A stretch of 45,442 nt of DNA from assembly GCA_014379385.1 (NCBI GenBank), contig JACMLW010000166.1, positions 1 through 45,442 of the forward strand, in the 5' to 3' direction. Source of the stretch: Phycisphaerales bacterium (GTDB taxonomy: Bacteria > Planctomycetota > Phycisphaerae > Phycisphaerales > UBA1924). The position numbers and the translations under genes were made by a program. Below are positions 1-45,442 of this stretch, piece by piece; within the stretch, counting starts at the first letter, position 1, and each line of letters opens with the position of its first letter. The notes under the pieces are model-generated. The model was not told where the DNA came from and ran no database searches. It saw only the letters and a program-made list of their open reading frames with translations.

Positions 1-245
1 CCCTCCCCACCCGTGTCGCCGCGGTCGATGAAGCCCCGGTGCTCGGCGACCCAGCGCAGGCGCAGCGGGCCCATGTGCAGCAGGATCTCGGCCCGCCCGC
101 CCTCGGCGAGGCTGGGCGCGGCACGCACGATGGTCACCCGCTCCCACGGGGGCGTGAGCTGCGCGAGCGCATCGGGCCGCTGGTGCCAGGCGAAGACGGC
201 GCGCGCCGGGGCGTCGATGGCGGATTGCTTGACAAAGCGCGGCAC
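1..245 (-). CDS. SRPBCC-family protein (partial, C-terminus off the window)
   Basis: Reading the minus strand from a GTG at 245 gives about 81 residues beginning VPRFVKQSAIDAPARAVFAW, with the later stretch LTPPWERVTIV and then GPLRLRWVAEHRGF. These match the start of SRPBCC (START/Bet v1-like) proteins of the kind often annotated as ligand-binding or cell-division-inhibitor-related; the fold is known to bind hydrophobic ligands, but no substrate can be inferred. An in-frame TAA at 257-255 lies upstream, so GTG at 245 is the best start. No Shine-Dalgarno is present; a TAACCT hexamer ends six bases before the GTG. The gene runs off the window at base 1. The family call is from sequence resemblance; the exact role is unknown. 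Confidence 0.7.
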   Translation of the reverse strand, partial: MPRFVKQSAIDAPARAVFAWHQRPDALAQLTPPWERVTIVRAAPSLAEGGRAEILLHMGPLRLRWVAEHRGFIDRGDTGGE

Positions 246-251
246 GAGGTC

Positions 252-257
252 AGGTTA
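252..257 (-). promoter_or_regulatory. -10-like hexamer TAACCT, leaderless position
   Basis: TAACCT on the minus strand lies exactly six bases before the GTG of the SRPBCC gene, which has no Shine-Dalgarno. No convincing -35 is visible. It is listed because the same spacing recurs at six other genes in the window. Confidence 0.35.
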
Positions 258-376
258 CGCGTTGGATGTCTGCGCGCGCCGGAGAAACCAGACGGTTCCC
301 CCGACGACCCCCTCCCTTAGAGCGTATGGCCGCGGAAGGCTTCGGCGCGCGCTTCGTGCGATCGTGGTCGGCTTCG

Positions 377-405
377 TTATCACCCCTTGACAGACTTGTT
401 ATGCT
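377..405 (+). promoter_or_regulatory. Possible sigma70 promoter (TTATCA-17-TATGCT, extended -10)
   Basis: TTATCA at 377-382 and TATGCT at 400-405 are 17 bases apart, and a TG two bases before the -10 gives an extended -10. Initiation would be near 412, leaving a leader of about 16 bases that contains GGAGG at 419-423 before the ATG at 428. Confidence 0.4.
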
Positions 406-427
406 GGCATCTCACATTGGAGGCACC

Positions 428-1261
428 ATGAGCGTCCCAAAGCGTGTGTGCGATCGAGTCACATCGGCGATGAAGCGGCTGATGCCGGTGATCGAGCAGC
501 AGAAGGCTCGCGATGTCTCCGAGGCCGACACGGTAACGCTCGTGAAGGACGTGCTCGCCGAGGTGCTCGGCTACGACAAGTACGCCGATCTCACCGGCGA
601 ACTGGCGATCCGCGGCACGTACTGCGACCTCGCGATCAAGATCGATGACAAGATCACGCAGCTTGTCGAGGTGAAAGCCGTCGGCATTTCGCTGAACGAC
701 CGGCACGTGAAGCCGGCGATCGACTACGCCGCGAACCAAGGCATCGAGTGGGTGATGCTGACGAACGCCGCGACGTGGCGGCTGTATCACGTGCTGTTTC
801 AGAAGCCGATCGACAAGCAGCTTGTCGCGGAGATTGAACTGGCGACGCTTGACTGTCGGAAGGAGGCCGACGTCGAGCGGCTGTACCCCTTCACGAAGGA
901 GGGCTTCAAGAAGGGCGTGCATGTTGACCTACGGGATCGGCAGGATGCGACCAGCCGGTACCTGCTGGCCGCGTTACTGCTCCACAACGACACGGTTCAG
1001 GGCGCGATCCGGCGCGAGCTGCGCCGCGTCGTGGATATCAACGTGTCGGAGGACGACATTCTGAAGGTGCTGGAGGCCGAGGTCATCAAGCGCGATCCGG
1101 TTGAGGGACCCGCGGCAGACGAGGCCGCCGCAAGGGTGAAGAGGAAAGAGAATCGGGCGCTGCGATCTGAATCGATCAGGAGAACAAGCGCCGAAGGCAC
1201 CGCGGCAACTCCCGCTACCGAAACCACGTTGACACCGACACATCCGCCAATGGAGAACTGA
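428..1261 (+). CDS. Stand-alone type I restriction HsdR N-terminal-domain protein
   Basis: The 277-residue product resembles the N-terminal nuclease domain (HSDR_N) of type I restriction R subunits but lacks helicase motors. A PD-(D/E)xK-like core is visible: GTYCDLAIKI followed by QLVEVKAVG (the D and the ExK pair). The rest is helical and the C-terminal 40 residues are Thr/Pro-rich and probably disordered. ATG at 428 is preferred because GGAGG sits at 419-423; the frame stays open upstream to 266, but that stretch reads as non-coding Arg/Pro-rich sequence. No hsdM or hsdS is adjacent. Stand-alone HSDR_N proteins are common in bacteria and mostly uncharacterised; a nucleic-acid-related or defence role is inference only. 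Confidence 0.8.
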   Translation: MSVPKRVCDRVTSAMKRLMPVIEQQKARDVSEADTVTLVKDVLAEVLGYDKYADLTGELAIRGTYCDLAIKIDDKITQLVEVKAVGISLNDRHVKPAIDYAANQGIEWVMLTNAATWRLYHVLFQKPIDKQLVAEIELATLDCRKEADVERLYPFTKEGFKKGVHVDLRDRQDATSRYLLAALLLHNDTVQGAIRRELRRVVDINVSEDDILKVLEAEVIKRDPVEGPAADEAAARVKRKENRALRSESIRRTSAEGTAATPATETTLTPTHPPMEN

Positions 1262-1627
1262 CGCCAGGCTCCTGCTATCTGTGAACTTTGAGCGTCGGTG
1301 AGCGAGCGGAGGCAATGTGACATGAAGAGCCTCTGGTGCGCCAGTAGGAGGCGTGTGTGGGACACAGCACAGCCGAATGTCGCCAAGAAATCAGATCACT
1401 CGACTTCGTCCTATATTGTTATCTGCATCACGACCCGCCCGCTCTAGCAGCCGCAACACCTGCCGGCGGCGGTGTTGTCCCGACGAGGCCTTCCCCAGCG
1501 CCTTGCTAACAAATACTTGCCTACCATATCGGGGCCGCTCACCTTCCGGGAGCTACAGATGCTCCGATTAGACCTTGATCGTGGCCAACCGAGGGGAGCG
1601 AAATGCAGCCGACTCCTTTCGGACAGC
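1262..1627 (+). other. Intergenic stretch without recognisable gene
   Basis: About 370 bases between the HsdR-N protein and the promoter of the pentapeptide gene. Short open frames here are Arg/Ser/Pro-rich on the plus strand and carry no family signature on the minus strand. Base composition changes towards lower GC near its right end. Confidence 0.5.
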
Positions 1628-1656
1628 TTGCACTAAAGAAACCCACCGGTTATAGT
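1628..1656 (+). promoter_or_regulatory. Sigma70-type promoter TTGCAC-17-TATAGT
   Basis: TTGCAC at 1628-1633 and TATAGT at 1651-1656 are separated by exactly 17 bases, close to the consensus. Initiation would be near 1663, about 20 bases before the start of the pentapeptide-repeat gene. It is the best promoter match in the window. Confidence 0.6.
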
Positions 1657-1684
1657 CGATTGTGATTCGAATGAGCACACGGTG

Positions 1685-2686
1685 ATGTCACAGACGATTC
1701 CTTCGCCCGAAGCAGCTTTTGACGCCCTAAGCGACCCGGCTTGGGAGGAGCGACAATTCGAGGTTCAAGTATCGGGAGATACCCCTCCGATAGCGCGCGT
1801 TTGTCGCGTCCCCAAACAGGGTAATCCAATCTACGACCATCTGGGTAGCCGTAGATTCAAGATCAAGAATCTGATTGTCACCGGCTCGGGAGAACCCAAT
1901 CTTGAATCTGGCGCGGAAGGGGCGGACATCGAGTCCACAGTCCTCCTCAACGAGACACTTCAGGCCGCGGCTTTCCGTGACGTAGTCTTTCGCAGGTGCA
2001 CGATCATCGGAGTTAATTTTGAGCACTGTTCGTTTGATCGTGTAAAATTTATTGAGTGCTACCTCTACAACTGTAAGTTTACCGCGTGTGAAGTGCGAGA
2101 TGTAATTTTTCGTGATCATGTGGTCGTCGATTGTCTTTTGTCGAACATTTCCTTTGAATCTTCTCGCCTCACGAGCGTCCGATTTCGGAACTCGGATCTT
2201 TCAAAAGTCGATCTACGGAGAGCCGACGCAACCGACGTAGTGATTGATCGAGACTGTGCCACGCAGGGAATGTTGCTCGCGGCCTACCAAATGGACACGC
2301 TAGTGCACCTTCAGAATCCCGCTGCTTGCAAGGACATGGAGATTGACCGCAATATCCGACCGACGTCGGCCGTCCAATATCGACTTGCGCGCCGAACGAT
2401 CGCCTTGCTCCGTTATAAGCTGGGGCCAGCCGAATTTTCCCAAATTGCACTGAGCTCACTTGGGTTCGGGGCGGCTGTGGGTATGTTGCTGCATGTTTTG
2501 TTCGCGGTTGCAGAAGGCAAGACGGGCCCTGATGAAAGCTGGCCTCCTGTTGGATGGGCTGCCGCGGCGGCGGCGATCTCGTTCGGAGTACAGCTCATCG
2601 CGTACTCGCGAGAAATAAATCTCCGCCGCAGATCTTTGCAGGCTGCTCGGGTACTGGGCTTGCGAAGATCGACTTATTCATGCTAG
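1685..2686 (+). CDS. Pentapeptide-repeat protein with C-terminal membrane segments
   Basis: A 333-residue protein. Residues of roughly 85-190 show pentapeptide-like periodicity with a hydrophobic centre every five residues (AAFRDVVFRRCTIIGVNFEHC, FDRVKFIEC, CKFTACEVRDVIFRD, SDLSKVDLRRADATDVV), expected to form a right-handed quadrilateral beta-helix. The C-terminal third has two hydrophobic segments (FGAAVGMLLHVLFAVA and VGWAAAAAAISFGVQLIAY) followed by a basic tail, suggesting membrane anchoring. Codons are far richer in A and T than those of flanking genes, suggesting recent acquisition. A GTG at 1682 directly precedes the ATG at 1685 and either could start. A good promoter lies upstream. 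Function unknown. Confidence 0.75.
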   Translation: MSQTIPSPEAAFDALSDPAWEERQFEVQVSGDTPPIARVCRVPKQGNPIYDHLGSRRFKIKNLIVTGSGEPNLESGAEGADIESTVLLNETLQAAAFRDVVFRRCTIIGVNFEHCSFDRVKFIECYLYNCKFTACEVRDVIFRDHVVVDCLLSNISFESSRLTSVRFRNSDLSKVDLRRADATDVVIDRDCATQGMLLAAYQMDTLVHLQNPAACKDMEIDRNIRPTSAVQYRLARRTIALLRYKLGPAEFSQIALSSLGFGAAVGMLLHVLFAVAEGKTGPDESWPPVGWAAAAAAISFGVQLIAYSREINLRRRSLQAARVLGLRRSTYSC

Positions 2687-2689
2687 ACT
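2660..2689 (+). promoter_or_regulatory. Promoter TTGCGA-18-TAGACT, leaderless position
   Basis: TTGCGA at 2660-2665 and TAGACT at 2684-2689 are 18 bases apart. The TAGACT overlaps the TAG stop of the pentapeptide gene and ends six bases before the GTG at 2696, which has no Shine-Dalgarno, so the small downstream gene may have its own leaderless transcript. Confidence 0.45.
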
Positions 2690-2695
2690 GAATAG

Positions 2696-3172
2696 GTGGA
2701 CGGCAAATCATTTCTCAGCATATCCGATCGATATGGGCGACGGCTAAGAGGCACCGGGGCAGCCGTTTTTTACATACTGACCGGCGCGGGCTTTTGGTAC
2801 TGGCAAATGAACTGGCCAGTGATCGGGACTCCGTTGCCGGCTGGCGCCGGAAAGGCACATGCTTGGCACGCCCTCACACCAGCCGCGTTTATGGGTTTTT
2901 TTGCAGCATGCTTCGGCATTGGCATGCTGTGTAACAGTGCCGGCAAGGCCCTAAAGTCACTCGGGCTGGGTGGCCTCACGTTGCTCAAGAAGAACGGGTA
3001 TCTGACAGACGAGCAATTCCAGATTGCCAAGATCGTACTGCTCAGAGAACCCAGCTTGTTTCTCGTTCAGCAATTTCTGCGCTCTGCGAGCCGAGTGAAA
3101 CCTACCGGCGTTCATCCAAAGTGCATAGATCTTCTCAGGAAGTATGCTGAGGAGCTCGTAAAAGGGATTTGA
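2696..3172 (+). CDS. Small two-span membrane protein, unknown function
   Basis: A 158-residue protein starting at GTG, nine bases after the pentapeptide-repeat gene. Two hydrophobic segments are visible (AAVFYILTGAGFWYWQM and PAAFMGFFAACFGIGMLC) and are followed by a roughly 75-residue basic, helical cytoplasmic part ending in ELVKGI. No family is recognised. Base composition is low-GC like its upstream neighbour, and both genes end where the typical high-GC sequence resumes, so the pair probably moved as a unit. It could act with the pentapeptide membrane protein, but that is inferred from position only. Confidence 0.65.
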   Translation: MDGKSFLSISDRYGRRLRGTGAAVFYILTGAGFWYWQMNWPVIGTPLPAGAGKAHAWHALTPAAFMGFFAACFGIGMLCNSAGKALKSLGLGGLTLLKKNGYLTDEQFQIAKIVLLREPSLFLVQQFLRSASRVKPTGVHPKCIDLLRKYAEELVKGI

Positions 3173-3210
3173 GACGGCACTTGCTGTCTTGACTCTGCCT
3201 CCCAATCTCG

Positions 3211-5208
3211 CTATTCCCCCTGCTCCAGCACGGCCATGAAGGCCTCCTGGGGGATGTCGACCGAGCCGACCTGCTTCATCCGCTTCTTGCCTTCCTTCTG
3301 CTTCTCGAGCAGCTTGCGCTTGCGGCTTACGTCGCCGCCGTAGCACTTGGCGGTCACGTTCTTGCGGAAGGCCTTGATGGTTTCGCGGGCGATGACCTTG
3401 CCGCCGATCGCGGCCTGCAGGGGGATCTCGAACTGGTGGCGGGGGATCTGCTCTTTGAGCTTGGCGATGAGGACGCGGCCACGGTACTCGGCCTTGGCGC
3501 GGTGGACGATGATGGAGAGGGCCTCGACGGGGTCGCCGTTGACGAGGATGTCCATCTTGACGAGGTCGTCAGAGTTGTACCCGATGAGCTCGTAGTCCAT
3601 GGTGCCGTAGCCGGAGGTGAAGCCCTTGAGGCGGTCGTAGAAGTCGTAGATGATCTCGGCGAGGGGGATCTCGAAGCTGAGCATGTCGCGCGTGTCGGAG
3701 ACGAAGTGCTGGCTCTTGTAGGTGCCGCGGCGGTCGAGGCAGAGCTTCATGATGTCGCCGATGTACTGCTTGGGGAGGATGATGTCGACCTTGCAGATGG
3801 GCTCGCGGATCTGCTCGATCGAACCCGGATCAGGGAGATCGGCGGGGTTGTGGACCTCGACGAGCGTGCGGCCGTTCTCTTCGCCGATCACGGCGATGTC
3901 GCGCCCGGAGGTGGCGTCCTTTCTGGGGGCGTAGGTGCCGCGCATGAGGATCTGGTAGGAGACGGTGGGTGCGGTCTGGACGATCTCGACGTCGCCCTCG
4001 CGCTCGAGGCGCTCCTGGACGATGTCCATGTGCAGGAGGCCGAGGAAGCCGCAGCGGAAGCCGAAGCCGAGGGCGTCGGAGTGGACGGGCTGGAAGGTGA
4101 ACGATGAATCGTTGAGCGAGAGCTTCTCCATCGCCTCGCGCAGCTCCTCGAAGTCGGTGCCCTTCTCGTCGCCGGTGGTGGAGGGGTAGAAGTCGCAGAA
4201 GACCATCTGCATGGGGGGCTTGTAGCCGGGGAGCGCCTCGGTGGCCTGGTCGTGTTCGAGCGTGATGGTGTCGCCGATGCGGACGTCTTTGAGGGTGCGG
4301 ATGGCGGCGACGATGTAGCCCGTTTCGCCGGGGGCGAGCGACTGCACGCGCACGGGCTTGGGGGTGTACTTGCCGAGCTCGGAGATCTGGAAGGTGCGGC
4401 CGGTGCCGAGCATGCGGATCTTGTCGCCGACGCGGATGGCGGCGCCGTCGCGCACGGAAGAATCGGTGGGGCCGTCCATCACGCGGCAGTAGACGATGAC
4501 GCCGCGATAGTCGTCGTAGACGGCGTCGAAGATGAGGGCGCGGGTCTGGGAGACGACGGGGTCGCGCGGCGGGGGGAACTTGTCGCAGATGGCGGCGAGG
4601 AGCTCGGAGATGCCCTGGCCGGTTTTGGCCGAGACGTAGATGCAGTCCTCGGCGGGGAGGCCGAGCACCTGCTCGATCTCCATGGCGACTTCTTCGGGGC
4701 GCGCGGAGGGGAGGTCGATCTTGTTGACGACGGGGATGAGCTCGAGGTTCTCGTTGATGGCGAGGTAGGCGTTGACGACGGTTTGGGCCTGCACGCCCTG
4801 GGTGGCGTCAACGACGAGCAGGGCGCCCTCGCACGCCTTGAGGGCGCGGCTGACTTCGTAGTTGAAGTCGACGTGGCCGGGCGTGTCGATGAAGTTGAGC
4901 ATGTAGAGCTCGCCCGCGCCGCGCACGTGATCGCCGCCGGTGCCGATGTTGTCGCCGATCGCGCCGTCGGATTCGAGGACATCGCGGCTGTGGCCGGGGG
5001 TGTGATGGTGCATCACGGTGACGGCGGAGGCATTGATGGTAATGCCGCGCTCGCGCTCGATGTCCATGGAATCGAGGAGCTGCTCTTTGGCTTCGCGGAG
5101 GGAGACGGCGTTGGTGGCCTGGAGGAGGCGGTCGGCGAGCGTGGACTTTCCGTGATCGATGTGGGCGATGATGGAGAAGTTGCGGATGAACTTGCGGGAG
5201 TGGGGCAT
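3211..5208 (-). CDS. lepA: Elongation factor 4 (LepA)
   Basis: A 665-residue translational GTPase that back-translocates ribosomes. All G motifs are present: AHIDHGKST (15-23), RGITI (about 54), DTPGH (108-112), VNKID and SAK. The C-terminal LepA-specific region follows and ends with the basic RKRKLLEKQKEGKKRMK segment typical of the family. ATG at 5208 gives the canonical start MPHSRKFIRNFSIIAHIDHG; the frame stays open upstream to 5361 but reads as non-coding. No clear Shine-Dalgarno is visible. The protein is longer than the usual 600 residues, mainly because residues about 67-100 form a Gly/Asp/His-rich insertion between the RGITI motif and DTPGH, next to switch I. Confidence 0.97.
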   Translation of the reverse strand: MPHSRKFIRNFSIIAHIDHGKSTLADRLLQATNAVSLREAKEQLLDSMDIERERGITINASAVTVMHHHTPGHSRDVLESDGAIGDNIGTGGDHVRGAGELYMLNFIDTPGHVDFNYEVSRALKACEGALLVVDATQGVQAQTVVNAYLAINENLELIPVVNKIDLPSARPEEVAMEIEQVLGLPAEDCIYVSAKTGQGISELLAAICDKFPPPRDPVVSQTRALIFDAVYDDYRGVIVYCRVMDGPTDSSVRDGAAIRVGDKIRMLGTGRTFQISELGKYTPKPVRVQSLAPGETGYIVAAIRTLKDVRIGDTITLEHDQATEALPGYKPPMQMVFCDFYPSTTGDEKGTDFEELREAMEKLSLNDSSFTFQPVHSDALGFGFRCGFLGLLHMDIVQERLEREGDVEIVQTAPTVSYQILMRGTYAPRKDATSGRDIAVIGEENGRTLVEVHNPADLPDPGSIEQIREPICKVDIILPKQYIGDIMKLCLDRRGTYKSQHFVSDTRDMLSFEIPLAEIIYDFYDRLKGFTSGYGTMDYELIGYNSDDLVKMDILVNGDPVEALSIIVHRAKAEYRGRVLIAKLKEQIPRHQFEIPLQAAIGGKVIARETIKAFRKNVTAKCYGGDVSRKRKLLEKQKEGKKRMKQVGSVDIPQEAFMAVLEQGE

Positions 5209-5475
5209 GGGAGTGGGTCGGAGACTTGGAACCGAGGGCGCCGGGAGGGGCGCGGGCCGGCGGAACAGGGCGAGGCACATGGTAGGTGCGGGTCGGGGCG
5301 AGTCGGTGAGGTGACGGCGCGGTGAGCGAAAGCGGCGAGGTGGGAGAACGCCTGATGGCACTTGGCCGGGGGCCGATCCGGGGTGATCGGATAGAGGCGG
5401 CGGGGCCGGCCGATGGCCATGCTTGGAGCGATCGCAACCCGGGTCTGGGGGATGGCTTTATGAAAGGGCACACGC

Positions 5476-5691
5476 ATGATTCGTGCAATCGGCTTCGGAC
5501 TGATGGCTGTTGGGATCGTGCTGCTGGTGCTGGGCTTCAGCGCGTCGGACTCGTTCGCATCGGAGGTGAAGGAGGCCGTAACGGGCGAGCCGACAGAGCG
5601 GGCGATCTGGTACTTCATTGGCGGCGTGGCGTCGCTGGTGGTGGGTGGGGCGATGGCGTTCGTGCCGATGAAGAAGCTCAGGGCCGCGTAG
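5476..5691 (+). CDS. DUF3185-like small membrane protein
   Basis: A 71-residue protein with two membrane segments (GFGLMAVGIVLLVLGFSA and IGGVASLVVGGAMAF) joined by SASDSFASEVKEAVTGEPTE, the pattern of the DUF3185 family (ASDS plus a short polar loop then a Trp-containing second helix). ATG at 5476 has AAAGGG about nine bases upstream. It stands alone and diverges from lepA. The biochemical role of the family is not established. Confidence 0.75.
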   Translation: MIRAIGFGLMAVGIVLLVLGFSASDSFASEVKEAVTGEPTERAIWYFIGGVASLVVGGAMAFVPMKKLRAA

Positions 5692-5735
5692 GGGACCGAC
5701 GCTGTAACAACTGAGTCAGCGCGCGGGGTGCGTGG

Positions 5736-5790
5736 CCACCGCCACTTTGTGACCCTGCGCGGTGGTGACCGCCCTCGCGGGCGGCTCACC
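5736..5790 (+). terminator. Two hairpins between convergent genes
   Basis: CCACCGC (5736-5742) pairs with GCGGTGG (5759-5765). A second hairpin pairs GGTGACCGCCC (5764-5774) with GGGCGG-C-TCACC (5779-5790) around a TCGC loop. They lie between the convergent DUF3185 and methyltransferase genes, where a bidirectional terminator is expected, though neither has a following T-run. Confidence 0.4.
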
Positions 5791-5829
5791 GCTTGCGCGC
5801 GAGATACTCATCGCTTGCGCATGAGAATA
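5785..5829. repeat. Imperfect tandem duplication at the end of the methyltransferase gene
   Basis: Two adjacent units, 5785-5806 and 5807-5829, share the core CGCTTGCGC and differ by three substitutions and one single-base indel. The right-hand unit encodes the last codons (ILMRKR) and stop of the methyltransferase gene; the left-hand copy lies just beyond its stop. Confidence 0.6.
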
Positions 5830-6467
5830 GTGCCGTCGCGCCCGTCGAGATAGTCGGAGCGGAAGCTGATCATCGGCGTGCGTGCAAGGGCCCAGCGCAG
5901 CAGCGTGAGCGTCTCGAAGCGGTGCGCGGGCCCGCAGTCGCCCTTGATCGGTGGGTCGCACGGGCCGGCGCAGAGAAAGTTGAACACGAGGGCCTCGCGG
6001 CAGGCGGGCCAGGCGTGCTCGAGAACGGCGAGCGCCTGGGTCTGGCGGAGTGTGTTGAGCGAGCCGCTGAAGACGATGATGTCGGGGGTGGGATGCACGC
6101 GGGTGAACGCCGCGGCGTCGGCGACGAAGTCGGCGTGGATGAACTCGCTGCGGGGCTCGGAGATGAAGCGGCCCTTGTCGAGGAGTTCGGGGAGGGCGTC
6201 CATGCCGGTGTAATGGTCGTAGTGGATCTTGGAATCGTTGAGGTGTGCGAGGAAGTCGGCAGTGCCGCAGCCGGCGTCGAGGAGGCGCTTGCCGCGGGTG
6301 CAGATCATGTCGGTGGTGGCTTTGAAGCGGGCGTGCTGCGACTGGCGGCTGGTCCAGAGGAGGGCCTCGAAGCCGGCGCCGCAGCGATCAACGACTTCCT
6401 GGTACGGGACGAGGTAGTCGGCACAGGGTTTGGGCGGGCACGAGGTGGCGGGGTTGGGGCGATCCAC
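5808..6467 (-). CDS. Class I SAM-dependent methyltransferase
   Basis: The 219-residue protein contains the SAM-binding motif I LLDAGCGTADF, then YTGMDALPELLD (motif II acidic residue region) and PDIIVFSGSLN (motif IV region), the pattern of a Rossmann-fold class I methyltransferase. The N-terminus has a Cys/Pro-rich stretch and YLVPYQEVVDRCGAGFEALLWTS. The substrate is not evident. Start is GTG at 6467, without Shine-Dalgarno but with TATGAT five bases upstream. It is the last of a run of minus-strand genes, and its final codons are tandemly duplicated downstream. Confidence 0.8.
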   Translation of the reverse strand: MDRPNPATSCPPKPCADYLVPYQEVVDRCGAGFEALLWTSRQSQHARFKATTDMICTRGKRLLDAGCGTADFLAHLNDSKIHYDHYTGMDALPELLDKGRFISEPRSEFIHADFVADAAAFTRVHPTPDIIVFSGSLNTLRQTQALAVLEHAWPACREALVFNFLCAGPCDPPIKGDCGPAHRFETLTLLRWALARTPMISFRSDYLDGRDGTILMRKR

Positions 6468-6472
6468 GAGGA

Positions 6473-6478
6473 ATCATA
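6473..6478 (-). promoter_or_regulatory. -10-like TATGAT just before the methyltransferase start
   Basis: TATGAT on the minus strand ends five bases before the GTG at 6467, a gene without Shine-Dalgarno. It is close to, but one base off, the six-base spacing seen at other genes here. No -35 is evident. Confidence 0.35.
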
Positions 6479-6553
6479 AGGGGGCGATGCTCGGGCAGCA
6501 CGGTTGTCGCCACAGCGCGGCGAACCCGTGGTACCGATCCTGTGCCACCGAGA

Positions 6554-6862
6554 TCAGCCGCGGGCGGCGGTGGCCATAGCGCCGAGCTCGCCGTGCGAGC
6601 CGGCGGCGCCCTCGCGCGCGAGATCAGCCCGGAGCTGGTCGATCGCACGGTCGAGTGATTCGACAACCTTGCGGGCCTGAATCACGGCGTTGTCGAGGGA
6701 GGAGCGGCCGGTGACCTTCTTGAGGATGTCCTCGCGGCTCGCGCGGGCGAGGTCGGCCTCGCACTGCGCCTTGGCCTGCATGAGACCCTGGATTACCCCT
6801 TCGGCACGCTCCCTCGCCGCCACCGTTTCGGCGAGCAAGCCTTTGAGATCACAAGCATTCAT
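6554..6862 (-). CDS. Short coiled-coil protein, unknown function
   Basis: A 102-residue, almost entirely helical protein rich in Ala, Glu, Arg and Leu (for example ETVAARERAEGVIQGLMQAK and VVESLDRAIDQLRADLAR), predicted to form a coiled coil; no membrane segment or signal peptide. No family recognised. ATG at 6862 lacks a Shine-Dalgarno but has TAGACT exactly six bases upstream. It sits between the methyltransferase and the DUF192 gene on the same strand, with no overlap, so it may be a separate unit. Confidence 0.6.
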   Translation of the reverse strand: MNACDLKGLLAETVAARERAEGVIQGLMQAKAQCEADLARASREDILKKVTGRSSLDNAVIQARKVVESLDRAIDQLRADLAREGAAGSHGELGAMATAARG

Positions 6863-6868
6863 GGAAGA

Positions 6869-6874
6869 AGTCTA
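6869..6874 (-). promoter_or_regulatory. -10-like hexamer TAGACT, leaderless position
   Basis: TAGACT on the minus strand ends exactly six bases before the ATG at 6862 of the coiled-coil gene. The same hexamer at the same spacing precedes the gene at 2696. Confidence 0.4.
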
Positions 6875-6944
6875 CGTCGATTGGTGGGGTGAGGTGCGTG
6901 TGCCACGGGGTTTGTTAGGAATACTGGCCAGTTCCAGACGTTGC

Positions 6945-7499
6945 TTACCGCACGAGTTTCTCCAAGGCAGCGGTGTCGAGTCTTACCAGATCGCCCTCGC
7001 GGAGATTGAGCGCGGCGATTGAGTTGCCTTTGAGTTCAATAGCGAACTGCGCCGGCCCGCCGCTGGGATAGGTCTTGAGGCGGGAGGCGTACGCGAAATC
7101 ACCCATGGCGCCGTCGGCGGGTTCCTCCGCGGTCCGGGGCGGGTCCGGCAGCATCGCATAGAGAGCGATGATCCGGCCGGCGTGGTCGAGGTACAAGAGA
7201 TCGATCGGGACCGCGCAGTCGCGCATCACGAACTCATGCCATTGCGGCTCGGGGAATACAAAGATCATCCCGCCGTCATTGTCGATGTGATCGCGACCGC
7301 CAAGGCCGCGATCCTGCGCGGTCGGGTCGGCGGCGATCTCGAGCTGGAATGTCTTGCTCCCGATGCTGACGACAGCGCGGTTCGCGGTGGTTGGGGGACG
7401 GTCACGCGTGGAACGCGCATAAAGAAGGAGCGCCGTCGTAATGAACAGCGCTCCGAGTGTGGTGAGGAGGACGATCGGACCGCGGTGTCGTTGACGCAT
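6945..7499 (-). CDS. DUF192-family protein, membrane-anchored
   Basis: A 184-residue protein with an N-terminal hydrophobic segment (IVLLTTLGALFITTALLLYA) followed by a DUF192 domain: FQLEIAADPTAQDRGLGGRD, GGMIFVFPEPQWHEFVMRD, PIDLLYLDHAGRIIALYAM, then QFAIELKGNSIAALNLREGD. DUF192 proteins are small exported beta proteins of unclear function. The domain is split by an unusually long loop (residues about 120-145, DPPRTAEEPADGAMGDF). It follows no Shine-Dalgarno; a TAGACT lies 28 bases before the ATG and could be its -10. Confidence 0.8.
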   Translation of the reverse strand: MRQRHRGPIVLLTTLGALFITTALLLYARSTRDRPPTTANRAVVSIGSKTFQLEIAADPTAQDRGLGGRDHIDNDGGMIFVFPEPQWHEFVMRDCAVPIDLLYLDHAGRIIALYAMLPDPPRTAEEPADGAMGDFAYASRLKTYPSGGPAQFAIELKGNSIAALNLREGDLVRLDTAALEKLVR

Positions 7500-7623
7500 T
7501 GACCGGTCCGGACAGGAAAGCGGAACGAGTCTATGTTGGAGCGACGAGGCAGGACGCGAGCCGCGTCGGTCATCCGACCGCGGTACGCGCCCCCAAACTG
7601 GACGGACGCTCCGAAGCCATTGT

Positions 7624-8502
7624 TCAGGCGCGCTGACGGCGGCGAGCGCCTGCGACGAGCGCGGCCGAGAGAAGCATGATCGAACCCGGGGCCGGGATCA
7701 CTGCAAGGCTGTAGACCTGGTTGGTGAAGCCGACCGCGCCAACAAGCGTCGCGGCGCCCGAGGTGAGATCGATGGTGTAGAAGGAGGGAGCGCCACCCGG
7801 GGCGGCGAGGATGGCGTACCCGGTATCAACGCTGTTGGTGGTGGCGATATCGAAGCCGGTGTAGATGTCGGTATCGACCCCGAGCGGGCCGACCGCGACC
7901 AGGGTGCCGGCGTTGTTGGCGAGGGTCACGAGCGCATCGATGCCGTAGTCGATAGCGAACTGCTGCGTTCCCGGTGCACCAGCGAAGTTCTGGGAGTAGG
8001 CGTTATCGATGAGGTTGGGGTCGGTGTCCTCGTTGGGTCCGCCTACGGTGTAGAAAACATTGGTGAAGCCGGCGGCGGTGCCCGCAGCGGGATTGAAGAC
8101 GATGTTCTGGTCGCTGTCGGTGACCACGCGAAGACGATCGATCGACGGGTTGAAATCCATTCCCAACTGGAACGTGTTGGTGGGCGCCCCCGAGGCACCG
8201 ACCGAGGCGAGCGTGAGCTGCGCGCTATTGAGGTCGATGGTGTAGAACGAATCGGTGCTATCGAGGTAGCCGTACAACTGGCCGGTCGAGGGCCGGAAGT
8301 CGATCGCATCCAAGAAGAAGTTGGCACCCCCGAAATCGCCGACGACGGTGACATCGGAGGGGTTGTTGCTCTGGAATCTGATGAGGGTCGAGCCACCGTT
8401 GCCGATGGCGTAGACCGTCTGCTGAGCGGACGCGGCCGACGCGAAAAGCAGGGCTCCGACTGCGGCGACGCCCGCACGACGGATAAGGCGTGACTGACGC
8501 AT
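7624..8502 (-). CDS. DUF4394 secreted protein with PEP-CTERM-like sorting tail
   Basis: A 292-residue exported protein. Residues 1-27 are a signal peptide (basic MRQSRLIRRAG then VAAVGALLFASAASAQ). The body matches DUF4394 (VYAIGNGGSTLIRF, FRPSTGQLYGYL, GMDFNPSIDRLRVVTDSDQN, FAIDYGIDALVTL), predicted to be a beta-propeller-like surface protein. The last 24 residues, starting VIPAPGSIMLLSAALVAGARRR, have the PEP-CTERM architecture of a Pro-x-Pro motif, a short hydrophobic helix and an Arg cluster, with PAP in place of PEP. GGGAG upstream supports ATG at 8502. It is a candidate substrate of the exosortase encoded at 30029. Confidence 0.8.
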   Translation of the reverse strand: MRQSRLIRRAGVAAVGALLFASAASAQQTVYAIGNGGSTLIRFQSNNPSDVTVVGDFGGANFFLDAIDFRPSTGQLYGYLDSTDSFYTIDLNSAQLTLASVGASGAPTNTFQLGMDFNPSIDRLRVVTDSDQNIVFNPAAGTAAGFTNVFYTVGGPNEDTDPNLIDNAYSQNFAGAPGTQQFAIDYGIDALVTLANNAGTLVAVGPLGVDTDIYTGFDIATTNSVDTGYAILAAPGGAPSFYTIDLTSGAATLVGAVGFTNQVYSLAVIPAPGSIMLLSAALVAGARRRQRA

Positions 8503-8606
8503 ACAAATCTCCCTCTGACCGCTCGTAGTTTGACACGGCGGCCGAGACCAATCAAGCTCAATGAACAAACATTCGTTGACGAACCGTGCGTTTTAACAGA
8601 GTTTTT

Positions 8607-9488
8607 TTAGCGGAGGGTGCCGTTCAATCCGTTCGGGAAGAATCCGCCTTCATCGCCCGCGGCGTTCAGATACACGATGTTGAGAACCTGCTGGGGCGTC
8701 CGGCTGAAGGCGATGCTGTTGGCGTCGGCCGGGACGATGTTCGCGACACCGTTCATGGTGATGCCTTGGTCGAGGTCGGTCGGGCCATCGAGCGAATCGC
8801 GCGCATCAGAGATCGCGTTGGCCTGCGCGGCCAGACCCTTGGCGAGCAGCGTGGTGCGGATGTTGGCGGCGTGGTAGGCCTCGACAGCGAGGATGCCGGC
8901 CGCGGCCTCGAGGAAGTCCTTGTTGGCGAGCAGGCGGGCGCCACCCTTGTAGGCCGTGACGCCGACATCCTCGAAGATGTACGCGCCGAGGAGGAAGTTA
9001 TCCTCGTTGGCGAAGGGATCGAAGCTCGGGCCGAGGCCCGCGGCCTGGGCCGCGGCGTTGAAGCTGTTGAGCAGATCGATCGCGGGGCGGGCGACGCGGG
9101 CGGCGCCGAGCGCGGTCCGCAAGAACTGAACGTGGTTACGCTCGTCTATGGCGATTTCCTCGGCGTACTGCTGAATGGCTGGGGTTGTAAACGGAACCTG
9201 CGGGCTCGGGCGGATGGTAACGCCGCCCGGTGTGCCGGTGCCGTCCACTCCGATGCCAAACGCCTGAATACCGGTGCCGGAGACGGCGTAGGTGTAGTAC
9301 TCGGCCTCGAGATACTCGAGGTTGAGGGCGAAGTTCAGCACCGCGACATCAAGCCCGCCGCGCTGCGCGAAAGCTTCTTTCGGGAACAGGCTGAGCCCTA
9401 CACCCGCGGCAGTCGCGGCGCCCGCCACTTGCAGAAACTTCCGACGGCCCGAGGGCTGCGCGGTGACGGCGAGATCGTTGTCGAACAT
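8607..9488 (-). CDS. Ferritin-like domain protein with Tat signal
   Basis: A 293-residue protein. The N-terminus carries a twin-arginine motif ([20 protein letters not shown]) and a likely cleavage after KEAFA. The remainder resembles Ferritin_2/ferritin-like proteins: [35 protein letters not shown] and [18 protein letters not shown] supply Glu and Glu-x-x-His residues for a di-metal four-helix bundle. Folding in the cytoplasm before Tat export fits a metal cofactor. GGAG about eight bases upstream supports ATG at 9488. It precedes the DUF4394 gene on the same strand with 104 bases between, so both surface proteins may be co-expressed. Enzymatic role unknown. Confidence 0.8.
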
Positions 9489-9863
9489 ACGAGTATCTCC
9501 TTCGCGGAACGTAAACCGACCTATTGCGGATATGGTCGAGCCGGACGAAGCTCGCCGAATGGCTGGCACGAATGTACCCCGGAGGGCTTCGAGAACCATG
9601 AGCGCTCGGATTCAGGGCACGCGAATTAGCATGGGGTGAACTCTGCGTACGTGCCGCAACGCCCACAACACCATGGTTGTCGTGTTGGCTAACTCGTTCT
9701 GGGCGCGGTGATTATGAGCGATCGTTGCGGTAAGTTGCGTCGGCCGAGACCTCGACTAGGGTTCTTTACCTAAACAATAGTTAGCGCATTTAACTAGCTT
9801 GCAAGACATTGGAACGCGTTTGCAGACCGGTTGAGCGGTCCCCCGCTCCTGATGGCGTGCCAC
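9489..9863. other. Divergent intergenic region, AT-richer, with inverted repeat
   Basis: About 375 bases between the divergent ferritin-like and HIT genes. No credible gene is visible. A perfect 6-base inverted repeat TAGTTA-7-TAACTA lies at 9778-9796 in an AT-rich patch, and CAACAC/GTGTTG half-sites flank 9667-9688. Confidence 0.5.
9778..9796. promoter_or_regulatory. Operator-like inverted repeat TAGTTA-N7-TAACTA
   Basis: TAGTTA (9778-9783) and TAACTA (9791-9796) form a perfect inverted repeat with a 7-base spacer, about 80 bases before the HIT gene. Spacing of the half-sites would suit a dimeric regulator; no protein can be assigned. Confidence 0.3.
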
Positions 9864-9869
9864 TACTAT
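9864..9869 (+). promoter_or_regulatory. -10-like hexamer TACTAT, leaderless position
   Basis: TACTAT ends exactly six bases before the ATG at 9876 of the HIT gene, which lacks a Shine-Dalgarno. No clear -35 is visible. Confidence 0.35.
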
Positions 9870-9875
9870 TTCGAT

Positions 9876-10322
9876 ATGGGGACGACAACCAGCGACACTA
9901 TTTTCTCCAAGATCATCCGCGGCGAGATTCCTTGTCACCGCGTGTACGAGGACGATCACGTGCTGGCGTTTCTTGACATCAACCCGATCGCCTATGGGCA
10001 CACGCTGGTAATCCCGAAGCAGGCGGCCGCGACACTCGATCGGATGTCGGACGAGGCAGGCGCGGCAGTCGGGCGGGTGCTGCCGCGGCTGGCGAGAGCG
10101 GTGATGGAGGCGAGCGGGTGTAGTGCGTACAACGTGCTTCAGAACAACGGGGGGCTGGCACATCAGGCGGTGATGCACGTTCACTTTCACATCATCCCAA
10201 AGCCGGCGACCACGGGGGTGGGGCACGGGGTGGGGCTGGGGATCGGGTGGCCATCGGGAAAATTGGACGCGGCGGAGGCGAAGGAACTGATCGAGAAGAT
10301 CAAGATCGCGCTGCGGAGATGA
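9876..10322 (+). CDS. HIT-family nucleotide hydrolase/transferase
   Basis: A 148-residue histidine-triad protein. It has the family N-terminus TIFSKIIRGEIPCHRVYEDD, then AFLDINPIAYGHTLVIPK, and the triad HVHFHIIPK with H101, H103 and H105. HINT-type proteins hydrolyse purine nucleoside phosphoramidates or dinucleoside polyphosphates. An insertion rich in Gly and Val follows the triad. ATG at 9876 is chosen over the in-frame ATG at 9852 and TTG at 9831 because it gives the standard family N-terminus and has a -10-like hexamer at the leaderless position. Confidence 0.92.
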   Translation: MGTTTSDTIFSKIIRGEIPCHRVYEDDHVLAFLDINPIAYGHTLVIPKQAAATLDRMSDEAGAAVGRVLPRLARAVMEASGCSAYNVLQNNGGLAHQAVMHVHFHIIPKPATTGVGHGVGLGIGWPSGKLDAAEAKELIEKIKIALRR

Positions 10323-10331
10323 TTTGAGTGC

Positions 10332-10379
10332 GCCGCAAGCGGCTCCACGCCAGGCCCACCTCAGGGGAGGAAGTGGAGC
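10332..10379 (+). terminator. Hairpins between HIT and P450 genes
   Basis: GCCGCAAGCGGC (10332-10343) is a compact inverted repeat. GCTCCAC (10342-10348) pairs with GTGGAGC (10373-10379), with CCTC/GAGG able to pair inside the loop. The second stem would mask the GGAG ribosome-binding site of the P450 gene, so it could be a terminator or an attenuating leader; there is no T-run. Confidence 0.3.
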
Positions 10380-10383
10380 TTAG

Positions 10384-11691
10384 GTGGGCACCGCGGCTGA
10401 AACGGGAGCGCCCCTAGAACTCGGTACAGTTTGTCATGTCGCGGGGGACGAGCATCGGAGGATCTTGCGAGAGACACGCCTTTCAACACCGAATCTCGGT
10501 AGCCGAAGCTTCAAAGCCGACCCCTATCCTTTCTACGCACGCCTCCGCGAAACATCGCCCGTCACCCGAGTGAGCCTTCCGAACGGCGCGCCGGCATGGC
10601 TGGTTGTGCGGTACGATGACTGCGTCGCGCTGCTCAAAGATCAGACGCGGTTTGTCAAGAATCCGCTGAGCGTGGCGACCGAAGGCGCACCGGCTCGAGC
10701 CGCGTGGATGCCGGGCATCGCCCGGTCGCTCTCCCAAAACATGCTGGACCTCGATGCCCCGGCTCACGCTCGACTGCGCCGAGTCGTGCAGAAGGCGTTC
10801 ACGCCGCGCCTGATCGAAGGGCTCAGGTCACAGATCCAGGCCACGATCGACCGGCTACTCGATCGCTTCGCCTCAACGCGTGAGATGGACTTGATCCGTG
10901 ACTTTGCACTCCCCTTTCCCGTGACGGTCATCTCCGAGATGCTCGGCGTTGACGAGGAAGACCGGGCGCGATTCCACAGATGGTCGAGTGTCATCGTGGC
11001 CGCGGATACATCGCGCTGGCACGCGCTGCGCGCCGCACCGTCCGCCGTCGCATTCCTCCGCTACGCCCGACGCCTGATCCGGTCGCGCCGGAAAGACCCG
11101 CGCGACGACCTGACGAGCGCGCTGGTGGCGGCAGAGGACGCCGGCGACACGCTCAGCGAAGACGAAACAGTCGCGATGATCTTCCTCTTGCTCGTCGCGG
11201 GACACGAGACCACTGTCAACCTTATCGGCAACGGAATGCTGACGCTCTTGGAGCACCCAGCCGAGCACGCTTCGCTGCGGCGCGATCCGGGCCTTGTGCC
11301 TTCGGGACTCGAGGAGCTGCTTCGGTTCGAGGGACCGCTGCTTATGGCGACAGAGCGATACACCCGAGACGACGTCGAGCTTGCCGGTGTTCCCATCCCG
11401 CGCGGTTCACTGGTGTACCCGGTGATCGCATCGGCCAACCGTGATGAACACCAGTTCACGCACGCTGACTCGCTCGACCTCGCCCGTGAACCGAATCGAC
11501 ACGTGGCATTCGGACAGGGCGCCCACTATTGCATGGGCGCATCGCTCGCACGCCTGGAAGGGAAGTTGGCGCTGGGGGCGCTGCTCACGCGATTTCCCGA
11601 GCTACGACTCCACGCACCACGGGAAACGCTCCGGTGGCGCAGAGGGCTGCTCCTGCGCGGCGTGGAGAACATGCCGGTGTTGCTGAGATAA
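10384..11691 (+). CDS. Cytochrome P450 (soluble bacterial class)
   Basis: A 435-residue heme monooxygenase. The I-helix oxygen-activation motif AGHETT is at 272-277, the K-helix ExxR at E311-R314, and the heme ligand loop FGQGAHYCMGASLARLE places the axial cysteine at C383. No membrane anchor, so it should use a ferredoxin-type partner; none is adjacent. GGAG at 10375-10378 supports GTG at 10384, but the conserved part starts near residue 34 and a TTG at 10465 preceded by GGAGG is an alternative start. The substrate cannot be deduced. Confidence 0.93.
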   Translation: MGTAAETGAPLELGTVCHVAGDEHRRILRETRLSTPNLGSRSFKADPYPFYARLRETSPVTRVSLPNGAPAWLVVRYDDCVALLKDQTRFVKNPLSVATEGAPARAAWMPGIARSLSQNMLDLDAPAHARLRRVVQKAFTPRLIEGLRSQIQATIDRLLDRFASTREMDLIRDFALPFPVTVISEMLGVDEEDRARFHRWSSVIVAADTSRWHALRAAPSAVAFLRYARRLIRSRRKDPRDDLTSALVAAEDAGDTLSEDETVAMIFLLLVAGHETTVNLIGNGMLTLLEHPAEHASLRRDPGLVPSGLEELLRFEGPLLMATERYTRDDVELAGVPIPRGSLVYPVIASANRDEHQFTHADSLDLAREPNRHVAFGQGAHYCMGASLARLEGKLALGALLTRFPELRLHAPRETLRWRRGLLLRGVENMPVLLR

Positions 11692-11717
11692 CGCGGCGCG
11701 CAACCGGCTAGAACGCC

Positions 11718-11738
11718 AAAGCCGCACCCCACAGCTTT
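11718..11738. terminator. Bidirectional terminator-like hairpin between P450 and lpdA
   Basis: AAAGCCGC (11718-11725) pairs with ACAGCTTT (11731-11738), with two G-T wobbles, around an ACCCC loop. The A-tract on one side and T-tract on the other suit termination of both convergent genes. Confidence 0.5.
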
Positions 11739-11747
11739 CCTCCCTCG

Positions 11748-13316
<1,569 letters not shown>

Positions 13317-13379
13317 GTTGCGATGCTCCTGTTTGGGTGCTCTCTCGCCGCGGCAACTGGTGTCGCGGCCGCGGAGCCC

Positions 13380-13385
13380 ACTATA
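13380..13385 (-). promoter_or_regulatory. Possible -10 (TATAGT) of lpdA
   Basis: TATAGT on the minus strand, identical to the -10 at 1651, would start lpdA transcription near 13373 and give a leader of about 57 bases. No good -35 is visible. Confidence 0.3.
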
Positions 13386-13494
13386 GGGTCCGGTGCCGAT
13401 CCGCCACGACTCCCCGAACCGCCGGCAGGCGCCAGACTATCAGGCGCGCCCCTTGCATTCTCGCTCGCAGACGTCCAAACCCGAGGAGAAGGCC

Positions 13495-15483
13495 ATGCAG
13501 AAGCCCGAGCAGAACGCCACGCACACCGAATGCCCTGTGCTCCGCGGTTCCCAGTCGGCCAAAGGTTCCGCCACCGCGCGCCGGCTGATCGGTCTTGTTG
13601 TGCTGGCGGCTGCTTCGGCGGCGAACGCTCAGCAGGTCATCACCGTCAACACCATCAACGACACTGTTGATTTCCTCGCCCCGCGCCAGCTCCAGAACCT
13701 TCCCGGTCCCGACGGCCTGATCTCCTTCCGAGAGGCCGTCCTCGCGGCCAACAATACCTCCGGGCCGCAGACCATCGAGTTTGCGATCCCCACCAGCCAG
13801 TTCCCCGGCCAGGGCGTGGCGATGCTGCGACTTGAGGATGGCCCCTTCTTCGTCACCGCGCCCGGGGCACTCGTCGACTTCTCATCCCAGACCACCAACA
13901 TCGGCGACACCAACCCCAATGGCCCCGAGGTGGGCATCTTCGGCTTCGAGCCCAACGGATACGGGATCGCCGCGATCTACCTCAATGGGCAGGACTGCAC
14001 CATCAAGGGGCTTGGCGCCGTGCAGCTCCGGGGGTACGCCGTCAACATCTCGGGCAGCAACAACCGCGTCATCGGATGCGACATCCTGGGCCCGATCCAC
14101 GCGTGCATCCAGATCGACGGCGGCTTCGGATCGCCCCCCGCCAGCAACAACACCATCGGCGGCACCGCGCCCGGCGAGGGCAACAGGCTCGTCGGCGCTC
14201 CCACCGGTGTCCGCATGAACAACTCCGCGAGCAACGTCGTCATCGGCAACGAGCTGCGCGGCAGCACCGCCGGCGTTTGGGTCAACGGCGCCGTTCAGTA
14301 CAACCTGTTCGCCACCGGCAACCGAATCGGTGGTCCCACACCGTCAGAGCGCAACCTGATCTCCGGTGGCGGCCGCATTGGGCACGAGGGATTTCCCACC
14401 GGCGCGCAGGTGTACCTCGTCGATGCCGACGCCACCATTATCGAGGGCAACTTCATCGGCACCACCGCCGATGGCTCCGCTACATTCCCCGGCCAGAACG
14501 GCCCGGCGGGTCTCGATATCCGTGACTCACGCAGCACCGTCATTCGCAACAACCTCATCAGCGGCATCCGCGTCGTGGGAACCAACCACGCCGCGGGCCA
14601 GATCTTCGGCATTGCGATCTCGCTGGCCGGGCTCAGTCCCGGCACCGTCATCCAGGGCAACCTCATCGGCACCGACGCCACGGGCCAGAACCCTGTGACC
14701 ACCCGCAGCGGCATCTCGGCCCACCCCATCCTCGGAACAAACGGCCCGGCGAACACGCTCATCGGCGGCGCCGAGCCGGCAGAGGGCAACACCATCGCGT
14801 TCACCGAACTCAATGGCATCGCCATCTCGCAGTATGTCACTGGCGCCCGAATCCTGGGCAACTCCATCCACGACAACGGCCTGGTTGGCATCGACCTGCT
14901 CGCGGCATCCGGCGGCGGCGTCACTCCAAATGACGCGACCGACGCCGATTCCGGCGGAAACCTCCTGCAGAACTTCCCTGTGCTCTCCGCCGCGGCGTCA
15001 GCCGCGTCAGGCATGCAGGTCGCCGGCACGCTCACGAGCACCCCCAGCAAGAACTTCCGACTCGAGTTCTTCTCCAGCCCCGCCTGCGACCCCAGCGGCT
15101 ACGGCGAGGGCGCCACGTTCCTGGGCGGAGTTGACGCCAGCACCGACGCAACCGGCTCGGTCGCGTTCGAGGCGTCGCTCCCCGCTTCCGCTCCGGTCGG
15201 CTCCGTCGTCACCGCCACCGCCACCCGCCTCGACACCGGCGACACCTCCGAGTTCTCAGCCTGCATCACCGTCATCGCCGGCGGCCCCGACCCCTGCTTA
15301 GCCGACTTCAACGGCGACCAGTCCGTCACCAGCGCCGACATCACCAGCTTCCTCGCGGCCTGGTTCGCCGACGTCGCCGGCGGCACCACCACCGCCGACT
15401 TCGATCAGAGCGGCGCCACGACGAGCGCCGACATCACGGCGTATCTCAGCGCCTGGTTCATCGCGATCTCCGAAGGTTGTTGA
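13495..15483 (+). CDS. Secreted right-handed beta-helix protein with GC-type dockerin
   Basis: A 662-residue secreted protein. A long basic N-region precedes the hydrophobic stretch RRLIGLVVLAAASAANAQ. Residues about 50-500 are rich in NxxIGG and GNxIG repeats (NNTIGGTAPGEGN, NVVIGNELRGS, TIIEGNFIGTTADG, VIQGNLIGTDATG), typical of parallel beta-helices. The C-terminal 65 residues hold two EF-hand-like dockerin repeats (DFNGDQSVTSADITSFLAAWF and [21 protein letters not shown]), preceded by a Cys and ending in Gly-Cys. AGGAGAAGG upstream supports ATG at 13495. Likely a cell-surface or extracellular polysaccharide-binding or cleaving protein, but no catalytic residues are recognised. Confidence 0.85.
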   Translation: MQKPEQNATHTECPVLRGSQSAKGSATARRLIGLVVLAAASAANAQQVITVNTINDTVDFLAPRQLQNLPGPDGLISFREAVLAANNTSGPQTIEFAIPTSQFPGQGVAMLRLEDGPFFVTAPGALVDFSSQTTNIGDTNPNGPEVGIFGFEPNGYGIAAIYLNGQDCTIKGLGAVQLRGYAVNISGSNNRVIGCDILGPIHACIQIDGGFGSPPASNNTIGGTAPGEGNRLVGAPTGVRMNNSASNVVIGNELRGSTAGVWVNGAVQYNLFATGNRIGGPTPSERNLISGGGRIGHEGFPTGAQVYLVDADATIIEGNFIGTTADGSATFPGQNGPAGLDIRDSRSTVIRNNLISGIRVVGTNHAAGQIFGIAISLAGLSPGTVIQGNLIGTDATGQNPVTTRSGISAHPILGTNGPANTLIGGAEPAEGNTIAFTELNGIAISQYVTGARILGNSIHDNGLVGIDLLAASGGGVTPNDATDADSGGNLLQNFPVLSAAASAASGMQVAGTLTSTPSKNFRLEFFSSPACDPSGYGEGATFLGGVDASTDATGSVAFEASLPASAPVGSVVTATATRLDTGDTSEFSACITVIAGGPDPCLADFNGDQSVTSADITSFLAAWFADVAGGTTTADFDQSGATTSADITAYLSAWFIAISEGC

Positions 15484-15613
15484 CGAAGTGCCTGACCTCG
15501 TCGGGGAGCGGTCGGGGCCGGCCCCTCATCATCGGGCCGGATGACTCAGGTGTCCGCCATGAGTGCCGCCGCCTTCACTGGACGTACCCTTACCTGAAGA
15601 AGGAGAGTGCGCG

Positions 15614-16921
15614 ATGAGTATGCCCCGATTGCTCGGTGTGTCAGGGTTGTTACTTTCCGCTGTTGCCGCGAGGGCGCAGATCGCCGACCTCCAGGTTGTC
15701 CAGGGCGACCTATCGACTCCGCTCTACGCCGCGGTGCCGCCGGGTGAGCCCAACCGCCTCATGGTGCTCCAGCGCGGCGGTGTGATCCGGGTCATTGAGG
15801 ACGGCGTGCTGCTCCCAACGCCATTCGCCACACTCTCGGTCGATACCGGCGGCGAGAACGGGCTGCTCTCCATGGCCTTCGCGCCCGATTACGCTGTGTC
15901 GCGCCGCGTCTACGTCTACGACACGCCCCCGGGACTCTCGCCGCGGGTCGGCCGCCTTATCACATCGGCCGATCCCAACGTGGCAAATCCAACCGTCGAG
16001 ACCATCATTTCCTTTCCGCCCGATACCGCCAACCACGTCGGTGGCACGATCGCCTTCGGCCCCGGCGGCTACCTTTTCGTTGCACCCGGCGAGAGTGGTT
16101 CGCCCGACCGCGCGCAGGACATCACCTCGGAGCTTCGTGGCAAGCTCATCCGCATCGATGTGTCCGGCACTTCCGGCTACACCATTCCTCCGAGCAACCC
16201 CTTCGTCGGGATCGAGGGCGACGACGAGATCCTCGGCCTTGGCCTCCGCAATCCCTTCCGATTCTCGTTTGATTCTCTCACCGGCGATCTCTATCTCGGC
16301 GATGTCGGCGGCGGCATGCGCGAGGAGATCAGCTCCGTCGCGGCCGCGTCGTTCGACGCCGGCGCCGCCTTCAACTTCGGGTGGCCATGTTACGAGGGAA
16401 CCTTCTGCCCCGGCGATTGCTGCGAATATCCCGGGTACGTCGCGCCCATCCACGAGTACACACACGCCGAGGGCACGATCATCAACGGCGGCATGGTCTA
16501 CCGCGGCGACGCGATCCCGCGATGGCGTGGTCGTTATTTCTTTTCTGACACCGGCCGCGATCGCATCTGGTCGCTGCGCGTGTGCGGCGGCGAACTGGTC
16601 GACGTTCAGGAACACACCGAAGATCTGTTCGCGGGTGCGCCGGCGATGGGGAGCCCCATCGCGATGGTGCCCGATGCGAACGACGAGGTTCTCGTCGTGT
16701 TCATGTCCGGCCAGGTCGTCCGCATCGTGCCGCAGTCCTGCCCGGGCGACTGGAACCTCGACGGGGCCACCACCAGCGCCGATATCACCGGCTACCTAAG
16801 CGCCTGGTTCGCCGACCTCGCGACCGCCACCCTCTATTCCGACCTCGAGGGCAACTGCTCGGTCTCCAGCGCCGACATCATCGCGTTCCTCGGCTACTGG
16901 TTCGACTCGCTCGGCTGTTAG
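15614..16921 (+). CDS. PQQ-type soluble sugar dehydrogenase with GC-type dockerin
   Basis: A 435-residue secreted protein with a signal peptide ([17 protein letters not shown]). The body matches the glucose/sorbosone dehydrogenase beta-propeller family: [58 protein letters not shown], and [20 protein letters not shown]. Family members bind PQQ and calcium and oxidise aldose sugars in the periplasm. A Cys-rich insert [19 protein letters not shown] is unusual. The C-terminus is a two-repeat dockerin-like domain preceded by Cys and ending in Gly-Cys. AAGGAGAG supports ATG at 15614. Its stop overlaps that of convergent gnd by four bases. Confidence 0.88.
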
Positions 16922-18504
16922 ACCTTGACCTGCCCACGCCCCGGGCTCGACCACTCCAGGTGGAAGAACTGCCCGCGCGGCGAATCCACGCGCTCGTACG
17001 TGTGCGCCCCGAAGTAGTCCCGCTGCGCCTGCAGCAGGTTCGACGGCAACGCCGCCGACCGGTAGCTGTCGTAGTAGGACAGAGCCGATGAGAACGCCGG
17101 TGAAGGGATCCCCGACAGGGCCGCGCGAGATACAACCTTTCGCCAGTTCGGCTGCAGCTCGCGGCAGGACTGGGCGAAGTACGGGTCCAGCAACAGGTTC
17201 TTCAGGTCCGGGCTCGTCTTGTATGCATCGGTGATCTTCTGCAGGAATCGTGCGCGGATTATGCACCCGCCCCGCCAGATCTGCGCGATCGACCCCATGT
17301 CCAGCTTCCAGTCGTTCGCCGTGCTCGCCGCGCGCATGAGCGCGAACCCCTGCGCGTAGCAGCAGACCTTTGAGCAGTAGAGCGCCTCGCGGATTGATTC
17401 GATCCACGCCGCGCGGTCGGTCGCCGGCACCAACTGCTCCTTCGGGCCGCTCAGCAGCTTGCTCGCGCTGGTGCGCTCCTCCTTCGCGGCGCTCATCATC
17501 CGCGCGAACACCGCTTCGGCGATCGTCGCCGCGGGCGAACCAAGGTCGAGCGCGGTCGTGATCGTCCACTTCCCGGTCCCCTTTTGGCCCGCCGCGTCCA
17601 GCACCACGTCCACCAGCGGCTTGCCCGTCACCGGGTCCTTCTGCCTAAAGATGTCCGCCGTGATCTCGATCAGGAACGAATCGAGGTCGCCTTTGTTCCA
17701 GTTGGTGAACGTCTCGGCCAGTTCATCGGCGCCCAGCCCCACCACATCGCGCAGCAGGTGGTACGCCTCGCAGATCAGTTGCATGTCGGCGTACTCGATC
17801 CCGTTATGCACCATCTTCACGTAGTGCCCGGCGCCGCCCGGCCCGATGTACGCCGTGCATGGAACGCCTCCCATCACCGGCTTCCCCGGCGCCTCCCCCG
17901 TCAGCGGCCGTCCCGTTGCGATGTCTACCTTCGCGGCGATCGCGTTCCACACCGGCTTGAGCAGCTCCCACGCCTCGTACTTGCCGCCCGGCATCAGTGA
18001 AGGTCCGAACCGGGCGCCCTCTTCGCCTCCCGAGACGCCCGACCCGACGAACAGAATCCCCCTCTCACCCAGCGCCTTCTCGCGCCGCACCGTGTCGTTC
18101 CACTCCGCGTTGCCGCCGTCGACGATCAGGTCACCCGGCTCCATGAGTGCCGCGAGCTGATCGATCACGGCGGTGGTCGGCGCCCCGGCCTTGACCATGA
18201 TCACCACTCGCCGCGGCCTGCGGATCGAAGCCACGAAATGCTTGACGTCTGCCGCGGGGATGAGCGAGCCGCCGCTGGTCCCGAACACCATCGGCGGGTT
18301 GCGGACCATGAAGGCGTCGGTGACGGTGGTGGTGCGGTTGTAGACCGCGACCTTGAACCCGTGATCGGCGATGTTGAGCGCGAGGTTCTCGCCCATGACG
18401 GCGAGGCCGACGAGCCCGATGTCGGCAAGCGGTGGGGGTGGCGGGCTCGCGCCGGTGAGATTGTGGGAAGTTGAAGCCGAGGGCGAGGCGGGGTTCAGGC
18501 TCAT
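16918..18504 (-). CDS. gnd: 6-phosphogluconate dehydrogenase (decarboxylating)
   Basis: A 528-residue pentose-phosphate enzyme that converts 6-phosphogluconate to ribulose 5-phosphate with NADP. The Rossmann motif is [19 protein letters not shown] followed by VAVYNRT; substrate and catalytic motifs [23 protein letters not shown] (the catalytic Lys and His-Asn) and the C-terminal [15 protein letters not shown] signature are present. The N-terminus is about 25 residues longer than usual, Ser/Pro-rich. No Shine-Dalgarno; TACCAT ends six bases before ATG at 18504. The stop is within the last bases of the PQQ dehydrogenase gene. Confidence 0.96.
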
Positions 18505-18510
18505 GCGAGC

Positions 18511-18516
18511 ATGGTA
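18511..18516 (-). promoter_or_regulatory. -10-like hexamer TACCAT, leaderless position
   Basis: TACCAT on the minus strand ends exactly six bases before the gnd ATG. No good -35. Confidence 0.35.
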
Positions 18517-18638
18517 CGGTCCGCGCCGTGCTGGTTGCCTCGGGACCGGCCTCGCGCCCTTTCGGCGCATCGCCGCCTACGCGCGGGGCTCTTCGAAAGC
18601 GTCCGCCCTCTCGCTAGAGAAGGCGAACGGACTCACTG

Positions 18639-19049
18639 TTATTCCTGGCCGCCGCCGCTGCCGCCCGAGGCGCCCGCGCGCGTCGAACCGGTGCGGGTCT
18701 CTTTGCCGGCGCCCTGGGTGTTGCCCTGGCCGCCCTGCTCGTTCTTCTCAGCGCCGGGACGGCTGGTTGCGTCACGGTCGTTGCCGATGCGGGTCGGATC
18801 GCCCTGGCTATCGCTGCCGCGCTTGCTCGATCCGCCGCCGGTCTCCTCGGCGCGACCGGGGGTCTTGGCATCGCGATCGGGCTGCGTCGCGGCGCCGTCG
18901 GTGCTTTTCTTCGGATCGGTCTGGTTCGCCTGCTCGCCGGGCTTCTTATTGAACTGGGCGCCGGCGCCGCCGCCGGGCTGTCCGCCCGCCGCGTTGCCGC
19001 CACCCGCACGATTGGCACCGGTCTGATTGCCGCGGTTCTCGGTCGTCAT
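18639..19049 (-). CDS. Gly/Gln/Asn-rich hydrophilic protein (stress-protein-like)
   Basis: A 136-residue, low-complexity, highly hydrophilic protein (TTENRGNQTGANRAGGGNAAG, then KKPGEQANQTDPKKSTDG and many Gly/Asp/Arg). There are no hydrophobic segments, so it should be intrinsically disordered. The composition resembles KGG/con-10-type stress proteins but the diagnostic repeats are not seen, so the family call is tentative. GGGAG about eight bases upstream favours ATG at 19049. It stands between gnd and a long intergenic region. Confidence 0.6.
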   Translation of the reverse strand: MTTENRGNQTGANRAGGGNAAGGQPGGGAGAQFNKKPGEQANQTDPKKSTDGAATQPDRDAKTPGRAEETGGGSSKRGSDSQGDPTRIGNDRDATSRPGAEKNEQGGQGNTQGAGKETRTGSTRAGASGGSGGGQE

Positions 19050-19450
19050 GATGAAGCTCCCTTTCGGTAAGAGGAACCCGCGCCCCGATGGGTTGGGGTG
19101 GGGACGGGCCGGATGGTGCGGACGCAAGGCTGGGCGGGTCGCCCGCTTGCGGGAAGCCGTTGCGTCCGAGTGAGTCGCATCGCCGACGGGCACGGGCTTG
19201 GGGACCCTCACCGCCGCGGACACAAAGAAAGTCCGTTGCTACAACCCTCCATGAAGCATCTGCCGCGGGAGATGAGTTTACAAGTAGAGGGTTTCCGCGA
19301 AATCTAACGTGGGATAAAGGCAACTTGATCGGGGCGGTACGGAATGACAACTCGAGCCGGTGCGAGTTGAAGACGCGTGGGCGTGCCCGGATGATCTGAG
19401 TTCGGCGAGACGAGCGCCGGTGAGGCTGCGGCGCAGCGGTCGCGCGGGCG
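19050..19450. other. Intergenic region with inverted repeat
   Basis: About 400 bases upstream of the Gly-rich gene. It includes an AT-richer patch at 19240-19330 that may hold its promoter, and CAACTCG-8-CGAGTTG at 19348-19369. No credible gene is seen apart from the small frame starting beyond its right edge. Confidence 0.4.
19348..19369 (-). terminator. Possible terminator hairpin of the small ORF
   Basis: CAACTCG (19348-19354) and CGAGTTG (19363-19369) form a 7-base stem. On the minus strand it is followed by TCATTCC, 82 bases after the stop of the 54-residue frame. Confidence 0.3.
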
Positions 19451-19615
19451 CTACCCGGCCTCGCGGTATGGGGGTGGCGACTGCGCGCGCGGGGGGTTGT
19501 AGCGGCGCGGTGGGGTGTGGGGTGGCGTGGGGTCGAGCGAGTAGCGCGCGGCGATCTTCTGGAAGAGATCGACGAGGGAGGCGCGCTCGTCGCGGTGGCC
19601 CTGGTAGGTGCTCAC
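19451..19615 (-). CDS. Possible 54-residue Pro/Arg-rich small protein
   Basis: A short frame reads from GTG at 19615 to TAG at 19453-19451. It begins STYQGHRDERASLVDLFQK after the initiator, continues KIAARYSLDPTPPH, and ends in a Pro/Arg/Tyr-rich tail. The helical first half followed by an ordered, GC3-rich codon pattern looks like a real gene rather than antisense noise. GGAG lies four bases before the GTG, and the frame is bounded upstream by a TGA. No family is recognised. A 12-base perfect inverted repeat lies about 70 bases upstream. Confidence 0.4.
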   Translation of the reverse strand: MSTYQGHRDERASLVDLFQKIAARYSLDPTPPHTPPRRYNPPRAQSPPPYREAG

Positions 19616-19684
19616 TCGTCTCCGCGTATATCGATCTTGTCAGTCAGCGAGACCTGCCCACATCTCGGATGGGCGTGCTGCGAG

Positions 19685-19713
19685 AACCAACTGTCAACGG
19701 ATGACAGTTGGTT
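19685..19713. repeat. Perfect 12-base inverted repeat
   Basis: AACCAACTGTCA (19685-19696) and TGACAGTTGGTT (19702-19713) form a perfect 12-base stem with a 5-base loop. It lies between the tRNA-Arg gene and the small ORF and is not followed by a T-run on either strand. Confidence 0.7.
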
Positions 19714-19831
19714 GCCAAGACAGCCTGCGGGGGAGCCAGCGTCACGCCCGGCGCGAGCAAAGGCGACTCTCTCATGGTGGCTTCCCCCAATCCTGCCTAT
19801 AGAACAGGCGCGGAACTCAGAAAACCCCAAG

Positions 19832-19905
19832 CGCGCCCGGCGGGATTCGAACCCACGACCTGCGGTTTAGGAAACCGCCGCTCTATCCAACTGAGCTACG
19901 AGCGC
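19832..19905 (-). tRNA. tRNA-Arg (anticodon CCT)
   Basis: A 74-base cloverleaf on the minus strand. Acceptor arm GCGCTCG pairs with CGGGCGC with one wobble, the D stem is GCTC/GAGC, the anticodon stem GCGGT/ACCGC encloses loop TTCCTAA, the variable loop is AGGTC and the T arm is GTGGG-TTCGAAT-CCCGC. Anticodon CCT is at 19871-19869. The CCA end is not encoded. It lies 21 bases after the glycosyltransferase gene on the same strand. Confidence 0.97.
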
Positions 19906-19926
19906 ACGGGGCAAGAGTACGCGTTC

Positions 19927-21237
19927 CTACACCACTGCGCTCGGAGACTCGCGAGTGGTGGCACCCACCGAACCCAACGCCTCCTCATGCACCGACCAGA
20001 AGTGCTCGAAGGAGTGGCGGATGGACATGGGCTGGATCATGCGGTGGCCGGCGGCGCCGAGGCGGGCGCGGAGCGCGGCGTCGGATGCGAGGAGTGAGAT
20101 GGTGCGGGCCCAGGCGCTGACGTCGGTGGCGGGGAGGACGTAGCCGGTGGGATCATGACCGTTCAGGTTTGGCGCGAGCGCTGAGCGCACGACCTCCGAC
20201 GGGCCGCCGACGTTGGTGACGACGACGGGGAGGCCGGCGGACTGGGCTTCCATGACGACCTGGCCGAGCGTGTCGGTGGTGGAGGGGAAGAGGAAGAAGT
20301 CTGCCGCGGCGTAGAGGGCGGAGAGTTCGGGGCCGTGCTTGAATCCGAGGAAGACGGCTCGGCCACCACCACCATGCGCGCCGGCGAGCTCTTCGGCCAT
20401 GCGCGAGCGGTAGGGGCCGTCGCCGATGATGACGAGTTGGGGGAGCGGAGCGGGCGCGGGCGAAGTGGGGGTGGGCTTGAATTGCACTGCCGCGGCGGCC
20501 TTCCAAGCCTTGACGAGGAAGGGGAGGTTTTTTTCGACACTCACGCGGCCGACGAAGAGGGCCTTGGGGGCATCGGGCTCGATGCCGAGGTGCGTGTAGC
20601 GCGACCAGAAGGCGCGGGCGTCGGCGGGGCGATGGCGGGTATGGAATGTGTCGGTGGCGATACCGGGGAGAAGGCGGACGATGCGGTCACGGTTGATGCC
20701 GAGGGCGACGAGGGCCGCGGCGTAGTCGTCGGAGCGGGTGAAGATGCGGGTGAAGGGGCGGTAGAAGCGCTGCATGGCCTGGGTGCAGGTCCAGGTGAAG
20801 GCGGGCTCGCAGAAGAGGTGGTCGATGTAGGCGGGGAAGTCGGTGTGGTAGGTGCCGAGGAGGGGGATTGGGTGGTCGAGGGAGTGGGAGAGACGGCGGG
20901 CGATTTTGCGGCCGGCGCTGCCGACGGGTCCGGGGGTGGAGACGTGGATGGCGTCGGGCTCAAGGTGGCGAGCGAGGGCGAGCAAGCGCGAGAAGGAGGG
21001 GTAGACGATCTCAAGTTGGGGATAGCCGGGCATCGGACGCGCGTAGTGCGGCGGGATGTTAATGAGGTTGGGGGCGTCGCACCCCGGGGGACAAGGGAGG
21101 CGGGTCGAAGTGACGACGGTGAGTTCGCGCCCGGTGGCGAGGGATTGCTCGGCGATATTGCGGATGAAGCGGGAGACGCCGTTGACGTCGAAGAGGGTGT
21201 CGGTGAAGAGAAGGACGTGCATTTGGGAGGAAGGCAT
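19927..21237 (-). CDS. Glycosyltransferase family 4 protein
   Basis: A 436-residue GT-B fold glycosyltransferase. The N-terminal domain starts MHVLLFTDTLFDVNGVSRFI, with the Gly-Val-Ser loop, then HVSTPGPVGSAGRKIA. The C-terminal nucleotide-sugar domain has LFVGRVSVEKNLPFLVKAW, LVIIGDGPYRSRMAEEL, and the acidic signature FPSTTDTLGQVVMEAQSAGLPVV (a family 4 E-x7-E-like element). Such enzymes use nucleotide sugars to build lipid-linked or surface glycans; the acceptor is unknown. MPSSQMHVLL allows a start at 21237 or 21222. A TATAGC lies nine bases before the first. The tRNA follows directly. Confidence 0.9.
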   Translation of the reverse strand: MPSSQMHVLLFTDTLFDVNGVSRFIRNIAEQSLATGRELTVVTSTRLPCPPGCDAPNLINIPPHYARPMPGYPQLEIVYPSFSRLLALARHLEPDAIHVSTPGPVGSAGRKIARRLSHSLDHPIPLLGTYHTDFPAYIDHLFCEPAFTWTCTQAMQRFYRPFTRIFTRSDDYAAALVALGINRDRIVRLLPGIATDTFHTRHRPADARAFWSRYTHLGIEPDAPKALFVGRVSVEKNLPFLVKAWKAAAAVQFKPTPTSPAPAPLPQLVIIGDGPYRSRMAEELAGAHGGGGRAVFLGFKHGPELSALYAAADFFLFPSTTDTLGQVVMEAQSAGLPVVVTNVGGPSEVVRSALAPNLNGHDPTGYVLPATDVSAWARTISLLASDAALRARLGAAGHRMIQPMSIRHSFEHFWSVHEEALGSVGATTRESPSAVV

Positions 21238-21576
21238 GGGGAATGGGCTATACGCGGTGGGATACGAACATCACACGGGGGCACTGAACAAGGTATCGGA
21301 TCGGGAGCGGTCGCTGCCGGGATTGAGGAGAAGAAGGTTGTGTAAAGAGGTCCACGGGCGCAAGAGTGCTGGATTCGGGCCGGTAGGCGGGAAGTTGTTT
21401 GCAACGGGGGCGGAATCTGGTAGGATGAAAGAACTCGCGGGTGAGCAGGGGGTGGTTGAGGGAAAATCGCGGCGCTCCTCTTGGCGCCGGGCTGGTTCGT
21501 GCTCCTTGGCGAGCGCGCCGATCTTGTCGAGTTTGTTCTGGGTGAGCCCCGAGTCCTGCAACTGGGAGTACGAACC
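21238..21576. other. Divergent intergenic region
   Basis: About 340 bases between the glycosyltransferase and the PPC-repeat protein. It contains a plausible plus-strand promoter at 21399-21426 and, on the minus strand around 21485-21591, a short stretch with coding-like codon use that continues without a stop into non-coding-looking sequence. No confident gene. Confidence 0.45.
21399..21426 (+). promoter_or_regulatory. Possible promoter TTGCAA-16-TAGGAT
   Basis: TTGCAA at 21399-21404 and TAGGAT at 21421-21426 are 16 bases apart; initiation near 21433 would give the secreted PPC-repeat protein a leader of about 144 bases. Confidence 0.35.
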
Positions 21577-24087
21577 GTGCCGAGAATCCACACACGTCGC
21601 GTGGGGGGTATCAGTCTCGTGTTGTCGCTGCTAGGAGCCGCTTCGGCGGTTGCGCAGCCGGCGAACAACCTTTGCGTCAATGCGATCACGATCAGTGATG
21701 GGGCGACGGCGTTCTCAACAGCCGGGGCGACGACCGATGGGCCGGCGGGGTGCTCGAACAATCAGGACATCTGGTATCGGTTCACGGCGAACCAGACGGC
21801 GCAGGTGCGCGTGGAGACGTGCGGCGCGACGAACTATGACAGTTACCTGACGGTGTACAACTCGGTGACGTGCCCGCCGACGGGGCAACTGGCGTGCAAC
21901 GACGACTCGTGCGGCCTGCAGAGCCTGGTGCAGTTTGCGGCGACGGCGGGGACGACGTACACAATCCGCCTGGGCGGGTTCTCGGGATCAACGGGGTCGG
22001 GATCAATGTTTGTGACGTACATCGTGCCGCCGGCGAACGACGCGTGCGCGAACGCGACGACGATTACCGATGGGCCGGTGAACGTGGTGACGATCGGCGC
22101 GACGACGGATGGGCCGGCGGCGTGCTCGGCCGGGAACGACGTGTGGTATCGCTATGTAGCGCCGACTACCGGCACGCTGGTGGTGAACGCGTGCTCGGGC
22201 GTGTCGTTCACGCCGGTGATCGCGGCGTACAACGGGGGCTCGTGCCCGCCGGGCACCACGCTTGGGTGCTCGTCGTTCTCGTGCCCCGGGGGCACGGTGT
22301 TGAACGTGGCGGTCGCGCAGGGGAATACATACCTGATCCGCGTGGGCGGACTGAGCGGGACGACGGGGACGGGGACGATACAGGTGTCGACCGTGGCACC
22401 GCCGACCAACGACCTGTGCAGCGGGCCGACCGCGATCGGCAATGGGACATTCGCGTATTCGACGATCGGCGCGACGACAGATGGCCCGCCGGGATGCAGC
22501 GCGGGTCAGGATGTGTGGTTCCTGTACACGGCCGCGGCGACGGAGGCGGTGGCGGTGAACCTGTGCAACGGATCAACGTTTGATAATGCGGTGGCGGTGT
22601 ATGACGGGGCGAGCTGCGGGTCGGTGCAGATCGACTGTGATTTGGGGTCGTGCTCGCCGGGGTCGGTGGCGTACTTCAACGCGGCCGCGGGGCAGCAGTA
22701 TCTGATCCGCGTGGGCGGCGCGGGGTCGGAGAGTGGGACGGGGATGCTGGCGGTGGGGCCGGGTGCGGCGCCGCCCGGTGCGGACGTGATCCTGCGGGAC
22801 TCGAGCGATGTGTCGCACTACGGGCCGATCGGCGGGATTCACGCGTACTCGATCGCGTCGAGCACGTGCAACATCGGCGGGGCGAACCTGCAGTGGCAGG
22901 GCGGTACGAATCGTCACCCGACGCTGGGGATGAACATGTATCGGCTGCACAACGGCGCACTCGAGCAGATCGGGATGTCGTGGTGCAAGAACGCGACGGG
23001 CGCGGCGGCGACCCCGGGGTGCGGGCTGCCGTGCAACGGGCAGGGCGGTGGGGTTCTGGGGATCGGGTGCCAGGACGTGTATGGGAGCGGGTTCAACGGG
23101 ATCCAGTCGATCCTGGGGCCGCGCTCGGATATCGATGCGTACACGGGGTTTTTCCCGGTGCCGTACACGATCGGAACCCCGTCGGGGAACGCTATTTATA
23201 AGAGGTTGCAGGTGCGTCAACTGGACATGACGCTGGCGTCGTACCCCGGGGCGACGTTCTTCGTGGAGGGTGTGTACGTGGCGCCGGACGATGCGGAGGC
23301 GGGCAACTGGCTGAACAACGCGACGTATAAGCGTGCGACGGTGAACCAGTCGAGCTTCGCGGTGACGTACCAGGGGGCGCCGGAGACGACGATCCCGGCG
23401 ATCTTCGCGTGGCGCGACCACGGGCTGGGCGCGGGCGTGCCCGATCCGGCGGTGACGATCGTGGAGGTGGATATTCCGGGCGAGGGACGGCTGATCGTGG
23501 GATCGAAGGTGACGCAGAGCCGCGGGAACGTGTACCACTACGAGTACGCGATCTACAACCTGAACTCGGACCGTTCGGCGGGCACGGTGAGCGTGCCGGT
23601 GCCCGCTGGCGCGGGCGTGACGGGTGTGGGGTTCAAGGATGTGGATTACCACTCGGGCGAGCGCTTCAGCAACACCGACTGGACGAGCGCGGTCGGCGCG
23701 GGTGCCGTGGTGTGGTCGAGCCCGGAGACGTTCGCGGCCAACCCGCTGACCAACGCGCTGCGCTGGGGCAGCATGTACAACTTCCGGTTCGACTCGGTGC
23801 TGCCGCCGGGTGACGGCGAGATGACGATCGGGCTGTTCAAGCCGGGGACGCCGGAGGCGATGAGTGTGACGGTGCCGGTGCCGACGCGCCCGAGCTGCCC
23901 GGTTGACTTCAGCGGCGATGGGCTCGTGGGATCGGCGGACATCACGTCGTTCCTGGCGGCGTGGTTCAGCGACCTGGCGAACGGGACGCTGGTTGCGGAC
24001 TTTGACAACAGCGGGACGGTCGCGAGCGCGGACATCACGGCGTTTCTGACCGCGTGGTTCGCGGCGCTGCCGGTTGGTTGCCCGTGA
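21577..24087 (+). CDS. Large secreted protein with three PPC-like repeats and GC-type dockerin
   Basis: An 836-residue exported protein. The signal peptide is the first 27 residues (GGISLVLSLLGAASAVAQ). Three tandem repeats of about 115 residues follow, each with a start like NxLCxxATxIxDG, the segment GATTDGPAGCS, then DVWYRY/F and a closing TYxIRxGGxSG; this resembles bacterial pre-peptidase C-terminal-like beta-sandwich domains. Residues about 400-760 are a unique Cys- and Gly-rich region. The C-terminus is a two-repeat dockerin (DFSGDGLVGSADITSFLAAWF and DFDNSGTVASADITAFLTAWF), preceded by Cys and ending GCP. GGGAG eight bases upstream supports GTG at 21577. No catalytic motif is recognised; an adhesive or scaffold role is inference. 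Confidence 0.85.
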   Translation: MPRIHTRRVGGISLVLSLLGAASAVAQPANNLCVNAITISDGATAFSTAGATTDGPAGCSNNQDIWYRFTANQTAQVRVETCGATNYDSYLTVYNSVTCPPTGQLACNDDSCGLQSLVQFAATAGTTYTIRLGGFSGSTGSGSMFVTYIVPPANDACANATTITDGPVNVVTIGATTDGPAACSAGNDVWYRYVAPTTGTLVVNACSGVSFTPVIAAYNGGSCPPGTTLGCSSFSCPGGTVLNVAVAQGNTYLIRVGGLSGTTGTGTIQVSTVAPPTNDLCSGPTAIGNGTFAYSTIGATTDGPPGCSAGQDVWFLYTAAATEAVAVNLCNGSTFDNAVAVYDGASCGSVQIDCDLGSCSPGSVAYFNAAAGQQYLIRVGGAGSESGTGMLAVGPGAAPPGADVILRDSSDVSHYGPIGGIHAYSIASSTCNIGGANLQWQGGTNRHPTLGMNMYRLHNGALEQIGMSWCKNATGAAATPGCGLPCNGQGGGVLGIGCQDVYGSGFNGIQSILGPRSDIDAYTGFFPVPYTIGTPSGNAIYKRLQVRQLDMTLASYPGATFFVEGVYVAPDDAEAGNWLNNATYKRATVNQSSFAVTYQGAPETTIPAIFAWRDHGLGAGVPDPAVTIVEVDIPGEGRLIVGSKVTQSRGNVYHYEYAIYNLNSDRSAGTVSVPVPAGAGVTGVGFKDVDYHSGERFSNTDWTSAVGAGAVVWSSPETFAANPLTNALRWGSMYNFRFDSVLPPGDGEMTIGLFKPGTPEAMSVTVPVPTRPSCPVDFSGDGLVGSADITSFLAAWFSDLANGTLVADFDNSGTVASADITAFLTAWFAALPVGCP

Positions 24088-24120
24088 ACGAGTGATTTGA
24101 TCAAGAACCCTTTCTGAAGA

Positions 24121-24150
24121 GGGCGGGGCGCGAAGAGGCCCCGCCCTTTC
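24121..24150 (+). terminator. Rho-independent terminator
   Basis: GGGCGGGGC (24121-24129) pairs perfectly with GCCCCGCCC (24138-24146) around an 8-base loop, followed by TTTC. It lies 34 bases after the stop of the PPC-repeat gene. Confidence 0.8.
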
Positions 24151-24238
24151 AATTGGGTGCCAGAAGGCAATGGGGAGGCATTGAGCAATGGAGAGAAGGG
24201 ACAAGGCATGAACGGAATGAGCGAGGCGCCGGGGTTGC

Positions 24239-24268
24239 TTGACGGCGGCGCGGGCGGCGTGGTATAGG
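24239..24268 (+). promoter_or_regulatory. Promoter TTGACG-18-TATAGG, leaderless position
   Basis: TTGACG at 24239-24244 and TATAGG at 24263-24268 are 18 bases apart, and the -10 ends exactly six bases before the ATG at 24275. Initiation would fall on the start codon. Confidence 0.5.
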
Positions 24269-24274
24269 GCACCG

Positions 24275-26110
24275 ATGAAAACGGCACTTTGGTCGGCGTG
24301 TGCGATCTCGGCGTTGATCGTCGCGGCTCTGCCGAGCGGCGCTCCGGCGCAGATGGATGAGCCCGCGACCCAGCGGCGCGCGGCCAGCGTGGAGCAGCTG
24401 ATCCGACTTTACAACTCCGACCGAGGATCGATCCAGCGGTTCTATGACATGGAGTGGTCGGAGGAGCGGTTCGATCGCCTCGAGCGGTTCTACGGCGAGT
24501 GGCAAGCGAAGCTTGCGGCGGTCGATGCGGCGGAGCTGGCGGGAGAGGCGCAGGTCGATCTGGTGCTGCTGCGGAACGAGGTGGAGGGCGCGATCTCGCA
24601 CCTGGAGCTCGATCGAGCGCGGCTCAAAGAGATGGAGGGGCTGCTGCCGTTTCGGGACGCGATCCAGGTGCTGGAGCGTGAGCGCCGCCAGATGGAGCAG
24701 GTGGACGCCGAGGGCGCGGCGGGCGTGCTGGCGGGGATCGAGGCGAAGGTGAAGTCGGCGCGGGAGCGGATCGAGGCGGGGCGGAAGAGGAAGAAGGGCG
24801 ACGACGGGAAGGCGGCGAGAGAGAGCGAGCCCGAGGGGGGGGCCGAGGAAGCGGACGATGGGGGGATCGAGGTTTCGCCGGTGCTGGCCAGGCGCACGGC
24901 GGCGGCGGTGCGCGAGCTGCGGGACACGCTCAACGAATGGGCGCGGTTCTACGAGGGGTACGAGCCGGCGTTCAGTTGGTGGACACGCAGGCCGCTGGCG
25001 GATGCGAACAAGGCGCTCGACGAGTACGCGAAGTACCTGCGCGAGACGATCGCGGGGCTCAAGGGCGAGGATGAAGACCCGTTGGTGGGCGACCCGATCG
25101 GTCGCGAGACGCTGCTCGCGGACCTCAAGCAGGAGATGATCGCGTACACGCCGGAGCAACTCATCGCGATCGCGGAGGAGCAGTTCGCGTGGTGCGAAGC
25201 GGAGATGCTGAGGGCGACGGCAGAGATGGGGCTGGGGGATGACTGGCGGGGAGCACTGGGCAAGGTGAAGGCGGCGCACGCGGCGCCGGGCGAGCAGGAC
25301 AACCTGGTGGCGGAGCAGGCGAGGTTCGCGATCGCGTTCGTGAAGGAACGCGATCTGGTGAGCGTGCCGGAGCTGTGCGAGGAGACGTGGCACCTGCGGA
25401 TGCTCTCGCCGGAGTCGCAGAAGACGCTGCCGTTCGCGGTGTACGGGGGGCAGTACATGGGCGTGGCGTACGCCGCGGAGAGCATGGGGCATGAGGACAA
25501 GCTGATGTCGATGCGGGGGAACAACAGGCACTTCTCGCGGATCGTGACGCCGCACGAGCTGATCCCGGGGCATCACCTTCAGGGGTATGTGGCGGCGCGG
25601 TCCAGGCCGTACCGGCAGACGTTCTCTACGCCGTTCCTGGTGGAGGGGTGGGCGGTGTACTGGGAGATGAGGCTGTGGGAGCTGGGGTATCCGCTGAGCC
25701 CGGAGGACCGGATCGGGATGCTGTTCTGGCGGATGCACCGGTGCGCCCGGATCATCGTGAGCCTGAGGTTTCATCTCGATGAGATGACGCCGCAGCAGAT
25801 GATCGACTTCCTGGTGGAGCGGGTGGGGCACGAGCGATCCGGGGCGACGAGCGAGGTGCGCCGGTACATCGGCGGGGATTACTCGCCGTTATACCAGTGC
25901 GGGTACATGGTGGGGGCGCTGCAGATGCGGGCGCTGCATCGGGAGCTGGTAGAGGGGGAGGACGGCGGGCGGGGCGCGATGACGGACAAGCAGTTCAATG
26001 ACCGCGTGCTCTTGGAGGGGCCGATCCCGATCGAGCTGATCCGGGCGTCGTTGCGGGATGAGCAGCCGAAGACGGAGGCGAAGTGGATGTTCGCGGGGGA
26101 GAGGAAGTAG
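24275..26110 (+). CDS. DUF885 family predicted zinc metallopeptidase
   Basis: A 611-residue protein with a signal peptide (ALWSACAISALIVAALPSGAPAQ) and a DUF885 body. The HExxxGHH-type zinc site HELIPGHHLQ places H427, E428 and H433 in the active site, and the following VEGWAVYWEMRLWELGY supplies the third ligand region. DUF885 proteins are gluzincin-like putative carboxypeptidases or oligopeptidases, here probably periplasmic. Residues about 170-205 form a charged Lys/Glu/Gly-rich linker not expected in the family core. A M14-type peptidase gene follows by 180 bases. Confidence 0.85.
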   Translation: MKTALWSACAISALIVAALPSGAPAQMDEPATQRRAASVEQLIRLYNSDRGSIQRFYDMEWSEERFDRLERFYGEWQAKLAAVDAAELAGEAQVDLVLLRNEVEGAISHLELDRARLKEMEGLLPFRDAIQVLERERRQMEQVDAEGAAGVLAGIEAKVKSARERIEAGRKRKKGDDGKAARESEPEGGAEEADDGGIEVSPVLARRTAAAVRELRDTLNEWARFYEGYEPAFSWWTRRPLADANKALDEYAKYLRETIAGLKGEDEDPLVGDPIGRETLLADLKQEMIAYTPEQLIAIAEEQFAWCEAEMLRATAEMGLGDDWRGALGKVKAAHAAPGEQDNLVAEQARFAIAFVKERDLVSVPELCEETWHLRMLSPESQKTLPFAVYGGQYMGVAYAAESMGHEDKLMSMRGNNRHFSRIVTPHELIPGHHLQGYVAARSRPYRQTFSTPFLVEGWAVYWEMRLWELGYPLSPEDRIGMLFWRMHRCARIIVSLRFHLDEMTPQQMIDFLVERVGHERSGATSEVRRYIGGDYSPLYQCGYMVGALQMRALHRELVEGEDGGRGAMTDKQFNDRVLLEGPIPIELIRASLRDEQPKTEAKWMFAGERK

Positions 26111-26290
26111 AGGGTCACACGGAGGCCCAGAGAACAGAAAAGTTGTGAACGCGAAGAGCGCGAAGAGAAGAGGGGATCTCTAGCGTTGAGGCACAGGGCT
26201 CGGCGACAGCGAGACGAAGCCGATCTCGCGTTTGAATGCCTTTGATTTCTCTTTGGGGCGATCGAGTGGGCCGCGTACCGAAAGGCGAGC

Positions 26291-27952
26291 ATGATTGCGT
26301 ATGTTCTGGCGTGTCTGATGCTGGCCGCGCCGCCGGAGCGTCTGCTGACCGTGGCGGAGAAGTCGGGGTACAAGGCGACGGCGCGGCACGCCGATGTCGT
26401 AGCGTTGCTGGACGCGATCGGCGCGGCGAGCACGGTGGCGCACCGGGCGTCGATGGGTTTGTCGGGCGAGGGGCGCGAGATCCCGCTGCTGATTGTGGCG
26501 GACCCACCGGTGAAGACGGCGGAAGAAGCCGCGGCGGCGAAGGCCGATGGGAGATTGTTGGTGCTGCTGCTGGGGAACATCCACGCGGGCGAGGTGGATG
26601 GCAAGGAAGCGCTGCCGATGCTGGCGCGCGAACTGGCACTGGAGCCCGATCACCGCCTGCTCAAGAAGCTGGTGGTCGTCTTCGCGCCGATCTACAACAC
26701 GGACGGCAACGAGCGTGTGAGCAAGAACAACCGGCCCGGGCAGATCGGGCCGGAGGAGGGTATGGGGCAGCGCGAGAACGCCGCCGGGATGGACCTCAAC
26801 CGCGACTTCATCAAGCTGGAGTGCCCGGAGACCAGGGCGCTGGTGAAGTTCCTGAACGAGTGGGATCCGGCGATCGTGGTGGACACGCACACGACCAACG
26901 GGTCGTACCACCAGTACGTGCTCACGTACGCGGGGCCGCGGGTGCCGGCTGGTGATGCATTGATGATGGCGTTTGGGAACAGCATGGTGGGGTCTATCGA
27001 CTGGGGGTTCGAGCAGGCGACGGGGAAGAAGGCGTTCTGGTACGGCAACTTCGAGGGGGCGTTCGGCGGGGAGCGCGGGCACACGAGGTGGGAGACTTTT
27101 CCTGCGGAGGGGCGGTACGGGACGTCCTATATCGGGCTGCGGAACAGGATCGGGATCCTGAGCGAGGCCTACTCCTACGAGAGCTATGAGGACCGCGTGC
27201 TGGCGACGAGGGAGTTCTGCAATCAGGTGCTGCGCTGCGCGGCCATCGACGCCGAAGAGATCAAGAAGGCCATGAACGCGGCGGATGCAAGAACAATCGC
27301 GGGGGGAAGGGAGCTTCCTCTGGATGCGGCGGACCTTGTGACGATCCGCTCGCGGCCGATCGCGAGCCCGAAGAAGGAAACAGTCGAGGGATTCGTCGAG
27401 GAGTTGAGGGACGGGCGATGGGTCTCGACCGGGGAGAAGAAGGAGTATGTCGTTCAACTCATGGACGGCACCGCGCCGGTGGTGCAGGTCGTTCGGCCGT
27501 GGGGGTACGTATTCGGTGCCGGCGTGCCTGAGCTGGATGCGCTGGCGGACAAGCTGCGGGTGCATGGGATCGAGGTGGGCGAGAGTTCAGAAACGAAGGC
27601 GGTGTTCGAGGTCTACCGCGTCGCGGACGTTTCGCAGGCGACGCGCCCGTTTCAGGGGCACACGCTGGCGAGGGTGTCGGTCACGGGCGTCGTTGAGGAG
27701 CGATCGGTTACCGGCAAGCACTATGTGGTGCGCGCGGACCAGCCGCTCGGGAACCTCATCGTCTACCTGCTCGAGCCGGAGTGCGAGGACGGGCTGGTGA
27801 CGTGGAACGCGCTTGACTCGTTCCTTCATAAGGATACGGAGTTCCCGGTCTGGCGCGTGGTCGGATTCGAAGGAGAGCCGGTGACAAGGCGGCGACGGAC
27901 GGAGCCCGGCGGCCAGGCCGAGCCCGCCGCGAAGCCGGCGCGGGAGGAGTGA
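26291..27952 (+). CDS. M14-family zinc carboxypeptidase
   Basis: A 553-residue protein with a short hydrophobic N-terminus (IAYVLACLMLAA). The M14 zinc ligands are visible as H98 and E101 in NIHAGEVDGKE and H200 in DTHTTNG. MDLNRDF is the substrate-binding Asn-Arg and E292 in ILSEAYSYESYEDR is the catalytic glutamate. Residues after about 380 form a further domain and an Arg/Glu/Pro-rich tail. These proteins remove C-terminal amino acids; the substrate is unknown. No strong Shine-Dalgarno apart from GGCGAG before ATG at 26291. Confidence 0.9.
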   Translation: MIAYVLACLMLAAPPERLLTVAEKSGYKATARHADVVALLDAIGAASTVAHRASMGLSGEGREIPLLIVADPPVKTAEEAAAAKADGRLLVLLLGNIHAGEVDGKEALPMLARELALEPDHRLLKKLVVVFAPIYNTDGNERVSKNNRPGQIGPEEGMGQRENAAGMDLNRDFIKLECPETRALVKFLNEWDPAIVVDTHTTNGSYHQYVLTYAGPRVPAGDALMMAFGNSMVGSIDWGFEQATGKKAFWYGNFEGAFGGERGHTRWETFPAEGRYGTSYIGLRNRIGILSEAYSYESYEDRVLATREFCNQVLRCAAIDAEEIKKAMNAADARTIAGGRELPLDAADLVTIRSRPIASPKKETVEGFVEELRDGRWVSTGEKKEYVVQLMDGTAPVVQVVRPWGYVFGAGVPELDALADKLRVHGIEVGESSETKAVFEVYRVADVSQATRPFQGHTLARVSVTGVVEERSVTGKHYVVRADQPLGNLIVYLLEPECEDGLVTWNALDSFLHKDTEFPVWRVVGFEGEPVTRRRRTEPGGQAEPAAKPAREE

Positions 27953-28197
27953 GGGCGCAGGAGGGCCGGCGGGAGCGAGGGGCCGAGATTGCGAGGTTTG
28001 ACGCAGGCCCGGGGCGTGTTCGTCCGATATTCTGTGACCTGATCACGCCGCGACGGAGGCGGCGGCCGTCGGTTCGCGCCGGTCACTGGGCGAGCCGGGT
28101 ATGCTCGTGGCCCTGCGGCGCTGGTCTGAACCGGCCCTGTCGCGGGGCCGTAGCACCGCCTCACATCGGGGCGGAGGTGTGTTGGGGGTGGGGAGAT

Positions 28198-28215
28198 CGG
28201 CGGCGATCGCCGCCG
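28198..28215. promoter_or_regulatory. Perfect 18-base palindrome in the leader of the export-lipoprotein gene
   Basis: CGGCGGCGATCGCCGCCG at 28198-28215 is a perfect palindrome about 30 bases before the GTG at 28246, just upstream of the AAGGAG site. It may be an operator for the exopolysaccharide locus or an RNA hairpin; no regulator can be named. The 290 bases before the gene otherwise contain only weak -10-like sequences (TATTCT near 28028, TATGCT at 28100). Confidence 0.4.
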
Positions 28216-28245
28216 GTGGGCCGAGAAGCAAGAAGGAGCGGGGCC

Positions 28246-29841
28246 GTGAGCCGACCCGAGAACGCAAGTGTGGTAGTGGGGAGCCGGGGCAACTGGAAGC
28301 GTCGCGCGGCGTTTGTACTGAGCGCGGCGGGCGGCGCTGGCCTGATGCTCGCCATGGGCGGGTGCGAGGTGGATTCATTCCTTGATCCGAGCGTGGTGGG
28401 TCGTTGGGAGCACACGCCGACGGTGGTGCCGATCCTGGAGCGCCTCACTGCGATCGAGTCGGCCGACAGCGACTTCGTCGAGTACAGCGACGTCACGCCG
28501 GAAGATCTGATCCCGTTCGTGGCGGCGTCGGCGATCGCGCCGGGCGATGCGCTCTCGATCACGATCCGGGACTTCTTCCGCGTCGGGCAGGTGGATGCGC
28601 CGCTCCAGGTGCAGGTTGATCAGGAGGGGAATATCGAGCTGCCGCGGCTGGGGCGGATCAACGTGCAGGGGCTGACGCCGACCCAGGCGAAGGACAAGAT
28701 CGTGCGGGCGGTGGAGGATGGGGGCTATATGAAGGATGCGGCGGTATCGGTGATACCGCTGTCGCAGCGCAAACAGATGGTGAGCATCTTCGGGGCGGTG
28801 GCAGCGCCGGGGATGTACAACATCCCGTCGCCGGACTACCGGCTGCTGGAGGCGCTGACATCGGCGGGTGGGTTCACTGAATCGGTCAACTATGTATATG
28901 TCATCCGGCAAGTGCCGCTGACTCAGGAATCGGCGTTGCCGGGCGCGGAGGCAGCGCCGCCCTCGGGCGAGGAAGCGCCGATTGATGCAGGGCAGCAGGG
29001 CGATCGGATGATCGATCTGATCGACGAGCTCTCGCGTCCGGACCCCGCCCCCGCTCCTGTGGAAACGCCTGCGGGTGGAGACGCGTCGCCGACGGGTGAC
29101 GCCGGCGCAGCGGGTGCCGATCAGCCGGCTGGAGAGCAGCCGTCCAGGCCGCCGATCGGGCTGCCGGACACAACGCCCGGGGGCAATCGAGACCGGGCCG
29201 TAGCTCCGTCAAACGGGGACGCCGCGCAGCCGCCATTGCCGGCGCCGGATCAGAAATACAACTGGGTGTATCTGGACGGCAAGTGGGTGAAGGCGGGCCC
29301 GGATGGGCGAGCATTCGCCAACGGCGGCTCGGAGTCCGATGCGCTGGTCACCCAGCGAGTTATTCAGGTGCCGATGGCCCCGCTGGTAGCGGGTTCGGCA
29401 CGGGTGAACATCATCGTGCGGCCGGGCGACGTGATCCGGATTCCGGCGGCGAACGACGGGTTTTACTACCTGGAGGGGACGATCGCGCGGCCGGGCGCGT
29501 TCGGGCTGCCGCCGGGCGGGTCGATCACGCTTACGCGGGCGATCGCGTCGGCGGGTGGGTTGGCGGGGATCGCGATCCCGGAGCGGGTTGACCTGACGCG
29601 GATGGTCGGTGACAAGCGACAGGCGACGATCCGGTTGAACTACAAGGCGATCAAGGAAGGAACGCAGCCTGACATCTACCTGAAGCCGGATGACCTGCTG
29701 ACGTTCGGAACGAACTTCTGGGCGTACCCGTTGGCGGTCATCCGCAGCGGCCTGCGGGCCAGCTATGGGTACGGGTTCATTCTGGACCGGAACTTCGGAA
29801 CCGACGTATTCGGCGCGCCGCCTACGAACTTCCAGCAGTGA
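28246..29841 (+). CDS. Polysaccharide export outer-membrane protein (Wza type)
   Basis: A 531-residue lipoprotein-like protein. A hydrophobic N-terminus ends in a lipobox-like MGGC with Cys40. Then comes a poly-export domain (IAPGDALSITIRDFFRVGQV, then VDQEGNIELPRLGRINVQG and TPTQAKDKIVRAVE), an SLBB domain (VSIFGAVAAPGMYNIPSPDYRL), a long Pro/Ala/Asp-rich linker at about 240-330, and a second SLBB domain (YYLEGTIARPGAFGLPPGG). This is the Wza architecture, an octameric channel for exopolysaccharide. GTG at 28246 has AAGGAG upstream; the frame stays open upstream but reads as non-coding. It heads the long exopolysaccharide/exosortase locus. Confidence 0.92.
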   Translation: MSRPENASVVVGSRGNWKRRAAFVLSAAGGAGLMLAMGGCEVDSFLDPSVVGRWEHTPTVVPILERLTAIESADSDFVEYSDVTPEDLIPFVAASAIAPGDALSITIRDFFRVGQVDAPLQVQVDQEGNIELPRLGRINVQGLTPTQAKDKIVRAVEDGGYMKDAAVSVIPLSQRKQMVSIFGAVAAPGMYNIPSPDYRLLEALTSAGGFTESVNYVYVIRQVPLTQESALPGAEAAPPSGEEAPIDAGQQGDRMIDLIDELSRPDPAPAPVETPAGGDASPTGDAGAAGADQPAGEQPSRPPIGLPDTTPGGNRDRAVAPSNGDAAQPPLPAPDQKYNWVYLDGKWVKAGPDGRAFANGGSESDALVTQRVIQVPMAPLVAGSARVNIIVRPGDVIRIPAANDGFYYLEGTIARPGAFGLPPGGSITLTRAIASAGGLAGIAIPERVDLTRMVGDKRQATIRLNYKAIKEGTQPDIYLKPDDLLTFGTNFWAYPLAVIRSGLRASYGYGFILDRNFGTDVFGAPPTNFQQ

Positions 29842-30028
29842 GGCCCGAGGGGGCAACGGTCGATAGAGAGCTGAAGGTCGGGGGACGGGGGCTCAACGGC
29901 TGATCGCCCGCCTGTTATCGGTCTGTCTCTTGAACCGGGGCACTGGGGGGCCGTAGTAGGCACATCGCTGGTGTGGGCCATGCGGGAGGCGGGGATGTCC
30001 GGGAACGGGGAGTCGGAGTTGTCGTCGG

Positions 30029-31009
30029 GTGTCAAGCGTTCCGATGAGCACAGGCACGGCGGGTGAACGCCCGGCAGGGGGCGGGTCGCCGCGCGCGCTG
30101 GCCGGGGTCGCGAGATCGGCGGTGATGCCATCGCCGGCGGGGTGGCTCATGATCGGGTTGGTGGGGGCGGCCCTGGTGTGGCTGTTCTGGTCGTGGCTGA
30201 CGGTGCAGAACCTATACTGCAGGCGCGAGCCGGCGGACTGGGGTCACGCGTATGTGGTGCCGCTGGTGAGCCTGTATGTGATCTGGCAGCGGCGCGGGGC
30301 GCTGGCGAAGGAGCAGTCGCGGACCTATTGGCCGGGTCTGGCGGTGATGCTCCTGGGGATCGCGTGCTTTGTTTTCTTCACGGCGGGTCGGAACATCCCG
30401 ATGGCCCAGGGATGGTCGATGATCCTGACGCTGTTCGGCGCGGTCCTGCTGCTGTTGGGGCCGGGGTACATGAAGCACTTATTCTTGCCGATCGCCTACC
30501 TGGTGTTCGGCGTGACGGTGGCGGAGCTATGGATGATCCGGGTCACGGGCCCGATGAAGCTGATCGCGTCGGAGGGGGCGTACCTGCTGCTGAACCTGGT
30601 TGGGATCAACACGCTGATCTCGGGGAACGTGCTTGATATCCTGCCGGCGAACGGGGGATCGATCCCGCTGAACGTGGCGGATGCGTGCGCGGGGATGCGG
30701 ACGGTCATCGCGTTCATGGCGCTGGCAGGTGCGGTGTCGCTGGTGGCGACGAGCCTGTGGTGGCAGCGCGTGGCGCTGATGATGATGGCGGTTCCGGTGG
30801 CCCTGTTCATGAACATCCTGCGGGTGGCGGCGCTGGGCGCGGCATCGCTCGTGAATCCGAAACTCGCCTCGGGTCAGGCGCACACGTTCATCGGGACGCT
30901 GACGCTGATCCCAGGCTTCTTCCTGTTCATGGGGATTCTGTGGGTGCTGCAGCGCGCGGCCCGGCCGGAGGCGGTGCCTATTGCCGGCGGCAAGGGGGGG
31001 GCGCCATGA
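30029..31009 (+). CDS. Exosortase/archaeosortase-family transpeptidase
   Basis: A 326-residue, roughly eight-span integral membrane protein. The exosortase catalytic triad is complete: C220 in VADACAGMRTV, R265 in FMNILRVAALG and H285 in GQAHTFIGTLTLIPG. Exosortases cleave PEP-CTERM tails at the inner membrane and are thought to transfer the protein to an envelope acceptor. A Pro/Ala-rich N-terminal 35 residues precede the first span. GTG at 30029 has GGAG upstream; ATG at 30044 is an alternative. It sits between the Wza-type gene (187-base gap) and the EpsI-type gene (overlapping ATGA). Confidence 0.92.
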   Translation: MSSVPMSTGTAGERPAGGGSPRALAGVARSAVMPSPAGWLMIGLVGAALVWLFWSWLTVQNLYCRREPADWGHAYVVPLVSLYVIWQRRGALAKEQSRTYWPGLAVMLLGIACFVFFTAGRNIPMAQGWSMILTLFGAVLLLLGPGYMKHLFLPIAYLVFGVTVAELWMIRVTGPMKLIASEGAYLLLNLVGINTLISGNVLDILPANGGSIPLNVADACAGMRTVIAFMALAGAVSLVATSLWWQRVALMMMAVPVALFMNILRVAALGAASLVNPKLASGQAHTFIGTLTLIPGFFLFMGILWVLQRAARPEAVPIAGGKGGAP

Positions 31010-31974
31010 TCGCGTGGAAACGCCTCGCCAGGCCGGCCTTCGTCGTCTGCATGGTCCTGCTCGTGGGTGCCGCGGCGGGGATGAACTATGTAGTTTCGGC
31101 GCTGGAGATCCACCTGCGGAAGCAGCCTATTGAGGCGCCGGAGGGACGGAAGATGCACGCGCTGCCTGCGGAGACGGCGTCGTGGGTGCGAGTGGGCGAT
31201 GATGCGAGCGTGAGTGCTGAGGAGATGGAGGAGCTCGGGACGGAGAACTTCGTGACGCGGATGTACCGCTCCAAAGAGGCGCCCCCGGGGCGCACGGAGC
31301 CGGTGATGGTGACGCTGCACCTGGCGTACTACACGGGGATGATCGAGGCGGTGCCGCACGTGCCCGAGCGGTGCATGGTGGGGCATGGGTGGGACTTAGC
31401 GGAACTGGCCACGCCGACACTGCGGGTGCCGGTTGATGTCTCGGCTTGGACGAGGCTCGAGGACGAGAGCCGCGAGTTTGGCAGGTCGGTCTACCGGGCG
31501 AGGCTGGCGTATCACCCGTACAGCGATAACCCGGGCGGGAGCGTGCGGAGCACGGTTGATCCCGCGGGTATCGATATGCGGGTGTCGCGGTTTTTGAATC
31601 AGACGAATGGCGCCCAGTCGTTCGCGGGGTACTTCTTCATCGCCAACGGGCAGACGTGCTCGGGCGCCGAAGGTGTGCGGGATCTTGCGTTTGATCTGAA
31701 GGCGGACTACGCGTACTTCTTGAAGGTGCAGTTTGATTCGCCGCAGGCCACGAGCCACGAGGAACTGACGCGGTACGCGGCGATGCTGCTGAGCGAACTG
31801 CTGCCCGAGATCATGCGGTGCGTTCCAGATTGGGCCGAGGTGGAGGCGGGGCGGTATCCGGCCAAGTCGCCGGCGGGCGGCGGGGAAGGGCATGCGAAGG
31901 GCGGGGCGGCGGGGTCCGGGATTGGTGTCGTGGAGGGGTTTGGGGCAAGAGTGGCTCGAAACGATCGGCGCTGA
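31006..31974 (+). CDS. EpsI-type exosortase-associated protein
   Basis: A 322-residue protein with one N-terminal membrane segment (AFVVCMVLLVGAAAGMNYVV). The body has the EpsI pattern, notably LAYYTGMIEAVPHVPERCMVGHGW (a Cys in the P-x-R-C motif) and the following Trp-Asp. EpsI domains often form the C-terminal half of exosortases or are encoded next to them. Here it is a separate protein whose ATG overlaps the exosortase stop (ATGA), so the two are translationally coupled. The tail is Gly/Ala-rich. Confidence 0.85.
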   Translation: MIAWKRLARPAFVVCMVLLVGAAAGMNYVVSALEIHLRKQPIEAPEGRKMHALPAETASWVRVGDDASVSAEEMEELGTENFVTRMYRSKEAPPGRTEPVMVTLHLAYYTGMIEAVPHVPERCMVGHGWDLAELATPTLRVPVDVSAWTRLEDESREFGRSVYRARLAYHPYSDNPGGSVRSTVDPAGIDMRVSRFLNQTNGAQSFAGYFFIANGQTCSGAEGVRDLAFDLKADYAYFLKVQFDSPQATSHEELTRYAAMLLSELLPEIMRCVPDWAEVEAGRYPAKSPAGGGEGHAKGGAAGSGIGVVEGFGARVARNDRR

Positions 31975-31992
31975 GCGCTTGAAAGAGGACTT

Positions 31993-34900
31993 ATGGCGTC
32001 TCGTGTGAACACGCGGTTCGTGGTGATCCTTTCGATCGTGATGTGCACCGTCTTCGTCGCGGTCGCGGCGGTGGCGTACAAGGCCGCAAAGCGGAGCCCG
32101 GAGCGGCTGATCGCGATGGGCGATGCGCAGGTCGCCAAGGGAGACTTCAAGAAAGCCGAGGAGGCCTATTCCAAGGCGGTCAATAAGGACCAGACCAACG
32201 CCGCGTACCTCGAGAAGTGGATCGACTCGATGGAGCAGCTGACGCCGGAGACGCGTCAGGAGTACCGGTCGATCTACGTGAACATGTACTCCGGGGCGCT
32301 GCAGACCCTGGCGCGCGCGAAGGGGGACGACATCAGCGGGTACGAGCGGTACCTCGAGGAGGTCTACCAGCGGCTGCGGATGTTCGGCGCCGACCTGACG
32401 CGCTGGGAGGAGTTCGCGGGGCTGGTGGGCGAATCAATCAAGACGTTCGAGGGCGGGCCGGAGAAAGCCAAGTCGCTGCGTCGCTACCGCGGGATGGCTC
32501 GGATCGGGATGCTGGAGACGGGCGTTCAGCTCACGCCCGAAATGCGGGCGGAGGCTGAGGCGGATTTCAACGCCGCCCTTGAACTGGACCCGACCGACCA
32601 GGAGGCGGTGACCGGCCTGGCGACGCTGATGCGAGACCGTGCGCGAACGTTTGAGTTGGCCAAGCAGTCGGAGCAGGCGGGGGCGGAGCTTGCCAAGGCC
32701 CGCGACCTGCTGGCGACGCACATGGCGGCGCACGGAGACGCGGCGCGCGTGGCGGCGGACCTGGTGTTCATGGAGATGAACACCAGGCTGCGCGACGGCA
32801 AGTCGGCCTTGGTGGCGCTCGAGGAGATCAAGCCGCTGGTCGTTCAGCAAGCGGAGGCTATCAGGCAGACGCCGCCCGACAAGCTGGATCCGGCGCTGTT
32901 ATTGCGAGCGGCGCCCCTCGTGTGGCGGACGCCCGGCCTTGGCGCGGAGCAGGTGCTGGCGCTTTACGATCACGCGCTCTCCCACGATCCGAATGACGGG
33001 TTCCTGCTGATGCAGAAGGGGAACTTCCTGCAGGGGGCGGGGCGGTCGGAGGAGGCGGAGCAGATCTTCAAGCGGATTATCGAGTTGCCGGACCGGCCGA
33101 TCAGCCTGAAGGGTCTGTTTCTCTACTCGCTGCGCGACCAGGCGCTGAGCAAGCAGATTGACTCGCTGCTGGGCCAGCTGGGGCCGGAGCTGACCGCGGC
33201 GCAGCGCAACGAGGTGATCGCGCGGGCGAAACAGATCCGTCATCAGCTCGCGGCGAACGTTGGCTCGGAGTCGGCGCTCTTGCTGCTCGTGGATGGCAAG
33301 CTCGCGTACGTGCAGGACGAACTGCCGGCGGCACGCACGCTGCTGACGCAGTACACAACGACTTCGCCGGATGGTCTGGCGATCCTTATGCTGGCCGAGG
33401 TTCTGCGAAAGCAGAACAACCTGGGGGCGGCGCGCCAAGAGTTCGAGCGGGCCGAGCAGCGGCTGCAGGGCGACACGAGGCCGCTCATCGGGCTCGCGCG
33501 CGTGGAACTGGCGGAGGGGAAGTACGAGCTGGCGCGCCAGCACCTGGCCCGTGTAGTGGAGCTCGAGCCAACGAACCAGGCCGCGGCGGAAATGGCCGAG
33601 ACCCTTACGCAGGTGACCAAGGGCACGGGCTCGACCGACCCGGTGATCCGCGACCTGACGGCGGCGCGCGAGTTGCTGGTCGGGGAGAAGCGCGACCTGG
33701 CGGGCGCGGCGGAACTGTTGAAGTCCAGCGTATCTGCGAACAACCACGACCCACGGGTGGTTTCGCTGCTGGTGCAGGTCCAGGCGGCGATGAACAACCG
33801 CGACGGGGCGACGCAGACGGTGCGCGAAGCGCTCGCGGTGCATCCGAACGACGCGACGCTCAAGAGCCTGGAGACGCAGCTCGCGTTCAAGGATCCGATA
33901 GAGGCCGCGCTTGCGGCGATCGACCTCATGCAGGTAGACGACATCCGCAAGAAGCTGATGAGGGCCGAGGTGTTCCGGCGGGCGGGGAAGCAGGTCGAGG
34001 CTGATCAGGAACTCGAAGCGGCGAAGGCGGCGGAGCCCGAGAACGCGATGGTGGTTGATTATCTGCTGCAGCGCGCGGTGCTCAGGAGAGACAACGCGGA
34101 AGTCACGAGGCTGGCGGAGCTGGGTGAGCGGAAGAACCTCGATAACCTGCGCGGGCTGACTTTCAAGGCTCGCCTGGCGATGTACGAGCAGCGTTTCGGC
34201 GAGGCGCTGACGATACTGCGGCAGGCGGCGGAGCTCGATCGCCTGAACCCGATGATCCACCGGTATCTCGGCGATGTGAGCATAGCGTCGGGGCAGGCGG
34301 ATGAGGCGATCAAGAACTACCGCGAGGCGCTCCGGCTGCGGTCGGCGGACGTGGCGGTCGTGAAGGGCCTCATGCGGGCGCAGATGCGGAGCGAGAAGGG
34401 GGCGGAGGCGCTGGCGACGGCGCGCGAGAATATGGCCCTGGGCGAGGCGGACAGTGAGTTCATCGAGATGTGGCTCTCGCTGGAGGGTCAGGCCCCCGGC
34501 GGAGACCCGCGGCGGGCCCAGTTATTCCGAGAGCAAATGCTCGACGCCCGTCCGGGCGATTCCCGCAACCGCGTGCTGCTGATCCTCTCGTTGATCGGTG
34601 GCGGTAAGCTTGATGATGCGGCGGCGCAGCTGGAGCAGGGCAAGGACACGCTCGATGCGCCGTCGAAGGCGGAACTCGGCGCGCGGCTGATGGCGGCGCG
34701 CGGCGACGTGGACGGCGCCGTGAATCTGCTCGAAGCGCACGTGCAGTCGCTGCCGACGGCGGAGCGGAACGCGCAGCCCTACCTGCTGATGGCGCAGCTC
34801 TTAGCGACCGCGGGCCGCAACGACGATGCGATGGCCGCGCTGGCGCGGGGCCGTGCGCACCAGGACACGAAGACGATGGCTGCGGATCGCGAGCTCGGGA

Positions 34901-36519
34901 TGCTCGCGTTCCGGCTCGGCAAGTACGAGGCGGCACTCGAGGCGTTCAACAAAGCGCTGGGCGGCGCCGAGGCGGACGAGGGCAACCGCCTTCTCAAGGC
35001 CGTGGCCGAGACCCTCATGTTGCTCGGCAGGCACGCCGAGGCGGAGCGGACGATCACGCAGCTCGGGGACACCGCCGAGAAGGACGCGGAGCTGGTGATG
35101 ATGCTCGGGCAGGCCGCGGCGGGTCAAAAGGACGCTGTGCGGGCGCGCCGGTACTTTGACGACGCGGTCCGGCTGGCGCCGGCGGAACCACTGGTGTACT
35201 ACCGTCGGGCGGACTTCGTGCTGGCGACGGGGGACGAAACGCGCCGGGGCGATGCGCTCTCGGACCTACGCGAGGCGCTACGGCGCGATCCGAAGTTCGC
35301 GCCGGCCCGCGGGCTGCTGATCGACAGCATGCTACAGGCCGGGATGGCCGACGAGGCGGTTGAGGAGCTGCGAAAGCTGGTGGCCGCGGACCCGAGCAAC
35401 GACGATGCGAGGGCACAGCTCGTCAATACGCTGATGACGCGGGAACGCATCGACGAGGCGCTGCGGGCGGCCAACGACGCGCTGGCGGCGAAGCCGAACT
35501 CGGTGCCGTGGATGCTCTCGACCGCGACGATCTACTCGGGTACTGGGCGCTTCGCGGAGGCGGTGGTGCTCCTCAAGCGCGCCTGGGAACTGGAGAAGAC
35601 CCCCATCGTTGCCGGGTATTACTCGAGCGCCCTCCTCAACCAGCAGCCGCCGGACCATCTGCGCGCCACGGAAGTCTTGAGCGCCCCCGAGGCCAAGGTC
35701 GAGTTGGCCCCGGCCATGCTGCTGCTCAGGGCGTGGGCGAACGGCACCGGCAATCGGCCGGAGCAGGCGCGCGCGGACGTGCTCGCGGCCTTCAAGCTCA
35801 CGTCGCCGGAGGACGCGGGCGCCGTGCAAAACTTCCTCAACGGCCTGCTCACGGCGTTCAAGACCAGCGACGCGATCCAGAGGGTGCTCAAGGACCTCGA
35901 GCCGCCGGGCGGCCACACCGGGTGGTTCCCGATCGGCATCGCAACGATGCTGCAGTCGAACCCGGAAAAACGCCCGCAGGCGATCGCGATCTTCGAGGGA
36001 CAGGCCGCCTCGGCCAATCCGCAGATCGCGGGGTCGGCGAATCGATTCCTCGGGAATATCTCGTACGTCGAGAAACGGTACGAGGACGCCGTTCGGTACT
36101 ACCGCAAGGCCCTGGAATCCAACCCTCAGAACGGAGAAGTGGCGAATAACCTTGCGTTTGCGCTGGCGGTTGACCTGAAACGGCCAAGTGATGCGATCCC
36201 GCACGCGGAGGTGGCCGCAAGGATGCTGCCGCGGAGTTCGAGCGCGTTCGACACGCTCGGCACCGTCTATTTGGAGCTTGGACGGTTGCCGGAGGCCGAG
36301 ACGGCCTTGACACGGTCTTTGTCATTGGCGGCGAACCCACTGGAGAAGTCATCCGTTTACCTGCACTTCGCGCAGCTCAAGCTGCGACAGGGGGATAAGT
36401 CGTCCGCCGCCCGGTTCACGGAGCAGCTTGATACCCAGGTCAGGGGGAATGCCGACATCGCCGCGGCGTACGCCGACCGAGTGAGCGAACTGCGCAAGGA
36501 GATCGCGGGAACAAAGTGA
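31993..36519 (+). CDS. Giant TPR-repeat protein with N-terminal membrane anchor
   Basis: A 1508-residue protein. Residues about 9-29 (FVVILSIVMCTVFVAVAAVAY) form a single membrane anchor. The rest is dozens of helical pairs of tetratricopeptide type, clearest at the start (AMGDAQVAKGDFKKAEEAYSK) and near the end (YRKALESNPQNGEVANNLAFAL). The repeat architecture and position next to exosortase and Wza genes recall the PrsT-type TPR protein of PEP-CTERM systems, which instead is a lipoprotein. It probably scaffolds the polysaccharide or sorting machinery in the periplasm. AGAGG precedes ATG at 31993, 18 bases after the EpsI gene. Confidence 0.85.
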   Translation: MASRVNTRFVVILSIVMCTVFVAVAAVAYKAAKRSPERLIAMGDAQVAKGDFKKAEEAYSKAVNKDQTNAAYLEKWIDSMEQLTPETRQEYRSIYVNMYSGALQTLARAKGDDISGYERYLEEVYQRLRMFGADLTRWEEFAGLVGESIKTFEGGPEKAKSLRRYRGMARIGMLETGVQLTPEMRAEAEADFNAALELDPTDQEAVTGLATLMRDRARTFELAKQSEQAGAELAKARDLLATHMAAHGDAARVAADLVFMEMNTRLRDGKSALVALEEIKPLVVQQAEAIRQTPPDKLDPALLLRAAPLVWRTPGLGAEQVLALYDHALSHDPNDGFLLMQKGNFLQGAGRSEEAEQIFKRIIELPDRPISLKGLFLYSLRDQALSKQIDSLLGQLGPELTAAQRNEVIARAKQIRHQLAANVGSESALLLLVDGKLAYVQDELPAARTLLTQYTTTSPDGLAILMLAEVLRKQNNLGAARQEFERAEQRLQGDTRPLIGLARVELAEGKYELARQHLARVVELEPTNQAAAEMAETLTQVTKGTGSTDPVIRDLTAARELLVGEKRDLAGAAELLKSSVSANNHDPRVVSLLVQVQAAMNNRDGATQTVREALAVHPNDATLKSLETQLAFKDPIEAALAAIDLMQVDDIRKKLMRAEVFRRAGKQVEADQELEAAKAAEPENAMVVDYLLQRAVLRRDNAEVTRLAELGERKNLDNLRGLTFKARLAMYEQRFGEALTILRQAAELDRLNPMIHRYLGDVSIASGQADEAIKNYREALRLRSADVAVVKGLMRAQMRSEKGAEALATARENMALGEADSEFIEMWLSLEGQAPGGDPRRAQLFREQMLDARPGDSRNRVLLILSLIGGGKLDDAAAQLEQGKDTLDAPSKAELGARLMAARGDVDGAVNLLEAHVQSLPTAERNAQPYLLMAQLLATAGRNDDAMAALARGRAHQDTKTMAADRELGMLAFRLGKYEAALEAFNKALGGAEADEGNRLLKAVAETLMLLGRHAEAERTITQLGDTAEKDAELVMMLGQAAAGQKDAVRARRYFDDAVRLAPAEPLVYYRRADFVLATGDETRRGDALSDLREALRRDPKFAPARGLLIDSMLQAGMADEAVEELRKLVAADPSNDDARAQLVNTLMTRERIDEALRAANDALAAKPNSVPWMLSTATIYSGTGRFAEAVVLLKRAWELEKTPIVAGYYSSALLNQQPPDHLRATEVLSAPEAKVELAPAMLLLRAWANGTGNRPEQARADVLAAFKLTSPEDAGAVQNFLNGLLTAFKTSDAIQRVLKDLEPPGGHTGWFPIGIATMLQSNPEKRPQAIAIFEGQAASANPQIAGSANRFLGNISYVEKRYEDAVRYYRKALESNPQNGEVANNLAFALAVDLKRPSDAIPHAEVAARMLPRSSSAFDTLGTVYLELGRLPEAETALTRSLSLAANPLEKSSVYLHFAQLKLRQGDKSSAARFTEQLDTQVRGNADIAAAYADRVSELRKEIAGTK

Positions 36520-36619
36520 GTGGGGATTGCGAGAGGAAGATTGGGCGGGTGGGGGCGTGGTGGTGATGGGGGGGGGCAGCAGGTTCGGGCCAAGCGGGGC
36601 CGCATAACGGCCGAAAAGA

Positions 36620-36641
36620 CTATGTGACTAGCCCTATGTGA
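36620..36641. promoter_or_regulatory. Direct repeat CTATGTGA upstream of the Wzz-like gene
   Basis: CTATGTGA occurs at 36620-36627 and 36634-36641, a 14-base period, in the 174-base gap before the Wzz-like gene. Such spaced direct repeats often bind response regulators, but no clear -10/-35 pair is seen next to it. Confidence 0.35.
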
Positions 36642-36693
36642 TTGATCTTGGGGTGGTTCCGGGTCGGCCACGCTACAGCACCAGAGAGTGACG

Positions 36694-38898
36694 ATGACAA
36701 CCGTTTCAACACATCGCTCGCCGACACCCCAGGCCGCTCGCTCCGCGCCCAGCGCGGGCAATCCGCAGCTCGGGCTCGCGACCATCGACCCGATCAAGCT
36801 CATGCGGCAGTACGCGCCGGTGCTGGTGGCATCGGTCGTGCTCGGGGCGGTGCTCGGCGCCGCGGCGTTCTTTGTTCTGCAGAAGGTTCGGCCGTCATGG
36901 TCATCGTCGGCCGTGTTCCAGTGCGTGAACCCGGTGTACAACATCCGGGAGTACGAGCCCGGAACGCAGGGACGTGACGAGTTCCAGCGGTTCATCGGGA
37001 CGCAGGCCCAGCTGATGACGGCGGAGAAGATCCTTCAGGCGGCGGTCGAGACGAGCGATGTCCGCAAGAGCATGTGGGGGCAGCAGTTCCTGGTCGGGGG
37101 GAACTACCAGCCGCGAACGGCGGTGCGGGAGCTCAAGAAGATCGTCGGGGCGCGGGTCATCCCGGAGACGGAACTGATCCGGTTGTCGGCGTCGTGGCGC
37201 GACCCAAAGGTAGCCCAGATCCTGGTTCTCTCGGTGATGCAAGCGTTCGAGCAGGATCTCGAGAAAACGACCAAGGAGAGCACGGGCGACCGTCGCGAGG
37301 TGCTCTCCGCGGAGCTGATGCAGATCCAGGAGCGGACACGGGCCCAGCAGGATCGCCGGACGGTGCTGATCGGCACGGGGAAGGTGGACGACCTGCGGTC
37401 AAACATGCAGGCCGTGGCGATGGAGGTGCAGGCGTTGACCCAGGAGCGGGTGACGATCGCCAACGACCGCTCGACGGCCGAGACGCTGATCAACCAGTAC
37501 GCCTCGTTCCAGAACGAGGACAAGGCCGTGAACTTCCCGGACCGGTTCCGGGAGGAGGCGGGCGCCGACATGAACGTCCGGCAGATGGAGGCCGAGATCA
37601 GCAACCTCACGGCCGAGCTCAACGCGCTCCGGCTCAAAGGGCTCCTCGACAACCACGAGCAGGTGATCTCGTTCAAGAACCTGCTGGAGACCAAGAAGCG
37701 AGAGCGAGCTGCGAAGTTCGACGAGGCGCTCGCCAACTTGTTCAAGACCGCGGTTGACAAGGCCAACACGGGGCTCGAGTCCACAACCGCCCGCCTGCGC
37801 GAGATCGACGCCGCCCTCGCCATCGCCGAGACCAAGCGCATCGAACTGACCAAGACGCTCGAGGAACTCGAGGGCATCGATCGCAACCTAGACATTCTGC
37901 GCGAGAAGGAATCGATCACCGAGCAGGCGATCACGAACTTCAACGCGCTGGGCAACGACAAGATCGGCAAGCGGGTGCGCGTCATCGGCTACCCGGAGAT
38001 CCCGGACACGATGTCGTTCCCGAGGATCTTCATGATGGTGCCGCTGGGTGTGTTCCTCATCGGCGGCCTCACCGCGGGTCTCATCGTGCTGCGGGAGGTG
38101 CTGGACCAGCGCGTGAAGGGGCCGTCGGACGTGGGGCTCATCCCGCGCCTGCGCATCCTCGGGGTTATCCCGAGCGCGTCGGAGGATCCCGCTCGCCCCG
38201 CCAACGTGGCCACCGCATTCCGCGACAGTCCCACGGGCGTCGTCACGGAGAGCTTTAGACAGGTGCGCGGCGTGATCGCCAAGCGCATGGATCAGGCCGA
38301 GCACAAGTCGTTGCTGGTGATCGCCGGAATGCCCGAGTCGGGCGCGACCTCGGTGATCACGAATATCGCAATGGGGTATGCCGCGGCGGAGAAAAACGTG
38401 CTGATTATCGACGCCAACTTCCGGCGGCCGATGGTCCACAAGGTATTCGGGCTTCCCGACGGGCCGGGGCTGGGCGACGTGCTTGCCGGGAACGCCGGCG
38501 TCGAGGATTCGATCCAGCCGACGGCGGTGCGGGGTCTCTCGGTGATGGCGGCGGGTTCGCCGTCCAGCCGCGGGCTCCCGGAGCGGCTCGCGACCACTGC
38601 GATGGGGAAGCTTGTGGCGGAGATGTCGTCGAAGTTTGACCTGGTGCTCATCGACGCGGCCCCAGCGATCGTGTCGGGCGACGGGCTGTCGCTGGCGTCG
38701 CGGGTCGATGCGGTGGCGATGGTGGTCCGCGCGGGCGCCGAGAAGCGTGGGCTGGTGGCGAGGCTTCACCAGCAGTTCTCCGACTCGCGCGCCGAGTTCC
38801 TCGGCGTGATCGTCAACGCCGTTCGCTCGAGCGCCGGCGGGTACTTCAAGCGCAACATCAAGGCGACTCACGAGTACCAGAAGAACCAGGTGTCATGA
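36694..38898 (+). CDS. Wzz-domain/BY-kinase-like protein with degenerate Walker A
   Basis: A 734-residue protein. A first membrane segment (VLVASVVLGAVLGAAAFFVLQ, about 47-67) opens the Wzz chain-length domain, a long periplasmic coiled coil follows, and FMMVPLGVFLIGGLTAGLIVL closes it. The C-terminal cytoplasmic domain resembles bacterial tyrosine autokinases: VLIIDANFRRP (Walker A') and FDLVLIDAAP (Walker B). Yet the P-loop reads GMPESGATS (545-553), so the lysine of GxxxxGK(S/T) is Ala551. The usual C-terminal tyrosine cluster is also absent (only two Tyr). It may regulate chain length without kinase activity. ATG at 36694 is preferred to GTG at 36688. Confidence 0.9.
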   Translation: MTTVSTHRSPTPQAARSAPSAGNPQLGLATIDPIKLMRQYAPVLVASVVLGAVLGAAAFFVLQKVRPSWSSSAVFQCVNPVYNIREYEPGTQGRDEFQRFIGTQAQLMTAEKILQAAVETSDVRKSMWGQQFLVGGNYQPRTAVRELKKIVGARVIPETELIRLSASWRDPKVAQILVLSVMQAFEQDLEKTTKESTGDRREVLSAELMQIQERTRAQQDRRTVLIGTGKVDDLRSNMQAVAMEVQALTQERVTIANDRSTAETLINQYASFQNEDKAVNFPDRFREEAGADMNVRQMEAEISNLTAELNALRLKGLLDNHEQVISFKNLLETKKRERAAKFDEALANLFKTAVDKANTGLESTTARLREIDAALAIAETKRIELTKTLEELEGIDRNLDILREKESITEQAITNFNALGNDKIGKRVRVIGYPEIPDTMSFPRIFMMVPLGVFLIGGLTAGLIVLREVLDQRVKGPSDVGLIPRLRILGVIPSASEDPARPANVATAFRDSPTGVVTESFRQVRGVIAKRMDQAEHKSLLVIAGMPESGATSVITNIAMGYAAAEKNVLIIDANFRRPMVHKVFGLPDGPGLGDVLAGNAGVEDSIQPTAVRGLSVMAAGSPSSRGLPERLATTAMGKLVAEMSSKFDLVLIDAAPAIVSGDGLSLASRVDAVAMVVRAGAEKRGLVARLHQQFSDSRAEFLGVIVNAVRSSAGGYFKRNIKATHEYQKNQVS

Positions 38899-39959
38899 CC
38901 GACGGCCAAGGCCAACGCGGGGCGCGGCGCACGCTCGTGACAGGCGGGGCCGGGTTCATCGGTTCGCACCTGGTGCGGTTGCTGCTCGCACGCGGCGATC
39001 GCGTGGTGGTGGTGGACGACCTCTCGACCGGGCGGCGCGAGAACCTCGCGGGCTTTGACGACGGCTCGGGACGACTGGTCTGCGTGTATACCGATCTCGC
39101 CACCGCGCTCCGCGAGCAGGGCCCGGCGGCCGGCGCGTTCGACGAGGTGTATCACCTAGCGGCCGCCGTCGGTGTGAGGCTCGTGATCGACGAGCCGATC
39201 TCGTCGATCGAGACCAACGTGATGCAGACGGCGGCCCTCCTGCGGCGCGTGCTGGCGGACGGCGCGTGCACGCGCGTGATGATCGCGTCGTCGTCGGAGG
39301 TGTACGGGAAAGCCGATAAATCGCCATTCTCCGAAGAAGACGACGTCGTGTACGGCCCCACGAGCAAGTCGCGCTGGTCGTACGCGTGCTCGAAGGCGAT
39401 CGACGAGTATCTGTCGCAGGCGTACTTCCAGAAGCACGGGCTGCCGGCGGTGGTCGCGCGGTTCTTCAACACGGTGGGGCCGAGGCAAGTGGGGCACTAC
39501 GGCATGGTGCTGCCCAACTTCGTGGCCGCTGCGCTGGCGGGGCGTGACATCGAGGTCTATGGGGATGGGCGGCAGACCCGTTGTTTCTGCGATGTGCGCG
39601 ACGTGGCCCAGGCGCTCCCCCGCCTGCTGGAAAGCAGCGCGTGCCACGGGCGAGTCTTCAACGTTGGGTCGGACGTGCCGGTGAGCATCGGCGCGCTTGC
39701 CGACAGGGTTATTTCCGTGCTGGCCTCGCGATCGCGCAGGGTGCTGGTGGCCTACGACCGGGCGTACGGGCCCGGCTTCGAGGACCTCAAGCAGCGCCAG
39801 CCGGACCTGCGCCGCCTTCGATCGGCGATCGGCTTTGAGCCCGCAATCGGGCTGGATCAGACGATCCGCGACGTCGCGTCGTGGATGACCGGCGAGGAAG
39901 TCATCCGGGGCGCGGTACGCTCGCCATCGGCGGGATCGCGGGGAGCCGTGGCCACATGA
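38895..39959 (+). CDS. NAD-dependent nucleotide-sugar epimerase/dehydratase
   Basis: A 354-residue extended short-chain dehydrogenase. The Rossmann motif is VTGGAGFIGSHLV, followed by the acidic VVVVDDLSTGRREN; the catalytic Ser-Tyr-Lys appears as SSSEVYG and WSYACSK; the substrate region includes RFFNTVGPRQVGHYGMVLPNFV. It acts on UDP- or similar nucleotide sugars (UDP-glucose 4-epimerase or UDP-glucuronate decarboxylase-like), but the exact reaction cannot be assigned. Its ATG overlaps the Wzz-like stop (ATGA) and its stop overlaps the transferase start, so the three are coupled. Confidence 0.88.
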   Translation: MTDGQGQRGARRTLVTGGAGFIGSHLVRLLLARGDRVVVVDDLSTGRRENLAGFDDGSGRLVCVYTDLATALREQGPAAGAFDEVYHLAAAVGVRLVIDEPISSIETNVMQTAALLRRVLADGACTRVMIASSSEVYGKADKSPFSEEDDVVYGPTSKSRWSYACSKAIDEYLSQAYFQKHGLPAVVARFFNTVGPRQVGHYGMVLPNFVAAALAGRDIEVYGDGRQTRCFCDVRDVAQALPRLLESSACHGRVFNVGSDVPVSIGALADRVISVLASRSRRVLVAYDRAYGPGFEDLKQRQPDLRRLRSAIGFEPAIGLDQTIRDVASWMTGEEVIRGAVRSPSAGSRGAVAT

Positions 39960-41512
39960 TCCAGACCGGCCCAAGCTCGACGACGGCGCTGCCCGCGAAT
40001 CTGTTCGCCGAACTGGATGCCGGAACGGGCGCCGGCGCCGCTCACGTGCTGGAGCGGCTGCGTTCGCTCGAGTCCGACCACGCCAGGCTCGGCGAGACGA
40101 TCAAGAGCGCGATCTCGGCGGTGTCGCCGGAGCCCTCCAAAATCTCGGGCTGGGACGTGCTGTACGACTATATAGGCGTATTTGTGGTCGCGTTCCTGGT
40201 GTCGCTGCTGGCGACGCCGATCATGCGGCGGCTGGCGGTTTCGCACGGGATCATCGATCGGCCGCTCGAGGCCCGTAAGAGCCACAAACTGCCGACCGCG
40301 TACCTCGGCGGCGCCGCGGTGTACCTGGGCATGATGGCGGCAATCCTGTTCGCCTACGCGGCGGACCTGCACGGGCTCGTCCGATTCCACGCGTCCGAGA
40401 AGAACCCCGGCGGCCTCGTGGCGAGCGGCGTTCCTATTTCGATCCTGCTCGGCATGACCGTGATCATGCTCACGGGGCTCATCGACGACGTGGTGAAGAT
40501 CTCGCCGCGCATCAAGGTCGCCGGGCAACTGGTGGCGGCCGCAGCGCTGGCGATCCAGAACGTGGGCGTGAAGCTGGCGCAGCAGATAGTGGTGCCCGCG
40601 GCCACGGCTCTGGGCGTGCCGGTGACGGAGGTGAACGGCGTCGGCACGGTGGCGTTCAACATCCCGCTCGGCGGCGGGGTCGAGATCCCGGTCGACCTGG
40701 TGTACTGGACGGGCACGGCGCTCATCGCGATCTTTGTGCTCGGGGCGTGCAACGCCTCGAATCTGATCGACGGGCTTGATGGCCTGCTCACGGGGACGAC
40801 GACGATCGCGACCGCTGGCCTCCTGGTGGTGGCGCTGGGGATGGCCGCGGTTGACGACGGCGTGCTGGATGGGCCGCGCGTGATCCTGTGTCTGTCGCTG
40901 CTCGGGGCGTGCCTGGGGTTCCTGCCGCACAACTTCAACCCGGCGAGCATATTCCTCGGGGATGCCGGGTCGCTGCTGCTCGGCTTCTGTACGATCGTGA
41001 TCATCATGACGCTCGGCGATACGGGGCGCACGAACCTGGTGATCGCCGGCCTGATCATCTACTCCATCCCGATCATGGACACGACCCTCGCGATCGTGCG
41101 CCGGAAGATGGCGGGCAAACCGCTCACCGCGCCGGACGACCAGCACCTGCACCACATGCTCAAGCGGGCGCTCGGCGTGAAGGGCGCGGTGCTCGCGCTC
41201 TACGCCATCGGCGTCGGGTTTGCGATCCTGGGCGTGGCCCTGGCGGAGGGACGCGGGCGCGTGACCTACGTGATCGCGCTGGTGTTCGCGAGCTTCATTA
41301 TTGTGACGGCGATCAAGATCGCGAGGCGCCGGCACATCGAGGAGCAGGCGGCCGGGTTCGATGCCCGGAAGGCCGGCACCGTGGCCGCGAGGGCGGCGGC
41401 TCTGGGAGAATCCGCCGCGAACGGTGCCGGGGGCCTTACCGGTCCGGTTGCGGCGGCGCGCGAGCCGATCCCCGCCGGTGGCCCGCAGGTCATTCCGCGA
41501 TCCGCGGTTTGA
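39956..41512 (+). CDS. WecA/MraY-type undecaprenyl-phosphate sugar-1-phosphate transferase
   Basis: A 518-residue polytopic membrane enzyme of the glycosyltransferase-4 family, which transfers a sugar 1-phosphate (usually GlcNAc-1-P) to undecaprenyl phosphate and so starts lipid-linked glycan synthesis. Key motifs: LIDDVVK with D177/D178, NLIDGLDGL with N269 and D272, and the cytoplasmic HLHH at 397-400. About 70 residues precede the first membrane segment, and a 60-residue Ala/Gly/Pro tail follows the last, both longer than usual. It overlaps the epimerase stop at ATGA. ATG at 39956 is chosen for this coupling. Confidence 0.92.
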   Translation: MIQTGPSSTTALPANLFAELDAGTGAGAAHVLERLRSLESDHARLGETIKSAISAVSPEPSKISGWDVLYDYIGVFVVAFLVSLLATPIMRRLAVSHGIIDRPLEARKSHKLPTAYLGGAAVYLGMMAAILFAYAADLHGLVRFHASEKNPGGLVASGVPISILLGMTVIMLTGLIDDVVKISPRIKVAGQLVAAAALAIQNVGVKLAQQIVVPAATALGVPVTEVNGVGTVAFNIPLGGGVEIPVDLVYWTGTALIAIFVLGACNASNLIDGLDGLLTGTTTIATAGLLVVALGMAAVDDGVLDGPRVILCLSLLGACLGFLPHNFNPASIFLGDAGSLLLGFCTIVIIMTLGDTGRTNLVIAGLIIYSIPIMDTTLAIVRRKMAGKPLTAPDDQHLHHMLKRALGVKGAVLALYAIGVGFAILGVALAEGRGRVTYVIALVFASFIIVTAIKIARRRHIEEQAAGFDARKAGTVAARAAALGESAANGAGGLTGPVAAAREPIPAGGPQVIPRSAV

Positions 41513-41564
41513 GGGAAGGGGTGTGGGGTGGGCCGCGCGACAGCGCCACGACTCCTCGCGTCTC

Positions 41565-41570
41565 TATACT
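41565..41570 (+). promoter_or_regulatory. -10 box TATACT, leaderless position
   Basis: TATACT ends exactly six bases before the ATG at 41577 of the ParA-type gene, in the 64-base gap after the transferase. No good -35 is visible. Confidence 0.4.
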
Positions 41571-41576
41571 CGCATC

Positions 41577-42566
41577 ATGCCCCCAGTCCCAGCACGGTTG
41601 ATCGCCCTCATCAATCAGAAGGGCGGCGTCGGAAAGACGACGACGACCGTCAACCTCGCGGCGGCGATCTCGCGCGAGGGACGGCGCGTGCTGGTGATCG
41701 ACCTTGACCCGCAGGCGCACGCGACGCTGCACCTGGGCGCGAGCGGCGACGAACCTGCTCCGGGAGCGGGAGCCGCCCCGGGCGCCACCGTCTACGACCT
41801 CCTGCTCGACCCGGCCATGGACCCGCGGGAGGCGGTGCGCCGGGTGCGCGACAACCTCTTTGTGATCGCGGCCGAGACCGATCTCGCCGCGGCCGAGAGT
41901 GAACTGGTGAGCCAGCCGGACCGGATCGGGCGCCTGCGTGGCGCGATCGCCAAGCTGCAGGAAGGCCCCGAGCCGTTCGAGTTCGTGCTGATCGACTGCC
42001 CGCCCTCGTTGGGAGTGCTGACGCTCAATGCCCTGGCCGCGGCCCGCGAGGTGTTCATCCCGATGCAGGCGCACTTCCTGGCGCTGCAGGGCGTGAGCAA
42101 GCTGCTGGAAACGGTGGGCGCGGTGGCGCGCTCGGTGAACCCCAAGCTATTCGTGACGGGCGTGATCCTGTGCATGCACGACGGGAGCACGACGCACAGC
42201 AAAGAGGTCGTCGCCGACCTCGATTCGTTCTTCGAGGCGGCACGCCGGCAGGACGTGCCGTGGCGCGCCGCGCGCGTGTACCGCCCCGCGATCCGCCGCA
42301 ACATCAAGCTCGCCGAGTGCCCGAGTTTCGGGCAGACGATCTTTGATTACGCGCCCACATGCCCGGGAGCGACCGACTACGCCGAGTTGGCGCGGGCCGT
42401 GATCAACGAATGGGACACGCTGCAAGCTCGCCGTGGCCAGGGGGCATTGGCGAGCTCGCCGACTGTGTCGGGTGCCGCGGGCGCGCCAAGCCAGCCCGAG
42501 ATCTCCGTCGTCACCCCGGTGAGCGCGCCGTCGCCCGGTGCTGCACCGACTGGGAGCTCACGTTGA
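41577..42566 (+). CDS. ParA/Soj-family ATPase (orphan)
   Basis: A 329-residue deviant-Walker-A ATPase: KGGVGKTTT at 15-23 with both signature Lys15 and Lys20, VLVIDLDPQAHAT (A' motif) and FVLIDCPPSLG (Walker B). The core ends about residue 275, followed by a Ser/Ala/Pro-rich tail. ParA relatives position plasmids, chromosomes or protein complexes. No parB gene or parS-like repeat is seen, and the location inside the exopolysaccharide locus suggests a spatial role for the secretion machinery (inference). No Shine-Dalgarno; TATACT at the leaderless position. Stop overlaps the next gene. Confidence 0.9.
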   Translation: MPPVPARLIALINQKGGVGKTTTTVNLAAAISREGRRVLVIDLDPQAHATLHLGASGDEPAPGAGAAPGATVYDLLLDPAMDPREAVRRVRDNLFVIAAETDLAAAESELVSQPDRIGRLRGAIAKLQEGPEPFEFVLIDCPPSLGVLTLNALAAAREVFIPMQAHFLALQGVSKLLETVGAVARSVNPKLFVTGVILCMHDGSTTHSKEVVADLDSFFEAARRQDVPWRAARVYRPAIRRNIKLAECPSFGQTIFDYAPTCPGATDYAELARAVINEWDTLQARRGQGALASSPTVSGAAGAPSQPEISVVTPVSAPSPGAAPTGSSR

Positions 42567-43003
42567 AGCGTCAGGGCGGGTGGCGTGCGGCATTCTGGGC
42601 GTACGCCGCGGTGCTGTTCACGCTGACGCACTGGCCGAACGCCAAGCTGCCGCCGATGGCGATCAAGCGGCCGGACCTGCTGCTGCACATCGCGTTGTTC
42701 GGCCTCTGGAGCTTCCTGCTGGTGCGAAGCGGATATCTTCGGGCAAGGTCCCGTGAAACTCCGCGACGCGGCCGGCTGCTGCTGGTTCCGCTCGTGGTTG
42801 CCGTTGCCTCCGCGGCGATCGACGAGGCGCTGCAGGCCATCCCGGCGCTGCGGCGCACGGCGGTGGTGGATGACTGCCTCGCGAACATGACGGGCGCTGG
42901 GCTCGGCTGGCTCACCGGGATTGCAACGCCGCGCCTGCCGGGCGCGCCGCTCCGCGAGCCTCCGGGTTTGAGGCCCGACCCCAGGGGCGCGCCGGACGCC
43001 TGA
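42563..43003 (+). CDS. VanZ-like membrane protein
   Basis: A 146-residue protein starting at TTG, preceded by GGGAG and overlapping the ParA stop (TTGA). It has three or four hydrophobic segments (AAFWAYAAVLFTLTHWP, LLHIALFGLWSFLLV, LLLVPLVVAVASAAIDEALQ) in the VanZ/YcnL-like arrangement, including the conserved Asp-Glu of the AIDEALQ segment and the VDDCLAN motif. VanZ proteins modify envelope properties such as teicoplanin resistance, but this member may act in exopolysaccharide export. It is the last gene of the locus, convergent with metK with only three bases between. Confidence 0.8.
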   Translation: MKRQGGWRAAFWAYAAVLFTLTHWPNAKLPPMAIKRPDLLLHIALFGLWSFLLVRSGYLRARSRETPRRGRLLLVPLVVAVASAAIDEALQAIPALRRTAVVDDCLANMTGAGLGWLTGIATPRLPGAPLREPPGLRPDPRGAPDA

Positions 43004-43006
43004 ACG

Positions 43007-44197
43007 TCAGACCGACTTCTTCAGCGCCTCGGCCTTGTCGGTCTTCTCCCACCCGAAGAACTCGAACTTCTTATCGAGGTGGCGGCGCTTCACGCGGTCG
43101 AAGTACTGCCCCTCGTACGGCTTGCGGCCGAAGTGGCCGTGGCGCGCCGTCGCCGAGTAGATCGGGTTCCGCAGCTTGAGCGACTCGATGATGCCCCGCG
43201 GCGTGAGCGCGAAGTGCTCGCGGACGGCCTTGGCAATCTTGGCGGGATCAGCCTTCTCGGTGCCGAAGCAGTCAACCAGCACGCTCGTGGGCTCGGCGAC
43301 GCCGATCGCGTACGAGAGCTGGATCTCGCAGCGGTCGGCAAGGCCCGCCGCGACGATGTTCTTGGCGATGTACCGCGCCATGTACGCGGCCGAGCGGTCG
43401 ACCTTCGTGGGGTCCTTCCCCGAGAAGGCGCCGCCGCCGTGCCGGCCCATGCCGCCGTAGGTGTCCACGATGATCTTGCGCCCTGTCAGGCCGGTGTCGC
43501 CGTGCGGCCCGCCGATCTCGAAGCGGCCGGTCGGGTTCACATGCACCGTGATGCCCGGGTTCCACCACTGCCCGAGCACCGGGCGGAGCACGTGCTCAAT
43601 GACGTCGCGCTTCAGTTGATCCTGGCGCTCGTTCCAACCGGCATCATGCTGCGTCGAGAGCACGAGGGTGTCAACGCGGACCGGTCGGCCGTTGTCGTAC
43701 TCCACGGTCACCTGGCTCTTGGCGTCGGGCCGCAGCCCGGGGATGATCCCCTCGCGTCGCACGTGGGCCTGCTGCTCCACCATCCGGTGGGCGAGCTGGA
43801 TCGGCAGCGGCATCAGCTCCGGTGTCTCCTTGCAGGCGTAGCCGAACATCATGCCCTGGTCGCCCGCGCCCTCCTTGTCAACGCCCTGCGCGATGTCCGG
43901 CGACTGCTTGTTCAGCGCCACCAGCACGCCGCACGAGTCCGCGTCGAACCGCATGTCGCCCGCGGTGTATCCGATCTCGCGGACCACCTCGCGCACCAGC
44001 TCGGGGATGTTCACGTACGTCGTCGTCGTCACCTCGCCGGCCACCACCACCAGCCCGGTGCAGCAGAGCGTCTCGCAGGCCACGCGGCTCTTCGGGTCCT
44101 CGGCGATCATCGCGTCGAGCACCGCGTCGGAGATCTGATCGGCGACCTTGTCGGGATGGCCCATCGAGACGGATTCGGAAGTGAAGAGCGTCGGCAT
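43007..44197 (-). CDS. metK: S-adenosylmethionine synthetase
   Basis: A 396-residue enzyme making SAM from methionine and ATP. Diagnostic segments are present: [53 protein letters not shown], and [22 protein letters not shown] at 44197 gives the standard start [17 protein letters not shown]; the frame is open about 20 codons further. No clear Shine-Dalgarno. The upstream 250 bases contain structured sequence that may be a regulatory leader. The gene end is three bases from the VanZ-like gene. Confidence 0.97.
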
Positions 44198-44254
44198 GGC
44201 GGGGTTCCGGTGAAGAGGCTGGCGCGGGGGCCACGGTTCAAGCAAATCGCCGTT

Positions 44255-44352
44255 CATCCGGATGGACGGATGAAGCGATCGGGGACGACGTGGAGTCTAG
44301 GGCGGCTTTCGGAGGGCGAGCGGCGACAGCCCTGCGGGACAGGCCTCATGAC
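44255..44352 (-). promoter_or_regulatory. Structured leader upstream of metK, possible SAM-responsive RNA
   Basis: On the minus strand, GTCATGAG (44352-44345), a CCTG/CAGG hairpin and CGCTCGCCCTCC (to 44311) are followed by the CATCCG/CGGATG hairpin at 44255-44272. The first part loosely recalls the core of SAM-I/IV aptamers (a GAUGA/CAUGAG-like segment and a C-rich closing). The match is partial and no secondary structure was computed, so this is only a candidate. Confidence 0.2.
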
Positions 44353-44451
44353 TTATCTGCCCATCGGGCCGTTACGACCGGATGACGCGCGATTGGTTGC
44401 TGCCTGACAAACGCGACCCAGACCTGGCCGCGATTTGGAGGAGGCGAACTG

Positions 44452-44730
44452 ATGTTGTGGGTAGTTATTGGTGGCGTGGCGGTGGTCGTGATGGGCACGG
44501 TGGCGGTTGTGATGATCCGGCGGAAGCGGCGGAACAACCGTCCGATGCACGCGATCGAGGGTGACCGCATCAGCGGCGTACTCGACAGCGACCCTCGTGT
44601 CATTCCACTCAAGACAGGCGATTCGGTGCGCGTGGCGCGCCAGGACGTCGAGGACTGGATCTATGTGAAGAACGGGAAGCCCGTCTGCATGCTCTCGTTG
44701 AACATCGTGGCCGAGCGGCTACGGGGCTAG
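44452..44730 (+). CDS. Short membrane protein with DUF2314-like domain
   Basis: A 92-residue protein with one N-terminal membrane segment (VVIGGVAVVVMGTVAVVMI) and a basic stretch RRKRRNNR. The rest, EGDRISGVLDSDPRVIPLK then GDSVRVARQDVEDWIYVKNGKPV, matches the C-terminal half of DUF2314 domains (the DW-Y element). GGAGG precedes ATG at 44452. Function unknown; it lies between metK and the AbgT-type transporter. Confidence 0.75.
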   Translation: MLWVVIGGVAVVVMGTVAVVMIRRKRRNNRPMHAIEGDRISGVLDSDPRVIPLKTGDSVRVARQDVEDWIYVKNGKPVCMLSLNIVAERLRG

Positions 44731-44796
44731 AGGCGGGGAGAATGGTCGGGTCGGCGTGGTCAAGGTCGGGTACGCTCCGCGTCCCGGAGGCTTTGT

Positions 44797-45442
44797 ATGA
44801 GCGAGCAGACGCGGAAGACCCCACGACCCAAGTCCATCCTCGACTGGATCGAGTGGGCGGGCAACAAGCTGCCCGAGCCGGCGCTGATCTTCGTGATCTT
44901 GGCGTGCCTGGTCATCGCCGCGGCGGCGATCGGCACGGCGTTGGGTTGGGAGGTGCAGCCCGTTCAGCCGCGGATGGTGATGGTGCAGGAGGTCGATTCG
45001 GCGGGGAGCCCGGTGTTTGGCGCGGACGGCAAGCCGGAGATGACGCCGCGGCTCGACGAGAAGGGCCACCCGGTGACGGAACTGGTCAACATCGGCTCGC
45101 CGATTGTGCCGCGGAGCCTGCTGACGGGCGAGGGCGTGTACTGGATGCTCTCGTCGATGCTGCGGAACTTCACGACGCTGCCGGCGCTGGGGCTGATCTT
45201 CGTGGCGATGCTGGGGATTGGGCTGGCGGAGAAGTTTGGGTTCTTCTCGGCGCTCATGCGGGCGCTGGCGTTCATCACGCCGCAGAAGCTGCTGACGCCG
45301 GTGATCGTGTTCATCGGCGCCAACGCGAGCGTGGCGAGCGACGCGGGGTACATCATTCTGCCGCCGCTGGCGGCGGCGCTGTACCTGGCGGTGGGGCGTC
45401 CGCCGATCGCGGGGATGGCGGCGGCGTTCGCGGGGGTGTCGG
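44797..45442 (+). CDS. AbgT-family transporter (partial)
   Basis: The window ends after 215 codons. The product begins KSILDWIEWAGNKLPEPALIF, the AbgT (p-aminobenzoyl-glutamate transporter) N-terminus, and continues with IGLAEKFGFFSALMRAL and SVASDAGYIILPPLAAALY, both family signatures. A hydrophilic loop of about 60 residues separates the first two spans. The family carries out proton-coupled uptake of p-aminobenzoyl-glutamate or efflux of sulfonamides. GGAGG precedes ATG at 44797 and TACGCT at 44771-44776 could be a -10. The 3' part is missing. Confidence 0.88.
   Translation, partial: MSEQTRKTPRPKSILDWIEWAGNKLPEPALIFVILACLVIAAAAIGTALGWEVQPVQPRMVMVQEVDSAGSPVFGADGKPEMTPRLDEKGHPVTELVNIGSPIVPRSLLTGEGVYWMLSSMLRNFTTLPALGLIFVAMLGIGLAEKFGFFSALMRALAFITPQKLLTPVIVFIGANASVASDAGYIILPPLAAALYLAVGRPPIAGMAAAFAGVS

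Follow-up and report, generated by a model that had tools for sequence, protein, structure and literature searches.

An exosortase/exopolysaccharide locus of Phycisphaerales with a predicted, order-wide BY pseudokinase

The window analyzed here is a single contig of 45,442 nucleotides (C4, JACMLW010000166.1) from a Phycisphaerales assembly of 227 contigs and 3.12 Mb that is 92.75% complete. Positions 28246-43003 hold nine genes, all on the plus strand (Table 1), and four of their junctions are 4-base stop/start overlaps: ATGA at 31006, 38895, and 39956, and TTGA at 42563. An earlier reading, made from the sequence alone, had described the same nine co-directional genes and four overlaps, and both are found at about the positions it gave. 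It had also placed the DNA in a planctomycete, which agrees with the relatives identified by name, most of them Phycisphaerales. The ParA open reading frame opens at 41361, and its likeliest own start is the ATG at 41577, 64 bases past the WecA stop, so the WecA and ParA genes do not overlap in this genome. A scan of the locus for promoters and terminators gave counts without clear excess over shuffled sequence and is uninformative on operon limits.

Table 1. Genes of the locus and a possible exosortase substrate, with positions in the window
Feature	Position	Strand	Evidence
Wza/EpsE-type outer-membrane polysaccharide export protein	28246..29841	+	Poly_export PF02563 57.5 bits, plus SLBB; lipoprotein-like signal
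Exosortase (EpsH family), Cys220-Arg265-His285	30029..31009	+	PF09721 E 5e-44, 151 bits; TIGR02602 106.6 bits, over cut-off
EpsI/DUF3485	31006..31974	+	PF11984 E 9e-10; ATGA overlap with exosortase
1508-aa TPR protein, N-terminally anchored, PrsT-like	31993..36519	+	TIGR02917 220 bits (cut-off 312); many TPR families
Wzc-type polysaccharide co-polymerase (PCP-2a) with predicted BY pseudokinase domain	36688..38898	+	TIGR01007 114.2 bits (cut-off 108.05); PDB matches Wzc/CapB/BceF
NAD-dependent sugar epimerase/dehydratase (extended SDR)	38895..39959	+	PF16363/PF01370
WecA/MraY-type phosphoglycosyltransferase, initiating enzyme	39956..41512	+	PF00953 E 2e-31; TIGR02380 92.5 bits
Soj-like ParA ATPase	41577..42566	+	AAA_31 E 3e-46; closest in the PDB is T. 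thermophilus Soj (166 bits)
VanZ-like (lipocone) membrane protein	42563..43003	+	PF04892 30.0 bits; TTGA overlap with parA
Possible exosortase substrate, secreted, PEP-CTERM-like tail	7624..8568	-	TIGR02595 17.3 bits, over cut-off

The exosortase and its neighbors are divergent members of known families. Family membership of the exosortase is indicated by its PF09721/TIGR02602 domain and its catalytic triad, and the Cys, Arg, and His are intact in all 92 sequences compared. The protein scores below the XrtA equivalog level (114.7 bits, cut-off 208), and the TPR protein likewise falls below the PrsT equivalog level (220 bits against 312). The TPR protein, as a single scaffold, had been named with the ParA/VanZ pair as what makes the arrangement distinctive; its TIGR02917 match, though below that cut-off, makes it PrsT-like, and thus a scaffold with precedent. 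In the genome about 25 tails reach or exceed the cut-off of the PEP-CTERM model, one of them within the window (7630-7698). Each may belong to either of two exosortases, as a second exosortase locus lies on contig C43. The fifth gene had been called Wzz-like. It does belong to the chain-length family, but its TIGR01007 score above the cut-off identifies a full Wzc-type protein with a kinase-like domain rather than one that is only Wzz-like.

The order of the first seven genes is conserved across Phycisphaerales. The co-polymerase gene was sought in 61 genomes, comprising 37 from the same family (the source genome included) and 24 from five other families of the order, and its neighborhood was read to up to 20 kb. 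A close co-polymerase orthologue (at least 227 bits) is found in 59 of these; of the other two, G048 has only a distant, lysine-containing match and G060 has none. The arrangement WZA-XRT-EPSI-TPR-BYK-SDR-WECA, with the Wza-type exporter as the first gene of the block, is present in nearly all complete loci in six families, and it recurs in 80 loci from named genomes. The locus is therefore not peculiar to this genome, a possibility that the sequence-only reading had itself raised, and the tightly packed exosortase/exopolysaccharide module that it proposed is borne out for these seven genes. Outside the order, WZA-XRT-EPSI-BYK is kept in nine loci from other families of the class, six of which have a TPR match. 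In some loci the epimerase is missing from its usual position. Of 91 relatives, 51 have a 4-base overlap between the exosortase and EpsI genes and 32 have the two fused in a single open reading frame. The epimerase and WecA genes overlap in 70 of 84 relatives. A 4-base overlap joins the ParA and VanZ genes at 49 of 58 loci, a count in which some genomes appear twice. Because they are kept across relatives, the overlaps are not due to chance. This is a divergent exosortase/exopolysaccharide locus of a kind already known, the association of exosortase, exopolysaccharide genes, EpsI, and PrsT having been described earlier (PMC1569441).

The variant feature of the locus is a fixed, predicted BY pseudokinase in the co-polymerase. 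The nearest solved structures by sequence are BceF, CapB, and Wzc. Where BceF has the Walker-A sequence PTPGIGKS and CapB has EAPGAGKS, this protein has GMPESGATS. The lysine is present in none of 108 distinct Phycisphaerales sequences, which were gathered by similarity to the lysine-less query with the Walker-A site absent from the search patterns; it is replaced by Ala (62 sequences), Thr (25), Ser (12), Gly (5), Val (3), or Cys (1). The second Asp of Walker A' is Asn in all 108, changing DxD to DxN. An alignment artefact was considered as the source of the lysine loss and rejected: GAT aligns directly on the GKS of BceF and CapB, and paralogues align in place. These paralogues, from the same and related genomes and including a copy on C43, have the lysine in 21 of 21 cases and DxD in 20 of 21. 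In several near-complete genomes (G046, 99%; G037, 97%; G036, one contig) no further BY-kinase is found at E 1e-8.

The C-terminal tail is also altered, with two tyrosines and no tyrosine cluster in the window protein. Per 16 tail residues, sequences of the order have a median of 2 tyrosines, those of the class sister group 4, and those of other classes 6; only 7 of the 108 order sequences have four or more. The tail alone is not diagnostic, since the intact paralogues mostly lack a tyrosine cluster as well (median 0). Taken together, the sequences place the order's co-polymerases outside the pattern of active BY-kinases, namely GK[ST], DxD, and a tyrosine-rich tail.

The distribution of these changes traces a stepwise decay. 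Proteins from other classes have the lysine and DxD in 11 of 11 cases and mostly a tyrosine-rich tail. The class sister group retains the lysine in eight of nine sequences and already has DxN in all nine, which points to loss in steps. In a phylogenetic tree the order's co-polymerases form one clade (support 0.991) beside the class sequences, and the two together have support 1.0; a paralogue from the order (L279) falls among the class sequences. Since the order forms one clade in this position, the simplest account is a single loss of the lysine at the base of the order, with perhaps another in one further family (f7, locus L250).

A structure model is consistent with a Wzc-type protein. The AlphaFold2 model, built from 31 sequences with a mean pLDDT of 86, has two transmembrane helices, long periplasmic helices, and a cytoplasmic BY-kinase fold, so that the predicted architecture is that of a PCP-2a protein with all three parts in one chain. 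In a fold search of the PDB the whole-chain TM scores were low (about 0.34-0.37) with large rmsd, and only the kinase-domain match was used; this domain fits CapA1B1 with a TM score of 0.91 and an rmsd of 2.1. The model ends in a helix (718-735) instead of a loose tail. Judged by its fold and its lost catalytic residues, the protein is an order-wide BY pseudokinase, presumably devoid of kinase activity.

Two other explanations of the co-polymerase must be weighed. The first, that an unorthodox active site keeps it working as a kinase or ATPase, would account for the D-x-N-x-R form of Walker A' and the Walker-B Asp, both near-invariant in the order, for the better conservation of the kinase-like half, and for the two conserved tail tyrosines. 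We regard it as unlikely: six different residues take the place of the lysine with no sign of a new catalytic residue there, the tail has few tyrosines compared with other classes, and the lysine kept in the class sister indicates gradual decay. Nucleotide may still be bound, given the almost strict conservation of DxN and of the Walker-B Asp. The second holds that this is an ordinary exosortase/exopolysaccharide locus in which the lysine was lost by neutral decay of a dispensable domain. Most parts do match known families, and their association is the one noted above. Neutral decay would not, however, hold the domain at its observed level of conservation; mean identity is 46% in the part comprising TM2 and the kinase-like domain, against 24% in the N-terminal/periplasmic part, and D575, N577, R579, D656, and GGY...N are invariant across the order. 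We consider this second explanation very improbable.

The ParA and VanZ genes most likely form an older, separate pair that does not belong to the exopolysaccharide module. ParA lies directly after the locus in 22 of the 37 genomes of the same family and in none of the 24 from the five other families; these counts and those for MurJ are lower bounds, because draft assemblies break contigs. The pair also occurs with no exopolysaccharide block adjoining it, and among 20 loci sampled from other families of the class, 11 have VanZ next after ParA. At several ParA-VanZ loci unlinked to exopolysaccharide genes the next gene is MurJ. Overall, MurJ lies no more than 3.3 kb past ParA, in the same orientation, in 36 of the 59 genomes with a MurJ match, and in one relative (L121) VanZ and MurJ are fused in a single 666-aa open reading frame; in the source genome MurJ is on C78. 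The VanZ match falls just short of the PF04892 gathering threshold of 30.1 bits, and that of L121 reaches 32.9 bits.

The ParA is probably a chromosomal partition protein of the Soj type, since it is Soj-like and near-universal, a ParB is encoded in relatives, and it is mostly the sole ParA in family f81. It has the deviant Walker-A motif KGGVGKT, and a second ParA matches Soj in the PDB less well (124 bits). It is found in 61 of 61 genomes of the order and 120 of 120 of the class, a few with a weaker match only, and most f81 genomes have no other ParA at 1e-25. ParB is present in 113 of the 120 class genomes, encoded apart from ParA, and it has an LGRGLS N-terminus in three relatives; the incomplete assembly studied here gives only weak ParB matches. 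Nowhere among the order and class genomes compared by coordinates is parA next to parB, so that the evidence for Soj is indirect. A BcsQ-type accessory ATPase was rejected as an identity for this protein, as TIGR03371 scores 58.4 bits, below its cut-off of 157.85.

The sequence-only reading had put ParA and VanZ at the end of a single co-regulated module, possibly for spatially controlled secretion or sorting. For the pair to be a true member of the module, ParA would either position the exopolysaccharide/exosortase machine or replace the ATPase missing from the Wzc-type protein. The adjoining, co-directional genes in much of one family agree with this, as do the short gap between WecA and ParA, with five 4-base overlaps among 46 relatives, and the lack of the Walker-A lysine itself. 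It is nonetheless highly unlikely, since the five families in which ParA never adjoins the locus mostly have the same lysine-less protein, ParA-VanZ pairs stand elsewhere in the class without the exopolysaccharide block, and the protein is near-universal, Soj-like, and often beside murJ where parted from the exopolysaccharide genes. ParA was rejected as a dedicated motor of the locus, on its linkage in one family only. As a stand-in ATPase for the pseudokinase it is improbable, because it is near-universal and unlinked in most lineages with the lysine-less protein. Neither the single module nor ParA-positioned secretion is upheld. A broader link is also rather improbable. It would have a Soj-like ParA, freed from parB in Phycisphaerae, translationally coupled to VanZ, and placed in one order beside MurJ and the exopolysaccharide/exosortase locus, connect the nucleoid spatially to the places where undecaprenyl-linked wall material and slime are made, with the co-polymerase as a phosphorylation-independent pseudokinase.

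Candidates for other parts of the polysaccharide pathway lie on other contigs. According to the sequence-only reading the window lacks both Wzx and Wzy, and genome-wide searches agree, placing neither on C4. MOP flippases are found on C43, C213, and C78 (the last being MurJ), and Wzy-like proteins on C83 and C137, with a weak match on C43, a contig that also carries glycosyltransferases and nucleotide-sugar enzymes.

Overall it is likely that the seven genes combine a unit of the Wzx/Wzy type, for assembling and exporting exopolysaccharide, with an exosortase that processes PEP-CTERM surface proteins, that their Wzc-type co-polymerase is a BY pseudokinase, and that ParA-VanZ is separate. This reading builds on the gene content and order, conservation, loss of catalytic residues, and linkage pattern found in the genomes. 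The WecA-like protein would place the first sugar on undecaprenyl phosphate, and the flippase, polymerase, and further glycosyltransferases would be supplied from other sites in the genome. The Wzc-type protein would tie chain growth to the Wza-type exporter. It would be permanently unphosphorylated, and contacts between proteins, in place of tyrosine autophosphorylation, would drive the cycle of its octamer. The exosortase, EpsI, and the PrsT-like TPR protein may sort PEP-CTERM proteins to the surface, each with a role assigned by family. ParA-VanZ would be an envelope/chromosome unit, often near murJ, that came to follow the locus in one family.

Cycles of tyrosine phosphorylation are believed to be necessary for Wzc-type co-polymerases. 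A lysine-less protein of this type, fixed across an order, is a natural experiment on the need for phosphorylation, aided by the intermediate states in sister families and the intact paralogues in the same cells. The class-wide coupling of ParA and VanZ is a second testable lead. According to PDB titles, octamer structures were made with an engineered protein, Wzc K540M; K540 is the Walker-A lysine, and the mutant is not known to phosphorylate itself.

Comparison with known systems shows which features are shared and which are particular to this locus. The XrtA/PEP-CTERM-EpsH loci (PMC1569441) similarly have an exosortase with adjoining or fused EpsI, an exporter, a chain-length protein, a PrsT-like TPR protein, and many PEP-CTERM substrates. 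In this locus, however, the exosortase and TPR protein do not reach the equivalog cut-offs for XrtA and PrsT, EpsI is separate, PrsK and PrsR are absent from the cluster genes, and the kinase-like protein lacks its catalytic lysine. Like Wzc of E. coli and Klebsiella and CapAB of S. aureus, the co-polymerase has two transmembrane helices, a helical periplasmic domain, and a cytoplasmic kinase fold, but it has DxN, no tyrosine cluster, and no Walker-A lysine, as in the engineered Wzc mutant. For VanZ, a survey of lipocone proteins describes genes that adjoin those of MviN flippases or are fused to them, and others close to genes for Wzc and Wzz; the action it proposes for VanZ is on lipid-carrier head groups (PMC12419801). 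The VanZ genes near murJ and polysaccharide genes and the VanZ-MurJ fusion resemble these cases, whereas here VanZ is coupled to a Soj-like ParA, an association absent from the main text of that survey. The closest precedents for the co-polymerase are the BY pseudokinases EcpK-EpsV of Myxococcus xanthus and HfsB-HfsA of Caulobacter, along with fused variants such as SMc01795 of S. meliloti (PMC12004946). In EcpK and HfsB a C-terminal helix replaces the loose tyrosine-rich tail, and a cycle without phosphorylation has been proposed (PMC12004946); if the Phycisphaerales protein is likewise a pseudokinase, protein-protein contacts probably drive its octamer cycle in the same way. It shares with EcpK and HfsB a BY-kinase fold without catalytic residues, a helix in place of the tail, and the setting of an exopolysaccharide co-polymerase. 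It differs from EcpK-EpsV and HfsB-HfsA in several respects: pseudokinase and co-polymerase form one chain, Walker B (whose Asp EcpK lacks) and most of Walker A' are kept, the gene lies in an exosortase locus, and the trait is fixed throughout an order, with intermediate states elsewhere in the class. If this reading is right, the idea proposed for EcpK and HfsB would reach Planctomycetota and exosortase loci.

The exosortase and EpsI are encoded by one open reading frame in 32 of 91 relatives (for example, loci L063-L218), and therefore fusion and the 4-base overlap alternate within one order. The order's type of locus is also found in five metagenome-assembled genome records (L159, L166, L187, L207, and L215) titled Cyanobacteria, Isosphaera, Leptolyngbya, Limnohabitans, and Kuenenia, and these names look wrong.

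Outside the order, locus L250 (genome G110, family f7) has threonine in place of the Walker-A lysine and glutamate in place of the first aspartate of Walker A'. The lysine loss in this family is apparently an independent event.

Contig C43 of our genome (G000; locus L124) carries a second exosortase locus with an intact BY-kinase paralogue, EpsI, exosortase, a WecG-type transferase, and sugar genes (UDP-glucose dehydrogenase, GT2, and epimerases). Wzx and a weak Wzy match lie farther along.

VanZ and MurJ domains are combined in a 666-aa open reading frame immediately 3' of ParA in one sampled locus (L121:7018-9015). Nearly all genomes of the order have a second ParA (L123:4248-6592; 37% identical), which adjoins a 450-aa open reading frame without a known family, close to aroB- and clpX-like genes. 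In the window, the vanZ and metK-like stops are 3 bases apart.

Other genes in the window
Feature	Position	Context
Secreted protein with PEP-CTERM tail	7624-8568	Adjoins gene 8607-9599
Protein with twin-arginine-like signal	8607-9599	Beside gene for PEP-CTERM-tailed protein
S-adenosylmethionine synthetase-like gene (metK)	43007-44257	Convergent with vanZ
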